Of a stretch of DNA of 43,588 nucleotides, positions 1 through 43,588 are shown piece by piece. Origin of the DNA: a virus; IMG/VR virus record IMGVR_UViG_3300042893_000573, positions 1 to 43,588 of that record; one strand, 5' to 3'. The position numbers were made by a program, and so were the translations under genes. Position 1 is the stretch's first letter; the number at the start of each line of letters is the position of its first letter. Below the pieces are notes generated by a model, which was not told the DNA's origin, searched no databases, and worked only from the letters and a program-made list of their open reading frames with translations.

Positions 1-2931
1 TTTTTTAACTGCTTTCCAAGCTCCAGCTGCTTTATCTTTTAAGGCCTGTCCTAAACTTCTACGTTCTTTTGAACCAGGTGCTCCTTCATTTCTATCAAAG
101 AATGCTTTTTCTTTTTCAGTCCATTTTGATATTTTTTGTCTTATCTTATCAGTAAGTTTTGGAGCAGATGTTGGTGCACTTGGCGGCGGAGGCGGTGGAG
201 GTGGTGGCACAGCTCCTGCTTTCTTCGCCGTTGGCGGCGGAGGCGGTGGAGGTGGTGGCACAGCTCCTGCTTTTTTATTAGAAGCGGCTGCATCTGCAGT
301 TGCTTTGTTTTGGTCTTTTGGGTCAATTGTTACTAACTTTACAGTCTTTCCTTTAGATGTTTTTTTAGTTACGGCTGCTTCAAACAGTAAATTAGAAAAA
401 TTAATATTACCTTCAATTAGTACCTTTTCAACTACACTTTCACTTGCCATATATTGAGCAGGTCCATTAGGTTTATCTGAATAATATCCACCACCCACAC
501 TATATACAACACCACCATCTTCTTCTGATGGTTTTTCTGGTTTAGGTAATTTTTCATTTGGTGTTGTTTTTGATGTTTCCTTTCCCTTTCTGGTCATTTT
601 ATCCACCAAATCAACATGACTCTCACCTGCAATAGTAATAGGTATTTTACCTTGCGCCGTTAATTCTTTATTTTTTTCAATTAAATGTTCATCTCTTGCA
701 TCATTAAATGCAACTTGAATATCATTTATCTTTGTTGGTTTATCACCATTATCGTCTGGAAATGATAATCTATATAATGTCCCTCTATCGCCCGTTCCTT
801 TCCAACCATTTTCTTCACTTGGCTTTTCACCTGTTGGATTATCGAAATTTTCTATTGGAGGCAATCCTGCTTCTTTAGCTGCATCTTGTATAAATTGTTT
901 ACCTTCATCATCTAAATAGTCTTTACTTTTCATAGTATGTTCAGGATCATTTGGGTCTAAACCTTCACCCTCTCCCTGCCCAACCATACTTGCCCAATTA
1001 CCTGCTAATATTTGATTATCTTTAAGGCCTGTTTTTTCTTTTTGTTTTTGGTATAATTTAGAATCGCTTTTATGTACATCCATATCATCACCATCCCATG
1101 TATCAACATCCGCACCCAATTCTTTAAACTTTGGTGCTGCATACTCCATTTCATCGTTGAATTCTAACTCACCGGTACTATCATTCGTTGCACCACCTTC
1201 ACCTACGAATACAATATCTTTCCATCTTTCTTTTGGTATCTTAGATTTAACATCATCGATTATATCATCAACCATTGCTGTGTTTCCGTGCTTTGTTCCA
1301 TATACAAATCCACCACCTTCCATTTCCATTGTTTGAATTTCTTCACCAGATGATTTTCCTTTTACTTTTTTAACTTTAGAATTAGGGTCATTATTGGCAG
1401 GTTCTGATTGTGTATCGGTTTGAACTTTAGCTGCTGCTTTATTAATAATATCATCTTTCTTTTTAGATAATTCAGCTTTTTTAACATCCAATTTCTTTTT
1501 TTCGTCATCAGATGCTGATTGATATTGGCTATCTATATTTGCCATCTCCTTATCAATACCACCAACTGCTTTAGCATGTTCTGTATTTTTATTCTTTTTA
1601 ATATCTTTTTTAATTAAAGATATTGCAGTAGTATTTAAATTATTTTTAATAATATTATCTTGCCTTTCTTTTGATAAAGGTTGTAATTTTCCATCAGCAT
1701 CTATTTCAAATTCAGGAGGACCATCCGCAGTAGATGAATAAAAATCTCCACCTGATGAAAATTTTCCCGGATGTTTAGCTGATTCAGCCCCTTTCTTTTC
1801 AAACCCATGTTTATCTAAAGATACCTTTTTTGAAGTAGGTGGAGTTTCTGATTTATCTGTCTTTTCTGCATCTTTTGGTGGTGTAGTATCAGGTTTAGAT
1901 GGTTCATTAGCTGGCGGTTCTGCGCCAGGACCTCCTTCTGGTCCTGTTGGTTCTTCACCTCCCCATTTTGCAGAAGTTCTCTCACCACCATCACTATCTG
2001 GATATGAAATATCCGCTTTATATGGTTCTCCATATTTTTCCTCATAATCTTTTTTTCTTGCAAGGAAGTTTCCTACGGCTGCATCTGCGATTTCTTTATC
2101 ACCACCTTTACTTGCCTTTCGCATTTCCTGCTCCACCTTATGCTGTGCGTATTCAGTATTAGCTTTATCCGCAGCTTTATCATCACCACTTTTTTGAGCA
2201 TCATGCATTTTTTTCTGTGCATCGTTTACAGCCGCATCTAATTGAGTATCACTCATAGCATGTAGTGAATCATCATATCCTTTTTTCTTTGCTTCTTCCT
2301 TATCTTTTGCTACTTTATCAGCCTTATTTTTAAAATCTTCAGGACTTCCAGGAGTTGGAGCCTTTTCAGCTTCACTATCTTCTTTATCTTTTTGTGCTAA
2401 TTTATCGTTTGCAGCTTTCTCTCTATCTAAACGAGCTCCCATAGCAGGGTCTGCTTTTGGGTCAAACATCGCGGCCGCAGCTTTTTGTTTTTCTTCTTCA
2501 CCCTTACCATCAGCACCACCTTCTTCAGGTGGAGTTTTTGTTTTACCATCCTTTTCAGTTCCCAATTCAGCATCTAACTTATCTCTTTCTGGAGAACCTT
2601 CTGGTGGTAATACCTTATCTGCTGCATCTCTAGCTGGAGTTCCTTTTGGTTGTCTTAAAAGATTACCAACAATACCTTCTTTATCCTCACCTTTATTATT
2701 TTTATAAGTTACCTTTTTATTAAGAACAGGATTTTGAAATCCTCCCTCTTCGGCTTCACCCAAAAGGCCTTTTACTAAATCTTCTTTGATATGAGATAAT
2801 TTCATTTCAGAAAGAACAATACCCAACTCCTTTAAATGGGTTGGGTTCTTTGGGTTTGGCATTCCATCATCTACTCTATACGCCCATTCTACCAATATAT
2901 CATTAATTAATTCAGATAAATTCATATTCAT
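1..2931 (-). CDS. Long low-complexity protein with Pro9 runs and a possible TraB/EreA-like domain (partial, 3' end off the window)
   Basis: The frame is open from an ATG at 2931 to the left edge, 977 codons with no stop, so the C-terminus is missing. The start overlaps the stop of the upstream nuclease gene as TAATG, which suggests translational coupling; a second in-frame ATG lies at 2925. The first ~55 residues form a compact domain (LSELINDILVEW, then GMPNPKNPTHLKEL). Residues ~60-530 are rich in Lys, Glu, Asp, Ala and Pro and look disordered. Residues ~535-790 look folded: a GTKH motif with His548, an FVGEGG stretch, and IAGESH with His772. Paired GTxH and GExH motifs occur in the TraB/Tiki and EreA/ChaN-type families, so I suggest a distant relative, weakly. 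Near the window edge two nine-proline runs follow KKAGAV and TAKKAGAV. It may be an internal or injected virion protein. The function is not known. Confidence 0.8.
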   Translation of the reverse strand, partial: MNMNLSELINDILVEWAYRVDDGMPNPKNPTHLKELGIVLSEMKLSHIKEDLVKGLLGEAEEGGFQNPVLNKKVTYKNNKGEDKEGIVGNLLRQPKGTPARDAADKVLPPEGSPERDKLDAELGTEKDGKTKTPPEEGGADGKGEEEKQKAAAAMFDPKADPAMGARLDREKAANDKLAQKDKEDSEAEKAPTPGSPEDFKNKADKVAKDKEEAKKKGYDDSLHAMSDTQLDAAVNDAQKKMHDAQKSGDDKAADKANTEYAQHKVEQEMRKASKGGDKEIADAAVGNFLARKKDYEEKYGEPYKADISYPDSDGGERTSAKWGGEEPTGPEGGPGAEPPANEPSKPDTTPPKDAEKTDKSETPPTSKKVSLDKHGFEKKGAESAKHPGKFSSGGDFYSSTADGPPEFEIDADGKLQPLSKERQDNIIKNNLNTTAISLIKKDIKKNKNTEHAKAVGGIDKEMANIDSQYQSASDDEKKKLDVKKAELSKKKDDIINKAAAKVQTDTQSEPANNDPNSKVKKVKGKSSGEEIQTMEMEGGGFVYGTKHGNTAMVDDIIDDVKSKIPKERWKDIVFVGEGGATNDSTGELEFNDEMEYAAPKFKELGADVDTWDGDDMDVHKSDSKLYQKQKEKTGLKDNQILAGNWASMVGQGEGEGLDPNDPEHTMKSKDYLDDEGKQFIQDAAKEAGLPPIENFDNPTGEKPSEENGWKGTGDRGTLYRLSFPDDNGDKPTKINDIQVAFNDARDEHLIEKNKELTAQGKIPITIAGESHVDLVDKMTRKGKETSKTTPNEKLPKPEKPSEEDGGVVYSVGGGYYSDKPNGPAQYMASESVVEKVLIEGNINFSNLLFEAAVTKKTSKGKTVKLVTIDPKDQNKATADAAASNKKAGAVPPPPPPPPPTAKKAGAVPPPPPPPPPSAPTSAPKLTDKIRQKISKWTEKEKAFFDRNEGAPGSKERRSLGQALKDKAAGAWKAVKK
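181..273 (-). repeat. 51-bp tandem duplication encoding two nine-proline runs
   Basis: Positions 181-222 recur at 232-273, a period of 51 bases. Each copy encodes Val followed by nine consecutive prolines on the minus strand, with Ala-Gly-Ala just before. The duplication is in frame, so the gene gains 17 residues per copy. Confidence 0.9.
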
Positions 2932-3533
2932 TAAAATTTGTGGTCTACACTATCACATATCATTTCCAATTCTTCCCAAGAAAATTTAGGTTTTTCATTT
3001 AGAAATACATAACATCTCCATTTCTTTTGCTTTTCAAAATAGATGTGTTTTTGTAAATGCGATGGAATTGCTGCACCAGTTGCTACTCTTTTTGCAGGAG
3101 TATCAAAGAATGTTTTTATTAGTACTGTAATATTTTCAGTATCATCCCATTTACGGATTTGTTCTTCCAATAATCTCCACTCACCTCTATTAAGGTATTT
3201 GTCCTGCATTATACAATTTAGGTAAGAGAATGTTTGTTTTAAATTTACCATATTATCAGAAAATGTTGCAGCCGGTGCACCATGTCCTTTATCATATATG
3301 TTTGCTTTATAATCATCTCCATCTGATGTTTTAATCGTTGGTTCTTTATAAAAATCCATAGCTCCTCTATTCACATTTGTAGGACGGTTAATCGAACGGT
3401 ATTTAATTACTAAGGGTTGTTCTAACGATTGTGAGTATAAAACCTCAAACACATCGTTTTTAATTCTTACATCTTGTCCAAAAGAAAATAGAGAAACGAT
3501 TAAAAAACTAAAAAGGATAAAGATTTTCTTCAT
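2931..3533 (-). CDS. Secreted DNA/RNA non-specific endonuclease (beta-beta-alpha-Me, NUC family)
   Basis: A 200-residue protein that should cut DNA and RNA without sequence preference. Residues 1-20 are a signal peptide: MKK, a hydrophobic core, and an SFGQ end typical of Bacteroidota exported proteins. The catalytic region has DKGH at 81-84, the counterpart of the DRGH motif, with His84 as the expected general base. LNRGEWRLLE at 114-123 matches the LNxGxWxxLE block; by comparison with Serratia nuclease, Asn115 would bind Mg and Glu123 would assist catalysis. All core residues are therefore present. The protein is at the short end for the family. An ATATTTATA motif lies 25 bases upstream of the ATG, and the next gene overlaps its stop. 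A signal peptide suggests action in the periplasm or outside the cell, perhaps on host or competitor DNA. The gene may have been acquired from a host. Confidence 0.88.
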   Translation of the reverse strand: MKKIFILFSFLIVSLFSFGQDVRIKNDVFEVLYSQSLEQPLVIKYRSINRPTNVNRGAMDFYKEPTIKTSDGDDYKANIYDKGHGAPAATFSDNMVNLKQTFSYLNCIMQDKYLNRGEWRLLEEQIRKWDDTENITVLIKTFFDTPAKRVATGAAIPSHLQKHIYFEKQKKWRCYVFLNEKPKFSWEELEMICDSVDHKF

Positions 3534-3557
3534 ATTATAGCATATTTTTGTATATAC

Positions 3558-3566
3558 TATAAATAT
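3558..3566 (-). promoter_or_regulatory. Recurrent ATATTTATA motif upstream of the nuclease
   Basis: The coding strand reads ATATTTATA, 25 bases before the nuclease ATG, in the only gap between polymerase and nuclease. The same motif precedes seven other genes in this window. Promoter function is inferred. Confidence 0.45.
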
Positions 3567-3572
3567 GGGTTC

Positions 3573-4856
3573 TTACAGTTTTCCGTAATCCAAACCCCAA
3601 CTTGCTTTTATTGGAAACCCACCATCTTCAATGATTTCCTTCAATCCCCGAATCATCTCCTTATCAACATCAACAGAAACATCAAATAGGAACGAATCAT
3701 ATGTGTATAAGCAAAAGCTAATTTCACTTCCTCTAATATAATCCAATATCCGTTTCATCTTATCCACATTCATTTCAGTTTCTACCGCTTGTAGTAGGTA
3801 GTTAAACACTTTTTGTGGGTTAGGTTGTTCTATCCACTCCAACGGAATCTCTCTATGTGGTGTTTGTAGGAATCCACTCTTTTGTGTTTCAATCCATAAG
3901 TTATCAATGTAATCAGCTACGGAATTAAGATATGGTATTTGTCTGAAGTCATCATCAATCCCTCCATATAGTAAACGGAACGTAATTCCCTTTCCCTCAT
4001 TCACATCACATCCATATTGTTCAGCCAACCACTCATGCACATTACCATACGGCATATCAAACTTAATCAACTTACCAATCAATCGGGGGTGATATGCGTT
4101 ATAATCCATTTGTAGGAATATCCCATCGGAAACAAAACATTCTCTACTACCATCGGTTTTATTTAAGGCGGCGTAATTCACACCGCCATGTCTATTGGAT
4201 GGTCTACCTGTCACCGTAAATGGATTGTACTCCGTAAACACTAAATTATCGGGTGAAAGCTGTTTAAGGGCTTGAGGCCATCTATCAATAAATTTTTTCC
4301 CATCGACACGGATTCCAAATTGTTCGATATCTGAAAGGGTTGGTAAGAATGTATCGTTGTACCAATTATAAGTTTTACTCTTTTGGTTTCTATGTTTAAG
4401 TAATTGTGGTTCTATTGCTTCCGCAAGTTTAAGAATGGGAATGGATTGAATGATGTCTTCTTTGTAACCTTTGTGTAATAAAGGTGCTACTAAGTGTTGT
4501 AGTGGTTGTGAGTAATCTATTGGTTCACCGGTCTTTAAGAAGTGAGCGGTATCAACATCATTCAAGCCTTCCCTTACATCCGTAAAAGATTGTAGTAGCT
4601 TTTTCTTTTGGAAAACCCATTTTTCACCGGCAGTATTCAACACACCTTCTATTTCCTCATTAGAGAGTGATAGAGCGTCTGTATGTTGTTGTGGTAGTAT
4701 ATACTTGTCCGATAAGGTTCTAACGAATATGAACGATATATGAGTGTTTTGTGGGTGCTTATCATTATCTACCCACATCGGATACCAAATGGATGCTTCG
4801 GTTTCCAACAAAACCTTCAATTCGTTTAATTCATCAATAGACTCAACAATTATCAT
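3573..4856 (-). CDS. Short divergent family A DNA polymerase
   Basis: Residue numbers here count from a TTG at 4865; the preferred start is the ATG at 4856, three codons in (427 residues). The C-terminal half has the family A polymerase motifs in order: TVTGRPSN (217-224); motif A LQMDYNAYHPRL with Asp254 as the metal ligand; motif B KGITFRLLYGG (292-302), which keeps the Lys-x3-Phe-x3-Tyr-Gly pattern of the Klenow O-helix; a helix with Gln359 (NYLLQAVETEM); and motif C YTYDSF with Asp390. Deviations are strong: the Klenow Glu710 position is His, the motif B Arg754 position is Val, and the usual HDE of motif C is Tyr-Asp-Ser. The N-terminal ~180 residues may be a degenerate 3'-5' exonuclease, since no clear DxE motif is seen. 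Replication genes usually lie outside late structural clusters, so the position is odd. It begins just after the tmRNA terminator. Confidence 0.82.
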   Translation of the reverse strand: MIIVESIDELNELKVLLETEASIWYPMWVDNDKHPQNTHISFIFVRTLSDKYILPQQHTDALSLSNEEIEGVLNTAGEKWVFQKKKLLQSFTDVREGLNDVDTAHFLKTGEPIDYSQPLQHLVAPLLHKGYKEDIIQSIPILKLAEAIEPQLLKHRNQKSKTYNWYNDTFLPTLSDIEQFGIRVDGKKFIDRWPQALKQLSPDNLVFTEYNPFTVTGRPSNRHGGVNYAALNKTDGSRECFVSDGIFLQMDYNAYHPRLIGKLIKFDMPYGNVHEWLAEQYGCDVNEGKGITFRLLYGGIDDDFRQIPYLNSVADYIDNLWIETQKSGFLQTPHREIPLEWIEQPNPQKVFNYLLQAVETEMNVDKMKRILDYIRGSEISFCLYTYDSFLFDVSVDVDKEMIRGLKEIIEDGGFPIKASWGLDYGKL

Positions 4857-4871
4857 AGGATACAAAGATAC

Positions 4872-4914
4872 AAAAAAAATCCCAAACTACCAAATAAATG
4901 TAGAATGGGATTTT
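4872..4914 (-). terminator. Rho-independent terminator of the tmRNA gene
   Basis: On the minus strand a 9-base stem (AAAATCCCA pairing with TGGGATTTT, 4906-4914 with 4876-4884) is topped by an inner CTAC/GTAG stem and runs into eight T (4879-4872). It begins at the final base of the tmRNA CCA end. Confidence 0.8.
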
Positions 4915-5346
4915 GGTGGAGATGAGGGGAATCGAACCCCTGTCTTACAAAGTAATCATAATACCAGCATATCACACGTTTAGGATAATGATTTAATCTT
5001 ACAACCATTCCAAAAGAATTGGGGCCATATGGTTAGTACAGCTTTCCACCATTCGATTTTCTAGATGAGTTTAAGGTGTGTTCGAATCACACCATCATAA
5101 CGGAGTCTCATTCTTCCTACTCGTCTGTCCGTAGTGTCGGTTCACATTCTATTTAATTGTCCCACGATGTGTGCGGGAGAGATTAGGCTGCTACAGCGTA
5201 ATCAGCACCTACGAAAGCCATAAGGTCTTCGAAGGTCATAGTTGACATTTCGTCAGTTATTGTTTTGTACAGATTTAAAGACATCTAGCACTTCTGTCTA
5301 CGTGTGGTACTACCATTCTCATTGCAATCAAGTCCATGGCATCCCC
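4914..5346 (-). ncRNA. ssrA: Transfer-messenger RNA (tmRNA)
   Basis: This 433-nt RNA would rescue stalled ribosomes and tag the unfinished protein for degradation. The 5' end GGGGATG (5346-5340) pairs with the 3' CATCTCC to give a seven-pair acceptor stem whose third pair is G-U, the alanyl-tRNA synthetase identity pair. The T arm is AGGGG, loop TTCGATT, CCCCT, and CCA is encoded at 4916-4914. An internal reading frame ends in ADYAVAA-stop, like the YALAA end of known tags. Just after the tag stop comes a hairpin, TCCCGC pairing with GTGGGA (5178-5160). A further perfect hairpin, GGTGTG with CACACC, lies at 5093-5075. The RNA is somewhat longer than the usual ~350-400 nt. It is one-piece rather than permuted. 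The pseudoknots were not resolved in detail. The gene is flanked by a baseplate-region gene upstream and its own terminator downstream. Confidence 0.95.
5183..5257 (-). other. tmRNA tag reading frame (up to 24 codons plus stop)
   Basis: Read from the likely resume region the frame gives Thr-Asp-Glu-Met-Ser-Thr and ends Gly-Ala-Asp-Tyr-Ala-Val-Ala-Ala-TAA. The hydrophobic C-terminus fits a protease-recognised tag. The resume codon is a guess from similarity to the E. coli context (AACTGACGAAATG here against CGCAAACGACGAAAAC). A later resume codon would shorten the tag. Confidence 0.65.
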
Positions 5347-5355
5347 ATTATATAA

Positions 5356-5364
5356 TGTAAATAT
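5356..5364 (-). promoter_or_regulatory. Possible tmRNA promoter element ATATTTACA
   Basis: On the minus strand ATATTTACA, one base different from the recurrent ATATTTATA motif, ends 10 bases before the mature tmRNA 5' end. TATAAT also abuts the 5' end. Either could serve as a promoter element; neither is proven. Confidence 0.3.
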
Positions 5365-5376
5365 ACGAATAATTTC

Positions 5377-5742
5377 TTAAACTACCAAATCATTTTTCAT
5401 AAACTGAATTGGATTTATTAAATGGTTTTGTATTTGAGGAATTTTTGAAGATGCTAATTTAATAGATTTCATATTTGATTCTCTAATATCACCCGCATTT
5501 CCAATTAATCTCCAATCCAAATTTACCGCAGTATAAAATGCGTTTCCGTTAAATTTTTTATATCCATTGGAATCTACTTCATATATTTTAGAACCCATAT
5601 CATTAGCTTTTTGTATAAAGTATCTAACAATATATCCATTTTTATAATCCCTATCAGATGGCTCTGGAATATGAGGACTTATTTTAAGTTGTCTATAAGA
5701 TGCTTTGGATGTACTTATTTTATCGTATCTAATGATGTCCAT
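5377..5742 (-). CDS. Hypothetical protein, probably baseplate-associated
   Basis: A 121-residue protein starting with MDIIRYDKIST and starting 4 bases after the end of the large hub-like gene upstream, so it should be co-transcribed with it. The composition is ordinary and soluble, with many Tyr, Lys and Ile and aromatic-rich stretches (NGYIVRYFIQKAND and TAVNLDWRLIGNAG), which suggests a small beta-rich domain. No membrane segment or signal peptide is visible. I recognise no catalytic motif. Its place at the end of the tape measure-baseplate gene run points to a small tail or baseplate component, by context only. It is the last protein gene before the tmRNA. Confidence 0.75.
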   Translation of the reverse strand: MDIIRYDKISTSKASYRQLKISPHIPEPSDRDYKNGYIVRYFIQKANDMGSKIYEVDSNGYKKFNGNAFYTAVNLDWRLIGNAGDIRESNMKSIKLASSKIPQIQNHLINPIQFMKNDLVV

Positions 5743-5746
5743 ATTT

Positions 5747-8074
5747 TTACTTTTTACTTAATCTAAACCCACCCTCTATTTCAGTTTTCCAAATCATACC
5801 ATCAATAATATGCTTAACAGAAGTTACCTGAAAGAATCCAGTTTTTTCATATGCCGATGGTATTCCATTTACTCTAAACTTATCACCTCTCTTAATACCA
5901 CTAACACCATGTATTGTAAAACTAAATTTTATTGGCATTAATATAGAAGTACTTCCAGCATTTCTATCAAATTTTTTAGTATTTCCATTTTTTAAAGATT
6001 CAAAAAATGTTTGGTCATTAAAAGAAACAACATTAGTTAGTTCTTGTATTTCCTCATCAAAAGGTCCATCTTCTGTATATTTTATAACAGGAACTAATCC
6101 AATTTTACTTAAAAATACTTGTAAGTTTTTTGCTCTAGCTTCTTTAGCTGCATCATCTTTTTCAGATTGAGTTTTTTCTTTTTTAGTTTGTGGTTTTGTC
6201 GTTGGTGGTGGTGTATTTCTTTCAATTGCAGTTAATACTAAATCATTTTCATCTGTAAATAATCCCTTCTTTTTACCTTTAATATCAGGCTGACTACTAT
6301 TCATAGATTGTCCTAATCTATTACCAATTATTTGATTCATTTTTGCACCACCAATATCCATACTTAAATTAGCATCCATAAATATGGATGTAGAACCAAC
6401 CACATCGAATTGTGTAATTTTTTCTGCTGAATTTATTGGAGACATGTTCATATCAACTACAAGTAATTCCGTAATACCTCCATCAACTTCATTCCCTTCC
6501 ATTATTTGAAAATCCCACATACCACCTGCTGCTCCAGACATTCCATTTAGAATTTGATACAATGCATCTTTTATAGAAAAGTTTTTTGTTTCCATAATAC
6601 CTTTTGCAAAACTTAAATTTACATAAAGGTCATTTAAAAATCCCCATTGACCCGCCGGCTTACTTAAACCAATCATATCAGGTCCTTTATATGCAATAGT
6701 TCTACCCAATGCCACTCCGTTTGTAATTGATTCTGTATCTTGTGGAAATTTGATTATTTGTGCTGCATCGGTTGGGTGTATTACTGAACAATCTTCCGAT
6801 TCTGCTAATGCTTTTGCAAAAACATTTTCATCAGTTTCAGCGCCAGCTGCAGCTGCTATTGAAAATTTTGGTAATTTATTATTTGGTATATATAATTTTG
6901 ATTTATCAGTACTAAATATTTGAGGGAATGCCGAACAAACAGTATTTGTTGTATTAATTGCTAATTTTAATATTTTACCATTTGCCATTTTATATCCATT
7001 TGCCCCAATTGTATTAAATACTTCCATAAGTGCTGAAAACCTAATATAAGCTTCATCTCCTATAATTTTAGTACCAGATGGAAATTCTACTGTCTTACCA
7101 TCTACTTCCGCTTCTTCATCATTTATACTTATACCTGCAATAGTAGTACCACCCACTTTACTATTTATTTCAGCTTTTACACTCTCATCAACATTTATAA
7201 AATTAACCGGATTTGAAAGAGTTGTTGAACTATCCAATGAATTCATAACTCTTAAAGTTCTTCTATTTGATGGAAATAAATTAAATGCCATCATAAATCT
7301 TTTACGTCCTAAATCACTTTCACCATCAATATCAGATGGGTCAAATTCTTCAGCTTTTTGACTTGCATCAGGAGAAGTTTCGGAATCATCAGCTTGTTCT
7401 GAATTATCTGCAGCTAATAGATATGCTGGTAATTCGGTGAACCCAGTACATTTTACATTTAGTGTCCATTGGTCTCCATTCATAGAAATACTACCACCAG
7501 TAATAAATCCCAAATAATTATCCCTTTGCCCCTTAGCCTTTTCTCTCATTTCATTTACATTTTTAAATGACTGAAAATCAGCTATATAACTAGCATTTAA
7601 TGAAGGCGCAAATCCTATCATAGCATTTGGAGTATTCCACCCCCATTCTATAAAAATTGTATATCCAGGTTCTAAAAAATATTTACACAAAGCATCTAAT
7701 TGTGCTTTTGTATATGCTGTTATAGAAAAACTTGCTTTTCTAGAAAGAGTACCAGCTCCTTCATCTATTTCAATTGATGTAATATTTGGTTTTGGTCTGA
7801 AACCTTGTGTTTCACCGCCTGCATATACTGGTGCCCCCTTCCAACTAGTTCCAATCACACCACTATTAGTAGAATCTCCATATATTGATGCAACACCTGC
7901 TGCAGCAAATAGTTGATAGTTTGGATTTGAAGTTAAAATTAAACCCGGATTTACACCAGATGCGATTCTAACCCAAGCATTTAATCCTGAAATTTTTAAT
8001 ACATTTTCTTTTCTGGAATTCAACTCATCCTTAACATATCCCGCTATATTAGAAAAATTTGGAAATGCTGACAT
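5747..8074 (-). CDS. Large baseplate hub-like structural protein
   Basis: A 775-residue protein with no signal peptide. Residues ~95-150 (ITSIEIDEGAGTLSRKASFSI, then CKYFLEPGYTIFIEWGWNT) look like the tube-forming beta domain of phage hub proteins. A middle section includes GGMWDFQIMEGNEVDGGITEL. Residues ~620-660 are a Lys-, Thr- and Pro-rich linker (TPPPTTKPQTKKEKTQSEKD). The C-terminus (FTIHGVSGIKRGDKFRVNG to GGFRLSKK) looks like a small beta-barrel domain, as seen in gp27- or gpD-type hub proteins. It lies just downstream of the LysM protein, with seven bases between the genes, an order common for baseplate hubs. Assignment rests on domain style and synteny, since no lysozyme or peptidase motif is seen. 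It could equally be a tube-initiator protein. Confidence 0.7.
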   Translation of the reverse strand: MSAFPNFSNIAGYVKDELNSRKENVLKISGLNAWVRIASGVNPGLILTSNPNYQLFAAAGVASIYGDSTNSGVIGTSWKGAPVYAGGETQGFRPKPNITSIEIDEGAGTLSRKASFSITAYTKAQLDALCKYFLEPGYTIFIEWGWNTPNAMIGFAPSLNASYIADFQSFKNVNEMREKAKGQRDNYLGFITGGSISMNGDQWTLNVKCTGFTELPAYLLAADNSEQADDSETSPDASQKAEEFDPSDIDGESDLGRKRFMMAFNLFPSNRRTLRVMNSLDSSTTLSNPVNFINVDESVKAEINSKVGGTTIAGISINDEEAEVDGKTVEFPSGTKIIGDEAYIRFSALMEVFNTIGANGYKMANGKILKLAINTTNTVCSAFPQIFSTDKSKLYIPNNKLPKFSIAAAAGAETDENVFAKALAESEDCSVIHPTDAAQIIKFPQDTESITNGVALGRTIAYKGPDMIGLSKPAGQWGFLNDLYVNLSFAKGIMETKNFSIKDALYQILNGMSGAAGGMWDFQIMEGNEVDGGITELLVVDMNMSPINSAEKITQFDVVGSTSIFMDANLSMDIGGAKMNQIIGNRLGQSMNSSQPDIKGKKKGLFTDENDLVLTAIERNTPPPTTKPQTKKEKTQSEKDDAAKEARAKNLQVFLSKIGLVPVIKYTEDGPFDEEIQELTNVVSFNDQTFFESLKNGNTKKFDRNAGSTSILMPIKFSFTIHGVSGIKRGDKFRVNGIPSAYEKTGFFQVTSVKHIIDGMIWKTEIEGGFRLSKK

Positions 8075-8081
8075 AAACTTA

Positions 8082-8372
8082 TTATTTTATAAAATTAGAA
8101 ACTATCTGAATATAGTTTTGTGGTATTCTCAATATTGTTCCATCTGGTAATCCAAATGGTGCATCATGTATATTATTTGCTGCTGCTATAATCCACCAAA
8201 GAGTTTGGTCTTTATAGTATTGATATGCTAATGTATCCAAACGGTCACCAGTTTCAGTAGCTACATAAATATCATCATCTCTTAATGGAATGTTAGGATA
8301 TATTTTTGGTCTATATACTTCTCTACCATCAAAAGTTTTTTTTGTCTTTGCCGTATAATATCTACTTTCCAT
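8082..8372 (-). CDS. LysM-domain baseplate/tail protein (gpX or gp53-like)
   Basis: A 96-residue protein. Residues ~37-85 form one LysM-type fold: TGDRLDTLAYQYYKDQTLWWIIAAAN, then a DGTILRIP stretch in which the final strand is expected. The motif 'GD-LD-LA-YY-D-WW-I--AN' is the standard signature of phage tail proteins of the gpX type and of the LysM part of T4 gp53. In such phages these proteins hold hub and tube parts of the baseplate together; binding to peptidoglycan is not required. It is nested between two large baseplate genes with gaps of 5 and 7 bases, so one transcript is likely. The family is confident; the exact baseplate position is inferred. Confidence 0.85.
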   Translation of the reverse strand: MESRYYTAKTKKTFDGREVYRPKIYPNIPLRDDDIYVATETGDRLDTLAYQYYKDQTLWWIIAAANNIHDAPFGLPDGTILRIPQNYIQIVSNFIK

Positions 8373-8377
8373 ATTGC

Positions 8378-10813
8378 TTAACTTACATTATTACTTGCTG
8401 GATACTCCTTACCATCGATACCAGTCCAACCAGATATTTTTGATTTATATCTAAGGTATTCCTTTACACCAGCTTCACCATTATATCTTTTACCATCCTC
8501 ACCATATGTAAAATAATCAGGTAAGAATGGCAATCCACGATTATCAAATATTAACTTTCCGTTTGCAAAAACCTTACCTTCAAACCCTTCGGAGATTTTA
8601 TTTACTTGTACTTTATAATTAGGTGGCGGGTCTACCTTTGGTGCAGCTGCAGTTTCCATACCAGCATCTGTTTTTGTAGGTGTAGTTGCTTGAGCCGGAT
8701 TGTTTTCATTTGCTGCAAATGATTTTGCTGTATCGTTTGGTAATTGTGTTTCCTTTGGTTGCGTATCATCTATCGATTCTGCGTTATTTGCATTATCTGT
8801 AATTGTTTCATTTTTAGATGTTTGCTCCAATGAATACTTTCCACCTTTAGCTCCAGGTATTCTTGGTAATTTATCAAATCCATATAAATAATTACCAGCT
8901 GTATTTCCTTTTGATTCAACTAATTTAAGAGTGATACTAACATCAATTACTTTTGGTAATTTATAATTATCAATTGATGTATCTTCACCATTTATTTTAA
9001 ATTTAGCATCATCTTTCATACCACTAGCTGCAGTAGGACCAACTTCCCAAGGAGTATTATCATCAATGTTATAAGAAAGTGATTCTATAAAGCAAACTCT
9101 ATTTTTATAAAGATTACCCAAAGTCAATTCTACGAATGGAGGTACTACATACACACCAGCACTACCATATCCTTGTGGATATGCTAATGATGTTAAAAAG
9201 TTTATTCTTTGCCAAGCTGCTATATGTTGTAATGGTGTTGTTGAATATACTTTAAAATTAAATTGTACACTTCTTTCAATTCCACTATATGTGTAGTAAT
9301 TAAACGGAGAGCCTATGAATTTAGAAGAATCCCAAGATGGCGATACCGTTTCAGATAGACCCGATACTGTTGCTCTAAAATTAACAGCCTGTCCTTTTGC
9401 TACTGATTTAAATTTCAACGTTATAAAATCATAATCATCCAATATAGTCCCATCTTTTAATTTTAATTGAGTTACACCAGGAGGTAAACTATAAGGAGTT
9501 TTATCATTTAAAAAATCAAGTTTATTTGCGTTATCAATACCCAATTTACTTTTTAAAGAAACCATAGGTTCTTTTTCATTATTTTTTAAACTGCTATATG
9601 CATTAATTGTAACATCTGCTCTAGATATAGGTGAACCAATACCCTTACCATTTGCCAAATCACCAGATGCTGCCATCATAGCATCTAATTTTGTAGATAA
9701 ATCATTTCGTAATTTGATATCATCTTGCGTTTCATCTACAGTTGTTGAATATGTTATTTTTGGGTCAGGAGTTGCTGCTGTTGCATTTGGTTTGTTATCT
9801 CCAACTTGAGCTTTACCATCTGCTAATAATTGTTGTCCTTGCTTTTTAGCTTCAGATAATTTTCCAGTTATACCAGATGCTTTATCTTTTAACTTATCAC
9901 CAATACCAGCAAAAGGATTATTACCAATATTTAATGGAGTCTTTGCATCAACTATTTTAGATTTTGGTACTAATTCATTAATTCTATTTGCTACATCAGG
10001 ACCACCACCTAATTCTTTAGTTTCTTTAGCAACTAATATAGATGAAAGGTCATTTCTTTTAAAATAATCTTCGTCTGTTGGATTTACAGTATTTGAATAA
10101 TTTGCTGAACTATCATATTGTACTTCAGCTTCTCCTTTTTTTGCTAAATTTTGAGCTCCTTGCTTTGGTGCACCAAATAATTTTTTCTTTACCTCACCTT
10201 TAAGAAAATTTATGCCAGCTCCCAATAATTGATTACCAATTTGTTTAGGAGTTCCTTTTGCATTTTTTGCTAAAAATTGCCCTACTAATGTACCCTTTGA
10301 ATCGTTTTTTATTTTAGCAAGGGTAACCATTGTATCTGGCTCTTTACCTGCTATAAAATTTGGATTTAATGATACTCTAGTTGGTATAGTTGTTTCAGGA
10401 AAAGCAATGCCTAATTTACCAGCAATTTTTAATCCAAAATTTTCTGCTTTTTGTATAAAATTTCCAACAATACCTTTATCAGTAGGATTATTAGAATTAA
10501 CACCATCTTTCATTGCCTCTACTAATTTAGTAGATTTTTTGGTTAGTCTGATTAAATCAGTTCCATATGTAATTGGTGCCGATAACGTATTTATTACTCT
10601 TAAACCTGTTACTTCTTCTTCTAAAAATGTTTCTTTTGTTCTTGCTGATAGATTTCTCCTAGCTATCATAGCTGCTTTGAATGGTAAACCTAATGCATTT
10701 ACGCCGGGAGATATTGGCAAATCCTTACTGTCACGAATATCGTATTTCTTTTCAGCAGTTTGACCATTATCCAATACTTTGGTCTTAAATAATTCTTCTA
10801 ACGTCTTGCCCAT
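8378..10813 (-). CDS. Baseplate tail-tube-like structural protein with long disordered linkers
   Basis: An 811-residue protein. Residues ~440-650 look folded: LKDGTILDDYDFITLKFKS, FRATVSGLSETVSPSWDSS, YYTYSGIERSVQFNFKVYS, then NFLTSLAYPQGYG and a VYVVPPFVELTLGNLYKNR strand. This pattern resembles the tube-like proteins of contractile-phage baseplates (the role of T4 gp48/gp54). Residues ~180-430 are rich in Lys, Gly, Ala and Asn with two similar stretches (SSANYSNTVNPTDEDYFKRNDLSS and YSTTVDETQDDIKLRNDLST), an internal duplication. The C-terminal ~110 residues are Pro-, Thr- and Asp-rich, then a short folded end (YFTYGEDGKRYNGEAG). It starts two bases after the tape measure stop codon. Function is from resemblance and order; no enzyme motif is seen. 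Confidence 0.7.
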   Translation of the reverse strand: MGKTLEELFKTKVLDNGQTAEKKYDIRDSKDLPISPGVNALGLPFKAAMIARRNLSARTKETFLEEEVTGLRVINTLSAPITYGTDLIRLTKKSTKLVEAMKDGVNSNNPTDKGIVGNFIQKAENFGLKIAGKLGIAFPETTIPTRVSLNPNFIAGKEPDTMVTLAKIKNDSKGTLVGQFLAKNAKGTPKQIGNQLLGAGINFLKGEVKKKLFGAPKQGAQNLAKKGEAEVQYDSSANYSNTVNPTDEDYFKRNDLSSILVAKETKELGGGPDVANRINELVPKSKIVDAKTPLNIGNNPFAGIGDKLKDKASGITGKLSEAKKQGQQLLADGKAQVGDNKPNATAATPDPKITYSTTVDETQDDIKLRNDLSTKLDAMMAASGDLANGKGIGSPISRADVTINAYSSLKNNEKEPMVSLKSKLGIDNANKLDFLNDKTPYSLPPGVTQLKLKDGTILDDYDFITLKFKSVAKGQAVNFRATVSGLSETVSPSWDSSKFIGSPFNYYTYSGIERSVQFNFKVYSTTPLQHIAAWQRINFLTSLAYPQGYGSAGVYVVPPFVELTLGNLYKNRVCFIESLSYNIDDNTPWEVGPTAASGMKDDAKFKINGEDTSIDNYKLPKVIDVSITLKLVESKGNTAGNYLYGFDKLPRIPGAKGGKYSLEQTSKNETITDNANNAESIDDTQPKETQLPNDTAKSFAANENNPAQATTPTKTDAGMETAAAPKVDPPPNYKVQVNKISEGFEGKVFANGKLIFDNRGLPFLPDYFTYGEDGKRYNGEAGVKEYLRYKSKISGWTGIDGKEYPASNNVS

Positions 10814-10815
10814 TA

Positions 10816-13341
10816 TTAAACTTTAGCGTATGAATTAGAACCAATTCTATCCACAACTTTTGATACACCAGCCGTAACTTTAGCACCATCCATATGTACT
10901 GCAATTTTACCAGCAGCCATATCAGCTCTTAATGCTTTTATTTCACCAATCAATTCATCCATTTTAGCATCTTTATCCCCACCTTCCTCACCACCACCAA
11001 ATACTGCAGCTGCGCCTCCAGCAACTAATCCCAATGCCATCAAAGCAGGTAATGCTAATAAACCAGTTGCTGCAACAGCAGCTAATGCTATTGATAATAT
11101 TGTTAGAGCTCCAGCCAATCCTAAAATTGGCATAAAATTAATTTGAGATAATGCTGATATTTGTTCCGTTACTAATGGTATTACCGCAGATATAGCTCCC
11201 ATTCCAGCAGATACTCCCACTAATCCTGCTCCAAATAATATCATAGATGCACCTAATGCAGCAATACCTAATGACCCAGCCAATATAAGTGGTAATATTA
11301 CACCTATACCAGCAGCTGCTAACCCAAACATAACCAATCCAGCTGCTGCCGCTAATACTGAATCAATACTCAATCCTTGTATTAAACTCATAGCAAATGC
11401 AAATGGTACTAATGCTGCTCCTAATATTGCTATTGCTATTGCTCCTTGTATCATAGAACCGCTTGCTTTTGATAATACATATGCAATCCCGGCTAATCCA
11501 ACCAATCCAACTAATCCCTTACCAACATCTTCCCACTTAACCGTTGCAAACTCTTGGAATGCTTTAGCAGATACATAAAGTGCCACTGCTAATATTAATA
11601 ATGCGGCCGCCCCTTTAATTAAATCAGTTGTTTTTATTTTACTAAATTTATTTGCTTGGTCAGTAGGGCCTGCTTGTGTTTGTGGTGGTTTAACTCCTGC
11701 AGGTGGAGTTGGTGCTGCTGCAGGTGTTGTTGGTGCTGCACCACCAAATTTTGATTTTAAAAATACACCCATTGATTTCAAAGCACCACCAGCATCTTTA
11801 AAATTACTAGTCATTTCTTTTGCAGTTCCAATTGCTCCACTTAATCCAGATACAAGCCCACCTAAAGGTCCTGTTGTTAATGCCGTTAGTGATTCGGTAG
11901 CCGTATTAAATGCTCCATTTATCTGTCCACCTATTGTTGCTGCTTCCTCTTGAGTTGTTACCATTTTTTGTAATTCCTCAACGGATGTTCCTAATAGTTC
12001 AGCTGTTTTTTTCTTTTGGAAATAATCCATTTTATTAAACTCATCAACACCACCTAATGCATTTAGTGTTTCTTGAGTTGCTCCTGCTATATCACCTTCA
12101 TATGCTAATGCTCTTGCTCTGTCTAAATTAAGATTTTTACCAAGCATTGCACCCAATTCCATTTCTTGATTTATAGAATTTTCAAAATCAAGTAAATTAT
12201 CAGCTATTCCGGTCATAGTTTTTAAGCTAACCCCCATCTTAGCTGCTTGAACAGCTGCCTGTGCTAAATTCTTTCCGCCATCCTTACCATATAATGCAAA
12301 TGCTTCAGCAGAATCAGCCAAATCAGCCATAACTTTAGATGGTACTACTCCAGCCGTTTTTGCCATTTCTTTTGCACCATTAGCTAAATTTTGTGCAGTT
12401 TCAACACTACCACCATTCAATCTTGCAAATGATCCTGTTAATTTTGCTGCTTGTGCACCACTTATACCCATATTAGTGGCCATAAGGTTTGTATTCAATT
12501 GAGCCGCAAAGGTAGCGTTTTCCACACCACCTAATTCTTCTGCCAATCCTTTTGTTACATCTAATGCATCTTTAAATACAAAACTTAATGCAGTTCCTGA
12601 TATTTGTGCTCCTCCTAAAAATCCACCCAACTCTCTAGTAGATTTTCCCAATTCAGTCATCGCTTTACCAGCTCCTAACAATGATATTCTTGCAAATCCT
12701 CGCCAACCACTAAATAATAAACTAGCAGTAGCTAATACTCCACCAATTGATTTTTTAATTGTTTCATATGCCTTTACTTGAGAATCCAATTGGTCTCTTT
12801 GAGCTTCGGTAAGACTTGATAATCCCTTTGATTGTTCTGTTTGTGTATCTAAATTATCTAATATTTTTTGCTCTTCCGCTGATACATTAGATATTCCTGC
12901 TTTTTCTGCAGCAATTTTATCTAATATTAATTGTCTTTGTATTACATCATCTGCACTTAATTTTGCTAAATCTTGATTAAGAGATGCTATATTATTAAAA
13001 TGACCTATATGCTTTTCATTTACACTACTAAGACTATTCTGCATAGTAAGTCTTTCCCTTTCCATACCACCAAGATTGGTATATATTCCAGTTAAACTTT
13101 TTAAACCCCTTTCAGCATCAACATTTCCTTGTTTAAATTTTTGTTGTTCTGCATTTATTTCTTTTAATTTAGCAATATTTTTTGCATATTCTTTATCGGT
13201 ATCTCTAAGGGTTCTTAAATGGTCAGCGCTTAATTCTACAATGCTCGCATCTGTTTTTTGTATCTCTTTGAGATAAGATACTTTTTTAGCATCTAATGCT
13301 GCTTCTACTTTGCCTTTTCTACTATTAAAACTTTCTGCCAT
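10816..13341 (-). CDS. Tail tape measure protein
   Basis: An 841-residue protein that should set tail length and be ejected during infection. Residues ~1-200 are charged coiled coil. Residues ~200-500 are Ala- and Gly-rich helical repeats typical of tape measures (for example FARLNGGSVETAQNLANGA). A Pro/Ala/Thr linker (TTPAAAPTPPAGVKPP) lies near 545-565. Residues ~575-790 contain a cluster of long hydrophobic segments (LIKGAAALLILAVALYVSA, VGLVGLAGIAYVL, GVILPLILAGSLGIAALG, ALTILSIALAAVAATGLLAL). Such segments are usual in tape measures and may insert into the host membrane. It follows the chaperone pair and precedes the baseplate genes, the standard order. At about 0.15 nm per residue it predicts a tail near 125 nm, an inference. 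Confidence 0.88.
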   Translation of the reverse strand: MAESFNSRKGKVEAALDAKKVSYLKEIQKTDASIVELSADHLRTLRDTDKEYAKNIAKLKEINAEQQKFKQGNVDAERGLKSLTGIYTNLGGMERERLTMQNSLSSVNEKHIGHFNNIASLNQDLAKLSADDVIQRQLILDKIAAEKAGISNVSAEEQKILDNLDTQTEQSKGLSSLTEAQRDQLDSQVKAYETIKKSIGGVLATASLLFSGWRGFARISLLGAGKAMTELGKSTRELGGFLGGAQISGTALSFVFKDALDVTKGLAEELGGVENATFAAQLNTNLMATNMGISGAQAAKLTGSFARLNGGSVETAQNLANGAKEMAKTAGVVPSKVMADLADSAEAFALYGKDGGKNLAQAAVQAAKMGVSLKTMTGIADNLLDFENSINQEMELGAMLGKNLNLDRARALAYEGDIAGATQETLNALGGVDEFNKMDYFQKKKTAELLGTSVEELQKMVTTQEEAATIGGQINGAFNTATESLTALTTGPLGGLVSGLSGAIGTAKEMTSNFKDAGGALKSMGVFLKSKFGGAAPTTPAAAPTPPAGVKPPQTQAGPTDQANKFSKIKTTDLIKGAAALLILAVALYVSAKAFQEFATVKWEDVGKGLVGLVGLAGIAYVLSKASGSMIQGAIAIAILGAALVPFAFAMSLIQGLSIDSVLAAAAGLVMFGLAAAGIGVILPLILAGSLGIAALGASMILFGAGLVGVSAGMGAISAVIPLVTEQISALSQINFMPILGLAGALTILSIALAAVAATGLLALPALMALGLVAGGAAAVFGGGEEGGDKDAKMDELIGEIKALRADMAAGKIAVHMDGAKVTAGVSKVVDRIGSNSYAKV

Positions 13342-13356
13342 TTAGTATTATATAAA

Positions 13357-13587
13357 TTAATCCTCGTAATCAGGATCGTATTTTTTCATCAAATCATGAA
13401 ACTCTCTAGCTTGCTTTTGTATATCAACCATCTTATCTACCAATGGTTTTGGCATTTGTTTGTTTTGCTTTGCCTTTTGAAGTGCTTGATTTATTGCTTG
13501 AGATTTTAGTCCATCAAAAAAATTATCAGTAAAATTTTTTAATGAATCAAAAATACCTTCATTTTTTAACTTTTTGTTAATTGACAT
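13357..13587 (-). CDS. Small helical protein between chaperone genes and tape measure
   Basis: A 76-residue, very charged, almost wholly helical protein (MSINKKLKNEGIFDSLKNF, then AINQALQKAKQNKQMPK and DIQKQAREFHDLMKKYD), ending PDYED. It has no membrane segment. It lies 15 bases before the tape measure start and 21 bases after an ATATTTATA motif, following a terminator, so it probably heads the tape measure-baseplate transcript. The family is not recognised. A role in tail assembly is suggested only by its place. Confidence 0.75.
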   Translation of the reverse strand: MSINKKLKNEGIFDSLKNFTDNFFDGLKSQAINQALQKAKQNKQMPKPLVDKMVDIQKQAREFHDLMKKYDPDYED

Positions 13588-13607
13588 AATATTTCCCTTT
13601 TATATTG

Positions 13608-13616
13608 TATAAATAT
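13608..13616 (-). promoter_or_regulatory. ATATTTATA motif heading the tape measure transcript
   Basis: The coding strand has ATATTTATA 21 bases before the ATG of the 76-residue gene, directly downstream of a rho-independent terminator. The placement fits a promoter. Confidence 0.5.
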
Positions 13617-13624
13617 TGGATAAT

Positions 13625-13654
13625 AAAAAAGTGAGGATATTAACGCATCCTCAC
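13625..13654 (-). terminator. Rho-independent terminator after the tail chaperone frame
   Basis: On the minus strand GTGAGGAT (13654-13647), an 8-base loop, ATCCTCAC (13638-13631) and then six T (13630-13625). The stem overlaps the last codons of the 61-codon frame, whose stop is in the loop. Confidence 0.85.
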
Positions 13655-13825
13655 TTTAGGTCCTTTAGATTTGCTTTGAGCCTTTTTCATCTCTTCAGCC
13701 TCTTTTTTCTTTAAATCTATTAGTTTTTGAAAATAAAATCTTCTTAAATATACAGGCATATGGTAAACTTCAGACCAAGTAAATCCATTACTGAATTGTA
13801 CCATTTCCCAAATTTGATTATGCAA
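13640..13825 (-). CDS. Probable frameshifted C-terminal part of a tail assembly chaperone
   Basis: A 61-codon frame beginning at a TTG (13825); there is no ATG until codon 8 (13804). The product is FSNGFTWSEVYHMPVYLRRFYFQKL followed by a Lys/Glu-rich helix, resembling small proteins that follow gp26-like genes in T4-like phages. The frame stays open upstream of the TTG, reading ILPSDYRIQ, to a stop that lies upstream of a run of seven T inside the end of the gp26-like gene. A +1 or -2 shift at that run would fuse it to the gp26-like protein, giving a product of about 337-338 residues. This mimics the G/GT chaperone pair of lambda. Its position between tube and tape measure genes is the right one. 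Separate translation from TTG is possible but less attractive. Confidence 0.7.
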   Translation of the reverse strand: MHNQIWEMVQFSNGFTWSEVYHMPVYLRRFYFQKLIDLKKKEAEEMKKAQSKSKGPKVRMR

Positions 13826-13838
13826 TTGAATCCTATAA

Positions 13839-14654
13839 TCAGATGGAAGGATAAAAAAAGTTAAGCCCGAAGGGTATATCTAACGCCTCCGTATCGCCAG
13901 TTATTTCTGAAGTAAATTGGAATTTCATATCCAAATCAGGTGATATTTCCTTTATATATGCTCTAAATGCTTTTGTATCCTTTGCTAAAAACTCATTAAG
14001 AACCCATCTATTGATAAATCCTCTATCAGTATTACCATCTACAGAAACAATTATATACTTCAATCTAGTTGTTACATCAAAAGAAGATTGTGCATTTTTA
14101 TTTAATTTTTCTAAAGCCTGTGTTTCTTTTGTAATTTCTTGCTCATCACCATGAGTTAATAATTTAAATTCAATTACTTTTCCGTTTGAAGGAATAGTAA
14201 ATTTAAATCTATTATTTGAGTTTAAGGCCTTATAATCAATATCTTTTGTTTTAACTTTAGATAAATCAATTACTACATTTTGCGTTTCTAATGTAAATGG
14301 GTCTGTCATTTCTATTTCATAATCAGCACCATACCCTAAAATACGAGTTGCCATTAAAATAGCATTTTTATCACCAATAAGAATATCATTTGGATTAACA
14401 CCAGGCTCCACTACAACCGATTCAAATAATTTATCCAAAACAGTACCTTTCTTAATAAGAGTTTGGTTTGCTAAAATATCCTCCTCTCTAGCTGTCATAT
14501 ACTTTATTTCACAAGTACCTTTTCTAAGAGGATGTCCTTCAGGATATGCTAATCCTTGAGATGGTAATTCGATTGTTTCTGTTGGGAAATCAAATTGCTT
14601 AGTTTGTGCAATTGGTGTTTCCGTTGGGGTGTTTTTTATACTAATTTCTGCCAT
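13839..14654 (-). CDS. T4 gp26-like tail assembly/baseplate hub protein
   Basis: A 271-residue protein. Key stretches are FPTETIELPSQGLAYPEGHPL (residues ~23-43), CEIKYMTAREEDILANQTLI (~48-67), VNPNDILIGDKNAILMATRILGYG (~87-110), then a beta domain around FKFTIPSNGKVIEFKL. These are hallmarks of the phage family named after T4 gp26. The family is described as a baseplate hub component in T4, but in many phages the gene lies between the tube and tape measure genes, where tail assembly chaperones are encoded. That is the case here. The final codons carry a TTTTTTT run eight codons from the TGA stop region, and the +1 frame beyond is open into the next gene (see the slippery-site entry). An ATATTTA-type motif lies 28 bases upstream. 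Confidence 0.85.
   Translation of the reverse strand: MAEISIKNTPTETPIAQTKQFDFPTETIELPSQGLAYPEGHPLRKGTCEIKYMTAREEDILANQTLIKKGTVLDKLFESVVVEPGVNPNDILIGDKNAILMATRILGYGADYEIEMTDPFTLETQNVVIDLSKVKTKDIDYKALNSNNRFKFTIPSNGKVIEFKLLTHGDEQEITKETQALEKLNKNAQSSFDVTTRLKYIIVSVDGNTDRGFINRWVLNEFLAKDTKAFRAYIKEISPDLDMKFQFTSEITGDTEALDIPFGLNFFYPSI
13853..13859 (-). promoter_or_regulatory. Candidate ribosomal frameshift site (seven T)
   Basis: The zero frame reads AAC TTT TTT TAT CCT TCC ATC TGA. Skipping one T, or slipping back two, gives TTT TTT ATC CTT CCA TCT GAT and runs without stop into the 61-codon frame. A stop (TAG) in the shifted frame 33 bases upstream limits the overlap to this stretch. A -1 shift does not reach that frame. 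Confidence 0.55.
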
Positions 14655-14681
14655 AACTTTACTTTGTTTTAAGTTTGTATA

Positions 14682-14690
14682 TATAAATAC
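14682..14690 (-). promoter_or_regulatory. GTATTTATA variant of the recurrent motif upstream of the gp26-like gene
   Basis: The coding strand has GTATTTATA, 28 bases before the ATG, downstream of the tube-gene terminator. One base differs from the consensus. Confidence 0.4.
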
Positions 14691-14716
14691 ATACTTTTTA
14701 AAAAATTAGAAAGCAT

Positions 14717-14745
14717 AAAAAAGGGGATTCTTTCGAAATCCCCTT
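14717..14745 (-). terminator. Rho-independent terminator after the tail tube gene
   Basis: On the minus strand AAGGGGATT (14745-14737), loop of seven, AATCCCCTT (14729-14721) running into T (to 14717). It lies 19 bases after the tube stop. Transcripts of the abundant tube protein would end here. Confidence 0.88.
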
Positions 14746-14763
14746 ATTTTTGTTATTTTTAGA

Positions 14764-15252
14764 TTAGAATTCAAGAATTGCGTAATCGTAAGATAATGTT
14801 AATTCAATTGTAGCTGGTTCGTTAGAATCGAATGCTAAATCACCAAAGTTTGCTTGTTGAATAAATGCACCTTTAATTTTCCATTGTTCAATTTTATCAC
14901 CAACTGGTCCTAACATATAGATATCGATATCTTTTTTGTAGAAATCAGCGTATCCATCTCTACCAGTAATTGATTCATGTGATAATCTTACCCACTCCAT
15001 TACCGCTTGTGCACCTGATGGTACAATTGGGTCATAAAGAGTGATTGTGATATCTTGCCACTCACCTTTACCTTTCAACTTTCTCTTAACGTTGATATGG
15101 TCTAAAGTGATTGTTTCAAATTGAATTGTAGGTCTATTTGCTGCCTTAATCATATATGAAGGGATATTATCTATCTCCATCACATATCTATTTTTCATCT
15201 TCGGTTCGAAGTTCGTATAGAACATCTTATCAAACTCTAATATTTCTGCCAT
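14764..15252 (-). CDS. Tail tube protein (T4 gp19-like)
   Basis: A 162-residue protein, almost the same length as T4 gp19 (163). It forms the inner tube through which DNA passes. Typical parts are FEPKMKNRYVMEIDNIPSYM (~14-33), IKAANRPTIQFETITLDHIN, a GKGEWQDITITLYDPI strand, WVRLSHESITGRDGYADFYK and a C-terminal EPATIELTLSYDYAILEF. These match the gp19 family fold (beta sandwich with an alpha-loop that stacks rings). It follows the sheath gene in transcription order, as in T4. It has its own candidate promoter motif upstream and a strong terminator downstream, so it is probably made in large amounts independently of its neighbours. Confidence 0.93.
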   Translation of the reverse strand: MAEILEFDKMFYTNFEPKMKNRYVMEIDNIPSYMIKAANRPTIQFETITLDHINVKRKLKGKGEWQDITITLYDPIVPSGAQAVMEWVRLSHESITGRDGYADFYKKDIDIYMLGPVGDKIEQWKIKGAFIQQANFGDLAFDSNEPATIELTLSYDYAILEF

Positions 15253-15274
15253 TTTATTCCTTTTATTTTATATT

Positions 15275-15283
15275 AATAAATAT
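15275..15283 (-). promoter_or_regulatory. ATATTTATT variant upstream of the tube gene
   Basis: The coding strand has ATATTTATT, 23 bases before the tube ATG, in the sheath-tube gap. One base differs from the consensus motif. Confidence 0.4.
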
Positions 15284-15303
15284 CTACTTTATTGATTTTC
15301 GTA

Positions 15304-17628
15304 TTATGCGTTAAAACTTGCTCCAGTTGGTAAGATGTTGAAATCTATTACGATAAATTCCGCTGTCTTAGCCGGTTGTAAGAAAATTTGTCCTGCTAAT
15401 ATGTTTCTATCAATTACATCAGGTGTGTTGTTCGATTCATCCATAACAACTCTGAATGCGTATAAACCTTGTCTTTGTTGAACTGCCTCTAAGTAAGGGT
15501 TCACAGTGTTTAAGAATCTATTACGAGTTGTAGATGTATTTTGTTCAAACACTAAGTAACGAGATGTTGAAGCGATAAACTTCTTAAGAACGATAAGTAA
15601 TCTTCTAACATTGATTCTATCTAAAGCTGATGCCTTATCTTGCAATGTCTTCTGTCCGAATGCTACAATACCTTGTCCAGGAAATGCTGCGATTGGGTTT
15701 ACTTTGTTCTCATATAGAGTATCTCTTTCAGAGTGTGTTAATCTATTCAATACACTAACTGCTCCAGTGATACCACCTCTATTCAAACCAGCAGGTGCGA
15801 ACCATTCTGCTGCTAATCTATCGTTAGAAGCGAATACAGCCGGCATCAATACTGATGGTGGAACTGAAGTTAATTTGTTTGTATTACTATCGATTGTTTT
15901 AACCCAAGGATAATAAGTACCAACATAGTTAGAATCTATAGCGTTTGCATTTTCAGTAGCCGTTGTGATAGTTGCATCAATATCAGTAAAGTCAGCGATA
16001 TAGAAACAATCTTGTCTATCTTCAACCATATCAATTGTTCTTTGAATAATTGCTTGGTGTGATTGGAAAGTAATACCAGGAGTTGTTACCATATTGATAT
16101 CCCACTCATCAGGATTAGAAATTGCGTTAATTGCTTTTGTGTATGCCAATGTACCATCAGATACAGAGGTTGAACAATCAAATCCTTGCGTATTTGCTGC
16201 TGATATATTTGAACCTAAATTAATTTTAACTGCCGGATTCATACCATCATAACCACCTTGGAATGCTAATATAAATTGTCTTTTAACCATATCAGAACTT
16301 GCTGAACCAGTCATTTGATAATTTAATTGAGAATCAAATGCGAATGTTACGTTAGAACCAGTTTGTGCATTTTGAGGAATTGATTTAGCGTAGTTAGCGT
16401 TATCCATTGATACTCCTTCAGTTTCAAAATCAAATCCAGAATAATATAATGGAGAAGATGATGAGTTTCCAGTTGATTTAGTTTGATAAACTACTGCAGG
16501 TACTTTAATAGCCTGTGCATTATCAGTTGCTTCAATTGGGTTTGTATATGCTCCATGTCCAAATGGTGCTGCTGAAATTGGGAATGAACCTGCTTCAGAT
16601 ACAACTACTCTAATGTATTTTGATTTATTTGAGTAATCACCATTTTCAGTAATTTTACCATCAGAATCTATTTCAATAAATCTATCACCGATTTTTCTAG
16701 CTATATAGTTAGGAGAAGCAGGGTCTAAATTACAATTATTAAATGTTTCAATTACACTCTTTCTCTTATCAGTATCAGAATAAGCTCTTACAGTTACAGT
16801 AAATGTAGAATAATCAGTTGCTCCATCTTCACCAGCTGCTTTAACATTTGAAATACCAATTTTGTATTTTTTGTTATAAACATCACCATGTCCTAATGTT
16901 GCGAATTGGAATAAATCGTATCTTTCACCACTAATCAATTGAGATTTAACAAATGGAGTTGTAGCTTCAGTATATGCTGGTGCTAATGTAGTACCACTAT
17001 AATCTTGAGTTGGTAAAGCTGCTACAGTAATAACTGTGTTATCCACAGTAGAACCAGTGTATGCTGCTGCTACGTTTTCAAAATATGTGTAAGTGTATGC
17101 TTTTTTAGCTCCAAACGGAGATTCACCAAATACATCTGATAAATCATTTGCTGCTGTTGCTAAAATTGATGCGGATACCCAACCAATCCCAGATCCAGAT
17201 AATAAGAATGAACCATCGGTTACATTATTACTAGCAACAATAGTTCCAGTGAAACCATAGTCTTGGTAACCAGTTTCAGTAGAGTAAAGTACTCCAATTA
17301 ACTTTTCACCTAAACCAGCTGAACTACTAGCAAAAATACCTAAAGGTGCTGATTGTTGGTAACCACCAATACCAGCTACTCTTACGATAGTTGCTTGTCC
17401 AGCTTCTCTTAAATAGTTTTGTACTGCATATTCAGTATAATAAGTTCCATCAGGTGTTCCGAAGGTGTCTTCGAATTCTGATTGCGTTCTCACAATTGTA
17501 GGAACGAATGCAGGTCCTTGCTTAAAAGGTCCTATAAATGCTGCTCCAATTTCACCAATTCCTTGCGTTAAGAAGGAAAGGTCATTTTCTCTTGTGAATA
17601 CACCGGGTGATACGATTCTTTCTGCCAT
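15304..17628 (-). CDS. Contractile tail sheath protein (T4 gp18-like)
   Basis: A 774-residue protein, larger than T4 gp18 (659). The N-terminus (AERIVSPGVFTRENDLSFL, then GAAFIGPFKQGPAFVPTIV and FEDTFGTPDGTYYTEYAVQ) is the conserved sheath start. The C-terminal third is equally typical: an APAGLNRGGI stretch, YENKVNPIAAFPGQGIVAFG, RINVRRLLIVLKKFIASTS and AEFIVIDFNILPTGASF. The middle (~110-480) is Ser-, Thr- and Gly-rich beta structure and accounts for the extra length; it should lie on the outer face. The sheath contracts to drive the tube through the host envelope. A large inverted repeat and a motif copy occupy the 152-base gap before it. Confidence 0.94.
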   Translation of the reverse strand: MAERIVSPGVFTRENDLSFLTQGIGEIGAAFIGPFKQGPAFVPTIVRTQSEFEDTFGTPDGTYYTEYAVQNYLREAGQATIVRVAGIGGYQQSAPLGIFASSSAGLGEKLIGVLYSTETGYQDYGFTGTIVASNNVTDGSFLLSGSGIGWVSASILATAANDLSDVFGESPFGAKKAYTYTYFENVAAAYTGSTVDNTVITVAALPTQDYSGTTLAPAYTEATTPFVKSQLISGERYDLFQFATLGHGDVYNKKYKIGISNVKAAGEDGATDYSTFTVTVRAYSDTDKRKSVIETFNNCNLDPASPNYIARKIGDRFIEIDSDGKITENGDYSNKSKYIRVVVSEAGSFPISAAPFGHGAYTNPIEATDNAQAIKVPAVVYQTKSTGNSSSSPLYYSGFDFETEGVSMDNANYAKSIPQNAQTGSNVTFAFDSQLNYQMTGSASSDMVKRQFILAFQGGYDGMNPAVKINLGSNISAANTQGFDCSTSVSDGTLAYTKAINAISNPDEWDINMVTTPGITFQSHQAIIQRTIDMVEDRQDCFYIADFTDIDATITTATENANAIDSNYVGTYYPWVKTIDSNTNKLTSVPPSVLMPAVFASNDRLAAEWFAPAGLNRGGITGAVSVLNRLTHSERDTLYENKVNPIAAFPGQGIVAFGQKTLQDKASALDRINVRRLLIVLKKFIASTSRYLVFEQNTSTTRNRFLNTVNPYLEAVQQRQGLYAFRVVMDESNNTPDVIDRNILAGQIFLQPAKTAEFIVIDFNILPTGASFNA

Positions 17629-17688
17629 TTTGTTTATCCGATTATAATTTTTTTAAATGCTAATATTGAGTATATACAATATTACCTA

Positions 17689-17697
17689 TATAAATAT
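17689..17697 (-). promoter_or_regulatory. ATATTTATA motif upstream of the sheath gene
   Basis: An exact copy of the motif on the coding strand, 61 bases before the sheath ATG and just downstream of the inverted repeat at 17704-17749. The leader is longer than for the other copies. Confidence 0.45.
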
Positions 17698-17703
17698 AAA
17701 GAA

Positions 17704-17749
17704 AATGTTCAAAACACAAATTTGTTTATAAATGAGTGCTTTGAACATT
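17704..17749 (-). terminator. Large inverted repeat, possible terminator or attenuator
   Basis: AATGTTCAAA at 17704-17713 is exactly complementary to TTTGAACATT at 17740-17749. The 26-base loop holds a second perfect palindrome, ACAAATTTGT (17716-17725). On the minus strand the stem runs into TTTTC. The stem is AT-rich and the loop large, so it is a weak terminator at best; it could also bind a regulator. Confidence 0.45.
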
Positions 17750-17780
17750 AATATTAATAAGTTCGAATAAATTATTGTGA

Positions 17781-18152
17781 TTATGAACCAGAACCACTAA
17801 CACTTGCCCAAGGAAAATCCCCAGTTGCTAATGTACTTACCGGTCTTTTAATAGATTCAATTTCTTTAGCTATTCTTTCAGTTATATGTCCCCAGTAGTT
17901 TGTAGAACTTGAACCACTTACATATGATTGAATCCAACCTAATACTTGGTCCTGTGTAAGTGCATCGAATGTTGTAAAGTTAATTGGGTCTACTGAATGC
18001 GGTTCAAATGGAGTTGCTCCAGTAAATACACCTTCAATACCATCTTCATCTTTTCCAGTAACTGTCCAAGTAGTACCAACGATAATTGATTCTAAAGAAC
18101 CACTATCTACTTTTCGTAATCCTGTAATTTTCCATGTATAATCTAATGCCAT
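17781..18152 (-). CDS. Small virion-associated protein of a family common in aquatic T4-like phages
   Basis: A 123-residue protein: LDYTWKITGLRKVDSGSL at the start, a WTVTGKDEDGIEGVFTGATPF centre, then NFTTFDALTQDQVLGWIQSYV and a C-terminal FPWASVSGSGS. The 'YxWxItgL', 'TGxDExGxxGxFxGATPF' and 'LTexQVLgWI' pattern recurs in small proteins of aquatic phages; I recognise the pattern but know no function. The gene lies between the S74 fibre and the sheath and has its own ATATTTATA motif 20 bases upstream. The Trp-rich, mixed alpha/beta composition and lack of signal suggest a cytoplasmic or virion protein. A fibre or capsid accessory role is inferred from position. Confidence 0.8.
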   Translation of the reverse strand: MALDYTWKITGLRKVDSGSLESIIVGTTWTVTGKDEDGIEGVFTGATPFEPHSVDPINFTTFDALTQDQVLGWIQSYVSGSSSTNYWGHITERIAKEIESIKRPVSTLATGDFPWASVSGSGS

Positions 18153-18171
18153 AATTTATATTTTAATTTGT

Positions 18172-18179
18172 TATAAATA
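18172..18179 (-). promoter_or_regulatory. TATTTATA motif upstream of the 123-residue virion gene
   Basis: The coding strand reads TATTTATAACAAA, with TATTTATA 20 bases before the ATG. The following ACAAA is shared with the copy before the 3564-residue fibre gene. Confidence 0.45.
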
Positions 18180-18192
18180 AATATTGTTTATT

Positions 18193-21100
18193 TTATTTTT
18201 TTGCTAATTCTTCTCTCAATTCTTTAATTTCAGCTCTTGCATCATCCAATTCTACTTTTAATTCTTTGATTGCGGCAATTGCTAAAGTTACCATTTTATC
18301 ATATCGAACTGTTTTATAATCTTCCTTATTAGTTTCTTTATGCAATGGGTCATAAAATTCAGAATCAGGATCAGAATATCCTTGCTTATCATTTATATCT
18401 TTAGCTCCTTGCAATACAACACCCATAGGCCATACCGCTTCTACTTCTTGCGAAATCAATCCAAAGTCTTTATCTCCTTCTCTCTTAGCCCATTTTTCTT
18501 CAGATAATTTATTCCATTCAAACGTATATGCTCCAATACCTGCTATGATATCTAATGCGTTTGGAATTGGTTCTATGTTCTGCTTTAATCTTCTATCAGA
18601 ATAATAAGCCACAACGTCACCAGTTACATAAAGAGGTCCATTGATTTGTGCATAAGCAACAGGGTTACCCAATACCCAATAGTAAGGACTGTGCCCAACA
18701 CCATTATAACCATTACCAAAGTGCATATTTGATGTACTCCAGTCGATAACTCTACCCATTACTTGGAAGGTATCCCAATTACCATACATCGATAATGTAT
18801 TATATCCGTTTACAGTTTCACCAATAAGTCTTCTACTATCGTTACCATTAAATCTTAATACAGACGCAAGATTTACATAGTTCATATTAGAATAATCATC
18901 AGGATTTACATAATATCCACCATTGTTTCTATCGTAATATGCATCAGCGTAGTGATTACCTCTAGTAGTACAGTTGTACGCTAGAGTATCATCCAGCTCC
19001 TCAATCTTAAATCCAGTTATTTCAGCTTGTCCACTATATCCACTATACAAATAGTTATGCAACCAACCAACTTGCGCCCATTTAGTAGGTCCACCCCAAT
19101 GTCCATAATCACAACCAGAAGGTCCTACAGTCATTGAATAATACGTCCAAGAAGATGGTGGTACACCAACAAACCAATATGGATTACCCCAACCACCATT
19201 ACCATGGTCACCAAAGTTCCAAGTAGATTGTCTATATGATAAATAACAGAAAGGATTACCAGACACACTTCGCATCCAACAAGATACTTTATAACTTCTA
19301 GCAGTATCAATAGGGATTCTACCTCTTTCAACTAAACCTTCCCATGCAGAGGGTCCTCTGAATGTATATGCTCCTGCCGGTCCATCACTAACGTTTGTCC
19401 AGTTACCCTCCATTGAAAATGCACCATCAGTACCAAATGAGTTTCTTGTCATATATTTACCACCTTCAGTAAACATACCATGCATTCTAGTACCGGTTGA
19501 TGTATTTGTGGAATATGCTCCACCTACTCTAAGTTGGTTTAATGTAGATAAATCATTTGGTTGAATGTTATATCCAGAGTCATCATAATCATAGAAAATT
19601 CTACTACGAACATTTGATGGCATGTACATTTCAGAACTACTATTCACATATCCTCTTTGTACGTTACCCGTTACAAATTCAATATAAGAACCACCCGTAC
19701 CTAACGATAGATAGTTTGGAGAATAAATACCAGGTCTTCCCCATGCTGCGCCCAATCTAACTTCACCTTGTCCATTACCTTCAGCATTGGTTACTATAAT
19801 ACCACTATCATTTGTAGTAAATTTAACTCTATTTGATGAACCACCCTGCATATTAAATCCACCATTTGCAGAATCTACATAATATGCTGTATTATCAGCG
19901 TCACGGAATATAGGTGCATCCATACCAGATGCTGAATATTGGTAACCATGTGTCCAAAAATATCCTGTATAGTTGGATATCATTGTTGTTATTCTACTAC
20001 CGGCATTATATCCTGTCCAACCTGGCATTGCTACACCACTACCTTGCCCAACCCAGAATGTTTCAGCTCCTACAGTTGAGTAATTACCAAACCCTTGTCC
20101 ACTTTGAGAACCTTTATTGAAATAGAATTCACCCCATCCTCTAGCATTCTCTTGGAATATCCAGTTATTATTTTCAGATACATCAGATGCTAAAAAAGTA
20201 CCACCATCATTTTGTTGTCTTACATATCCTGCTACTTGTAATACATTAAATTGTGATGTACCCTGTGGGTCAGCAAAATATACTGTATTATCTCTATCAT
20301 AGAATCTATATCCATAATAATCTCTACCAATATACAAATCACTACCAGTTGTTAATTCAAGTCTAGTTGTGTTTGAACCTCTATCGTAAATTGTAAATGA
20401 AGTTGATGCTGCCGAACCCAATGACCAAGTTCTTGCCGTAGAAATAATATCCACCCAAGTATTTGCGTTTGGTGATTGGAATGCTGCTACTTGGTTTAGA
20501 TTTCTATTAACGTGAATTCCATATCCAGGTTGAGAAGTACCAAATCCAATATTATCATTAAAATAAATGTATGAATCAGGATACACAGTTCCATCGGATG
20601 TATAAACACCACTCAATGTCATAGTATCTGTAACTATATTTCTACCACCTTCACCTTCAGCAAATACAGTTACTTTAATTCTATATGAATTTGCTGCGTT
20701 ATCTCTATTTGCTATTACAATTCTATATCTACTACCTGTCCAAACAACATCACCAAATGCAATACCATATCTAGTCTGTCCACCCACATCCACAACTCTA
20801 CTTTCATTTGCATATTGAGCATTACCAGGATTTAAACCTAAATAATATCTTTTTGCAACTCTACCAGGTCTATTAGCGTAGTTATATGAAGTAGTACCTT
20901 CAACTTCTATCCAGCCCCAAAATCCCGGATCGAATTCTAAGTTTGCTTTTTGATTTGAAGTGTTTCCAAATCCTAATGTAAAATTTCTGATACCATAAGA
21001 ACCCATCTTAAATACACCAGCTAATTCTAAGTTATTTAAATAAGATGTGGAGTTATTAATGTAATAAGATGTGCCACCAGCATAAACCGTACCAGTTGCT

Positions 21101-24100
21101 CTGATATTACCATTTGCGTAAATTCTAAATGTTTCAGTTTTACCATTTACAGTTTCAGAACCACCATTTTGGAATATATGGTCTGTGTAAGTTCCATAAA
21201 CCATATAATCACCATTAGTACCATCGTTTGCACCGCCACCAACATATGTTCTAAATGCAATATATCCACCAACATTATTATCCGTAAATAAGATACCACC
21301 ATAAGTACCAGTATCAGCTCTATTACGGAATTCTAAATAGTTATCACCACTTCCATTCTCAACTCTTAACAAACTAGCTCCATTGTACCCCCTAGCACCA
21401 GATGGAGTACCACCAGAAATTAATTTCACACCGCCAAAATATGATGTACCATTTACGGCCATTTTATAACCCTGGTCACCACTAAATCCTAAGTTAAAAT
21501 TACCATTACTTCTTAAGAACAATAATGGAGATGTTACACCATTTGCGTTGTTTGAAGAAGTTCCCCACCAAAAACCACTGCCAGCATCAGATGCAGAATA
21601 ATCAGTTATTGAAAAATGTACAGATTCACCATATGTATTTGAAGCGCCGCCTGTATATTCTTTAAATCCAATAAATGCATTCACACCATTATCAGTATAT
21701 AGAGTACCCTGCATTATTCCCGATGAAGCGCCGCTTGTACGGAATTCCATATATTGGTTTCCAGATGAATCTAATCTAATATAAGAGTTTGCATTGCTTG
21801 ATGTTGCGCCAGATGGAGTACCAGTACTTAATGTCAATATACCACTATTTGCTAATGTCATATATTGAGTACCAGCTACATTCCAAAGATGTTGAGTATT
21901 GTTAGAATCAATTTGATATGATGTATATGCGCCAGAATTATTTACTCTAGTTTGGAATCTCATCTTTGCACGGCTGGTATTGTTGTCCACAGTTTCTATG
22001 TACAATCCACCACCATCCATATCACTATAAGTGTAATATGAGTTACCACCACTTGACCATCTTAAACCACCTACCGCTTGTATAGTAGCTTGTGCAGTGC
22101 TTCCTACAGATCCAGCAATCAAACTACCCCTTACTTCCATATTTCCGTTATCACGCATTATAACGTTGTTGAATGCATCGTTTGAACTATTCCAACGGAA
22201 ACCATGTGAGGGAGCGCCAGTAAAATATGCATTATCTGTCAACATAGCCTTACCATCAAGAGTAAGTCTAGGTATTGTTACAACAGCACCACTAACAGTT
22301 AAGAAATCTGAACTTATATTTGTAAATGTAATATTAGAACCGAAATCATTATTAAAATAGAATCTGCTATTACTAGCATTTAAAATCATATTACCAGTAC
22401 TATCACTTCTAATCATACCCCTTTGAGTACCAGCAAAAGTGAAGTAAATCATACTTTGTGCACCTGATGGATTCTCTAATTGTAATATAGAGTTTCCGGC
22501 CGCTATTGTACCATTTGCGTAGTTTATTACTACTCTACTATTATGTGTTGTAACACCACCAAATGTTGTTGCACCAGTTACTGATAAAGCTGGCATTGTC
22601 ACCCCACTATTTATTTTTGTCAAACTATATGTAGCGGATGGTGAAGACAATCCTGCTGTTAAGTTTTCACTATAAGCTGTCCATTGATTTGGATTATGTC
22701 CATAGTTTTCTACTCTAACCGCAAATGTACTCGAACCACCAATATTTAAAGATGGAATAAATCCTTCTAAATAAGTGTAGTTTGTATCTGCTGCTAAACG
22801 GAATTGAGTAAAGTAACCACCATCGTAGTTTTCAATAGTTCCAATTTGTAATGTATTTACCCAATCTTTATATACCGTAATAACATCCTGTGCGGGCCCT
22901 AAGTAGTTACCAGTTGATGCTATATAAATTTTAGCTCCACCTCTAGCCCCATAACCACCACTTGCTAAACCACTTCTTGCTATTCTATACCAACCACTAT
23001 ATGCTGTTGAACCAACCGCAGTTAATGAACCCTCACTACCACCATATACAACTCTACCACCATTTGCAGTCAATCCATTTGTAATAGTTGCTGCGTTGAA
23101 TGTTGGTGATGAATCCGTTCTAACGTTTTGGTCCATTGCCGCTGCGTAAGAATATGTTGTAGCATCCATTAATCTTTTCCAAGCACCATAAGATGATAAT
23201 CCACCACCACTACCTCGTATCCAAAGGTTATCACCATCCGTAAATCCTAATTGACGAGTACCTCCACCAGATGAATCACCCCATTGTTGGAATGTTAATA
23301 CACCATGATATGTACCACCATCTGCCAACCCATCAGTACTATTTGCTAAAAAATCTACTCTAAGTTTTCTTCCACCAGTCTGAGGGCCTGTTACTACATT
23401 TCTAGTATCGAATACCGTAAGTTGGTCTGATGTTGTTGCTGATGATGCATTACCAACCAATGGACCTGTAATTTGGTTAAATGTAACGTTATCAGTTGTT
23501 CTAACATTTTGGTTCATTATGTAAACTTCAGTTGCTCCCTGACCCGTATCTATTGTACCACTTATTACAATATTACCAGAACTTACATTTAAATTACCAG
23601 CACTAATAGTTAAACCACTACCAAAGGTATATAATCCACCACCATCACCAGAATTGAAAGCTAAGTTTCCACCAGTTGCTTTTACAGTCCAAGAACGAGT
23701 ACCAGATTGGTCAAATCCTAATCTATCACCGCTTGAAACTAATATACCAGCATCTCCCGTACTATTTACGTTAGATGAGTTTCTTAATATACCATTAATA
23801 AATGTATAATCATCATGATACCATCTATCATTTGCTTCATCCCAATAGAATGCTTTTGTTGCTGCGTTACCTCTCTTAACTTCTATACCAGCATTTTCAG
23901 TTGGTGCAGTTGATGCTCCAATATCTGCGTTTAATGTGATGATATTATCACCTACATTTAATGTTGTTGTATTAATATATGTTGTTGTACCACTTACAGT
24001 AAGGTCACCACTAATTGTAGCGTTACCAGTTACAGTTAATGTACTACCATCGAATCTTAAATTTGCTTCTACCGTTCCGTTTGGTGCTGAACCATTTAAT

Positions 24101-26886
24101 GTTATTACACCATTATCAGTATTACCAGTTAATGCTAATAATCCAGATGAACCAGAAGTTCCGCTTGTGCCAGATGTTCCTGATGTACCGCTTGTGCCAG
24201 ACGTACCTCTTGTTCCCGAACTTCCACTACTACCACTCGAACCAGAACTTCCCGAACTTCCACTACTACCACTCGAACCAGATGTACCTCTAGAACCAGA
24301 ACTTCCTGAACTGCCGCTTGTACCAGAAGTTCCTGATGTGCCACTCGTACCAGAAGTTCCTGATGTTCCACTTGAACCGCTTGAACCAGAACTTCCCGAA
24401 CTACCGCTTGAACCACTACTTCCAGATGAACCAGACGTACCACGACTTCCTGATGAGCCGCTTGTACCAGATGTTCCTGATGACCCGCTTGTGCCAGATG
24501 TTCCTGATGTACCACTCGTACCAGAAGTTCCTGATGTGCCACTCGTACCAGAAGTTCCAGAACTTCCCGAAGAACCACTACTACCACTACTACCACTAGA
24601 ACCACTACTACCAGAAGCTCCACTAGTACCAGAAGACCCGCTACTACCACTCGAGCCGCTTGACCCACTAGTACCACGAGTTCCCGAACTACCACTTGAA
24701 CCGCTTGTACCACTCGTACCAGAAGTTCCCGAAGAACCACTTGAACCAGCACTTCCCGATGTACCAGATGAACCAGAACTTCCCGATGTGCCACTTGTAC
24801 CAGAAGTTCCCGAAGAACCACTACTACCAGCACTTCCACTATTACCAGTTCTACTAAATCCTACTATTAATTGTGCACCATTTGTTGGTAATGAACCAGC
24901 TATATAAGAAACAGGTATTTTATAATAACCAACCCCAACTACAACTGCTCCAGTTACTTGAAATTGATTTACTATTGTTCCACTATCTCTACTTACTAAT
25001 GAAATAACACCTCTAGCAGTTGTTGTTGTAGAATCATCCCAAGTATCATACCATGCTGTTTGAGATGTTCCACCTAAATCAGTATTATCTATATAAATAA
25101 ATCCTACAGACGATATTGTTGCATTATTATATTTAACAATACCAGTGCCAGGATCTGTATCGGTTATTGTTGTTGAGAAATTATATTTTATACCACCAGT
25201 TTGTCCAGAAGAACCAGAAGAGCCACTAGTACCACTTGTACCACTTGAACCAGAAGTTCCTGAAGAACCACTACTACCACTAGAACCACTACTACCACTT
25301 GCTCCTGTTGCCCCACTTGTTCCCGATGAACCGCTTGTACCAGACGTACCTCCAGTTCCTGGCGTACCACTACTACCGCTTGTGCCGCTTGTACCACTAC
25401 TACCACTAGTACCACTACTACCACCAGCTCCCGTTATACCAGAACTTCCCGAAGAACCACTACTTCCACCACTTCCAGAACTTCCCGAAGAACCACTACT
25501 TCCCGAAGAACCACTTGTACCACCACTACCAGAACTTCCTGATGAACCTCCAGCTCCTGTTATACCACTACTTCCCGATGAGCCCGATGTTCCACTACTT
25601 CCAGAAGTTCCCGATGTACCACCACTACCTCCAGTACCTTGTAAACCCTGTGCTCCGCTAGAACCACTACTTCCGCTACTACCACTTATTCCTGATGAAC
25701 CGCTTGTACCACTACTACCACTACTACCACTACTTCCGCTTGTACCACGAGTTCCTGATGTACCACTTGTGCCAGAAGTTCCCGAACTGCCGCTCGTACC
25801 ACCACTTCCAGAAGTTCCACTGCTTCCACTACTTCCAGACGAACCACTACTTCCGCTTGTACCTCTTGAACCACTACTACCACTACTTCCCGATGAGCCC
25901 GATGAACCACTACTTCCACTTGTACCTCCACTACCAGATGTACCACTACTTCCACTGCTTCCACTACTACCACTGCTTCCACTTGTGCCCCCACTACCAG
26001 AAGTTCCACTGCTTCCGCTACTTCCAGATGAACCACTACTACCACTTGTACCAGAAGTTCCTGAAGACCCGCTACTACCGCTTGAGCCACTTGAACCGCT
26101 TGTACCAGATGTACCAGATGTACCAGATGTTGCTGCTGCAAATCTTCTACCTATTCTACCAGTTGTTGTATTTAAAACCAATACTTCATTTGTTGAAGTA
26201 TCATTTGGTATTGAATCTCCTGTTACTAATATTGAACCACTAACAGATAAACTACCAGTTATTTGTTGAATATCATTTGTTGCATCTCCAAATTTATTTG
26301 AACCACTTGAGTAAATTATTGAAGAAGAAATAAGTGTTGTTTGAATTGTTGTTGCTAATATCTTACCATCAACATACAAATCATTTTTAAATGTAGCGCT
26401 ACCAGATACGATTAAAAAACTATCTACAGAAACTCCTGTATTAACTGTTAATCCTTTATTTGGAGAAATTTGTGCTATTGCGGAACCTGATTTTAATCTA
26501 TCTATATCACCAATTGATGCTGCTGATATATTTGTTAATCCACTACCATCTCCTTGAAATAATGATGCAGTTATAGAACCACTAATTTGTGTATTTCCTT
26601 TTATAGAAACTAAAGTTGATGTTACACTTACATAATTAGAACCACTTGCTATTTGAGATATATTTGTTAAGCCACGACCATCACCAACAAAAGAACCACT
26701 CATCGAACCAGTAAATTGAGAAGCACTAATAATATTAGCTTTTATATTTTGTGAAGCTGTTAAATTTCCAATAATACTAACGTATTCTGTTGAAAATAAT
26801 CCTACACTACTTCCACTTACTTTAAGTTCAACTAAACTTTTACTTACTAAATTTAATCCGTTTGGGTTCGTTCCTATATAGCTCAT
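18193..26886 (-). CDS. Giant collagen-like tail fibre with C-terminal S74 self-cleaving chaperone
   Basis: A 2897-residue fibre. Residues 1-250 hold beta modules (GDGxGLTNI; SSSIIYSSGSNKFGDATNDIQ) shared with the other giant fibre. Two collagen-like blocks of Gly-(Ser/Thr)-Ser triplets occupy ~253-560 and ~681-915, separated by a beta module (YNFSTTITDTDPGTG; AWYDTWDDST). After the second block comes a cap (LALTGNTDNGVITLNGSA), then ~1800 residues of beta-rich shaft. The shaft has four copies of a motif like DADNTAYYVDSANGGFN (also DRDNTVYFADPQG, DYDDSGYNIQPND, DRNNGGYYVNPDD). The end is a peptidase S74 chaperone: YYSDRRLKQNIEPI with the expected Ser2763-Lys2768 dyad, FGLISQEVEAVWP, YDKMVTLAIAAIKEL and a coiled coil. 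S74 domains assist trimer folding, then cut themselves off. The likely role is host receptor binding. Trimer formation and cleavage are inferred from the family. Confidence 0.93.
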   Translation of the reverse strand: MSYIGTNPNGLNLVSKSLVELKVSGSSVGLFSTEYVSIIGNLTASQNIKANIISASQFTGSMSGSFVGDGRGLTNISQIASGSNYVSVTSTLVSIKGNTQISGSITASLFQGDGSGLTNISAASIGDIDRLKSGSAIAQISPNKGLTVNTGVSVDSFLIVSGSATFKNDLYVDGKILATTIQTTLISSSIIYSSGSNKFGDATNDIQQITGSLSVSGSILVTGDSIPNDTSTNEVLVLNTTTGRIGRRFAAATSGTSGTSGTSGSSGSSGSSGSSGTSGTSGSSGSSGSSGSSGTSGSGGTSGSSGSSGSSGSSGTSGSGGTSGSSGSSGSSGSSGSSGSRGTSGSSGSSGSSGSSGTSGSGGTSGSSGTSGTSGTSGTRGTSGSSGSSGSSGTSGSSGISGSSGSSGSSGAQGLQGTGGSGGTSGTSGSSGTSGSSGSSGITGAGGSSGSSGSGGTSGSSGSSGSSGSSGSGGSSGSSGSSGITGAGGSSGTSGSSGTSGTSGSSGTPGTGGTSGTSGSSGTSGATGASGSSGSSGSSGSSGTSGSSGTSGTSGSSGSSGQTGGIKYNFSTTITDTDPGTGIVKYNNATISSVGFIYIDNTDLGGTSQTAWYDTWDDSTTTTARGVISLVSRDSGTIVNQFQVTGAVVVGVGYYKIPVSYIAGSLPTNGAQLIVGFSRTGNSGSAGSSGSSGTSGTSGTSGSSGSSGTSGSAGSSGSSGTSGTSGTSGSSGSSGTRGTSGSSGSSGSSGSSGTSGASGSSGSSGSSGSSGSSGSSGTSGTSGTSGTSGTSGTSGTSGTSGSSGTSGTSGSSGSRGTSGSSGSSGSSGSSGSSGSSGSSGTSGTSGTSGTSGTSGTSGSSGSSGSRGTSGSSGSSGSSGSSGSSGSSGSSGTRGTSGTSGTSGTSGTSGTSGSSGLLALTGNTDNGVITLNGSAPNGTVEANLRFDGSTLTVTGNATISGDLTVSGTTTYINTTTLNVGDNIITLNADIGASTAPTENAGIEVKRGNAATKAFYWDEANDRWYHDDYTFINGILRNSSNVNSTGDAGILVSSGDRLGFDQSGTRSWTVKATGGNLAFNSGDGGGLYTFGSGLTISAGNLNVSSGNIVISGTIDTGQGATEVYIMNQNVRTTDNVTFNQITGPLVGNASSATTSDQLTVFDTRNVVTGPQTGGRKLRVDFLANSTDGLADGGTYHGVLTFQQWGDSSGGGTRQLGFTDGDNLWIRGSGGGLSSYGAWKRLMDATTYSYAAAMDQNVRTDSSPTFNAATITNGLTANGGRVVYGGSEGSLTAVGSTAYSGWYRIARSGLASGGYGARGGAKIYIASTGNYLGPAQDVITVYKDWVNTLQIGTIENYDGGYFTQFRLAADTNYTYLEGFIPSLNIGGSSTFAVRVENYGHNPNQWTAYSENLTAGLSSPSATYSLTKINSGVTMPALSVTGATTFGGVTTHNSRVVINYANGTIAAGNSILQLENPSGAQSMIYFTFAGTQRGMIRSDSTGNMILNASNSRFYFNNDFGSNITFTNISSDFLTVSGAVVTIPRLTLDGKAMLTDNAYFTGAPSHGFRWNSSNDAFNNVIMRDNGNMEVRGSLIAGSVGSTAQATIQAVGGLRWSSGGNSYYTYSDMDGGGLYIETVDNNTSRAKMRFQTRVNNSGAYTSYQIDSNNTQHLWNVAGTQYMTLANSGILTLSTGTPSGATSSNANSYIRLDSSGNQYMEFRTSGASSGIMQGTLYTDNGVNAFIGFKEYTGGASNTYGESVHFSITDYSASDAGSGFWWGTSSNNANGVTSPLLFLRSNGNFNLGFSGDQGYKMAVNGTSYFGGVKLISGGTPSGARGYNGASLLRVENGSGDNYLEFRNRADTGTYGGILFTDNNVGGYIAFRTYVGGGANDGTNGDYMVYGTYTDHIFQNGGSETVNGKTETFRIYANGNIRATGTVYAGGTSYYINNSTSYLNNLELAGVFKMGSYGIRNFTLGFGNTSNQKANLEFDPGFWGWIEVEGTTSYNYANRPGRVAKRYYLGLNPGNAQYANESRVVDVGGQTRYGIAFGDVVWTGSRYRIVIANRDNAANSYRIKVTVFAEGEGGRNIVTDTMTLSGVYTSDGTVYPDSYIYFNDNIGFGTSQPGYGIHVNRNLNQVAAFQSPNANTWVDIISTARTWSLGSAASTSFTIYDRGSNTTRLELTTGSDLYIGRDYYGYRFYDRDNTVYFADPQGTSQFNVLQVAGYVRQQNDGGTFLASDVSENNNWIFQENARGWGEFYFNKGSQSGQGFGNYSTVGAETFWVGQGSGVAMPGWTGYNAGSRITTMISNYTGYFWTHGYQYSASGMDAPIFRDADNTAYYVDSANGGFNMQGGSSNRVKFTTNDSGIIVTNAEGNGQGEVRLGAAWGRPGIYSPNYLSLGTGGSYIEFVTGNVQRGYVNSSSEMYMPSNVRSRIFYDYDDSGYNIQPNDLSTLNQLRVGGAYSTNTSTGTRMHGMFTEGGKYMTRNSFGTDGAFSMEGNWTNVSDGPAGAYTFRGPSAWEGLVERGRIPIDTARSYKVSCWMRSVSGNPFCYLSYRQSTWNFGDHGNGGWGNPYWFVGVPPSSWTYYSMTVGPSGCDYGHWGGPTKWAQVGWLHNYLYSGYSGQAEITGFKIEELDDTLAYNCTTRGNHYADAYYDRNNGGYYVNPDDYSNMNYVNLASVLRFNGNDSRRLIGETVNGYNTLSMYGNWDTFQVMGRVIDWSTSNMHFGNGYNGVGHSPYYWVLGNPVAYAQINGPLYVTGDVVAYYSDRRLKQNIEPIPNALDIIAGIGAYTFEWNKLSEEKWAKREGDKDFGLISQEVEAVWPMGVVLQGAKDINDKQGYSDPDSEFYDPLHKETNKEDYKTVRYDKMVTLAIAAIKELKVELDDARAEIKELREELAKK
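24140..24844 (-). repeat. Collagen-like triplet repeat block 2 of the S74 fibre
   Basis: About 78 tandem 9-base units encoding Gly-Ser/Thr-Ser, with occasional Arg, Ala or Leu. Synonymous codon changes keep the DNA from being perfectly repetitive. Assembly here may be unreliable. Confidence 0.9.
25205..26130 (-). repeat. Collagen-like triplet repeat block 1 of the S74 fibre
   Basis: About 100 Gly-Ser/Thr-Ser triplets with interruptions such as GAQGLQGTGG and GITGAGG. The same type of block recurs at 24140-24844 and 29430-32630. Confidence 0.9.
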
Positions 26887-26904
26887 TTATCTTAATTTCT
26901 TTTA

Positions 26905-27237
26905 TTAATTCAATTCTAACGCAGATACCACCACATCAGCTGATGTTGCTACCGAAGATACTACTGATATGTAATCGTTAGCTTCTAATACTACTTTTTG
27001 GTCACCACCAACTAATACAGTTGTGCTACCAGGAACTATCAATGTATCTTTTACTAAATATACTGTTTTTGTTGCAGAGTTATCAGTAATTCTGACACTA
27101 ACAGAAATATTTTGTGAGGCTACATTAGCCACACTTACTCCAATAATAGTTGTTGTAGTTGCTACGGGGGTTTGATAAACTATTGTATTAGTTGTACCAA
27201 TCGAACCTGTAATACTATTTTTAAATACGTTTGCCAT
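26905..27237 (-). CDS. Small beta-sandwich virion protein
   Basis: A 110-residue protein starting MANVFKNSITGSIG, with VYQTPVATTTTIIGVSVANV, then KTVYLVKDTLIVPGSTTVLV, GGDQKVVLEANDYISVVSS and a DVVVSALELN end. The 'GGDQKVVLExxDxIxVxSS' pattern is typical of small all-beta virion proteins of aquatic T4-like phages. It lies 18 bases upstream of the S74 fibre start and 11 bases after the 115-residue gene, so all three should be made together. Its beta-sandwich style also resembles the N-terminal half of the 305-residue protein at 39749-40666. A decoration or fibre-attachment role is inferred. Confidence 0.8.
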   Translation of the reverse strand: MANVFKNSITGSIGTTNTIVYQTPVATTTTIIGVSVANVASQNISVSVRITDNSATKTVYLVKDTLIVPGSTTVLVGGDQKVVLEANDYISVVSSVATSADVVVSALELN

Positions 27238-27248
27238 TTGTTTTTATT

Positions 27249-27596
27249 TTATCCTAAAGCAATAGCATAAGCTAAAGCTGTATCTAATACGTTTACACCA
27301 TCTACTCTAAATGCTCCAGTTGTTAAATTAACCGAACCAGTTACTCTAATATCTCCATAAATATTTTCAGAACCACTTAAAAGTAAAGAACCTGTGATTT
27401 TTTGTATATCATCAGCATAAGCTCCCAATCTTAAAGTTCTGGTTACTATTAAATTTTCAAAAGTAGCTTGTTGTACATCAATTTCTCCCTTAAATGAGCC
27501 AGTTACAGATCCTGTAAAAGAACCACTAAGATTTGCGTACGCATTGTTTTTATCCTGAATAATTGAGCCTGAAAATATGGGACTATGTATTACCAT
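27249..27596 (-). CDS. Short fibre-module protein sharing sequence with the giant fibres
   Basis: A 115-residue protein: SPIFSGSIIQDKNNAYANL, then GSFTGSVTGSFKGEIDVQQA, RLGAYADDIQKITGSLLLSG and VTGSVNLTTGAFRVDGVNVL. The 'DDIQKITGSLxxSGS' segment is nearly the same as 'NDIQQITGSLSVSGS' in the S74 fibre and 'SDIQQFTGSV' in the 3564-residue fibre, so this is a stand-alone copy of their repeat module. It is probably a small fibre segment or connector. An ATATTTATA motif is 27 bases upstream, and the gene heads a run with the 110-residue protein and the S74 fibre. Confidence 0.8.
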   Translation of the reverse strand: MVIHSPIFSGSIIQDKNNAYANLSGSFTGSVTGSFKGEIDVQQATFENLIVTRTLRLGAYADDIQKITGSLLLSGSENIYGDIRVTGSVNLTTGAFRVDGVNVLDTALAYAIALG

Positions 27597-27622
27597 TTAT
27601 ATTTATCTACGTTTGTTATGTG

Positions 27623-27631
27623 TATAAATAT
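27623..27631 (-). promoter_or_regulatory. ATATTTATA motif heading the S74 fibre gene run
   Basis: An exact copy on the coding strand, 27 bases before the ATG of the 115-residue gene, in the 49-base gap after the fibre-assembly gene. Confidence 0.48.
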
Positions 27632-27645
27632 AAACTATTTCCCTT

Positions 27646-28089
27646 TTATGGTTTTACAGGCCAGTTGATAGAGAAAGGATTGGATTGAGTTGTAATATCT
27701 CTAAGTTCTTGTCTATATGTTTGCCACAATTCCTTTGTTTCCGATGGAATATCAGCTAATTGTGTCCAATCACACTCTTGTAATAATTGATTTCTTAAAT
27801 CTCTAAGTTCACTCCACTTATAATCAATTTTTAAATCTATTTCAGATTGTGTAGCATCAATTTGTATCCAATTTTGATAATATACATCATCAGTAAGAGT
27901 AGGAATTCCTTCTTCTATGTTTTTTGTATAATCATTTGGTTTTGGAGTTTGTTGTACGGGATACATTTGCCATTCAGCTAAATGAGAATCGTTAAGATTT
28001 GCTGGGAAGGTAACATTATAGTTATCTTTTTTTAAATCTTCCACCGTATATGGATAATGTATGATATCTGCTATAATTCTTAAATACAT
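27646..28089 (-). CDS. Tail fibre assembly-like protein
   Basis: A 147-residue protein. The C-terminal half has the pattern of phage tail fibre assembly proteins: YKWSELRDLRNQLLQECDWT, LADIPSETKELWQTYRQELR, DITTQSNPFSINWPVKP. The 'RxxLLxxCDWTQLxDxP...W..YRQ.LRDIT.Q..PF.I.WP..P' block is diagnostic. The N-terminal half (IADIIHYPYTVEDLKKDN, PANLNDSHLAEWQMYPV) should bind the fibre. Such proteins help fibres trimerise and are often encoded next to them; here the gene sits between two giant fibres. It starts two bases after the PKD/leucine-rich-repeat gene stop, so it may serve that protein or either fibre. Confidence 0.82.
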   Translation of the reverse strand: MYLRIIADIIHYPYTVEDLKKDNYNVTFPANLNDSHLAEWQMYPVQQTPKPNDYTKNIEEGIPTLTDDVYYQNWIQIDATQSEIDLKIDYKWSELRDLRNQLLQECDWTQLADIPSETKELWQTYRQELRDITTQSNPFSINWPVKP

Positions 28090-28091
28090 AA

Positions 28092-28985
28092 TTATTTCCA
28101 GTTTGAAGGTATTGATGCGTAATTAGTAAGACCAGTACAACCAAAAAATGCACCAGTCCCCAACGGTTCGGGAACTCTTGTCCATAATGTTGGTGCAGTA
28201 CCTGCCATTGAATTAGTTCCAGACATAAGATATACATTTTGAAATGTTGTAACCGATGTATTATATGTAAATTGTAATGGTGATGTTAATGCTCTACAAT
28301 TTCTAAATGTTGATGAGAAGTTTATCACATTTATATTAGTATCAAATAAATTTGAAGGTACGCTTGATAAAGTATTACATGCATTGAAACAAGATGAAAA
28401 GTTTGTTACTAATGTATTGTATTGAAACAACCCAGATGGTATTGTAGTTAATCCCGTTAAGAATGAAAATGCATCCGTAAATATTAAAGCGTTTGTAGAT
28501 TCTGAAAATATATCCGATGGAATTGATGTAACTCCCGTTGAACGCATGAAGTTTGCAAAGGAAGCAACAGAACTCAATCCTTCATAACCAATTGTCATAG
28601 TACCACTAGCAGGAATTGAAGTTAAATTTGAACAACCATAAAAGTTTATGTTTCTTAAATTAACTCTACCAAAATCAATAATAGATGTGATTGTAGAACG
28701 AATGCTTGATGCATTTGAAACAACAAACGCAGGCATTGAGCCCGATATTGTTATCGTATAACTACCAGCTGATGCATATGTATGAATACGATTTGAATCA
28801 GATGATGATGTTACTGTAGAAGAACTACTATCTCCCCAATTTACTGCTATGTTTGGCGATTGTCCAGAATAATCCGCCAATGGCAAAGTTATTGATTGAC
28901 CAGCAGATACCGTAACTCCTATTTTAAAAGGAGCTGGTGTTTCTGTTTCGCCAGATAATCTTCTAAATATTCCCATATCTTCCAT
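28092..28985 (-). CDS. PKD-like plus BspA-type leucine-rich-repeat surface protein
   Basis: A 297-residue protein without signal peptide. Residues ~20-82 form a PKD-type beta domain (IAVNWGDSSSSTVTSSSD, then HTYASAGSYTITISG), where WGD and the HTY-AGSYTI strand are the signature. Residues ~105-290 are irregular leucine-rich repeats of the BspA/DUF285 kind: LRNINFYGCSNLTSIPA, FSFLTGLTTIPSGLFQYNT, FNACNTLSSVPSNLFDTNI, FRNCRALTSPLQF, FFGCTGLTNYASIPSNW. Such repeats usually bind proteins or glycans at surfaces. The gene lies one base downstream of the 3564-residue fibre stop and just before a fibre assembly gene, so it may be a receptor-binding tip or adhesin on the virion. Binding target unknown. 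Confidence 0.85.
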   Translation of the reverse strand: MEDMGIFRRLSGETETPAPFKIGVTVSAGQSITLPLADYSGQSPNIAVNWGDSSSSTVTSSSDSNRIHTYASAGSYTITISGSMPAFVVSNASSIRSTITSIIDFGRVNLRNINFYGCSNLTSIPASGTMTIGYEGLSSVASFANFMRSTGVTSIPSDIFSESTNALIFTDAFSFLTGLTTIPSGLFQYNTLVTNFSSCFNACNTLSSVPSNLFDTNINVINFSSTFRNCRALTSPLQFTYNTSVTTFQNVYLMSGTNSMAGTAPTLWTRVPEPLGTGAFFGCTGLTNYASIPSNWK

Positions 28986-28986
28986 T

Positions 28987-31900
28987 TTATGCCATATTTC
29001 TACCTACTAAGAATCCGTAATAAGTACTACCTCCATTATAAGTATAGAACACCAAAATATCCGTTCCACTTACAGTCAATGTTGGTTGTGCACCAGATGT
29101 CCATCTTACTATACCAGGCCATGCGATTGTATATGCTCCACCATTTGTTAATGCTAATGTAAATCCAAATGCGTTTGATGCTGGTGCATCTGTGAATGAT
29201 ATTGTTGAGTTTCCTGTTACAGTTCTAGTAAAGTTATTTGCTGTTATTAAACTAATAGCCGTTGCTCCACTACCAGAACCTAACGATGAGTATGTTTCTC
29301 TAAATGTAGTTGGTGCTATATGACCAGTTACTCCTAAAATACTACCATCAAATGTTAAGTTAGATTCAACTTGTCCACTTGCTGATGAATTTATATATGT
29401 TAATATACCATTATCAGTTGTACCAGTTAAAGATAGATATCCAGAAGTTCCTGATGTACCACTTATACCAGAAGTACCAGACGATGAAGAAATTCCAGAT
29501 GTTCCTGAAGTTCCATTAATACTTGTTCCGGATGTACCACTACTTCCAAAGAATGTTCCATCAAATCCAGAAGTTCCAGAAGTTCCCGATGTTGATGAAA
29601 GACCAGATGACCCAGACGAACCACTTATACCAGAAGTTCCTGAAGAACCAAAGAAAGTTCCATCAAATCCAGAAGACCCAGACGAACCACTTATACCAGA
29701 AGAACCACTACTTCCAGAAGTTCCAGATGAACCACTTGAACCAGAAGTTCCTGATGAACCACTACTTCCAAAGAATGTTCCATCAAATCCAGAAGTACCA
29801 CTACTACCACTACTTCCTGAAGAGCCACTAGCCCCACTACTACCCGAAGAGCCACTTGTACCATCTTGCCCAGATGTACCACTACTACCAAACATAGTAC
29901 CATCTAAACCAGAAGTTCCAGAAGAACCCGTTGTACCAGAAGACCCAGATGATGATGTTAATCCAGAAGAACCAGAAGAACCATTACTTCCAGAAGTTCC
30001 CGATGTACCACTACTACCAAAGAATGTTCCGTCCAAACCAGATGTACCGGATGAACCAGAAGACCCAGATGTTGATGTTAATCCAGAAGACCCAGACGAA
30101 CCATCTTGTCCAGAAGTTCCTGATGAACCACTACTTCCAAAAAATGTACCATCAAATCCGCTTGAACCAGACGAACCAGAACTTCCTGATGAACCTCCTA
30201 TACCAGAAGACCCAGACGAACCATCTTGTCCAGAAGTTCCTGATGTACCACTACTTCCAAACATAGTTCCATCTTGTCCAGAAGTTCCTGATGAACCAGT
30301 TGTGCCAGAAGAACCAGATGAACCAGAAGAACCTGATATTCCCGAAGAACCACTTGTACCATTTTGCCCAGAAGTTCCACTACTTCCAAAGAATGTTCCA
30401 TTTAATCCACTTGAACCAGAAGTTCCAGATATTCCCGAAGAACCAGATATTCCTGAAGAGCCACTACTACCACTACTTCCGTTCACACCAGACGTTCCAG
30501 ACGAACCAAAGAATGTTCCATCTAAACCAGAAGTTCCCGATGAACCACCACTACCGCTTGTTCCTGTTGTGCCAGATGAACCACTACTTCCATTCATTCC
30601 AGAAGTTCCGCTTGTTCCATCTGAGCCAGATGTACCACTTGTCCCATCTATACCAGCAGAACCCGTAGTTCCTGAAGTACCATATGAACCCGTAGTTCCT
30701 GATGTACCATCAGTTCCAGTTGAACCAGACGAGCCACTACTTCCACTACTTCCCGAAGTTCCATTTATTCCACTAGTTCCAGATGAGCCTGATGAACCTG
30801 TTGTACCATGTGAGCCCGTTGTTCCTGAAGACCCCGTTGTTCCTGAAGAACCAGAAGTTCCATCCGAACCAGAAGTTCCATCCGAACCAGAAGTCCCGCT
30901 TGTTCCGTTTTGTCCCGAAGAACCACTACTTCCAGATGAACCATTTGAGCCGGTTGTACCACTACTTCCACTACTTCCACTCGAGCCAGAAGAACCATCT
31001 ATTCCCGAAGTTCCATTAGAGCCTGTTGTGCCAGATGAACCTGACGTTGCTGATGTACCACCACTTCCAGAAGTTCCGCTTGAACCGCTTGTACCACTAC
31101 TACCAGAAGAACCATTAGTTCCCGATGTACCATCTATACCCGAAGTTCCTCCACTTCCAGAAGTTCCAGATGTACCGCTTGAACCAGCGGAGCCCGTTGT
31201 ACCAGCGGAGCCCGTTGTACCTGCCGTACCTGTTGTTCCCGATGTACCCGAAGTTCCACCACTACCAGACGTTCCACCACTACCAGATGTTCCCGATGTT
31301 CCTGCTGTGCCAGAACTTCCCGAAGAACCACTACTACCGCTACTACCAGAAGAACCGCTCGTACCACCACTACCAGATGTTCCCGATGAACCACTACTAC
31401 CACTCGTACCAGCACTTCCCGTAGTTCCCGATGAACCAGTTGTACCACTTGTACCACTACTACCGCTTGTGCCAGAAGAACCACTTGTACCACTACTTCC
31501 AGAAGACCCCGTTGTACCCGATGTTCCAGATGTGCCAGCTGTTCCTGAACTACCGCTTGTACCAGAAGTTCCATCAGAGCCAGATGTACCACTACTTCCA
31601 GAAGACCCGCTACTTCCACTACTACCGCTTGAACCAGTAGAGCCAGATGAACCAGAACTTCCTGATGAACCGCTTGAACCAGAACTTCCTGAAGAACCGC
31701 CACTACCCGTTGTACCTGCCGTACCCGTTGTACCAGACGAACCCGTAGTTCCCGATGTACCAGATGACCCACTACTTCCACCACTTCCAGAAGTTCCTGA
31801 TGTACCTGCCGTACCACTACTACCGCTTGAACCAGATGTACCAACTGTACCAGAAGACCCGCTACTACCACTACTACCACTACTACCACTTGAACCAGGC

Positions 31901-34900
31901 AAACCTGCGCTACCGCTACTACCGCTACTACCGCTACTACCGCTACTACCAGAAGAACCACCACTTCCAGAAGTTCCACTACTTCCGCTACTACCAGAAG
32001 AACCACTACTTCCTCCACTTCCCGAAGAACCAGATGAGCCAGAAGAGCCACTACTTCCAGATGTACCATGAGAACCCGTAGTTCCCGAAGACCCAGAAGA
32101 ACCACTACTTCCCCCACTACCACTACTTCCCGATGAACCACTACTACCACTACTTCCTGATGAACCATTCGAACCAGTTGTACCAGAAGTTCCTGATGAA
32201 CCACTACTACCGCTACTACCAGAAGAACCATTTGAACCAGATGTTCCACTTGAACCGCTTGAACCGCTACTACCAGAAGAACCGCTAGTGCCGGATGTAC
32301 CCGCAGTTCCAGAACTTCCTGATGAACCTGCTGTACCAGAAGTTCCCGAAGAACCAGACGAACCTCCACTTCCAGAAGTACCACTACTACCACTACTACC
32401 ACTTGAACCAGTTGTTCCTGATGTACCAGAAGTTCCCGATGAACCAGAAGTTCCCGATGAACCATCTACTCCTGATGTTCCCGATGTACCTGCCGTACCA
32501 GAAGTTCCTGTTGTACCACTCGTACCGTTACTACCAGTTGTTCCCGATGTGCCACCTGTGCCGGCTGTTCCAGCTGTACCAGAAGTTCCCGATGTGCCCA
32601 TAGTACCATCAACACCAGAAGTACCAGCTGCTTGTTGAACGTTTCTAGTTTCTAATTTTTTTGTTGTTGAGTTCCACACTACCACCAATTCCGATAAAGA
32701 ACTTGTATATGGATTACCCAAATATAAACTACCACTAACACCCAAGCTACCACTAATTGTAAGTGATGCGTTTATTGTTTGGTCTTTATTAATTTGTAAG
32801 AACGATGCCGTATCAACGCTTGATGCATTTAGTGCAAATAAAGCAACGCTAGCTGTATATGCATTTAGTGCTAATGAAGCCGTACCAACTAACATTGATG
32901 CTGTTTGAGAATTTTGTACAAAATTTGATGTATCTACATTTGCTGCGTTTGCTGCGTATAATGCGTAAGAAGAACTTATCGCAAATGATGCAGTACCAAC
33001 GGTCATAGATGCCGTTTGAGAATTTTGTATAAATAAAGATGTATCTACATTTGCTGCGTTTGCTGCGTATAATGCGTAAGAAGAAGATAATGCGTAAGAA
33101 GAACTAACTGCACCAAACACATACATTGATGATGTTTGATTATTTTTAACATATTGAGTTGTATCTAAATTTGCAGTAAGTGCTGCTAATGATGCCGAAT
33201 CAAATCCAGCTACATTATCTGCCGATGATGCATGTATTGCGTAAGATGCTGATAACACCAATCCAAATACTCTATCACCAGGTATTGTACCACTAATTAA
33301 CGAACCACCACTACCAATTACAACATGTCCAGATGTTAATCCAGCAAATATAAGTTGAATAGTATCTTCATCAATTGATTTAATTGTACCAGCCATTATT
33401 TGGTCTTCAGAACCAGTAGCGTATACTTGAACTATTGGATATCTAATTCCTAAATTGTGTACTACAGTTAAATTACTTACATTATTAAATGCTACAGTTT
33501 CAGTTAATGAAGTTTCAGGTTGAGGAATATAATAACCTCTATTCTCATCCCATCTTAAAATATCATATTCAGCAGATGCGGTTGGTCCTACTCCTTGGAA
33601 ATTATAAGTACCCAATAGTGAACCAGTAAATATAGGAGCTGCTATTCTATGAGATGATGTGATATCATATGCTGTAATATTATTTCCAACATAAAGATTA
33701 CCCCAAATTGATGCAGATGTATTAGTTACAAATCCTTTGTCAGGAGAAATTGATGCCGTAAATGAACCACTCTTTAATATGAATGTTTCAAATGCTAAAT
33801 TAGCTATATTGATATTTGTCAATCCACTACCATCACCAATAAATGATGAACCAGATGTTAATGTAACATTACCACCAGTTATAAATAAACCACCACTTAC
33901 AGATAACGATTGGGAAATACTTACGCTTGTATTTACAACCAATCCTTTGTTCGGAGAAATTACCGCTTCAACAGAACCAGATCTAATTCTATCCAATTGT
34001 AAATCTTCCAATGCATTTGCAGGGATATTAAATAATCCACTACCATCACCATCATAACGAGCTGCGGTAATTGGCGTATTTACATCTAATTTAGTTGGGT
34101 CTTGTATTGCTCTACCAGAACCAGATTGAATTCTATCTAATTGTAAATCTTCAAGTGCCGATGCTGGAATATTAAATAGGTTTGCACCACTACCAGAAAA
34201 AGACCCACTTACTAATTTTACATCACCATAAAAGAATGAACCAGAGTCATACGATGTTACAACAAACCCAGTATCAGGTGCCACAGAAGCGGTTACACTA
34301 CCACTTTTAATTAATGGAGATGCTGCTGCCTGTACATTTGTGATTTGAGAACCATCTCCAACAAATGCATTTGCAGTTACAGTTTCATTTACATTTAAAG
34401 AACCAGAAATATTCACCGAACCAGTAAATTGAGAACCATACTGAGAACCAGTTGCTGTTGTTTCTACTCTAAATCCAAAATTAGGGGATACTGATGCAGT
34501 TACACTACCACTAGAAATCTTTGGTGAAGCTTGTGCAGTTACATTTGTAATAAATGTACCATCTCCAAAAATAAATTTAGATACAATTAAATTATCAGTT
34601 ATATTTAAAGAACCAGAAATATCTACTGAACCAGTAAATTGAGAACCAATTTGAGAACCAGTTCTATTAGTTTCTACTCTAAATCCATAATCAGGAGATA
34701 CCGATGCTGTGATACTACCACTAGCAATCTTTGGAGATGCTGCTGCTACTACATTTGTAATATATGTACCATCTCCAAAAATAAATTTAGATACAGTCAA
34801 TGAACCACTAATATCAACAGATCCTGTGAATTGAGAACCACTATCCAATGATTCAACTCTAAATCCATAATCAGGCGTTGTTGATGCAGTTACACTACCA

Positions 34901-37900
34901 CTAGCTATTCTGAATGCATCTCCACTAAATGCCGTTCTAGGAATATTAAATAATCCCTCACCAGAACCGGAGAAGAAAGAGCCGGATGCTAAAAATACAC
35001 TTCCACTAATATTAATACTTCCAGTAAATTGAGAACCACTATCTATTGATTCAACTCTAAATCCAAAATCAGGAGATGTTGATGCCGTAACAGATCCAGA
35101 TGCTATTAATGATGCATCTTCTGATAAAGCAGATTGTGGTATATCAAACAATCCTCTACCAGAACCAGAGAAGAAAGAACCACTCTCCAATTGTACAACA
35201 CCACCCATGCCACCACTTATAAATAAGCTACCACTAATTTCTTGTCTATCGGTTTGATTGCTACCAAATATATTAGAACCAGATGAATAAATTATTGATG
35301 ATGAGATAAATGTTGTAATTAATTCAGTTGTAACTATTTTACCAGCTACAAATAAATCATTTGTAATATTAAGAGAACCACTAATATCAACACTACCAGT
35401 AAATTCAGAACCACTATCAATTGATTCAACTCTAAATCCATAAACAGGACTTACTGATGCAGTTATACTACCACTAGTTATAAATGTTGATAATAATGCA
35501 TCAGGCGTTAATGCTGAACGAGGTATTTCTCTAAGATACTTACCTTCACCATAATAAACTGATGATGATTCTAATATAAATGAGCCTGATGTTGCTTCCA
35601 CTCTCAAACTACCAGTAATAGAAACACTACCAGTAAACTGAGAACCACTTTGTGTAGATAACACTATAAATCCAGAATCAGGACTTACAGAGGCAGTTAC
35701 ACTACCACTAGCAATTCTATAAACTTCTTGAGATAGAGATGAAATAGGAATATCAAATAATCCTCTACCAGAACCAGAATACATTGAAGCGGTAACAGTC
35801 GTATTAACTACTAATCCAAAGTTTGGAGAAATAGATGCTGTTGCTGAACCACTTGCTATTCTAAATACTTCAGATGATAAAGCAGATTGTGGAATATCAA
35901 ATAATCCTCTACCGCTACCACTAAACATCGATGCAGTTACATTCCCAATTACTTTTGTTTCACCAATTAATTTTATTTCAGCTGGAACATATAATGCATC
36001 TACTACATTAATAGTACCTGCCATAACTCCGTGAAACTGACAATTATAATATAATGTATTTGGTGCGTTAGTTGGTACAGTAAATGTTATTACGCCACTA
36101 TCATCACCATTATTAACCACACCATCATTATATGCATTTCCAGTTCCAGTTGAATTTACTGTCTTAATATAAAATGGATGCCCAGATGCATTAAGGTTAA
36201 ATGTATATGCAATTCCCCTTACTAAAGTTATTGTTGGATTATCACCAATAGCCGCACCCATAAATTGGTATGCACTACTACCGTTATTTGATACATTAAA
36301 TATTCTATTTAACTCATAATTTGGAATTTCTCTAGCCGATGATGATACAATAAAACTTCCACTAATTGTAGAAAATGTATTTACTCTAAATCCATAATCA
36401 GGTGAAATTGATGCAGTTGCTGAACCAGAGAATATTTTTGATAAATCCAAATTAGATAATGCTGATAGTGGAATATTAAATAATTTTTCACCACTACCAC
36501 TAAAGAATGAACCAGAATTAACTGATATACTTCCACTTGCTCTAATACTTCCACTAAATTCAGAACCACTAGCTATTGATTCAACTCTAAATCCATATTG
36601 AGGATTTACAGAAGCAGTTACACTACCACTAGCAATTCTACTAGCATCTCCAGTAAATGCAGATAAAGGAATATTGAATAATCCCTCACCACTACCACTA
36701 AATGCAGATGCAGATACGTTATTGTAAAATCTTGCAGAGCCTGTTACTATTAAAAAATCCTTTACAGTTATTCCTGTATTGATTAACAATCCTTTATTTG
36801 GAGATATTGATGCAGTTGCAGAACCAGAAAAGATTAATGATAAATCTAAATCAGAAATTGCTGATTTTGGAATATCAAATAATCTAGCTCCACTACCACT
36901 AAAAGAAGAACCAGAAGTTAATTCAATACCTCTACTTCCACTTACAAAAAGAGAACCAGTAAATTGAGAACCACTTTCAAATGATTCTACCTTAAATCCA
37001 AAATCAGGAGATACGGATGCAGTTACACTACCACTAGCTATTCTATTTACATCTCCAGAAAAAGCTGAGAATGGTATATTAAATAAACCCTCACCATTAC
37101 CATCATAACGAGATGCGGTAATAGGTACGTTTACTCTCATACCAAAATCAGGAACCATTTGAGCTACGGCTGCTCCACTTACAATTCTACTACTATCTAT
37201 TGATAAATTTGCAATAGTAATATTTGATAATTTAGAACCGTCTCCAATAAAATAAGAACCAGATTCTACTGTTAAATCATTAACTACATCAAGACTACCA
37301 CTTATATTAACACTACCAGTAAAATAAGAACCACTATCCGTTGATATTACTACAAATCCAAAATCAGGAGATACCGATGCAGTTACACTACCACTTGCTA
37401 TTCTACTAGCATCTCCAGTAAATGCGGAAAATGGAATATCAAATAAATTTGCACCACTACCACTAAATGAACCACTAAAGTTTTTAGCTACTACTCTTTC
37501 AGATACAAATAAACTTCCAGTTATTTGGGTATCTCCAATAAATTTAATTTCTGCAGGTCTTGTTACTACATCAACTATATTAAATATACCACCCATACCA
37601 ACATTTGCCTGAGATTGGTAATATAAAGTATTCGGTGCGTCATTTGGTACAATAAATGTAACCGTACCACTACTAGCTCCATTATTAGTTACACCACTAG
37701 AATATGCATCTCCAGTTCCTGTTGTTTGTGCTGTTTTAATCCAAAATGGATGAGTAGCTATATTAGCGGTTAAAACAAATGTATATGTTAAACCTCTTAC
37801 TAAATCCAAAGGAGGATTTGCAGAACTATTTATTTGATAATAAGAATTATCATTATAATTATCAACATAATAAACAGTTTGTAATGATTGACTTGGAAAA

Positions 37901-39681
37901 TAATAAACTGATGATGATACTACAAAACTACCACTAATTGTTGAAAATGTATTTACTATAAATCCTTTATTTGGAGATATTGATGCCGTAGCACTACCAC
38001 TAGCTATTAAATTAGAAAGTAATGCATCCGGTGTTAATGCAGAACGAGGGATATCAAATAATCTAGCACCGCTACCGGAGTAGGATGAACCTGATTTAAT
38101 TTCAATTCCACCACTTACAAATAATGAACCAGTAAATTTAGAACCAGTTGCCGGTGATATTACAACAAAACCAAAATTTGGTGAGATAGATGCCGTAGTA
38201 CTACCACTAGCAATTCTAAATGCTTCTTGTGTTAAAGCATTTAATGGAATATCAAATAATCCCCTACCACTACCAGAGAAAAATCCATTAGGACTACCTA
38301 AAGTTAAACTACCACTAATTTCAACACTACCAGTAAATTCAGAACCGCTTAATTGAGATTCTACTTTAAAACCATATTGTGGGTCTACCGATGCAGTTAC
38401 ACTACCACTAGCCAATCTAAATATTTCTTGCGAAAATGCTGATAATGGAATATTAAACAATCCGTCACCACTACCACTAAACGCGGATGCCGATACAGTT
38501 GTATTTACAAGCAATCCGAAATTTGGTGAGATAGATGCCGTAGCACTACCACTAGCTATTCTAGGTGAATCTCCAGATAACGCAGATATAGGAATATCAA
38601 ATAAACCTTTACCAGACCCCGAATACATTGATGCGGTAATAGTAGAAAAGAATTTAGCAGAACCTGTTACAAATAAATACTCTCTTACAGTTACTCCGGT
38701 ATTAATTAAAAGTCCTCTATTTGGAGATATTGATGCCGTTGCACTACCACTTGCTATTTGAGGAGATACTACCGATGGTACATTTGTTAATCTACTACCA
38801 TCTCCTTGAAATGAACCAGAAAATGAACCACTAAATTGTGGAGCAATTACACTACCACTAATTCTTAAACTTCCTGTAAATTGAGAACCACTTGCTAAAG
38901 ATTCAACTTTAAATCCAAAATTAGGACTAACAGATGCCGTTACACTACCACTTGATAATCTAGTAGCTTGTGGTAAATTAAATAAATTTGATGCATCTCC
39001 AAAGAAAGAACCAGTAAATGAAGATGTTATAGATGATGCCGTTATATCATTTTGTACATCAACAGAACCAGTAAATACGTGCAAATCCGTTGCCTGGTCA
39101 CCAAATGTTGAAGAACCCGTAACTCTTAGTTCAAATATTAAAGCATGGGATGCGGTAAAATCGTGTGTTGATAATCTATCTCTAACTTCAACCGAACCAG
39201 TAAATTGTTGTATATCTGAATAATTATCCCCAAATGTGTTCGAACCAGAAGAATAAATTATTGAAGATGATATGTAATTTACAATTATAGTTTCAGCATA
39301 TATTGAATCATCTACATATAAATTTCCCTGAATTCTTGTATTTGTATTTACATTTAGATTTCCTTCAATAAAAGATGCAGTTGCTGAACCACTAGCTATA
39401 AAATTAGCTCCCGGTAAATTTGTTAATTTAGAACCATCTCCTTGAAATGAACCAGAAAAAGAACCTGAAATTTGGTCTAAACTAATTGTCCTAGCAAATC
39501 CTCTATTACCTTGGTCATCGGAAACTACTATCGCCGGATTTGTCAATAAAGAGGCTGAGAAATTGGGAACACCTAAGTTCGGCTCCGCTTGAGATAAATC
39601 CAAGAATTGATACCTGTCAGATGTTACATTTTTCGGGCTTACAACCCTTACCCTTCCTGTTAATAGATTACTAATTGCCAT
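28987..39681 (-). CDS. Giant 3564-residue collagen-like fibre with cupredoxin-like inserts
   Basis: Residues ~1-60 form a conserved head (NLLTGRVRVVSPKNVTSDRY). Residues ~60-2030 hold about 24 copies of a 50-95 residue beta module: an IASGSxTASxSPxFGFxV strand, GSxFTGSxxISGSL, then FSGSGxGLFDIPxSAL. Two cupredoxin-like domains are inserted near 595-700 and 1120-1230. The second has His1168, Cys1214, His1217 and Met1220 in the order expected for type 1 copper; the first keeps His644 but has lost Cys and the second His. Residues ~2030-2350 are Ala-rich with three YALYAANAANVDTS-type repeats. Residues ~2352-3417 are collagen-like Gly-Ser/Thr-Ser triplets. The end is a cap (LSLTGTTDNGILTYINSSA) and a beta tip. 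No S74 domain is seen. It is probably a long virion fibre; the copper role is inferred. Confidence 0.9.
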   Translation of the reverse strand: MAISNLLTGRVRVVSPKNVTSDRYQFLDLSQAEPNLGVPNFSASLLTNPAIVVSDDQGNRGFARTISLDQISGSFSGSFQGDGSKLTNLPGANFIASGSATASFIEGNLNVNTNTRIQGNLYVDDSIYAETIIVNYISSSIIYSSGSNTFGDNYSDIQQFTGSVEVRDRLSTHDFTASHALIFELRVTGSSTFGDQATDLHVFTGSVDVQNDITASSITSSFTGSFFGDASNLFNLPQATRLSSGSVTASVSPNFGFKVESLASGSQFTGSLRISGSVIAPQFSGSFSGSFQGDGSRLTNVPSVVSPQIASGSATASISPNRGLLINTGVTVREYLFVTGSAKFFSTITASMYSGSGKGLFDIPISALSGDSPRIASGSATASISPNFGLLVNTTVSASAFSGSGDGLFNIPLSAFSQEIFRLASGSVTASVDPQYGFKVESQLSGSEFTGSVEISGSLTLGSPNGFFSGSGRGLFDIPLNALTQEAFRIASGSTTASISPNFGFVVISPATGSKFTGSLFVSGGIEIKSGSSYSGSGARLFDIPRSALTPDALLSNLIASGSATASISPNKGFIVNTFSTISGSFVVSSSVYYFPSQSLQTVYYVDNYNDNSYYQINSSANPPLDLVRGLTYTFVLTANIATHPFWIKTAQTTGTGDAYSSGVTNNGASSGTVTFIVPNDAPNTLYYQSQANVGMGGIFNIVDVVTRPAEIKFIGDTQITGSLFVSERVVAKNFSGSFSGSGANLFDIPFSAFTGDASRIASGSVTASVSPDFGFVVISTDSGSYFTGSVNISGSLDVVNDLTVESGSYFIGDGSKLSNITIANLSIDSSRIVSGAAVAQMVPDFGMRVNVPITASRYDGNGEGLFNIPFSAFSGDVNRIASGSVTASVSPDFGFKVESFESGSQFTGSLFVSGSRGIELTSGSSFSGSGARLFDIPKSAISDLDLSLIFSGSATASISPNKGLLINTGITVKDFLIVTGSARFYNNVSASAFSGSGEGLFNIPLSAFTGDASRIASGSVTASVNPQYGFRVESIASGSEFSGSIRASGSISVNSGSFFSGSGEKLFNIPLSALSNLDLSKIFSGSATASISPDYGFRVNTFSTISGSFIVSSSAREIPNYELNRIFNVSNNGSSAYQFMGAAIGDNPTITLVRGIAYTFNLNASGHPFYIKTVNSTGTGNAYNDGVVNNGDDSGVITFTVPTNAPNTLYYNCQFHGVMAGTINVVDALYVPAEIKLIGETKVIGNVTASMFSGSGRGLFDIPQSALSSEVFRIASGSATASISPNFGLVVNTTVTASMYSGSGRGLFDIPISSLSQEVYRIASGSVTASVSPDSGFIVLSTQSGSQFTGSVSITGSLRVEATSGSFILESSSVYYGEGKYLREIPRSALTPDALLSTFITSGSITASVSPVYGFRVESIDSGSEFTGSVDISGSLNITNDLFVAGKIVTTELITTFISSSIIYSSGSNIFGSNQTDRQEISGSLFISGGMGGVVQLESGSFFSGSGRGLFDIPQSALSEDASLIASGSVTASTSPDFGFRVESIDSGSQFTGSINISGSVFLASGSFFSGSGEGLFNIPRTAFSGDAFRIASGSVTASTTPDYGFRVESLDSGSQFTGSVDISGSLTVSKFIFGDGTYITNVVAAASPKIASGSITASVSPDYGFRVETNRTGSQIGSQFTGSVDISGSLNITDNLIVSKFIFGDGTFITNVTAQASPKISSGSVTASVSPNFGFRVETTATGSQYGSQFTGSVNISGSLNVNETVTANAFVGDGSQITNVQAAASPLIKSGSVTASVAPDTGFVVTSYDSGSFFYGDVKLVSGSFSGSGANLFNIPASALEDLQLDRIQSGSGRAIQDPTKLDVNTPITAARYDGDGSGLFNIPANALEDLQLDRIRSGSVEAVISPNKGLVVNTSVSISQSLSVSGGLFITGGNVTLTSGSSFIGDGSGLTNINIANLAFETFILKSGSFTASISPDKGFVTNTSASIWGNLYVGNNITAYDITSSHRIAAPIFTGSLLGTYNFQGVGPTASAEYDILRWDENRGYYIPQPETSLTETVAFNNVSNLTVVHNLGIRYPIVQVYATGSEDQIMAGTIKSIDEDTIQLIFAGLTSGHVVIGSGGSLISGTIPGDRVFGLVLSASYAIHASSADNVAGFDSASLAALTANLDTTQYVKNNQTSSMYVFGAVSSSYALSSSYALYAANAANVDTSLFIQNSQTASMTVGTASFAISSSYALYAANAANVDTSNFVQNSQTASMLVGTASLALNAYTASVALFALNASSVDTASFLQINKDQTINASLTISGSLGVSGSLYLGNPYTSSLSELVVVWNSTTKKLETRNVQQAAGTSGVDGTMGTSGTSGTAGTAGTGGTSGTTGSNGTSGTTGTSGTAGTSGTSGVDGSSGTSGSSGTSGTSGTTGSSGSSGSSGTSGSGGSSGSSGTSGTAGSSGSSGTAGTSGTSGSSGSSGSSGSSGTSGSNGSSGSSGSSGSSGTSGTTGSNGSSGSSGSSGSSGSSGSGGSSGSSGSSGTTGSHGTSGSSGSSGSSGSSGSGGSSGSSGSSGSSGTSGSGGSSGSSGSSGSSGSSGSAGLPGSSGSSGSSGSSGSSGTVGTSGSSGSSGTAGTSGTSGSGGSSGSSGTSGTTGSSGTTGTAGTTGSGGSSGSSGSSGSSGSSGSSGSTGSSGSSGSSGSSGSSGTSGSDGTSGTSGSSGTAGTSGTSGTTGSSGSSGTSGSSGTSGSSGTSGTTGSSGTTGSAGTSGSSGSSGTSGSGGTSGSSGSSGSSGSSGSSGTAGTSGTSGSGGTSGSGGTSGTSGTTGTAGTTGSAGTTGSAGSSGTSGTSGSGGTSGIDGTSGTNGSSGSSGTSGSSGTSGSGGTSATSGSSGTTGSNGTSGIDGSSGSSGSSGSSGTTGSNGSSGSSGSSGQNGTSGTSGSDGTSGSDGTSGSSGTTGSSGTTGSHGTTGSSGSSGTSGINGTSGSSGSSGSSGSTGTDGTSGTTGSYGTSGTTGSAGIDGTSGTSGSDGTSGTSGMNGSSGSSGTTGTSGSGGSSGTSGLDGTFFGSSGTSGVNGSSGSSGSSGISGSSGISGTSGSSGLNGTFFGSSGTSGQNGTSGSSGISGSSGSSGSSGTTGSSGTSGQDGTMFGSSGTSGTSGQDGSSGSSGIGGSSGSSGSSGSSGFDGTFFGSSGSSGTSGQDGSSGSSGLTSTSGSSGSSGTSGLDGTFFGSSGTSGTSGSNGSSGSSGLTSSSGSSGTTGSSGTSGLDGTMFGSSGTSGQDGTSGSSGSSGASGSSGSSGSSGTSGFDGTFFGSSGSSGTSGSSGSSGTSGSSGSSGISGSSGSSGFDGTFFGSSGTSGISGSSGSSGLSSTSGTSGTSGFDGTFFGSSGTSGTSINGTSGTSGISSSSGTSGISGTSGTSGYLSLTGTTDNGILTYINSSASGQVESNLTFDGSILGVTGHIAPTTFRETYSSLGSGSGATAISLITANNFTRTVTGNSTISFTDAPASNAFGFTLALTNGGAYTIAWPGIVRWTSGAQPTLTVSGTDILVFYTYNGGSTYYGFLVGRNMA
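29430..32630 (-). repeat. Long collagen-like triplet repeat region of the 3564-residue fibre
   Basis: About 355 Gly-Ser/Thr-Ser triplets. Toward its C-terminal end (about 29550-30530) nine copies of a [LFQ]-[DN]-Gly-Thr-[FM]-Phe-Gly element break the three-residue register every ~34-43 residues. Confidence 0.92.
33700..39480 (-). repeat. Tandem protein modules (about 24 copies) in the 3564-residue fibre
   Basis: Each module encodes an ASGSxTASxSPxFGF strand and usually ends LFDIP or LFNIP (15 exact-type ends counted, others as LTNV or ITNV). Module lengths vary from about 50 to 95 residues. Confidence 0.85.
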
Positions 39682-39701
39682 GCGTTACTTTCCAGCTTTG
39701 T

Positions 39702-39730
39702 TATAAATATAGAGAATCCCTTATAAATAT
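39702..39730 (-). promoter_or_regulatory. Doubled ATATTTATA motif upstream of the giant fibre
   Basis: Two exact copies on the coding strand (39730-39722 and 39710-39702) lie 20 bases apart. The nearer one is 21 bases from the ATG and is followed by ACAAA. This is the only doubled copy in the window. Confidence 0.5.
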
Positions 39731-39748
39731 CAATCAATGATATTATTG

Positions 39749-40666
39749 TTATTCATTCGCACTTTCTAACAAAGAAAGAACCACAGTTAATTCACTTGAA
39801 CCAGAAACAATAAATCCATAGGTTTCTTCTAATACTAATTTACCAGAAACTACCGGTGAAAGTGAATCTGCCGATGGAATTGTTGCGTTAGTCACCAATC
39901 TAACAGCTTCTTGCTCAATAAATACAGGAGATTCAATAGTTTTTTTGATAACATCTACCAAACTATTAACTACATATATAGATTGTGATATTTCCGCATT
40001 TGTTCCATTGTTAAATCCTGTCAATACAGACTGAGTAACTCCACTTTGAAATAATAATGGAGATTGTGCCGAACCTGTTACCGATTCATTTTTTATAATT
40101 TGATTTGATAATATTTTTAGATAATCTAAAGCAAATATAGATGCAGAATATTCAGTTGAATCAATTGCAGATACACCATTCTTATCAAAATAAGCTTTTG
40201 CTGCTTTATTTGTTCTAATAGTTGTATTATTAGCTATATCATATTTTATTGCATCAACATCATCTAAAGTGTTTTGTTCAAAGTAAGATGATATAAAAGT
40301 AAATGGAGTTTCCGATAAATTATTTTGATTAGATGTATATGCTGCTATCTCTTTTCTCAAAAATTGTCTATTTGCATTTAATAATAAAGATGCGCTAGAA
40401 AAACTTCCACTAAAATTTAATAAAGATACAGAAGAACTAACAAAAGCACTACCACTATATATATCCGTAAATTGAGGTACAGGTATTTCTTTGTTTGATG
40501 TTACAAATATTGTCACAGGTTGAGTTACCAAACTATTATTTGTAATTTGACATGATAACACAATTGATGATACACCTAATGGTGTTGTATATATTTCATC
40601 TGGTTCACCAGTTAATCCAGTTACTACTGACTGAAACCGATTTAAGGGTACAAAAACTTCTGCCAT
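39749..40666 (-). CDS. Beta-rich virion protein of unknown role
   Basis: A 305-residue protein. Its first ~115 residues are an all-beta domain (AEVFVPLNRFQSVVTGLTG, then DEIYTTPLGVSSIVLSCQIT and QPVTIFVTSNKEIPVPQF), like the small beta-sandwich virion proteins of aquatic phages and like the 110-residue protein at 26905-27237. The remainder is more helical (NQNNLSETPFTFISSYFEQ, DVDAIKYDIANNTTIRTNK, YFDKNGVSAIDSTEYSASI), ending SGKLVLEETYGFIVSGSSE. It lies 25 bases after the eight-repeat gene and before the giant fibre, so it probably forms part of a fibre or whisker attachment complex. Function not recognised. Confidence 0.75.
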   Translation of the reverse strand: MAEVFVPLNRFQSVVTGLTGEPDEIYTTPLGVSSIVLSCQITNNSLVTQPVTIFVTSNKEIPVPQFTDIYSGSAFVSSSVSLLNFSGSFSSASLLLNANRQFLRKEIAAYTSNQNNLSETPFTFISSYFEQNTLDDVDAIKYDIANNTTIRTNKAAKAYFDKNGVSAIDSTEYSASIFALDYLKILSNQIIKNESVTGSAQSPLLFQSGVTQSVLTGFNNGTNAEISQSIYVVNSLVDVIKKTIESPVFIEQEAVRLVTNATIPSADSLSPVVSGKLVLEETYGFIVSGSSELTVVLSLLESANE

Positions 40667-40691
40667 TTTTTTATTTTTTTATTTTTCTTTT

Positions 40692-43588
40692 TTATATTTG
40701 TAGTGCTAATGAGAACGGAGTTACTAATGAAAATAGAGATTTACTAAATGTTCTACCCACAAGAGTACCAGTTGCCTGATTAATACTCAATCCAGTACCA
40801 ATTCTAAAGTCACCACTTTCATTACCGGATGTGAAGAAGATTCTACCTCCACCCAATTCGGTAATTTCAAATAATGGATTTGCAACACCACTACCACCCT
40901 GATTCGGAGGGAGTGCTTTGAATGTTACACCACTACCATTATAAGAGTAGTCAATACCAGTTGCCACAATTAGAGAACCAAATGTTTCCAATGGTGCCCC
41001 TGCTGCTATAAACTCTGCTTTAGTTCTTAAATAACGATTTGTTTCCAAAGTTTCTAATAACTGGTCTCTAGTCACAGCTATTGCACTTCCGTACTGACCA
41101 TCGTAATATGAAGATGCTGCTCTGATTCCTCTTTCGTTTCCACCATACAATAAATCAGTCACACACGCATCTACAATAAATCCAGTATCACGCGAACAAC
41201 TTGCCTCATTATATACTAAATATGGAAATGCTCCATTTGTGTATCCAATTGCTCTTTGTTTTAATTCATCCTTACCAGCTTTTAATCTTTCAGCTGCTTG
41301 TCTTCTCTTAGTTGCGGGTGCTAAATAAGTTAATAAAGTATTTGCTACAATTTTTTCAGATATTCCTCTTGCGAAGTTTATACCATCTATCGTTTGTTTC
41401 TTTTGTCCATTATTATCACCATAACTATCCACAATTGCTACTGATGGGAATTTGTAATAATATGAACCTGCTTCAATACTTCTTTCATTACCACCATATA
41501 CTAAGTCAGTTCTAATTGCATCTATGATAAATCCTAAATCTCTAGAACAACTTACTTCATTATATTTTAAGTTACTCCAAGAAGAACTTAAGAATGTTAT
41601 AGTTTCTTTTTGTATTAATTCTTTATTATCTGTCAATAATTTTGCAGTATCTATTAAAGATGCGGACGGTACTAAATACGTTGGATTGATTACTACTTTT
41701 TTAGCTATCTTTCCAGCATATCTGATACCAGTAAGAGTTGGGTCTAATTGATTTTGAGTTGATGGTACACCTTTATTGATTGCGTTAGAAGGATATAAGT
41801 AATAATACTGTCCTGCTATTACACTTCTTTCTTGTCCACCATATAATACATCCGTTGCCGCGGCATCTATTAGGTATCCAACATCTCTCTTACATGTTGC
41901 TTCGTTATAATATACACTACTCCAAGACGAAGATACATAAGCGATAGTTTCAGCTGCTACAAATGATTTATTCTTTCTTAATAAATCAAATGATGCAGAT
42001 ACTTCAGTTGATGCGGTTACAAATGTTTTACCACCTACAATGTTTTGTGCTACTCTACTTGCGTAGTTTATACCATCAATTGTTTGTCCTAATTGCCCTA
42101 CACCATCACCATCTCCCAATAAGATTGCTTTTGATGGATATTTGTAATAGAAGTCACCAGCTATTACACTTCTTTCATTTCCTCCATATAATAAATCAGT
42201 AGTTGCTGCATCTAATATGTATCCTAAATCTCTAGCACATTTTACTTTATTGTATTCAAAGGTACTCCAACTTGCGGTTAAATAAGCCATACTTTCACTT
42301 ACAATAAATGTTCTATTGTTTCTCAATAATGCTACGGATGATGAAACAGCCAATGAAGCGGTATTAAATGAAAGATTTTGAACTAATTTAGTTGCTAAAC
42401 CTTTTGCGTAATCAATTGCAGTTACAGTTGGGTCTAATTGTGAACCAGTAACTTTTGATGGAGCATCCCAATAAGAAATTCCAGCTAAAGAACTGCTATG
42501 ATTTCCACCATAAAGAATATCACCAGCAACTGCCTCAACAATGTATCTAATATCTCTTGAACAAGTTGTTGAATTGTACTCAAATCCGCTCCAAGATGAA
42601 GATAAGAATGAGATACTTTCACTTTGGATAAATCCTATGTTTTGAATCAACAAATCGTATGCCGCAATTTTAGATAAATTGTTTGATGGAGTTAAACCAG
42701 TAGATTGAGATACAGGTGTAGGTATTAACCAATTGTTTATAGAAGCAGATACTAATCTAGCTGCGTATTTAATTCCATCTATTGTTTCGGTTAATTGAGT
42801 ACCAGTAGCTTGTGATGGGTATAAGTAATAGAACTCCCCAGCTTTGTTACTTCTCTCATTTCCACCATACAATAAATCAGTTGATACCGCATCTAAGATA
42901 TATCCAACATCTCTCTTACACGTTTCTTCGTTGTAGTAGAAATCAGGGTATTTAGCGTTTATGTAAGCAACACTTTCACTTTGTATAAATTTCTTATTGT
43001 TTCTAATTGAATTATAAGAATTTATAGTAGAAGATGAAGTTACATAGAATTGTGCATTTTTGATTACATTTAATGCCAACCCTTTTGCGTATCTAACACC
43101 AGTTAAAGTTGGTTCTAATTGAGAATCGGTAGCTTGAGATGGATAATCATAATAATATCTACCAGCTACTACACTTCTTTCATTTCCACCATATAATAAA
43201 TCGGTTCTTACCGCATCTATAATGTATCCAATATCCCTAGCACACTTAATTTCATCGTATCCAAACTCACTCCAAGAAGAACTTACATAAGCAATACTTT
43301 CACTTTGAATAAATGCCTTATTTTTAGTAAGTGCTTCAAATGATGCTGATATGGTAGCTGATGAAGATATGTGAGTTAATAAAATATTTTGTACAACATT
43401 TTCAGCCACACCACTTGCGTATTTGATTGCCGTAATTGTTTGGTCTAATTGTGAACCAGTTGCTTGTGATGGGAAATCAAAATAGAACTTACCATTAAAC
43501 AAAGATGCTGAGTTACCACCATATAAAAGGTCAAATGCAGAACCACTAAGGATTCCAGTCAAATCTCTTTCACATTTACTTTGTGTAT
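40692..43588 (-). CDS. Eight-repeat virion structural protein (partial, 5' end off the window)
   Basis: The frame is open to the right edge: codons before the TTG at 43562 read TQSKCERD and complete a repeat unit, so the true start lies outside the window. At least 965 residues are present. Eight repeats of ~105-130 residues carry CxRDxGYIxDAxxTDLLYGGNERS, an AGxYYYxYPSxA stretch, then QLxxTIDGIxYA and SESIAYVSSSW. The repeat is familiar from large virion proteins of cyanophage-like T4 relatives. The C-terminus (GDFRIGTGLSINQATGTL, then TFSKSLFSLVTPFSLAL) is also a known end piece in that group. It is probably a long fibre or baseplate appendage. The Cys in every repeat is conserved, with no obvious partner Cys in the unit. 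The 305-residue gene follows after 25 bases. Confidence 0.88.
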   Translation of the reverse strand, partial: TQSKCERDLTGILSGSAFDLLYGGNSASLFNGKFYFDFPSQATGSQLDQTITAIKYASGVAENVVQNILLTHISSSATISASFEALTKNKAFIQSESIAYVSSSWSEFGYDEIKCARDIGYIIDAVRTDLLYGGNERSVVAGRYYYDYPSQATDSQLEPTLTGVRYAKGLALNVIKNAQFYVTSSSTINSYNSIRNNKKFIQSESVAYINAKYPDFYYNEETCKRDVGYILDAVSTDLLYGGNERSNKAGEFYYLYPSQATGTQLTETIDGIKYAARLVSASINNWLIPTPVSQSTGLTPSNNLSKIAAYDLLIQNIGFIQSESISFLSSSWSGFEYNSTTCSRDIRYIVEAVAGDILYGGNHSSSLAGISYWDAPSKVTGSQLDPTVTAIDYAKGLATKLVQNLSFNTASLAVSSSVALLRNNRTFIVSESMAYLTASWSTFEYNKVKCARDLGYILDAATTDLLYGGNERSVIAGDFYYKYPSKAILLGDGDGVGQLGQTIDGINYASRVAQNIVGGKTFVTASTEVSASFDLLRKNKSFVAAETIAYVSSSWSSVYYNEATCKRDVGYLIDAAATDVLYGGQERSVIAGQYYYLYPSNAINKGVPSTQNQLDPTLTGIRYAGKIAKKVVINPTYLVPSASLIDTAKLLTDNKELIQKETITFLSSSWSNLKYNEVSCSRDLGFIIDAIRTDLVYGGNERSIEAGSYYYKFPSVAIVDSYGDNNGQKKQTIDGINFARGISEKIVANTLLTYLAPATKRRQAAERLKAGKDELKQRAIGYTNGAFPYLVYNEASCSRDTGFIVDACVTDLLYGGNERGIRAASSYYDGQYGSAIAVTRDQLLETLETNRYLRTKAEFIAAGAPLETFGSLIVATGIDYSYNGSGVTFKALPPNQGGSGVANPLFEITELGGGRIFFTSGNESGDFRIGTGLSINQATGTLVGRTFSKSLFSLVTPFSLALQI

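Follow-up and report, generated by a model that had tools for sequence, protein, structure and literature searches.

A complete phage tmRNA with a 23-residue tag and its long-tagged relatives

The tmRNA encoded in the DNA analyzed here, the 43,588 nucleotides of IMG/VR virus record IMGVR_UViG_3300042893_000573 (hereafter, the window), is real and complete, and resumes translation at an upstream GAC codon to give a tag of 23 residues, DEMSTMTFEDLMAFVGADYAVAA. The long tag is a family trait rather than a single case, and its core is constrained as a peptide. tmRNA and SmpB free stalled ribosomes and add a degron; the extra tag length, kept across many related viruses, probably does a job.

The tmRNA gene, its resume codon and its tag

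ARAGORN and the Rfam covariance model RF00023 agreed on a one-piece tmRNA gene with an encoded CCA at exactly 4914–5346 on the minus strand. The RF00023 match scored 75.5 bits (gathering cutoff, 47; E = 1.1e-27) and covered model positions 1–374, its full length; the middle of the model matched poorly, and the tools used model no pseudoknots. The G3-U pair, the T arm and the CCA end were all found, both with RF00023 and in a coordinate check, and the tag frame read by ARAGORN ends in Ala-Ala followed by a stop. The preliminary description, which had reported a complete phage tmRNA with these elements and had proposed a covariance search as a check, is thus confirmed. The features of the region, all on the minus strand, are:

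3573–4865, minus: family A DNA polymerase-like gene beside the tmRNA (PHROG 17, DNA polymerase; relatives annotated as DNA polymerase family A), used as the anchor for relatives
4877–4913, minus: hairpin and T run directly 3' of the tmRNA, a likely intrinsic terminator (-14.2 kcal/mol; none of 200 shuffles reached this stability)
4914–5346, minus: one-piece tmRNA gene (ssrA)
4918–4924, minus: 3' strand of the acceptor stem, CATCTCC, followed by ACCA at 4914–4917
4925–4941, minus: T arm, AGGGG-TTCGATT-CCCCT, with a covarying stem
5183–5254, minus: tag frame, 23 residues plus a TAA stop (ARAGORN, coordinate check and family comparison)
5186–5203, minus: host-like C-terminal degron, DYAVAA (coordinate check and tags of relatives)
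5204–5236, minus: conserved core of the tag extension, TFEDLMAFVGA
5243–5255, minus: short hairpin within the tag frame that spans the resume codon, UGAC-GAAAU-GUCA
5255–5261, minus: AATAACT, which includes U-5 and A-4 and precedes the resume codon
5340–5346, minus: 5' strand of the acceptor stem, GGGGATG, including G3 of the G3-U pair
5377–5742, minus: ORF of 121 aa directly upstream of the tmRNA, with no PHROG match

The tmRNA shares its strand with its neighbors and is located 30 bases past the 121-aa ORF and just before the polymerase-like gene. A terminator consensus scan restricted to loops of 3–8 listed none at the tmRNA end, and promoter-like sites around the gene were no commoner than chance would give (3 found, 6.2 expected). 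In an alignment of phage tmRNAs, comprising 36 of 40 representatives (we left out L033, L135, L154 and L166), the acceptor-stem G-U pair was kept in all 36, and there were compensatory changes in the T stem and neighboring stems. On the opposite strand, a perfect T-arm-like sequence (GGTGTG-TTCGAAT-CACACC, 5075–5093, plus) lies in or beside a stretch of about 50 bases that is absent from locus L002; it is possibly a tRNA remnant, or a chance occurrence.

In E. coli, the resume codon is reported to lie four bases after A86 (PMC2481249). The window context, AAUAACU-GAC, fits the rule of a resume codon four bases past a conserved A, and the same TAANN context is found in Bacteroidota tmRNAs, e.g., AAUAACU-GGCGAA. 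The 36 distinct aligned tmRNAs showed no variation at A-4, at A-3 or at the G that opens the resume codon. Over all loci read, A-4 and G were present in 214 of 214 tags, a partly circular count in which starts were assigned by a list of N-termini derived from the same context, and which includes some loci cut from a single contig.

The preliminary description had put the tag at up to 24 codons, about twice the usual, with the caveat that a differently placed resume codon could leave a tag of ordinary length. We considered resumption at the GCU codon downstream, which would produce a seven-residue tag, ADYAVAA, and leave the upstream frame as a leader. The GCU site in the window does have U-5 and A-4 (UAGGU-GCU), and ARAGORN itself picks a short, GCU-type start in L082 (AEYAVAA) and L089 (AEEYALAA). 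However, A-4 was kept at this site in only 37 of the 71 distinct tags (out of 74) in which the site could be located, whereas the upstream A-4 and G are invariant, and it is for this reason that we hold to the long reading. Furthermore, the frame upstream of GCU shows peptide constraint (see below), and a GCU start would place the tag about 50 bases away from the host-like context. We consider resumption at GCU very improbable and reject it. The tag is thus 23 residues plus the stop, i.e., 24 codons, and the length given in the preliminary description stands.

The hairpin over the resume codon was compared with synonymous recodings of the same frame and through pair counts in relatives of the seven-codon type. 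All 38 distinct arms folded better than the mean of their recodings (mean z = -2.09; p ≤ 0.05 in 14 of 38). Among 33 segments of the longer-arm type, the covariation score was 0.171, compared to 0.065 in shuffles (0 of 500), while two of five covariation measures, the pairs changed on both sides and the further pair types, were not above shuffles in this set. The hairpin was kept through the double changes GUAGA/UCUAC, GUUGA/UCAAC and GAAGA/UCUUC. A host control of 53 distinct arms, to which the codon usage of the window was likewise applied, gave a mean z of -1.62, with p ≤ 0.05 in 24. Since host tag frames are likewise more foldable than their recodings, we rejected the hairpin as a phage-specific novelty.

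A family of long tags with a constrained core

Relatives were fetched through the neighboring polymerase gene, not through the tag, yielding 80 loci, the best 80 of 104. In 74 of these, among which near-identical phages recur, a family tag of 23–26 residues could be read directly from the frame, corresponding to 20 distinct peptides. Of the six remaining loci, five are uninformative, because at most 630 bases remain on the tmRNA side before the polymerase match; the sixth, L012, has full flanks and gave no Rfam tmRNA match. ARAGORN found a tmRNA in 67 of the 80 loci, and in 13 (L008, L016, L020, L022, L033, L036, L050, L052, L053, L054, L056, L074 and L080) it misread the tag as an unrelated peptide, such as VNKPEHYLSAP. 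Surveys based on ARAGORN may therefore undercount long tags.

Tags were read from 177 of 213 core-bearing loci. All the loci read gave 43 distinct tag peptides and 74 distinct nucleotide tags, every one of 23–26 residues; L038, with the variant TWEDAM, is counted both in these totals and in the set of 17 cores described below. The commonest pattern was (D/A)(V)E(L/M)S(T/S)(M/W/F)-TF(E/D)D.MAFVGA-(D)YAVAA, with in-frame insertions and deletions, and the TF(E/D)D.M core was kept beside the differing tag ends DEATFA, GEVLMAA and EYAYAA. The family is broad: the tail sheath was from 78% down to 29% identical to that of the window in 11 of 12 records, with no match in the twelfth.

For the 17 distinct 11-codon cores from polymerase-anchored loci, pN was 0.214 and pS 0.501, a ratio of 0.43 with a codon bootstrap range of 0.23–0.67, in which relatedness is ignored; an earlier set of 16 gave 0.42. 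Of the control frames, the +1 frame was stop-free in only one of 17 sequences and closed by stops in the other 16, and the +2 frame gave a ratio of 1.09 from the nine of 16 sequences that lacked stops. A pooled value of 0.255 from 41 cores was set aside as biased, many of these cores having been found with a pattern that fixes most core residues; its control frames rested on only 10 and 21 stop-free sequences.

We also considered whether the tag is the best-conserved part of the molecule, and withdrew this claim, which fails in the nine aligned rows that were selected independently of the tag. In these polymerase-anchored rows, DNA conservation was 0.78 for the tag, 0.75 for the core, 0.82 for the tail and 0.69–0.85 for other regions. 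In the other 27 rows, the tag reached 0.79, compared to about 0.5 in the pseudoknot regions, and 26 of these 27 were found with a pattern that fixes the core. Thus, the case for a constrained peptide rests on the type of substitution and not on raw conservation, and the lack of superior conservation in the nine rows led us to lower the odds of the docking reading described below.

Tags in hosts, other phages and known systems

Host tmRNAs came from a sample of 296 genomes in the phylum to which an Allomuricauda genome belongs, 277 of them over the tmRNA cutoff. We read 70 loci, the 30 best and 40 hand-picked down the list, so that the sample is not random. The 69 Bacteroidota tags obtained were of 8 (1 tag), 9 (36), 10 (27), 12 (2), 14 (2) and 19 (1) residues, that is, all but one of 8–14. 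The single tag of 19 residues, ANNTPVYAMNSVPVYSLAA in L519, resembles an internal duplication. Bacteroidota tmRNAs are like that of the window in being one-piece, in their TAANN context and in the foldable start of the tag frame, and their tags, such as GENNYALAA, begin with GE and end in NYALAA where the phage tag has DE and DYAVAA, but they lack the inserted core. The phage tag differs from the host-type ssrA tags read, a comparison of the kind that the preliminary description had proposed; judged from these sequences, it resembles a host tag into which a segment has been inserted.

A codon-degenerate pattern for the core, (T/N/S)F(E/D)DxMAFVGA, too narrow to catch variants such as MSF or MEF, gave no hit among the 84,980 species of genome_contigs and at least 120 hits in IMG/VR. 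All occurrences of the core motif in the 3.37 Mb of phage DNA retrieved were within tmRNA tags, a tblastn search with a family tag gave no match (short queries being weak in tblastn), and the window tag had no match among PDB chains. A pattern for nine-residue, host-like tags was found in nine viral stretches.

When the whole tmRNA was compared to the phage collection by blastn, 737 records matched; among the matches listed (20 rows), all fell in the last ≈50 bases. A sample of other phages was found through the tRNA-like 3' end, and 119 loci among the matches listed were read. Among these were 31 one-piece tmRNAs, 16 of which had tags of at least 20 residues, including six from the long-tag family, and 51 two-piece tmRNAs, of which four had tags of at least 20 residues, one probably misread. 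Other phage tags, of 21–31 residues according to ARAGORN, were seen in L386, L497, L443, L447, L395, L425, L476 and L487, e.g., ADEEYRDLLAEAEQIFNNADAYVPEEALLAA and GNTFAKMATLGLTREASVVAA. From these readings and those of huge phages (see below), long tags of unrelated sequence seem to turn up repeatedly among phages, but automatic tag calls are error-prone.

Phage tmRNAs are already known. They are described from mycobacteriophages Bxz1, Catera and Wildcat and from Bacillus phage G, with no long-tag family in the parts of that source consulted (PMC4131195). In Wildcat, the tmRNA is reported as the most highly expressed lytic gene (PMC7474061). Huge phages are reported to carry both tmRNA and SmpB (PMC7162821). 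For two of them, the TAANN rule gives a tag of 36 residues in LR756508.1 and one of 24 residues in LR756504.1, both unrelated in sequence to the long-tag family; ARAGORN gave GRRKPLSW for the former and no gene in the latter. Two Lak phages have tags of 10 residues, reported to be the commonest tmRNA tag length. The aquatic myophage Methylophage Melnitz also has a tmRNA, in this case two-piece and of the alphaproteobacterial type, with no analysis of the tag sequence in the parts of the report consulted (PMC9004378). A tmRNA database is reported to hold 79 phage sequences among 97,179 (PMC11915505). Among the matches listed in searches of the open-licence literature, no title or opening of an abstract describes the long-tag family.

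Partner genes and possible functions of the insert

An SmpB gene was found in one of 27 distinct related records, that of a phage of 294 kb whose tag is DNKSTMTFEDAMAFVGAGEVLMAA (L343 5453–5896, G016), where it lies ≈5 kb from the tmRNA. Relatives of this SmpB occur in 65 phage records, including those of Lak and further huge phages. ClpP-like proteins were present in six of 15 related records, including a stand-alone gene 3.6–3.8 kb from the tmRNA in L340, L341 and L342. The Lon C-terminal domain (Lon_C) was found in none of the 15, records that may be fragments, as the window is, none being known as a complete phage of the family. Two isolates with relatives of the polymerase, Flavobacterium phage immuto (sheath 36% identical, polymerase 26%) and Microcystis phage Mel-JY01 (47% and 32%), gave no full tmRNA match. 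In a co-occurrence screen (ORFs from 55 aa, phmmer E of 1e-4, most records possibly being fragments), none of the protein-coding genes common to the five long-tag phages compared was missing from both of these tmRNA-less relatives; two genes occurred in three of the four other long-tag phages and in neither relative. Because no phage gene in this screen tracks the long tag and SmpB was found in one of 27 records, we favor a host factor over a phage gene as the probable partner of the long tag.

The window tmRNA, if expressed, would probably be charged by the host alanyl-tRNA synthetase and work with host SmpB and the host ribosome, freeing ribosomes that stall during infection. Translation would then switch to the resume codon GAC and add a tag of three blocks: a host-like start, DE (GE in hosts); the inserted segment, MSTMTFEDLMAFVG; and a host-like degron, ADYAVAA. 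The C-terminal -YAVAA still resembles an ordinary Clp-type degron, which presumably leads to degradation. The insert is probably helical. Read by eye, it has the features of a capped helix, with T as the N-cap, a D three residues later, F/L/M/F/V on one face and a final G as the C-cap. Such a segment would dock onto a host AAA+ protease or its adaptor, and the products of stalled ribosomes in infected cells might be handled differently from, or faster than, host-tagged ones. This combination of ribosome release by host machinery, a host-like degron and a docking insert is our preferred reading, which we hold tentatively and give nearly an even chance. A more general proposal is more doubtful: that phages repeatedly evolve extended tags with a second, selected protein-binding segment. 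In this family, that segment would be a short amphipathic helix that captures an adaptor of a host protease, or some other factor, and thereby alters the fate of stalled products. The core could also serve an on-ribosome step rather than a protease.

The strongest competitor is that this is an ordinary phage tmRNA in which only -YAVAA works, and the extension is a spacer or protease handle kept mainly by common descent. The C-terminus is indeed host-like, conservation in the nine polymerase-anchored rows is no lower for the tail than for the core (0.82 vs. 0.75), and the unrelated long tags of other phages suggest that length may outweigh sequence. However, about half of the synonymous sites in the core differ, and amino acids less so (pS 0.50, pN 0.21), and TF(E/D)D.M persists beside the ends DEATFA, GEVLMAA and EYAYAA. 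On balance, we consider the spacer explanation unlikely, though not by much. An insert of 13–15 residues that is kept as a peptide suggests that the tag sequence has value to a virus. The family offers a concrete, testable way into the question of why tmRNA is carried by phages, and may yield a new motif for protease docking.

The ssrA tag of Mesoplasma florum is 27 residues long. This tag, which differs in length and sequence and has parts that are reported to matter for protease recognition (PMC8138137, PMC9097571), is handled by the bacterium's own Lon (PMC8138137), a precedent for the suggestion in the preliminary description that a different tag could redirect tagged proteins to another protease. 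The tag is different, as suggested, and three records have a ClpP-like gene close to the tmRNA. Redirection itself fared less well: the end of the tag, -YAVAA, looks ordinary, the M. florum system is cellular and works with its Lon, whereas Lon_C was not found in the 15 related phage records, which may be fragments (the phage side only), ClpP-like proteins were found in four of 12 IMG/VR records, with the two copies checked nearest to head maturation proteases, and the co-occurrence screen described above gave no candidate gene. We regard redirection to a protease such as Lon as improbable.

A captured host tmRNA or decaying pseudogene is scarcely credible and was rejected: the Rfam score of 75.5 bits is below those of host genes (114–157, and about 148–205 among the best matches listed), but the defining elements are intact, the T and neighboring stems have compensatory changes, and 74 of the 80 polymerase-anchored relatives have the family tag.

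Elsewhere in the window, two giant ORFs, at 18193–26886 (2897 aa) and 28987–39681 (3564 aa), contain long GSSGTSG repeats and are perhaps fiber or collagen-like surface proteins.

Follow-up and report, generated by a model that had tools for sequence, protein, structure and literature searches.

The window, the whole stretch of 43,588 nucleotides analysed here (IMG/VR virus record IMGVR_UViG_3300042893_000573), carries on its minus strand a tail module comprising genes for the sheath, the tube, a T4 gp26-like protein, a 76-codon protein and the tape measure. The features of the module and of the gp26-like locus are as follows.

15304-17628, minus strand: sheath gene.
14764-15252, minus strand: T4 gp19-like tube gene, upstream of the gp26-like gene.
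13839..14654, minus strand: T4 gp26-like gene, encoding the short form (TAC-N) of 271 aa, with an ATG start and a TGA stop.
13853..13859, minus strand: T7 run of the putative slippery site, AAC TTT TTT TAT.
13839..13841, minus strand: 0-frame TGA that ends the short form, four codons past the Phe-Phe pair.
13640..13852, minus strand: +1-frame ORF2, the predicted TAC-C domain of the long form, with 70 codons plus a stop codon (13640-13642) and no conserved start codon.
13640..14654, minus strand: predicted frameshift product of 337 aa, of which 267 are in frame 0 (up to FF) and 70 in frame +1.
13357-13587, minus strand: 76-codon gene, separating the gp26-like locus from the tape-measure gene.
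10816-13341, minus strand: tape-measure gene, downstream of the gp26-like gene.

Elsewhere on the minus strand of the window lie a tmRNA gene at 4914-5346 (ARAGORN, tag DEMSTMTFEDLMAFVGADYAVAA; Rfam RF00023, 75.5 bits, E 1.1e-27), a very large 3564-codon ORF at 28987-39681, and a 2897-codon protein at 18193-26886 that, by eye, displays long collagen-like GSSGTSG tracts in its first third and a C-terminal end resembling a tail-fibre chaperone domain.

The 3' end of the gp26-like gene reads GGG CTT AAC TTT TTT TAT CCT TCC ATC TGA in the 0 frame. In the +1 frame the same region, ACT TTT TTT ATC CTT CCA TCT GAT TAT AGG, remains open down to 13640, and the predicted junction peptide of the +1 fusion is GLNFFILPSDYR. 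The preliminary description of the locus located the seven-T run at the end of the gp26-like frame, and its coordinates are exact. It also reported a 61-codon frame without an ATG that is open upstream to the run; this ORF begins in the program-made list at the TTG at 13825-13823, a start that is not conserved, and the +1 frame is indeed open through the run. The anticipated product of about 337 residues agrees with the sum of 267 and 70 for a +1 shift (338 for a -2 shift). The proposed position between tube and tape measure is accurate as to the gp19-like tube gene upstream and the tape-measure gene downstream, but the 76-codon gene intervenes before the latter. This AT-rich DNA has many runs of seven Ts, with 20 in the window against approximately 38 expected from shuffles, and the case for the site therefore rests on conservation. 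The features that go beyond chance are the fixed place of the run, its conservation among relatives and the out-of-frame coding, likewise conserved, downstream of it.

Homologues were collected by protein similarity to the gp26-like part only, a procedure that places no selection on the junction. IMG/VR and cultured phages supplied 172 distinct loci. All of them have an open +1 frame, which extends at least 150 nt beyond the stop in 168 and reaches the end of the contig in the remaining four; a -1 frame of at least this length is found in only eight. The sequence TTT TTT T occupies the site in 163 of the 172 loci (TTT TTT TGG in 95, TTT TTT TAC in 67, TTT TTT TAT in one, and nine variants), while in-frame T7 elsewhere in the gp26-like gene occurs five times in 45172 codons. 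The spacing from FF to the stop is 3-6 residues in all +1 loci. Both the T7 site and the +1 ORF are kept in 80/80 of the closest relatives, and the fusion product has the same shape in 23 aligned relatives. In cultured phages with as little as 25-28% identity (alignment A1) the +1 frame still overlaps the gene end at these Phe-Phe codons; the examples are Flavobacterium phage immuto, Microcystis phage Mel-JY01, GXN1, SP-15 and LIS04, together with the metagenomic genome LR756508 and, more distantly, RM378. Conservation of the T run and of the out-of-frame overlap in related phages, which the preliminary description named as a check, is thus observed. Searches using SP-15 and RAS14 as queries revealed no further distant relatives. 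In LR756511 (L086, 3769-3923) an ATG belonging to the downstream ORF itself overlaps the stop (TAATGG), a layout that possibly represents a return to separate genes.

Start codons are poorly maintained in the +1 frame. Most of the 80 closest relatives have CTC, CTT or TTA where the window has the TTG at 13825. Within the +1 frame as far as 75 nt beyond the stop, 65 of the 172 loci contain no ATG, and 21 contain neither ATG nor GTG nor TTG. Selection on ORF2 was assessed from codons 6-16 past the T run in 115 gap-free loci, an interval that is beyond the 0-frame stop and mostly ahead of any start codon. The pN/pS ratio is 0.45 in the +1 frame and 0.53 for the gp26-like part, while the two remaining frames give 0.96 and 2.38. 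As judged by these ratios, purifying selection acts on the ORF2 codons that lie ahead of any start codon.

The short form matches PHROG 150, ‘baseplate hub’, with an E value of 6.7e-10 (4.3e-11 on the contig), and scores 22.8 bits against PF12322, just below the cut-off of 24.5, which is exceeded by a relative (L162). The PF12322/PHROG 150 family includes both gp26 and gp51 of T4, and the short-domain match makes the window gene a member of this family, although not of the two-gene arrangement seen in T4. The window contains a single copy of the family, as does each of seven cultured phage records with the overlapping frame, in contrast to the two copies in T4. The two T4 proteins are paralogous to each other (E 1.6e-20); a C-terminal domain makes gp51 the longer. 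ORF2 matches the -1-frame tail encoded by cyanophages (E 3e-6), which in turn matches the C-terminus of gp51 (E 4e-11), each by a single hhalign comparison; direct comparison of ORF2 and gp51 profiles is weak (E 0.1 and 0.023). Through the cyanophage intermediate, ORF2 is thus homologous to the C-terminal domain that is present in gp51 and absent from gp26. Both the profiles and the intermediate were required, as the fused alignment did not match the single T4 gp26 or gp51 sequences, and ORF2 alone yielded no significant match to PHROGs or to predicted viral structures.

The two domains were folded separately. For the short form, modelled with AlphaFold2 (pLDDT 91.4), the top-ranked solved structure was the HK97 tail assembly chaperone 2ob9, with a Z score of 5.1 over 75 residues and an rmsd of 4.1; this was the sole structure above Z 5, and values below 8 can reflect a common arrangement. 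Foldseek returned an E value of 1.1 for the same model. The ORF2 domain is modelled as three helices (pLDDT 83.7), the first of which spans residues 7-22. Because this helix begins directly after the junction, translation starting at the TTG or at the internal ATG would truncate it. A likeness to the G/GT chaperone pair of lambda, suggested in the preliminary description from position, holds on the same ground and also on the modest HK97 chaperone match and the homology of the extension to the gp51 C-terminus.

Only a single frame reads the codon that precedes the Phe pair. Across 170 loci of the +1 group this codon ends in C (100 loci), G (50) or A (20) and never in T, although approximately 92 Ts would be expected from codon usage (87 with a narrower background). 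When one locus was retained per lineage of less than 60% identity (n=33), no T was observed against 15.9 expected (log10 P -11.6). A T before TTT TTT would create the standard -1 heptamer T_TTT_TTT, and the combination of an X_XXY_YYZ heptamer with a -1 frame is lacking at the +1 loci. Conversely, each of 69 distinct loci of the cyanophage type, relatives of P-SSM2, carries a T at this position, giving the site NNT TTT TTC (NNT TTT TTC/TTT for syn9, P-SSM2 and HTVC008M); here the -1 frame is open for at least 120 nt in 66/69 loci and the +1 frame in 0/69. The jumbo phages XacN1 (L090, 3738-3992) and RAS14 (L091, 3729-3983), whose genes belong to this family, also have a T before Phe-Phe and a -1 layout at T_TTT_TTT; in their annotation the extension is a small ORF of its own. 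The missing T in the +1 group could be due in part to avoidance of eight-T runs. Such avoidance does not explain the T in 69/69 of the -1 relatives, and the pelagiphage HTVC008M, which is on the -1 side, has eight Ts at the site. It seems reasonably likely that the direction of the shift has switched between -1 and +1 within one homologous chaperone gene, where T4 has a duplication instead, and that the base before Phe-Phe sets or guards this direction, a T allowing tandem -1 slippage and the other three bases favouring +1 when a U follows.

Taken together, these comparisons make it highly probable that one gene encodes both the short and the long form of a T4 gp26/gp51-type tail assembly chaperone through a +1 frameshift at T7. 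This reading is supported by the conserved site, by out-of-frame coding that is under selection and has no start codon, and by the domain homologies. The majority of ribosomes would end at the TGA, generating the short form, while in some the P-site Phe-tRNA on UUU would re-pair one base downstream, skipping one base to produce the long form. If the system works as lambda gpG/gpGT does, the tape-measure protein would be coated by numerous copies of the short form and a few of the long, whose C-terminal domain would recruit tail-tube subunits. Occurrence of the shift in vivo, how often and by what steps it happens, and the roles of its products as chaperones are inferred. Regarding stimulatory elements, no conserved RNA structure was detected upstream or downstream of the site (window fold z -0.9, no consensus pairs), and no clear Shine-Dalgarno-like stimulator is evident at it. 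In part of the +1 group a short CCC-loop-GGG stem immediately preceding the T run seems to be favoured (Fisher p 0.004, a value that ignores relatedness). Approximately 30 nt upstream of Phe-Phe, G-ending codons are over-used in this group at positions -10 and -9, with 115 and 87 Gs against 26 and 19 expected.

The preliminary description allowed either a +1 or a -2 shift to join the gp26-like protein to a C-terminal chaperone domain, and the 172 loci support this junction. A -2 shift at the T run would append the same C-terminal domain but insert an additional Phe (338 aa, NFFFILPS in place of NFFILPS), it is known from the tail genes of phage Mu (PMC5009743), and the P-site tRNA could re-pair at -2 on the T7 in 168/172 loci. 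Re-pairing at +1 is possible in all 172, however, and in the four loci where -2 is impossible the architecture is the same: TTT CTT TGG in immuto (L082), TTT CTA TTC in LR756508 (L084), TTC TTT CGT in GXN1 (L085) and TTC TTT TAC in L120. The relatives thus favour +1, and a -2 shift is very unlikely. The same loci bear on transcriptional slippage, in which RNA polymerase would lose one U or gain two at T7 and ordinary translation would then yield the fusion. Conservation of a homopolymer run is consistent with this mechanism, as is the avoidance of T before the run, which would also cap its length. The absence of a long T run from L082, L084, L085 and L120 speaks against slippage as a mechanism common to the group; in these loci and in those with CTT TTT TGG, which have the same layout, the runs comprise only 3-6 Ts. 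Moreover, seven Ts is short for efficient transcriptional slippage, and the -1 relatives contain a standard ribosomal heptamer, T_TTT_TTC. Slippage is accordingly given very little credence here.

A further alternative is that ORF2 is a separate small gene with a non-ATG or internal start, an annotation that some cultured phages carry (ORFs of 36 aa and 39 aa, for instance). An AGGA lies five bases upstream of the TTG at 13825 in the window, an ATG is available within WEMVQ, and in LR756511 the downstream ORF could start at the ATG over the stop. This explanation is nevertheless difficult to reconcile with the variability of the TTG and with the 21 loci that lack ATG, GTG and TTG up to 75 nt past the stop. 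It also conflicts with the start of conserved coding and of helix 1 ahead of the candidate start codons, and it leaves the pattern of bases before the site unexplained; a separate gene is therefore hardly credible. We retain the +1 ribosomal frameshift as the preferred reading.

Frameshifting in tail-chaperone genes is classical, with -1, -2 and +1 versions on record, and a 2016 review regarded T4 as an exception to its conservation (PMC5009743). The non -1 shifts in tail genes of phage Mu (-2) and HSTV-2 (probably +1) described in the same source agree with the earlier view that such events are rare but known (PMC5009743). For gp26-like genes, where the preliminary description knew of no described case, frameshifting had been proposed before: PMC12846349 and PMC10885494 cite Vladimirov, Gautam and Davidson 2022 for a frameshifted TAC-N/TAC-NC of T4-like phages, of the gp26/gp51 type. 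The gp26 and gp51 proteins of T4 resemble the predicted products in their homologous short and C-terminal domains and in the existence of short and long forms; they differ in that T4 uses two paralogous genes, while phages of the window type would use one gene and a frameshift. The abstract of Vladimirov et al. 2022 reportedly names T4 genes 26 and 51 and is said to describe frameshifting as kept in several T4-like groups. Separate short and long chaperone genes are attributed to some T4-like phages in PMC10885494, and the Adele paper gives poly-T sites in T4-like TAC-N genes as -1 signals (PMC12846349), in contrast to the +1 layout of the window locus. The gp26 locus of cyanophages and pelagiphages (syn9, P-SSM2 and HTVC008M) encodes the same two domains with an overlap at the same Phe-Phe codons, but in the -1 frame and with a T before Phe-Phe.

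The chaperones of lambda (gpG/gpGT) and HK97 (gp13/gp14) share with the window locus the position between tube and tape measure and the pairing of a short with a frameshift-extended form. They lack detectable sequence similarity to the window protein, whose TAC-N is larger, and lambda uses a -1 heptamer. At the +1 site of prfB (CUU UGA) the A-site codon is a stop, while at window-type sites it is a sense codon (UGG, UAC or UAU), with the stop 3-6 codons later. To our knowledge, +1 sites independent of an A-site stop codon are rare in bacteria and their viruses. PMC10885494 places UUU among the next most slippery P-site codons for +1 shifting after CUU, the codon of the prfB site. Although frameshifted chaperones of T4-like phages have already been described, the +1 mode and the correlation of direction with a single base provisionally look new. 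The same short and long pair would thus be made in three ways, from two genes in T4, by -1 frameshifting in cyanophages and by +1 frameshifting in a large environmental T4-like group. In cultured phages (immuto, Mel-JY01 and SP-15) the predicted +1 product is mis-annotated as an unrelated small protein. The two frameshifting groups, which differ at one base beside the same two codons, would constitute a natural experiment on frameshift direction.
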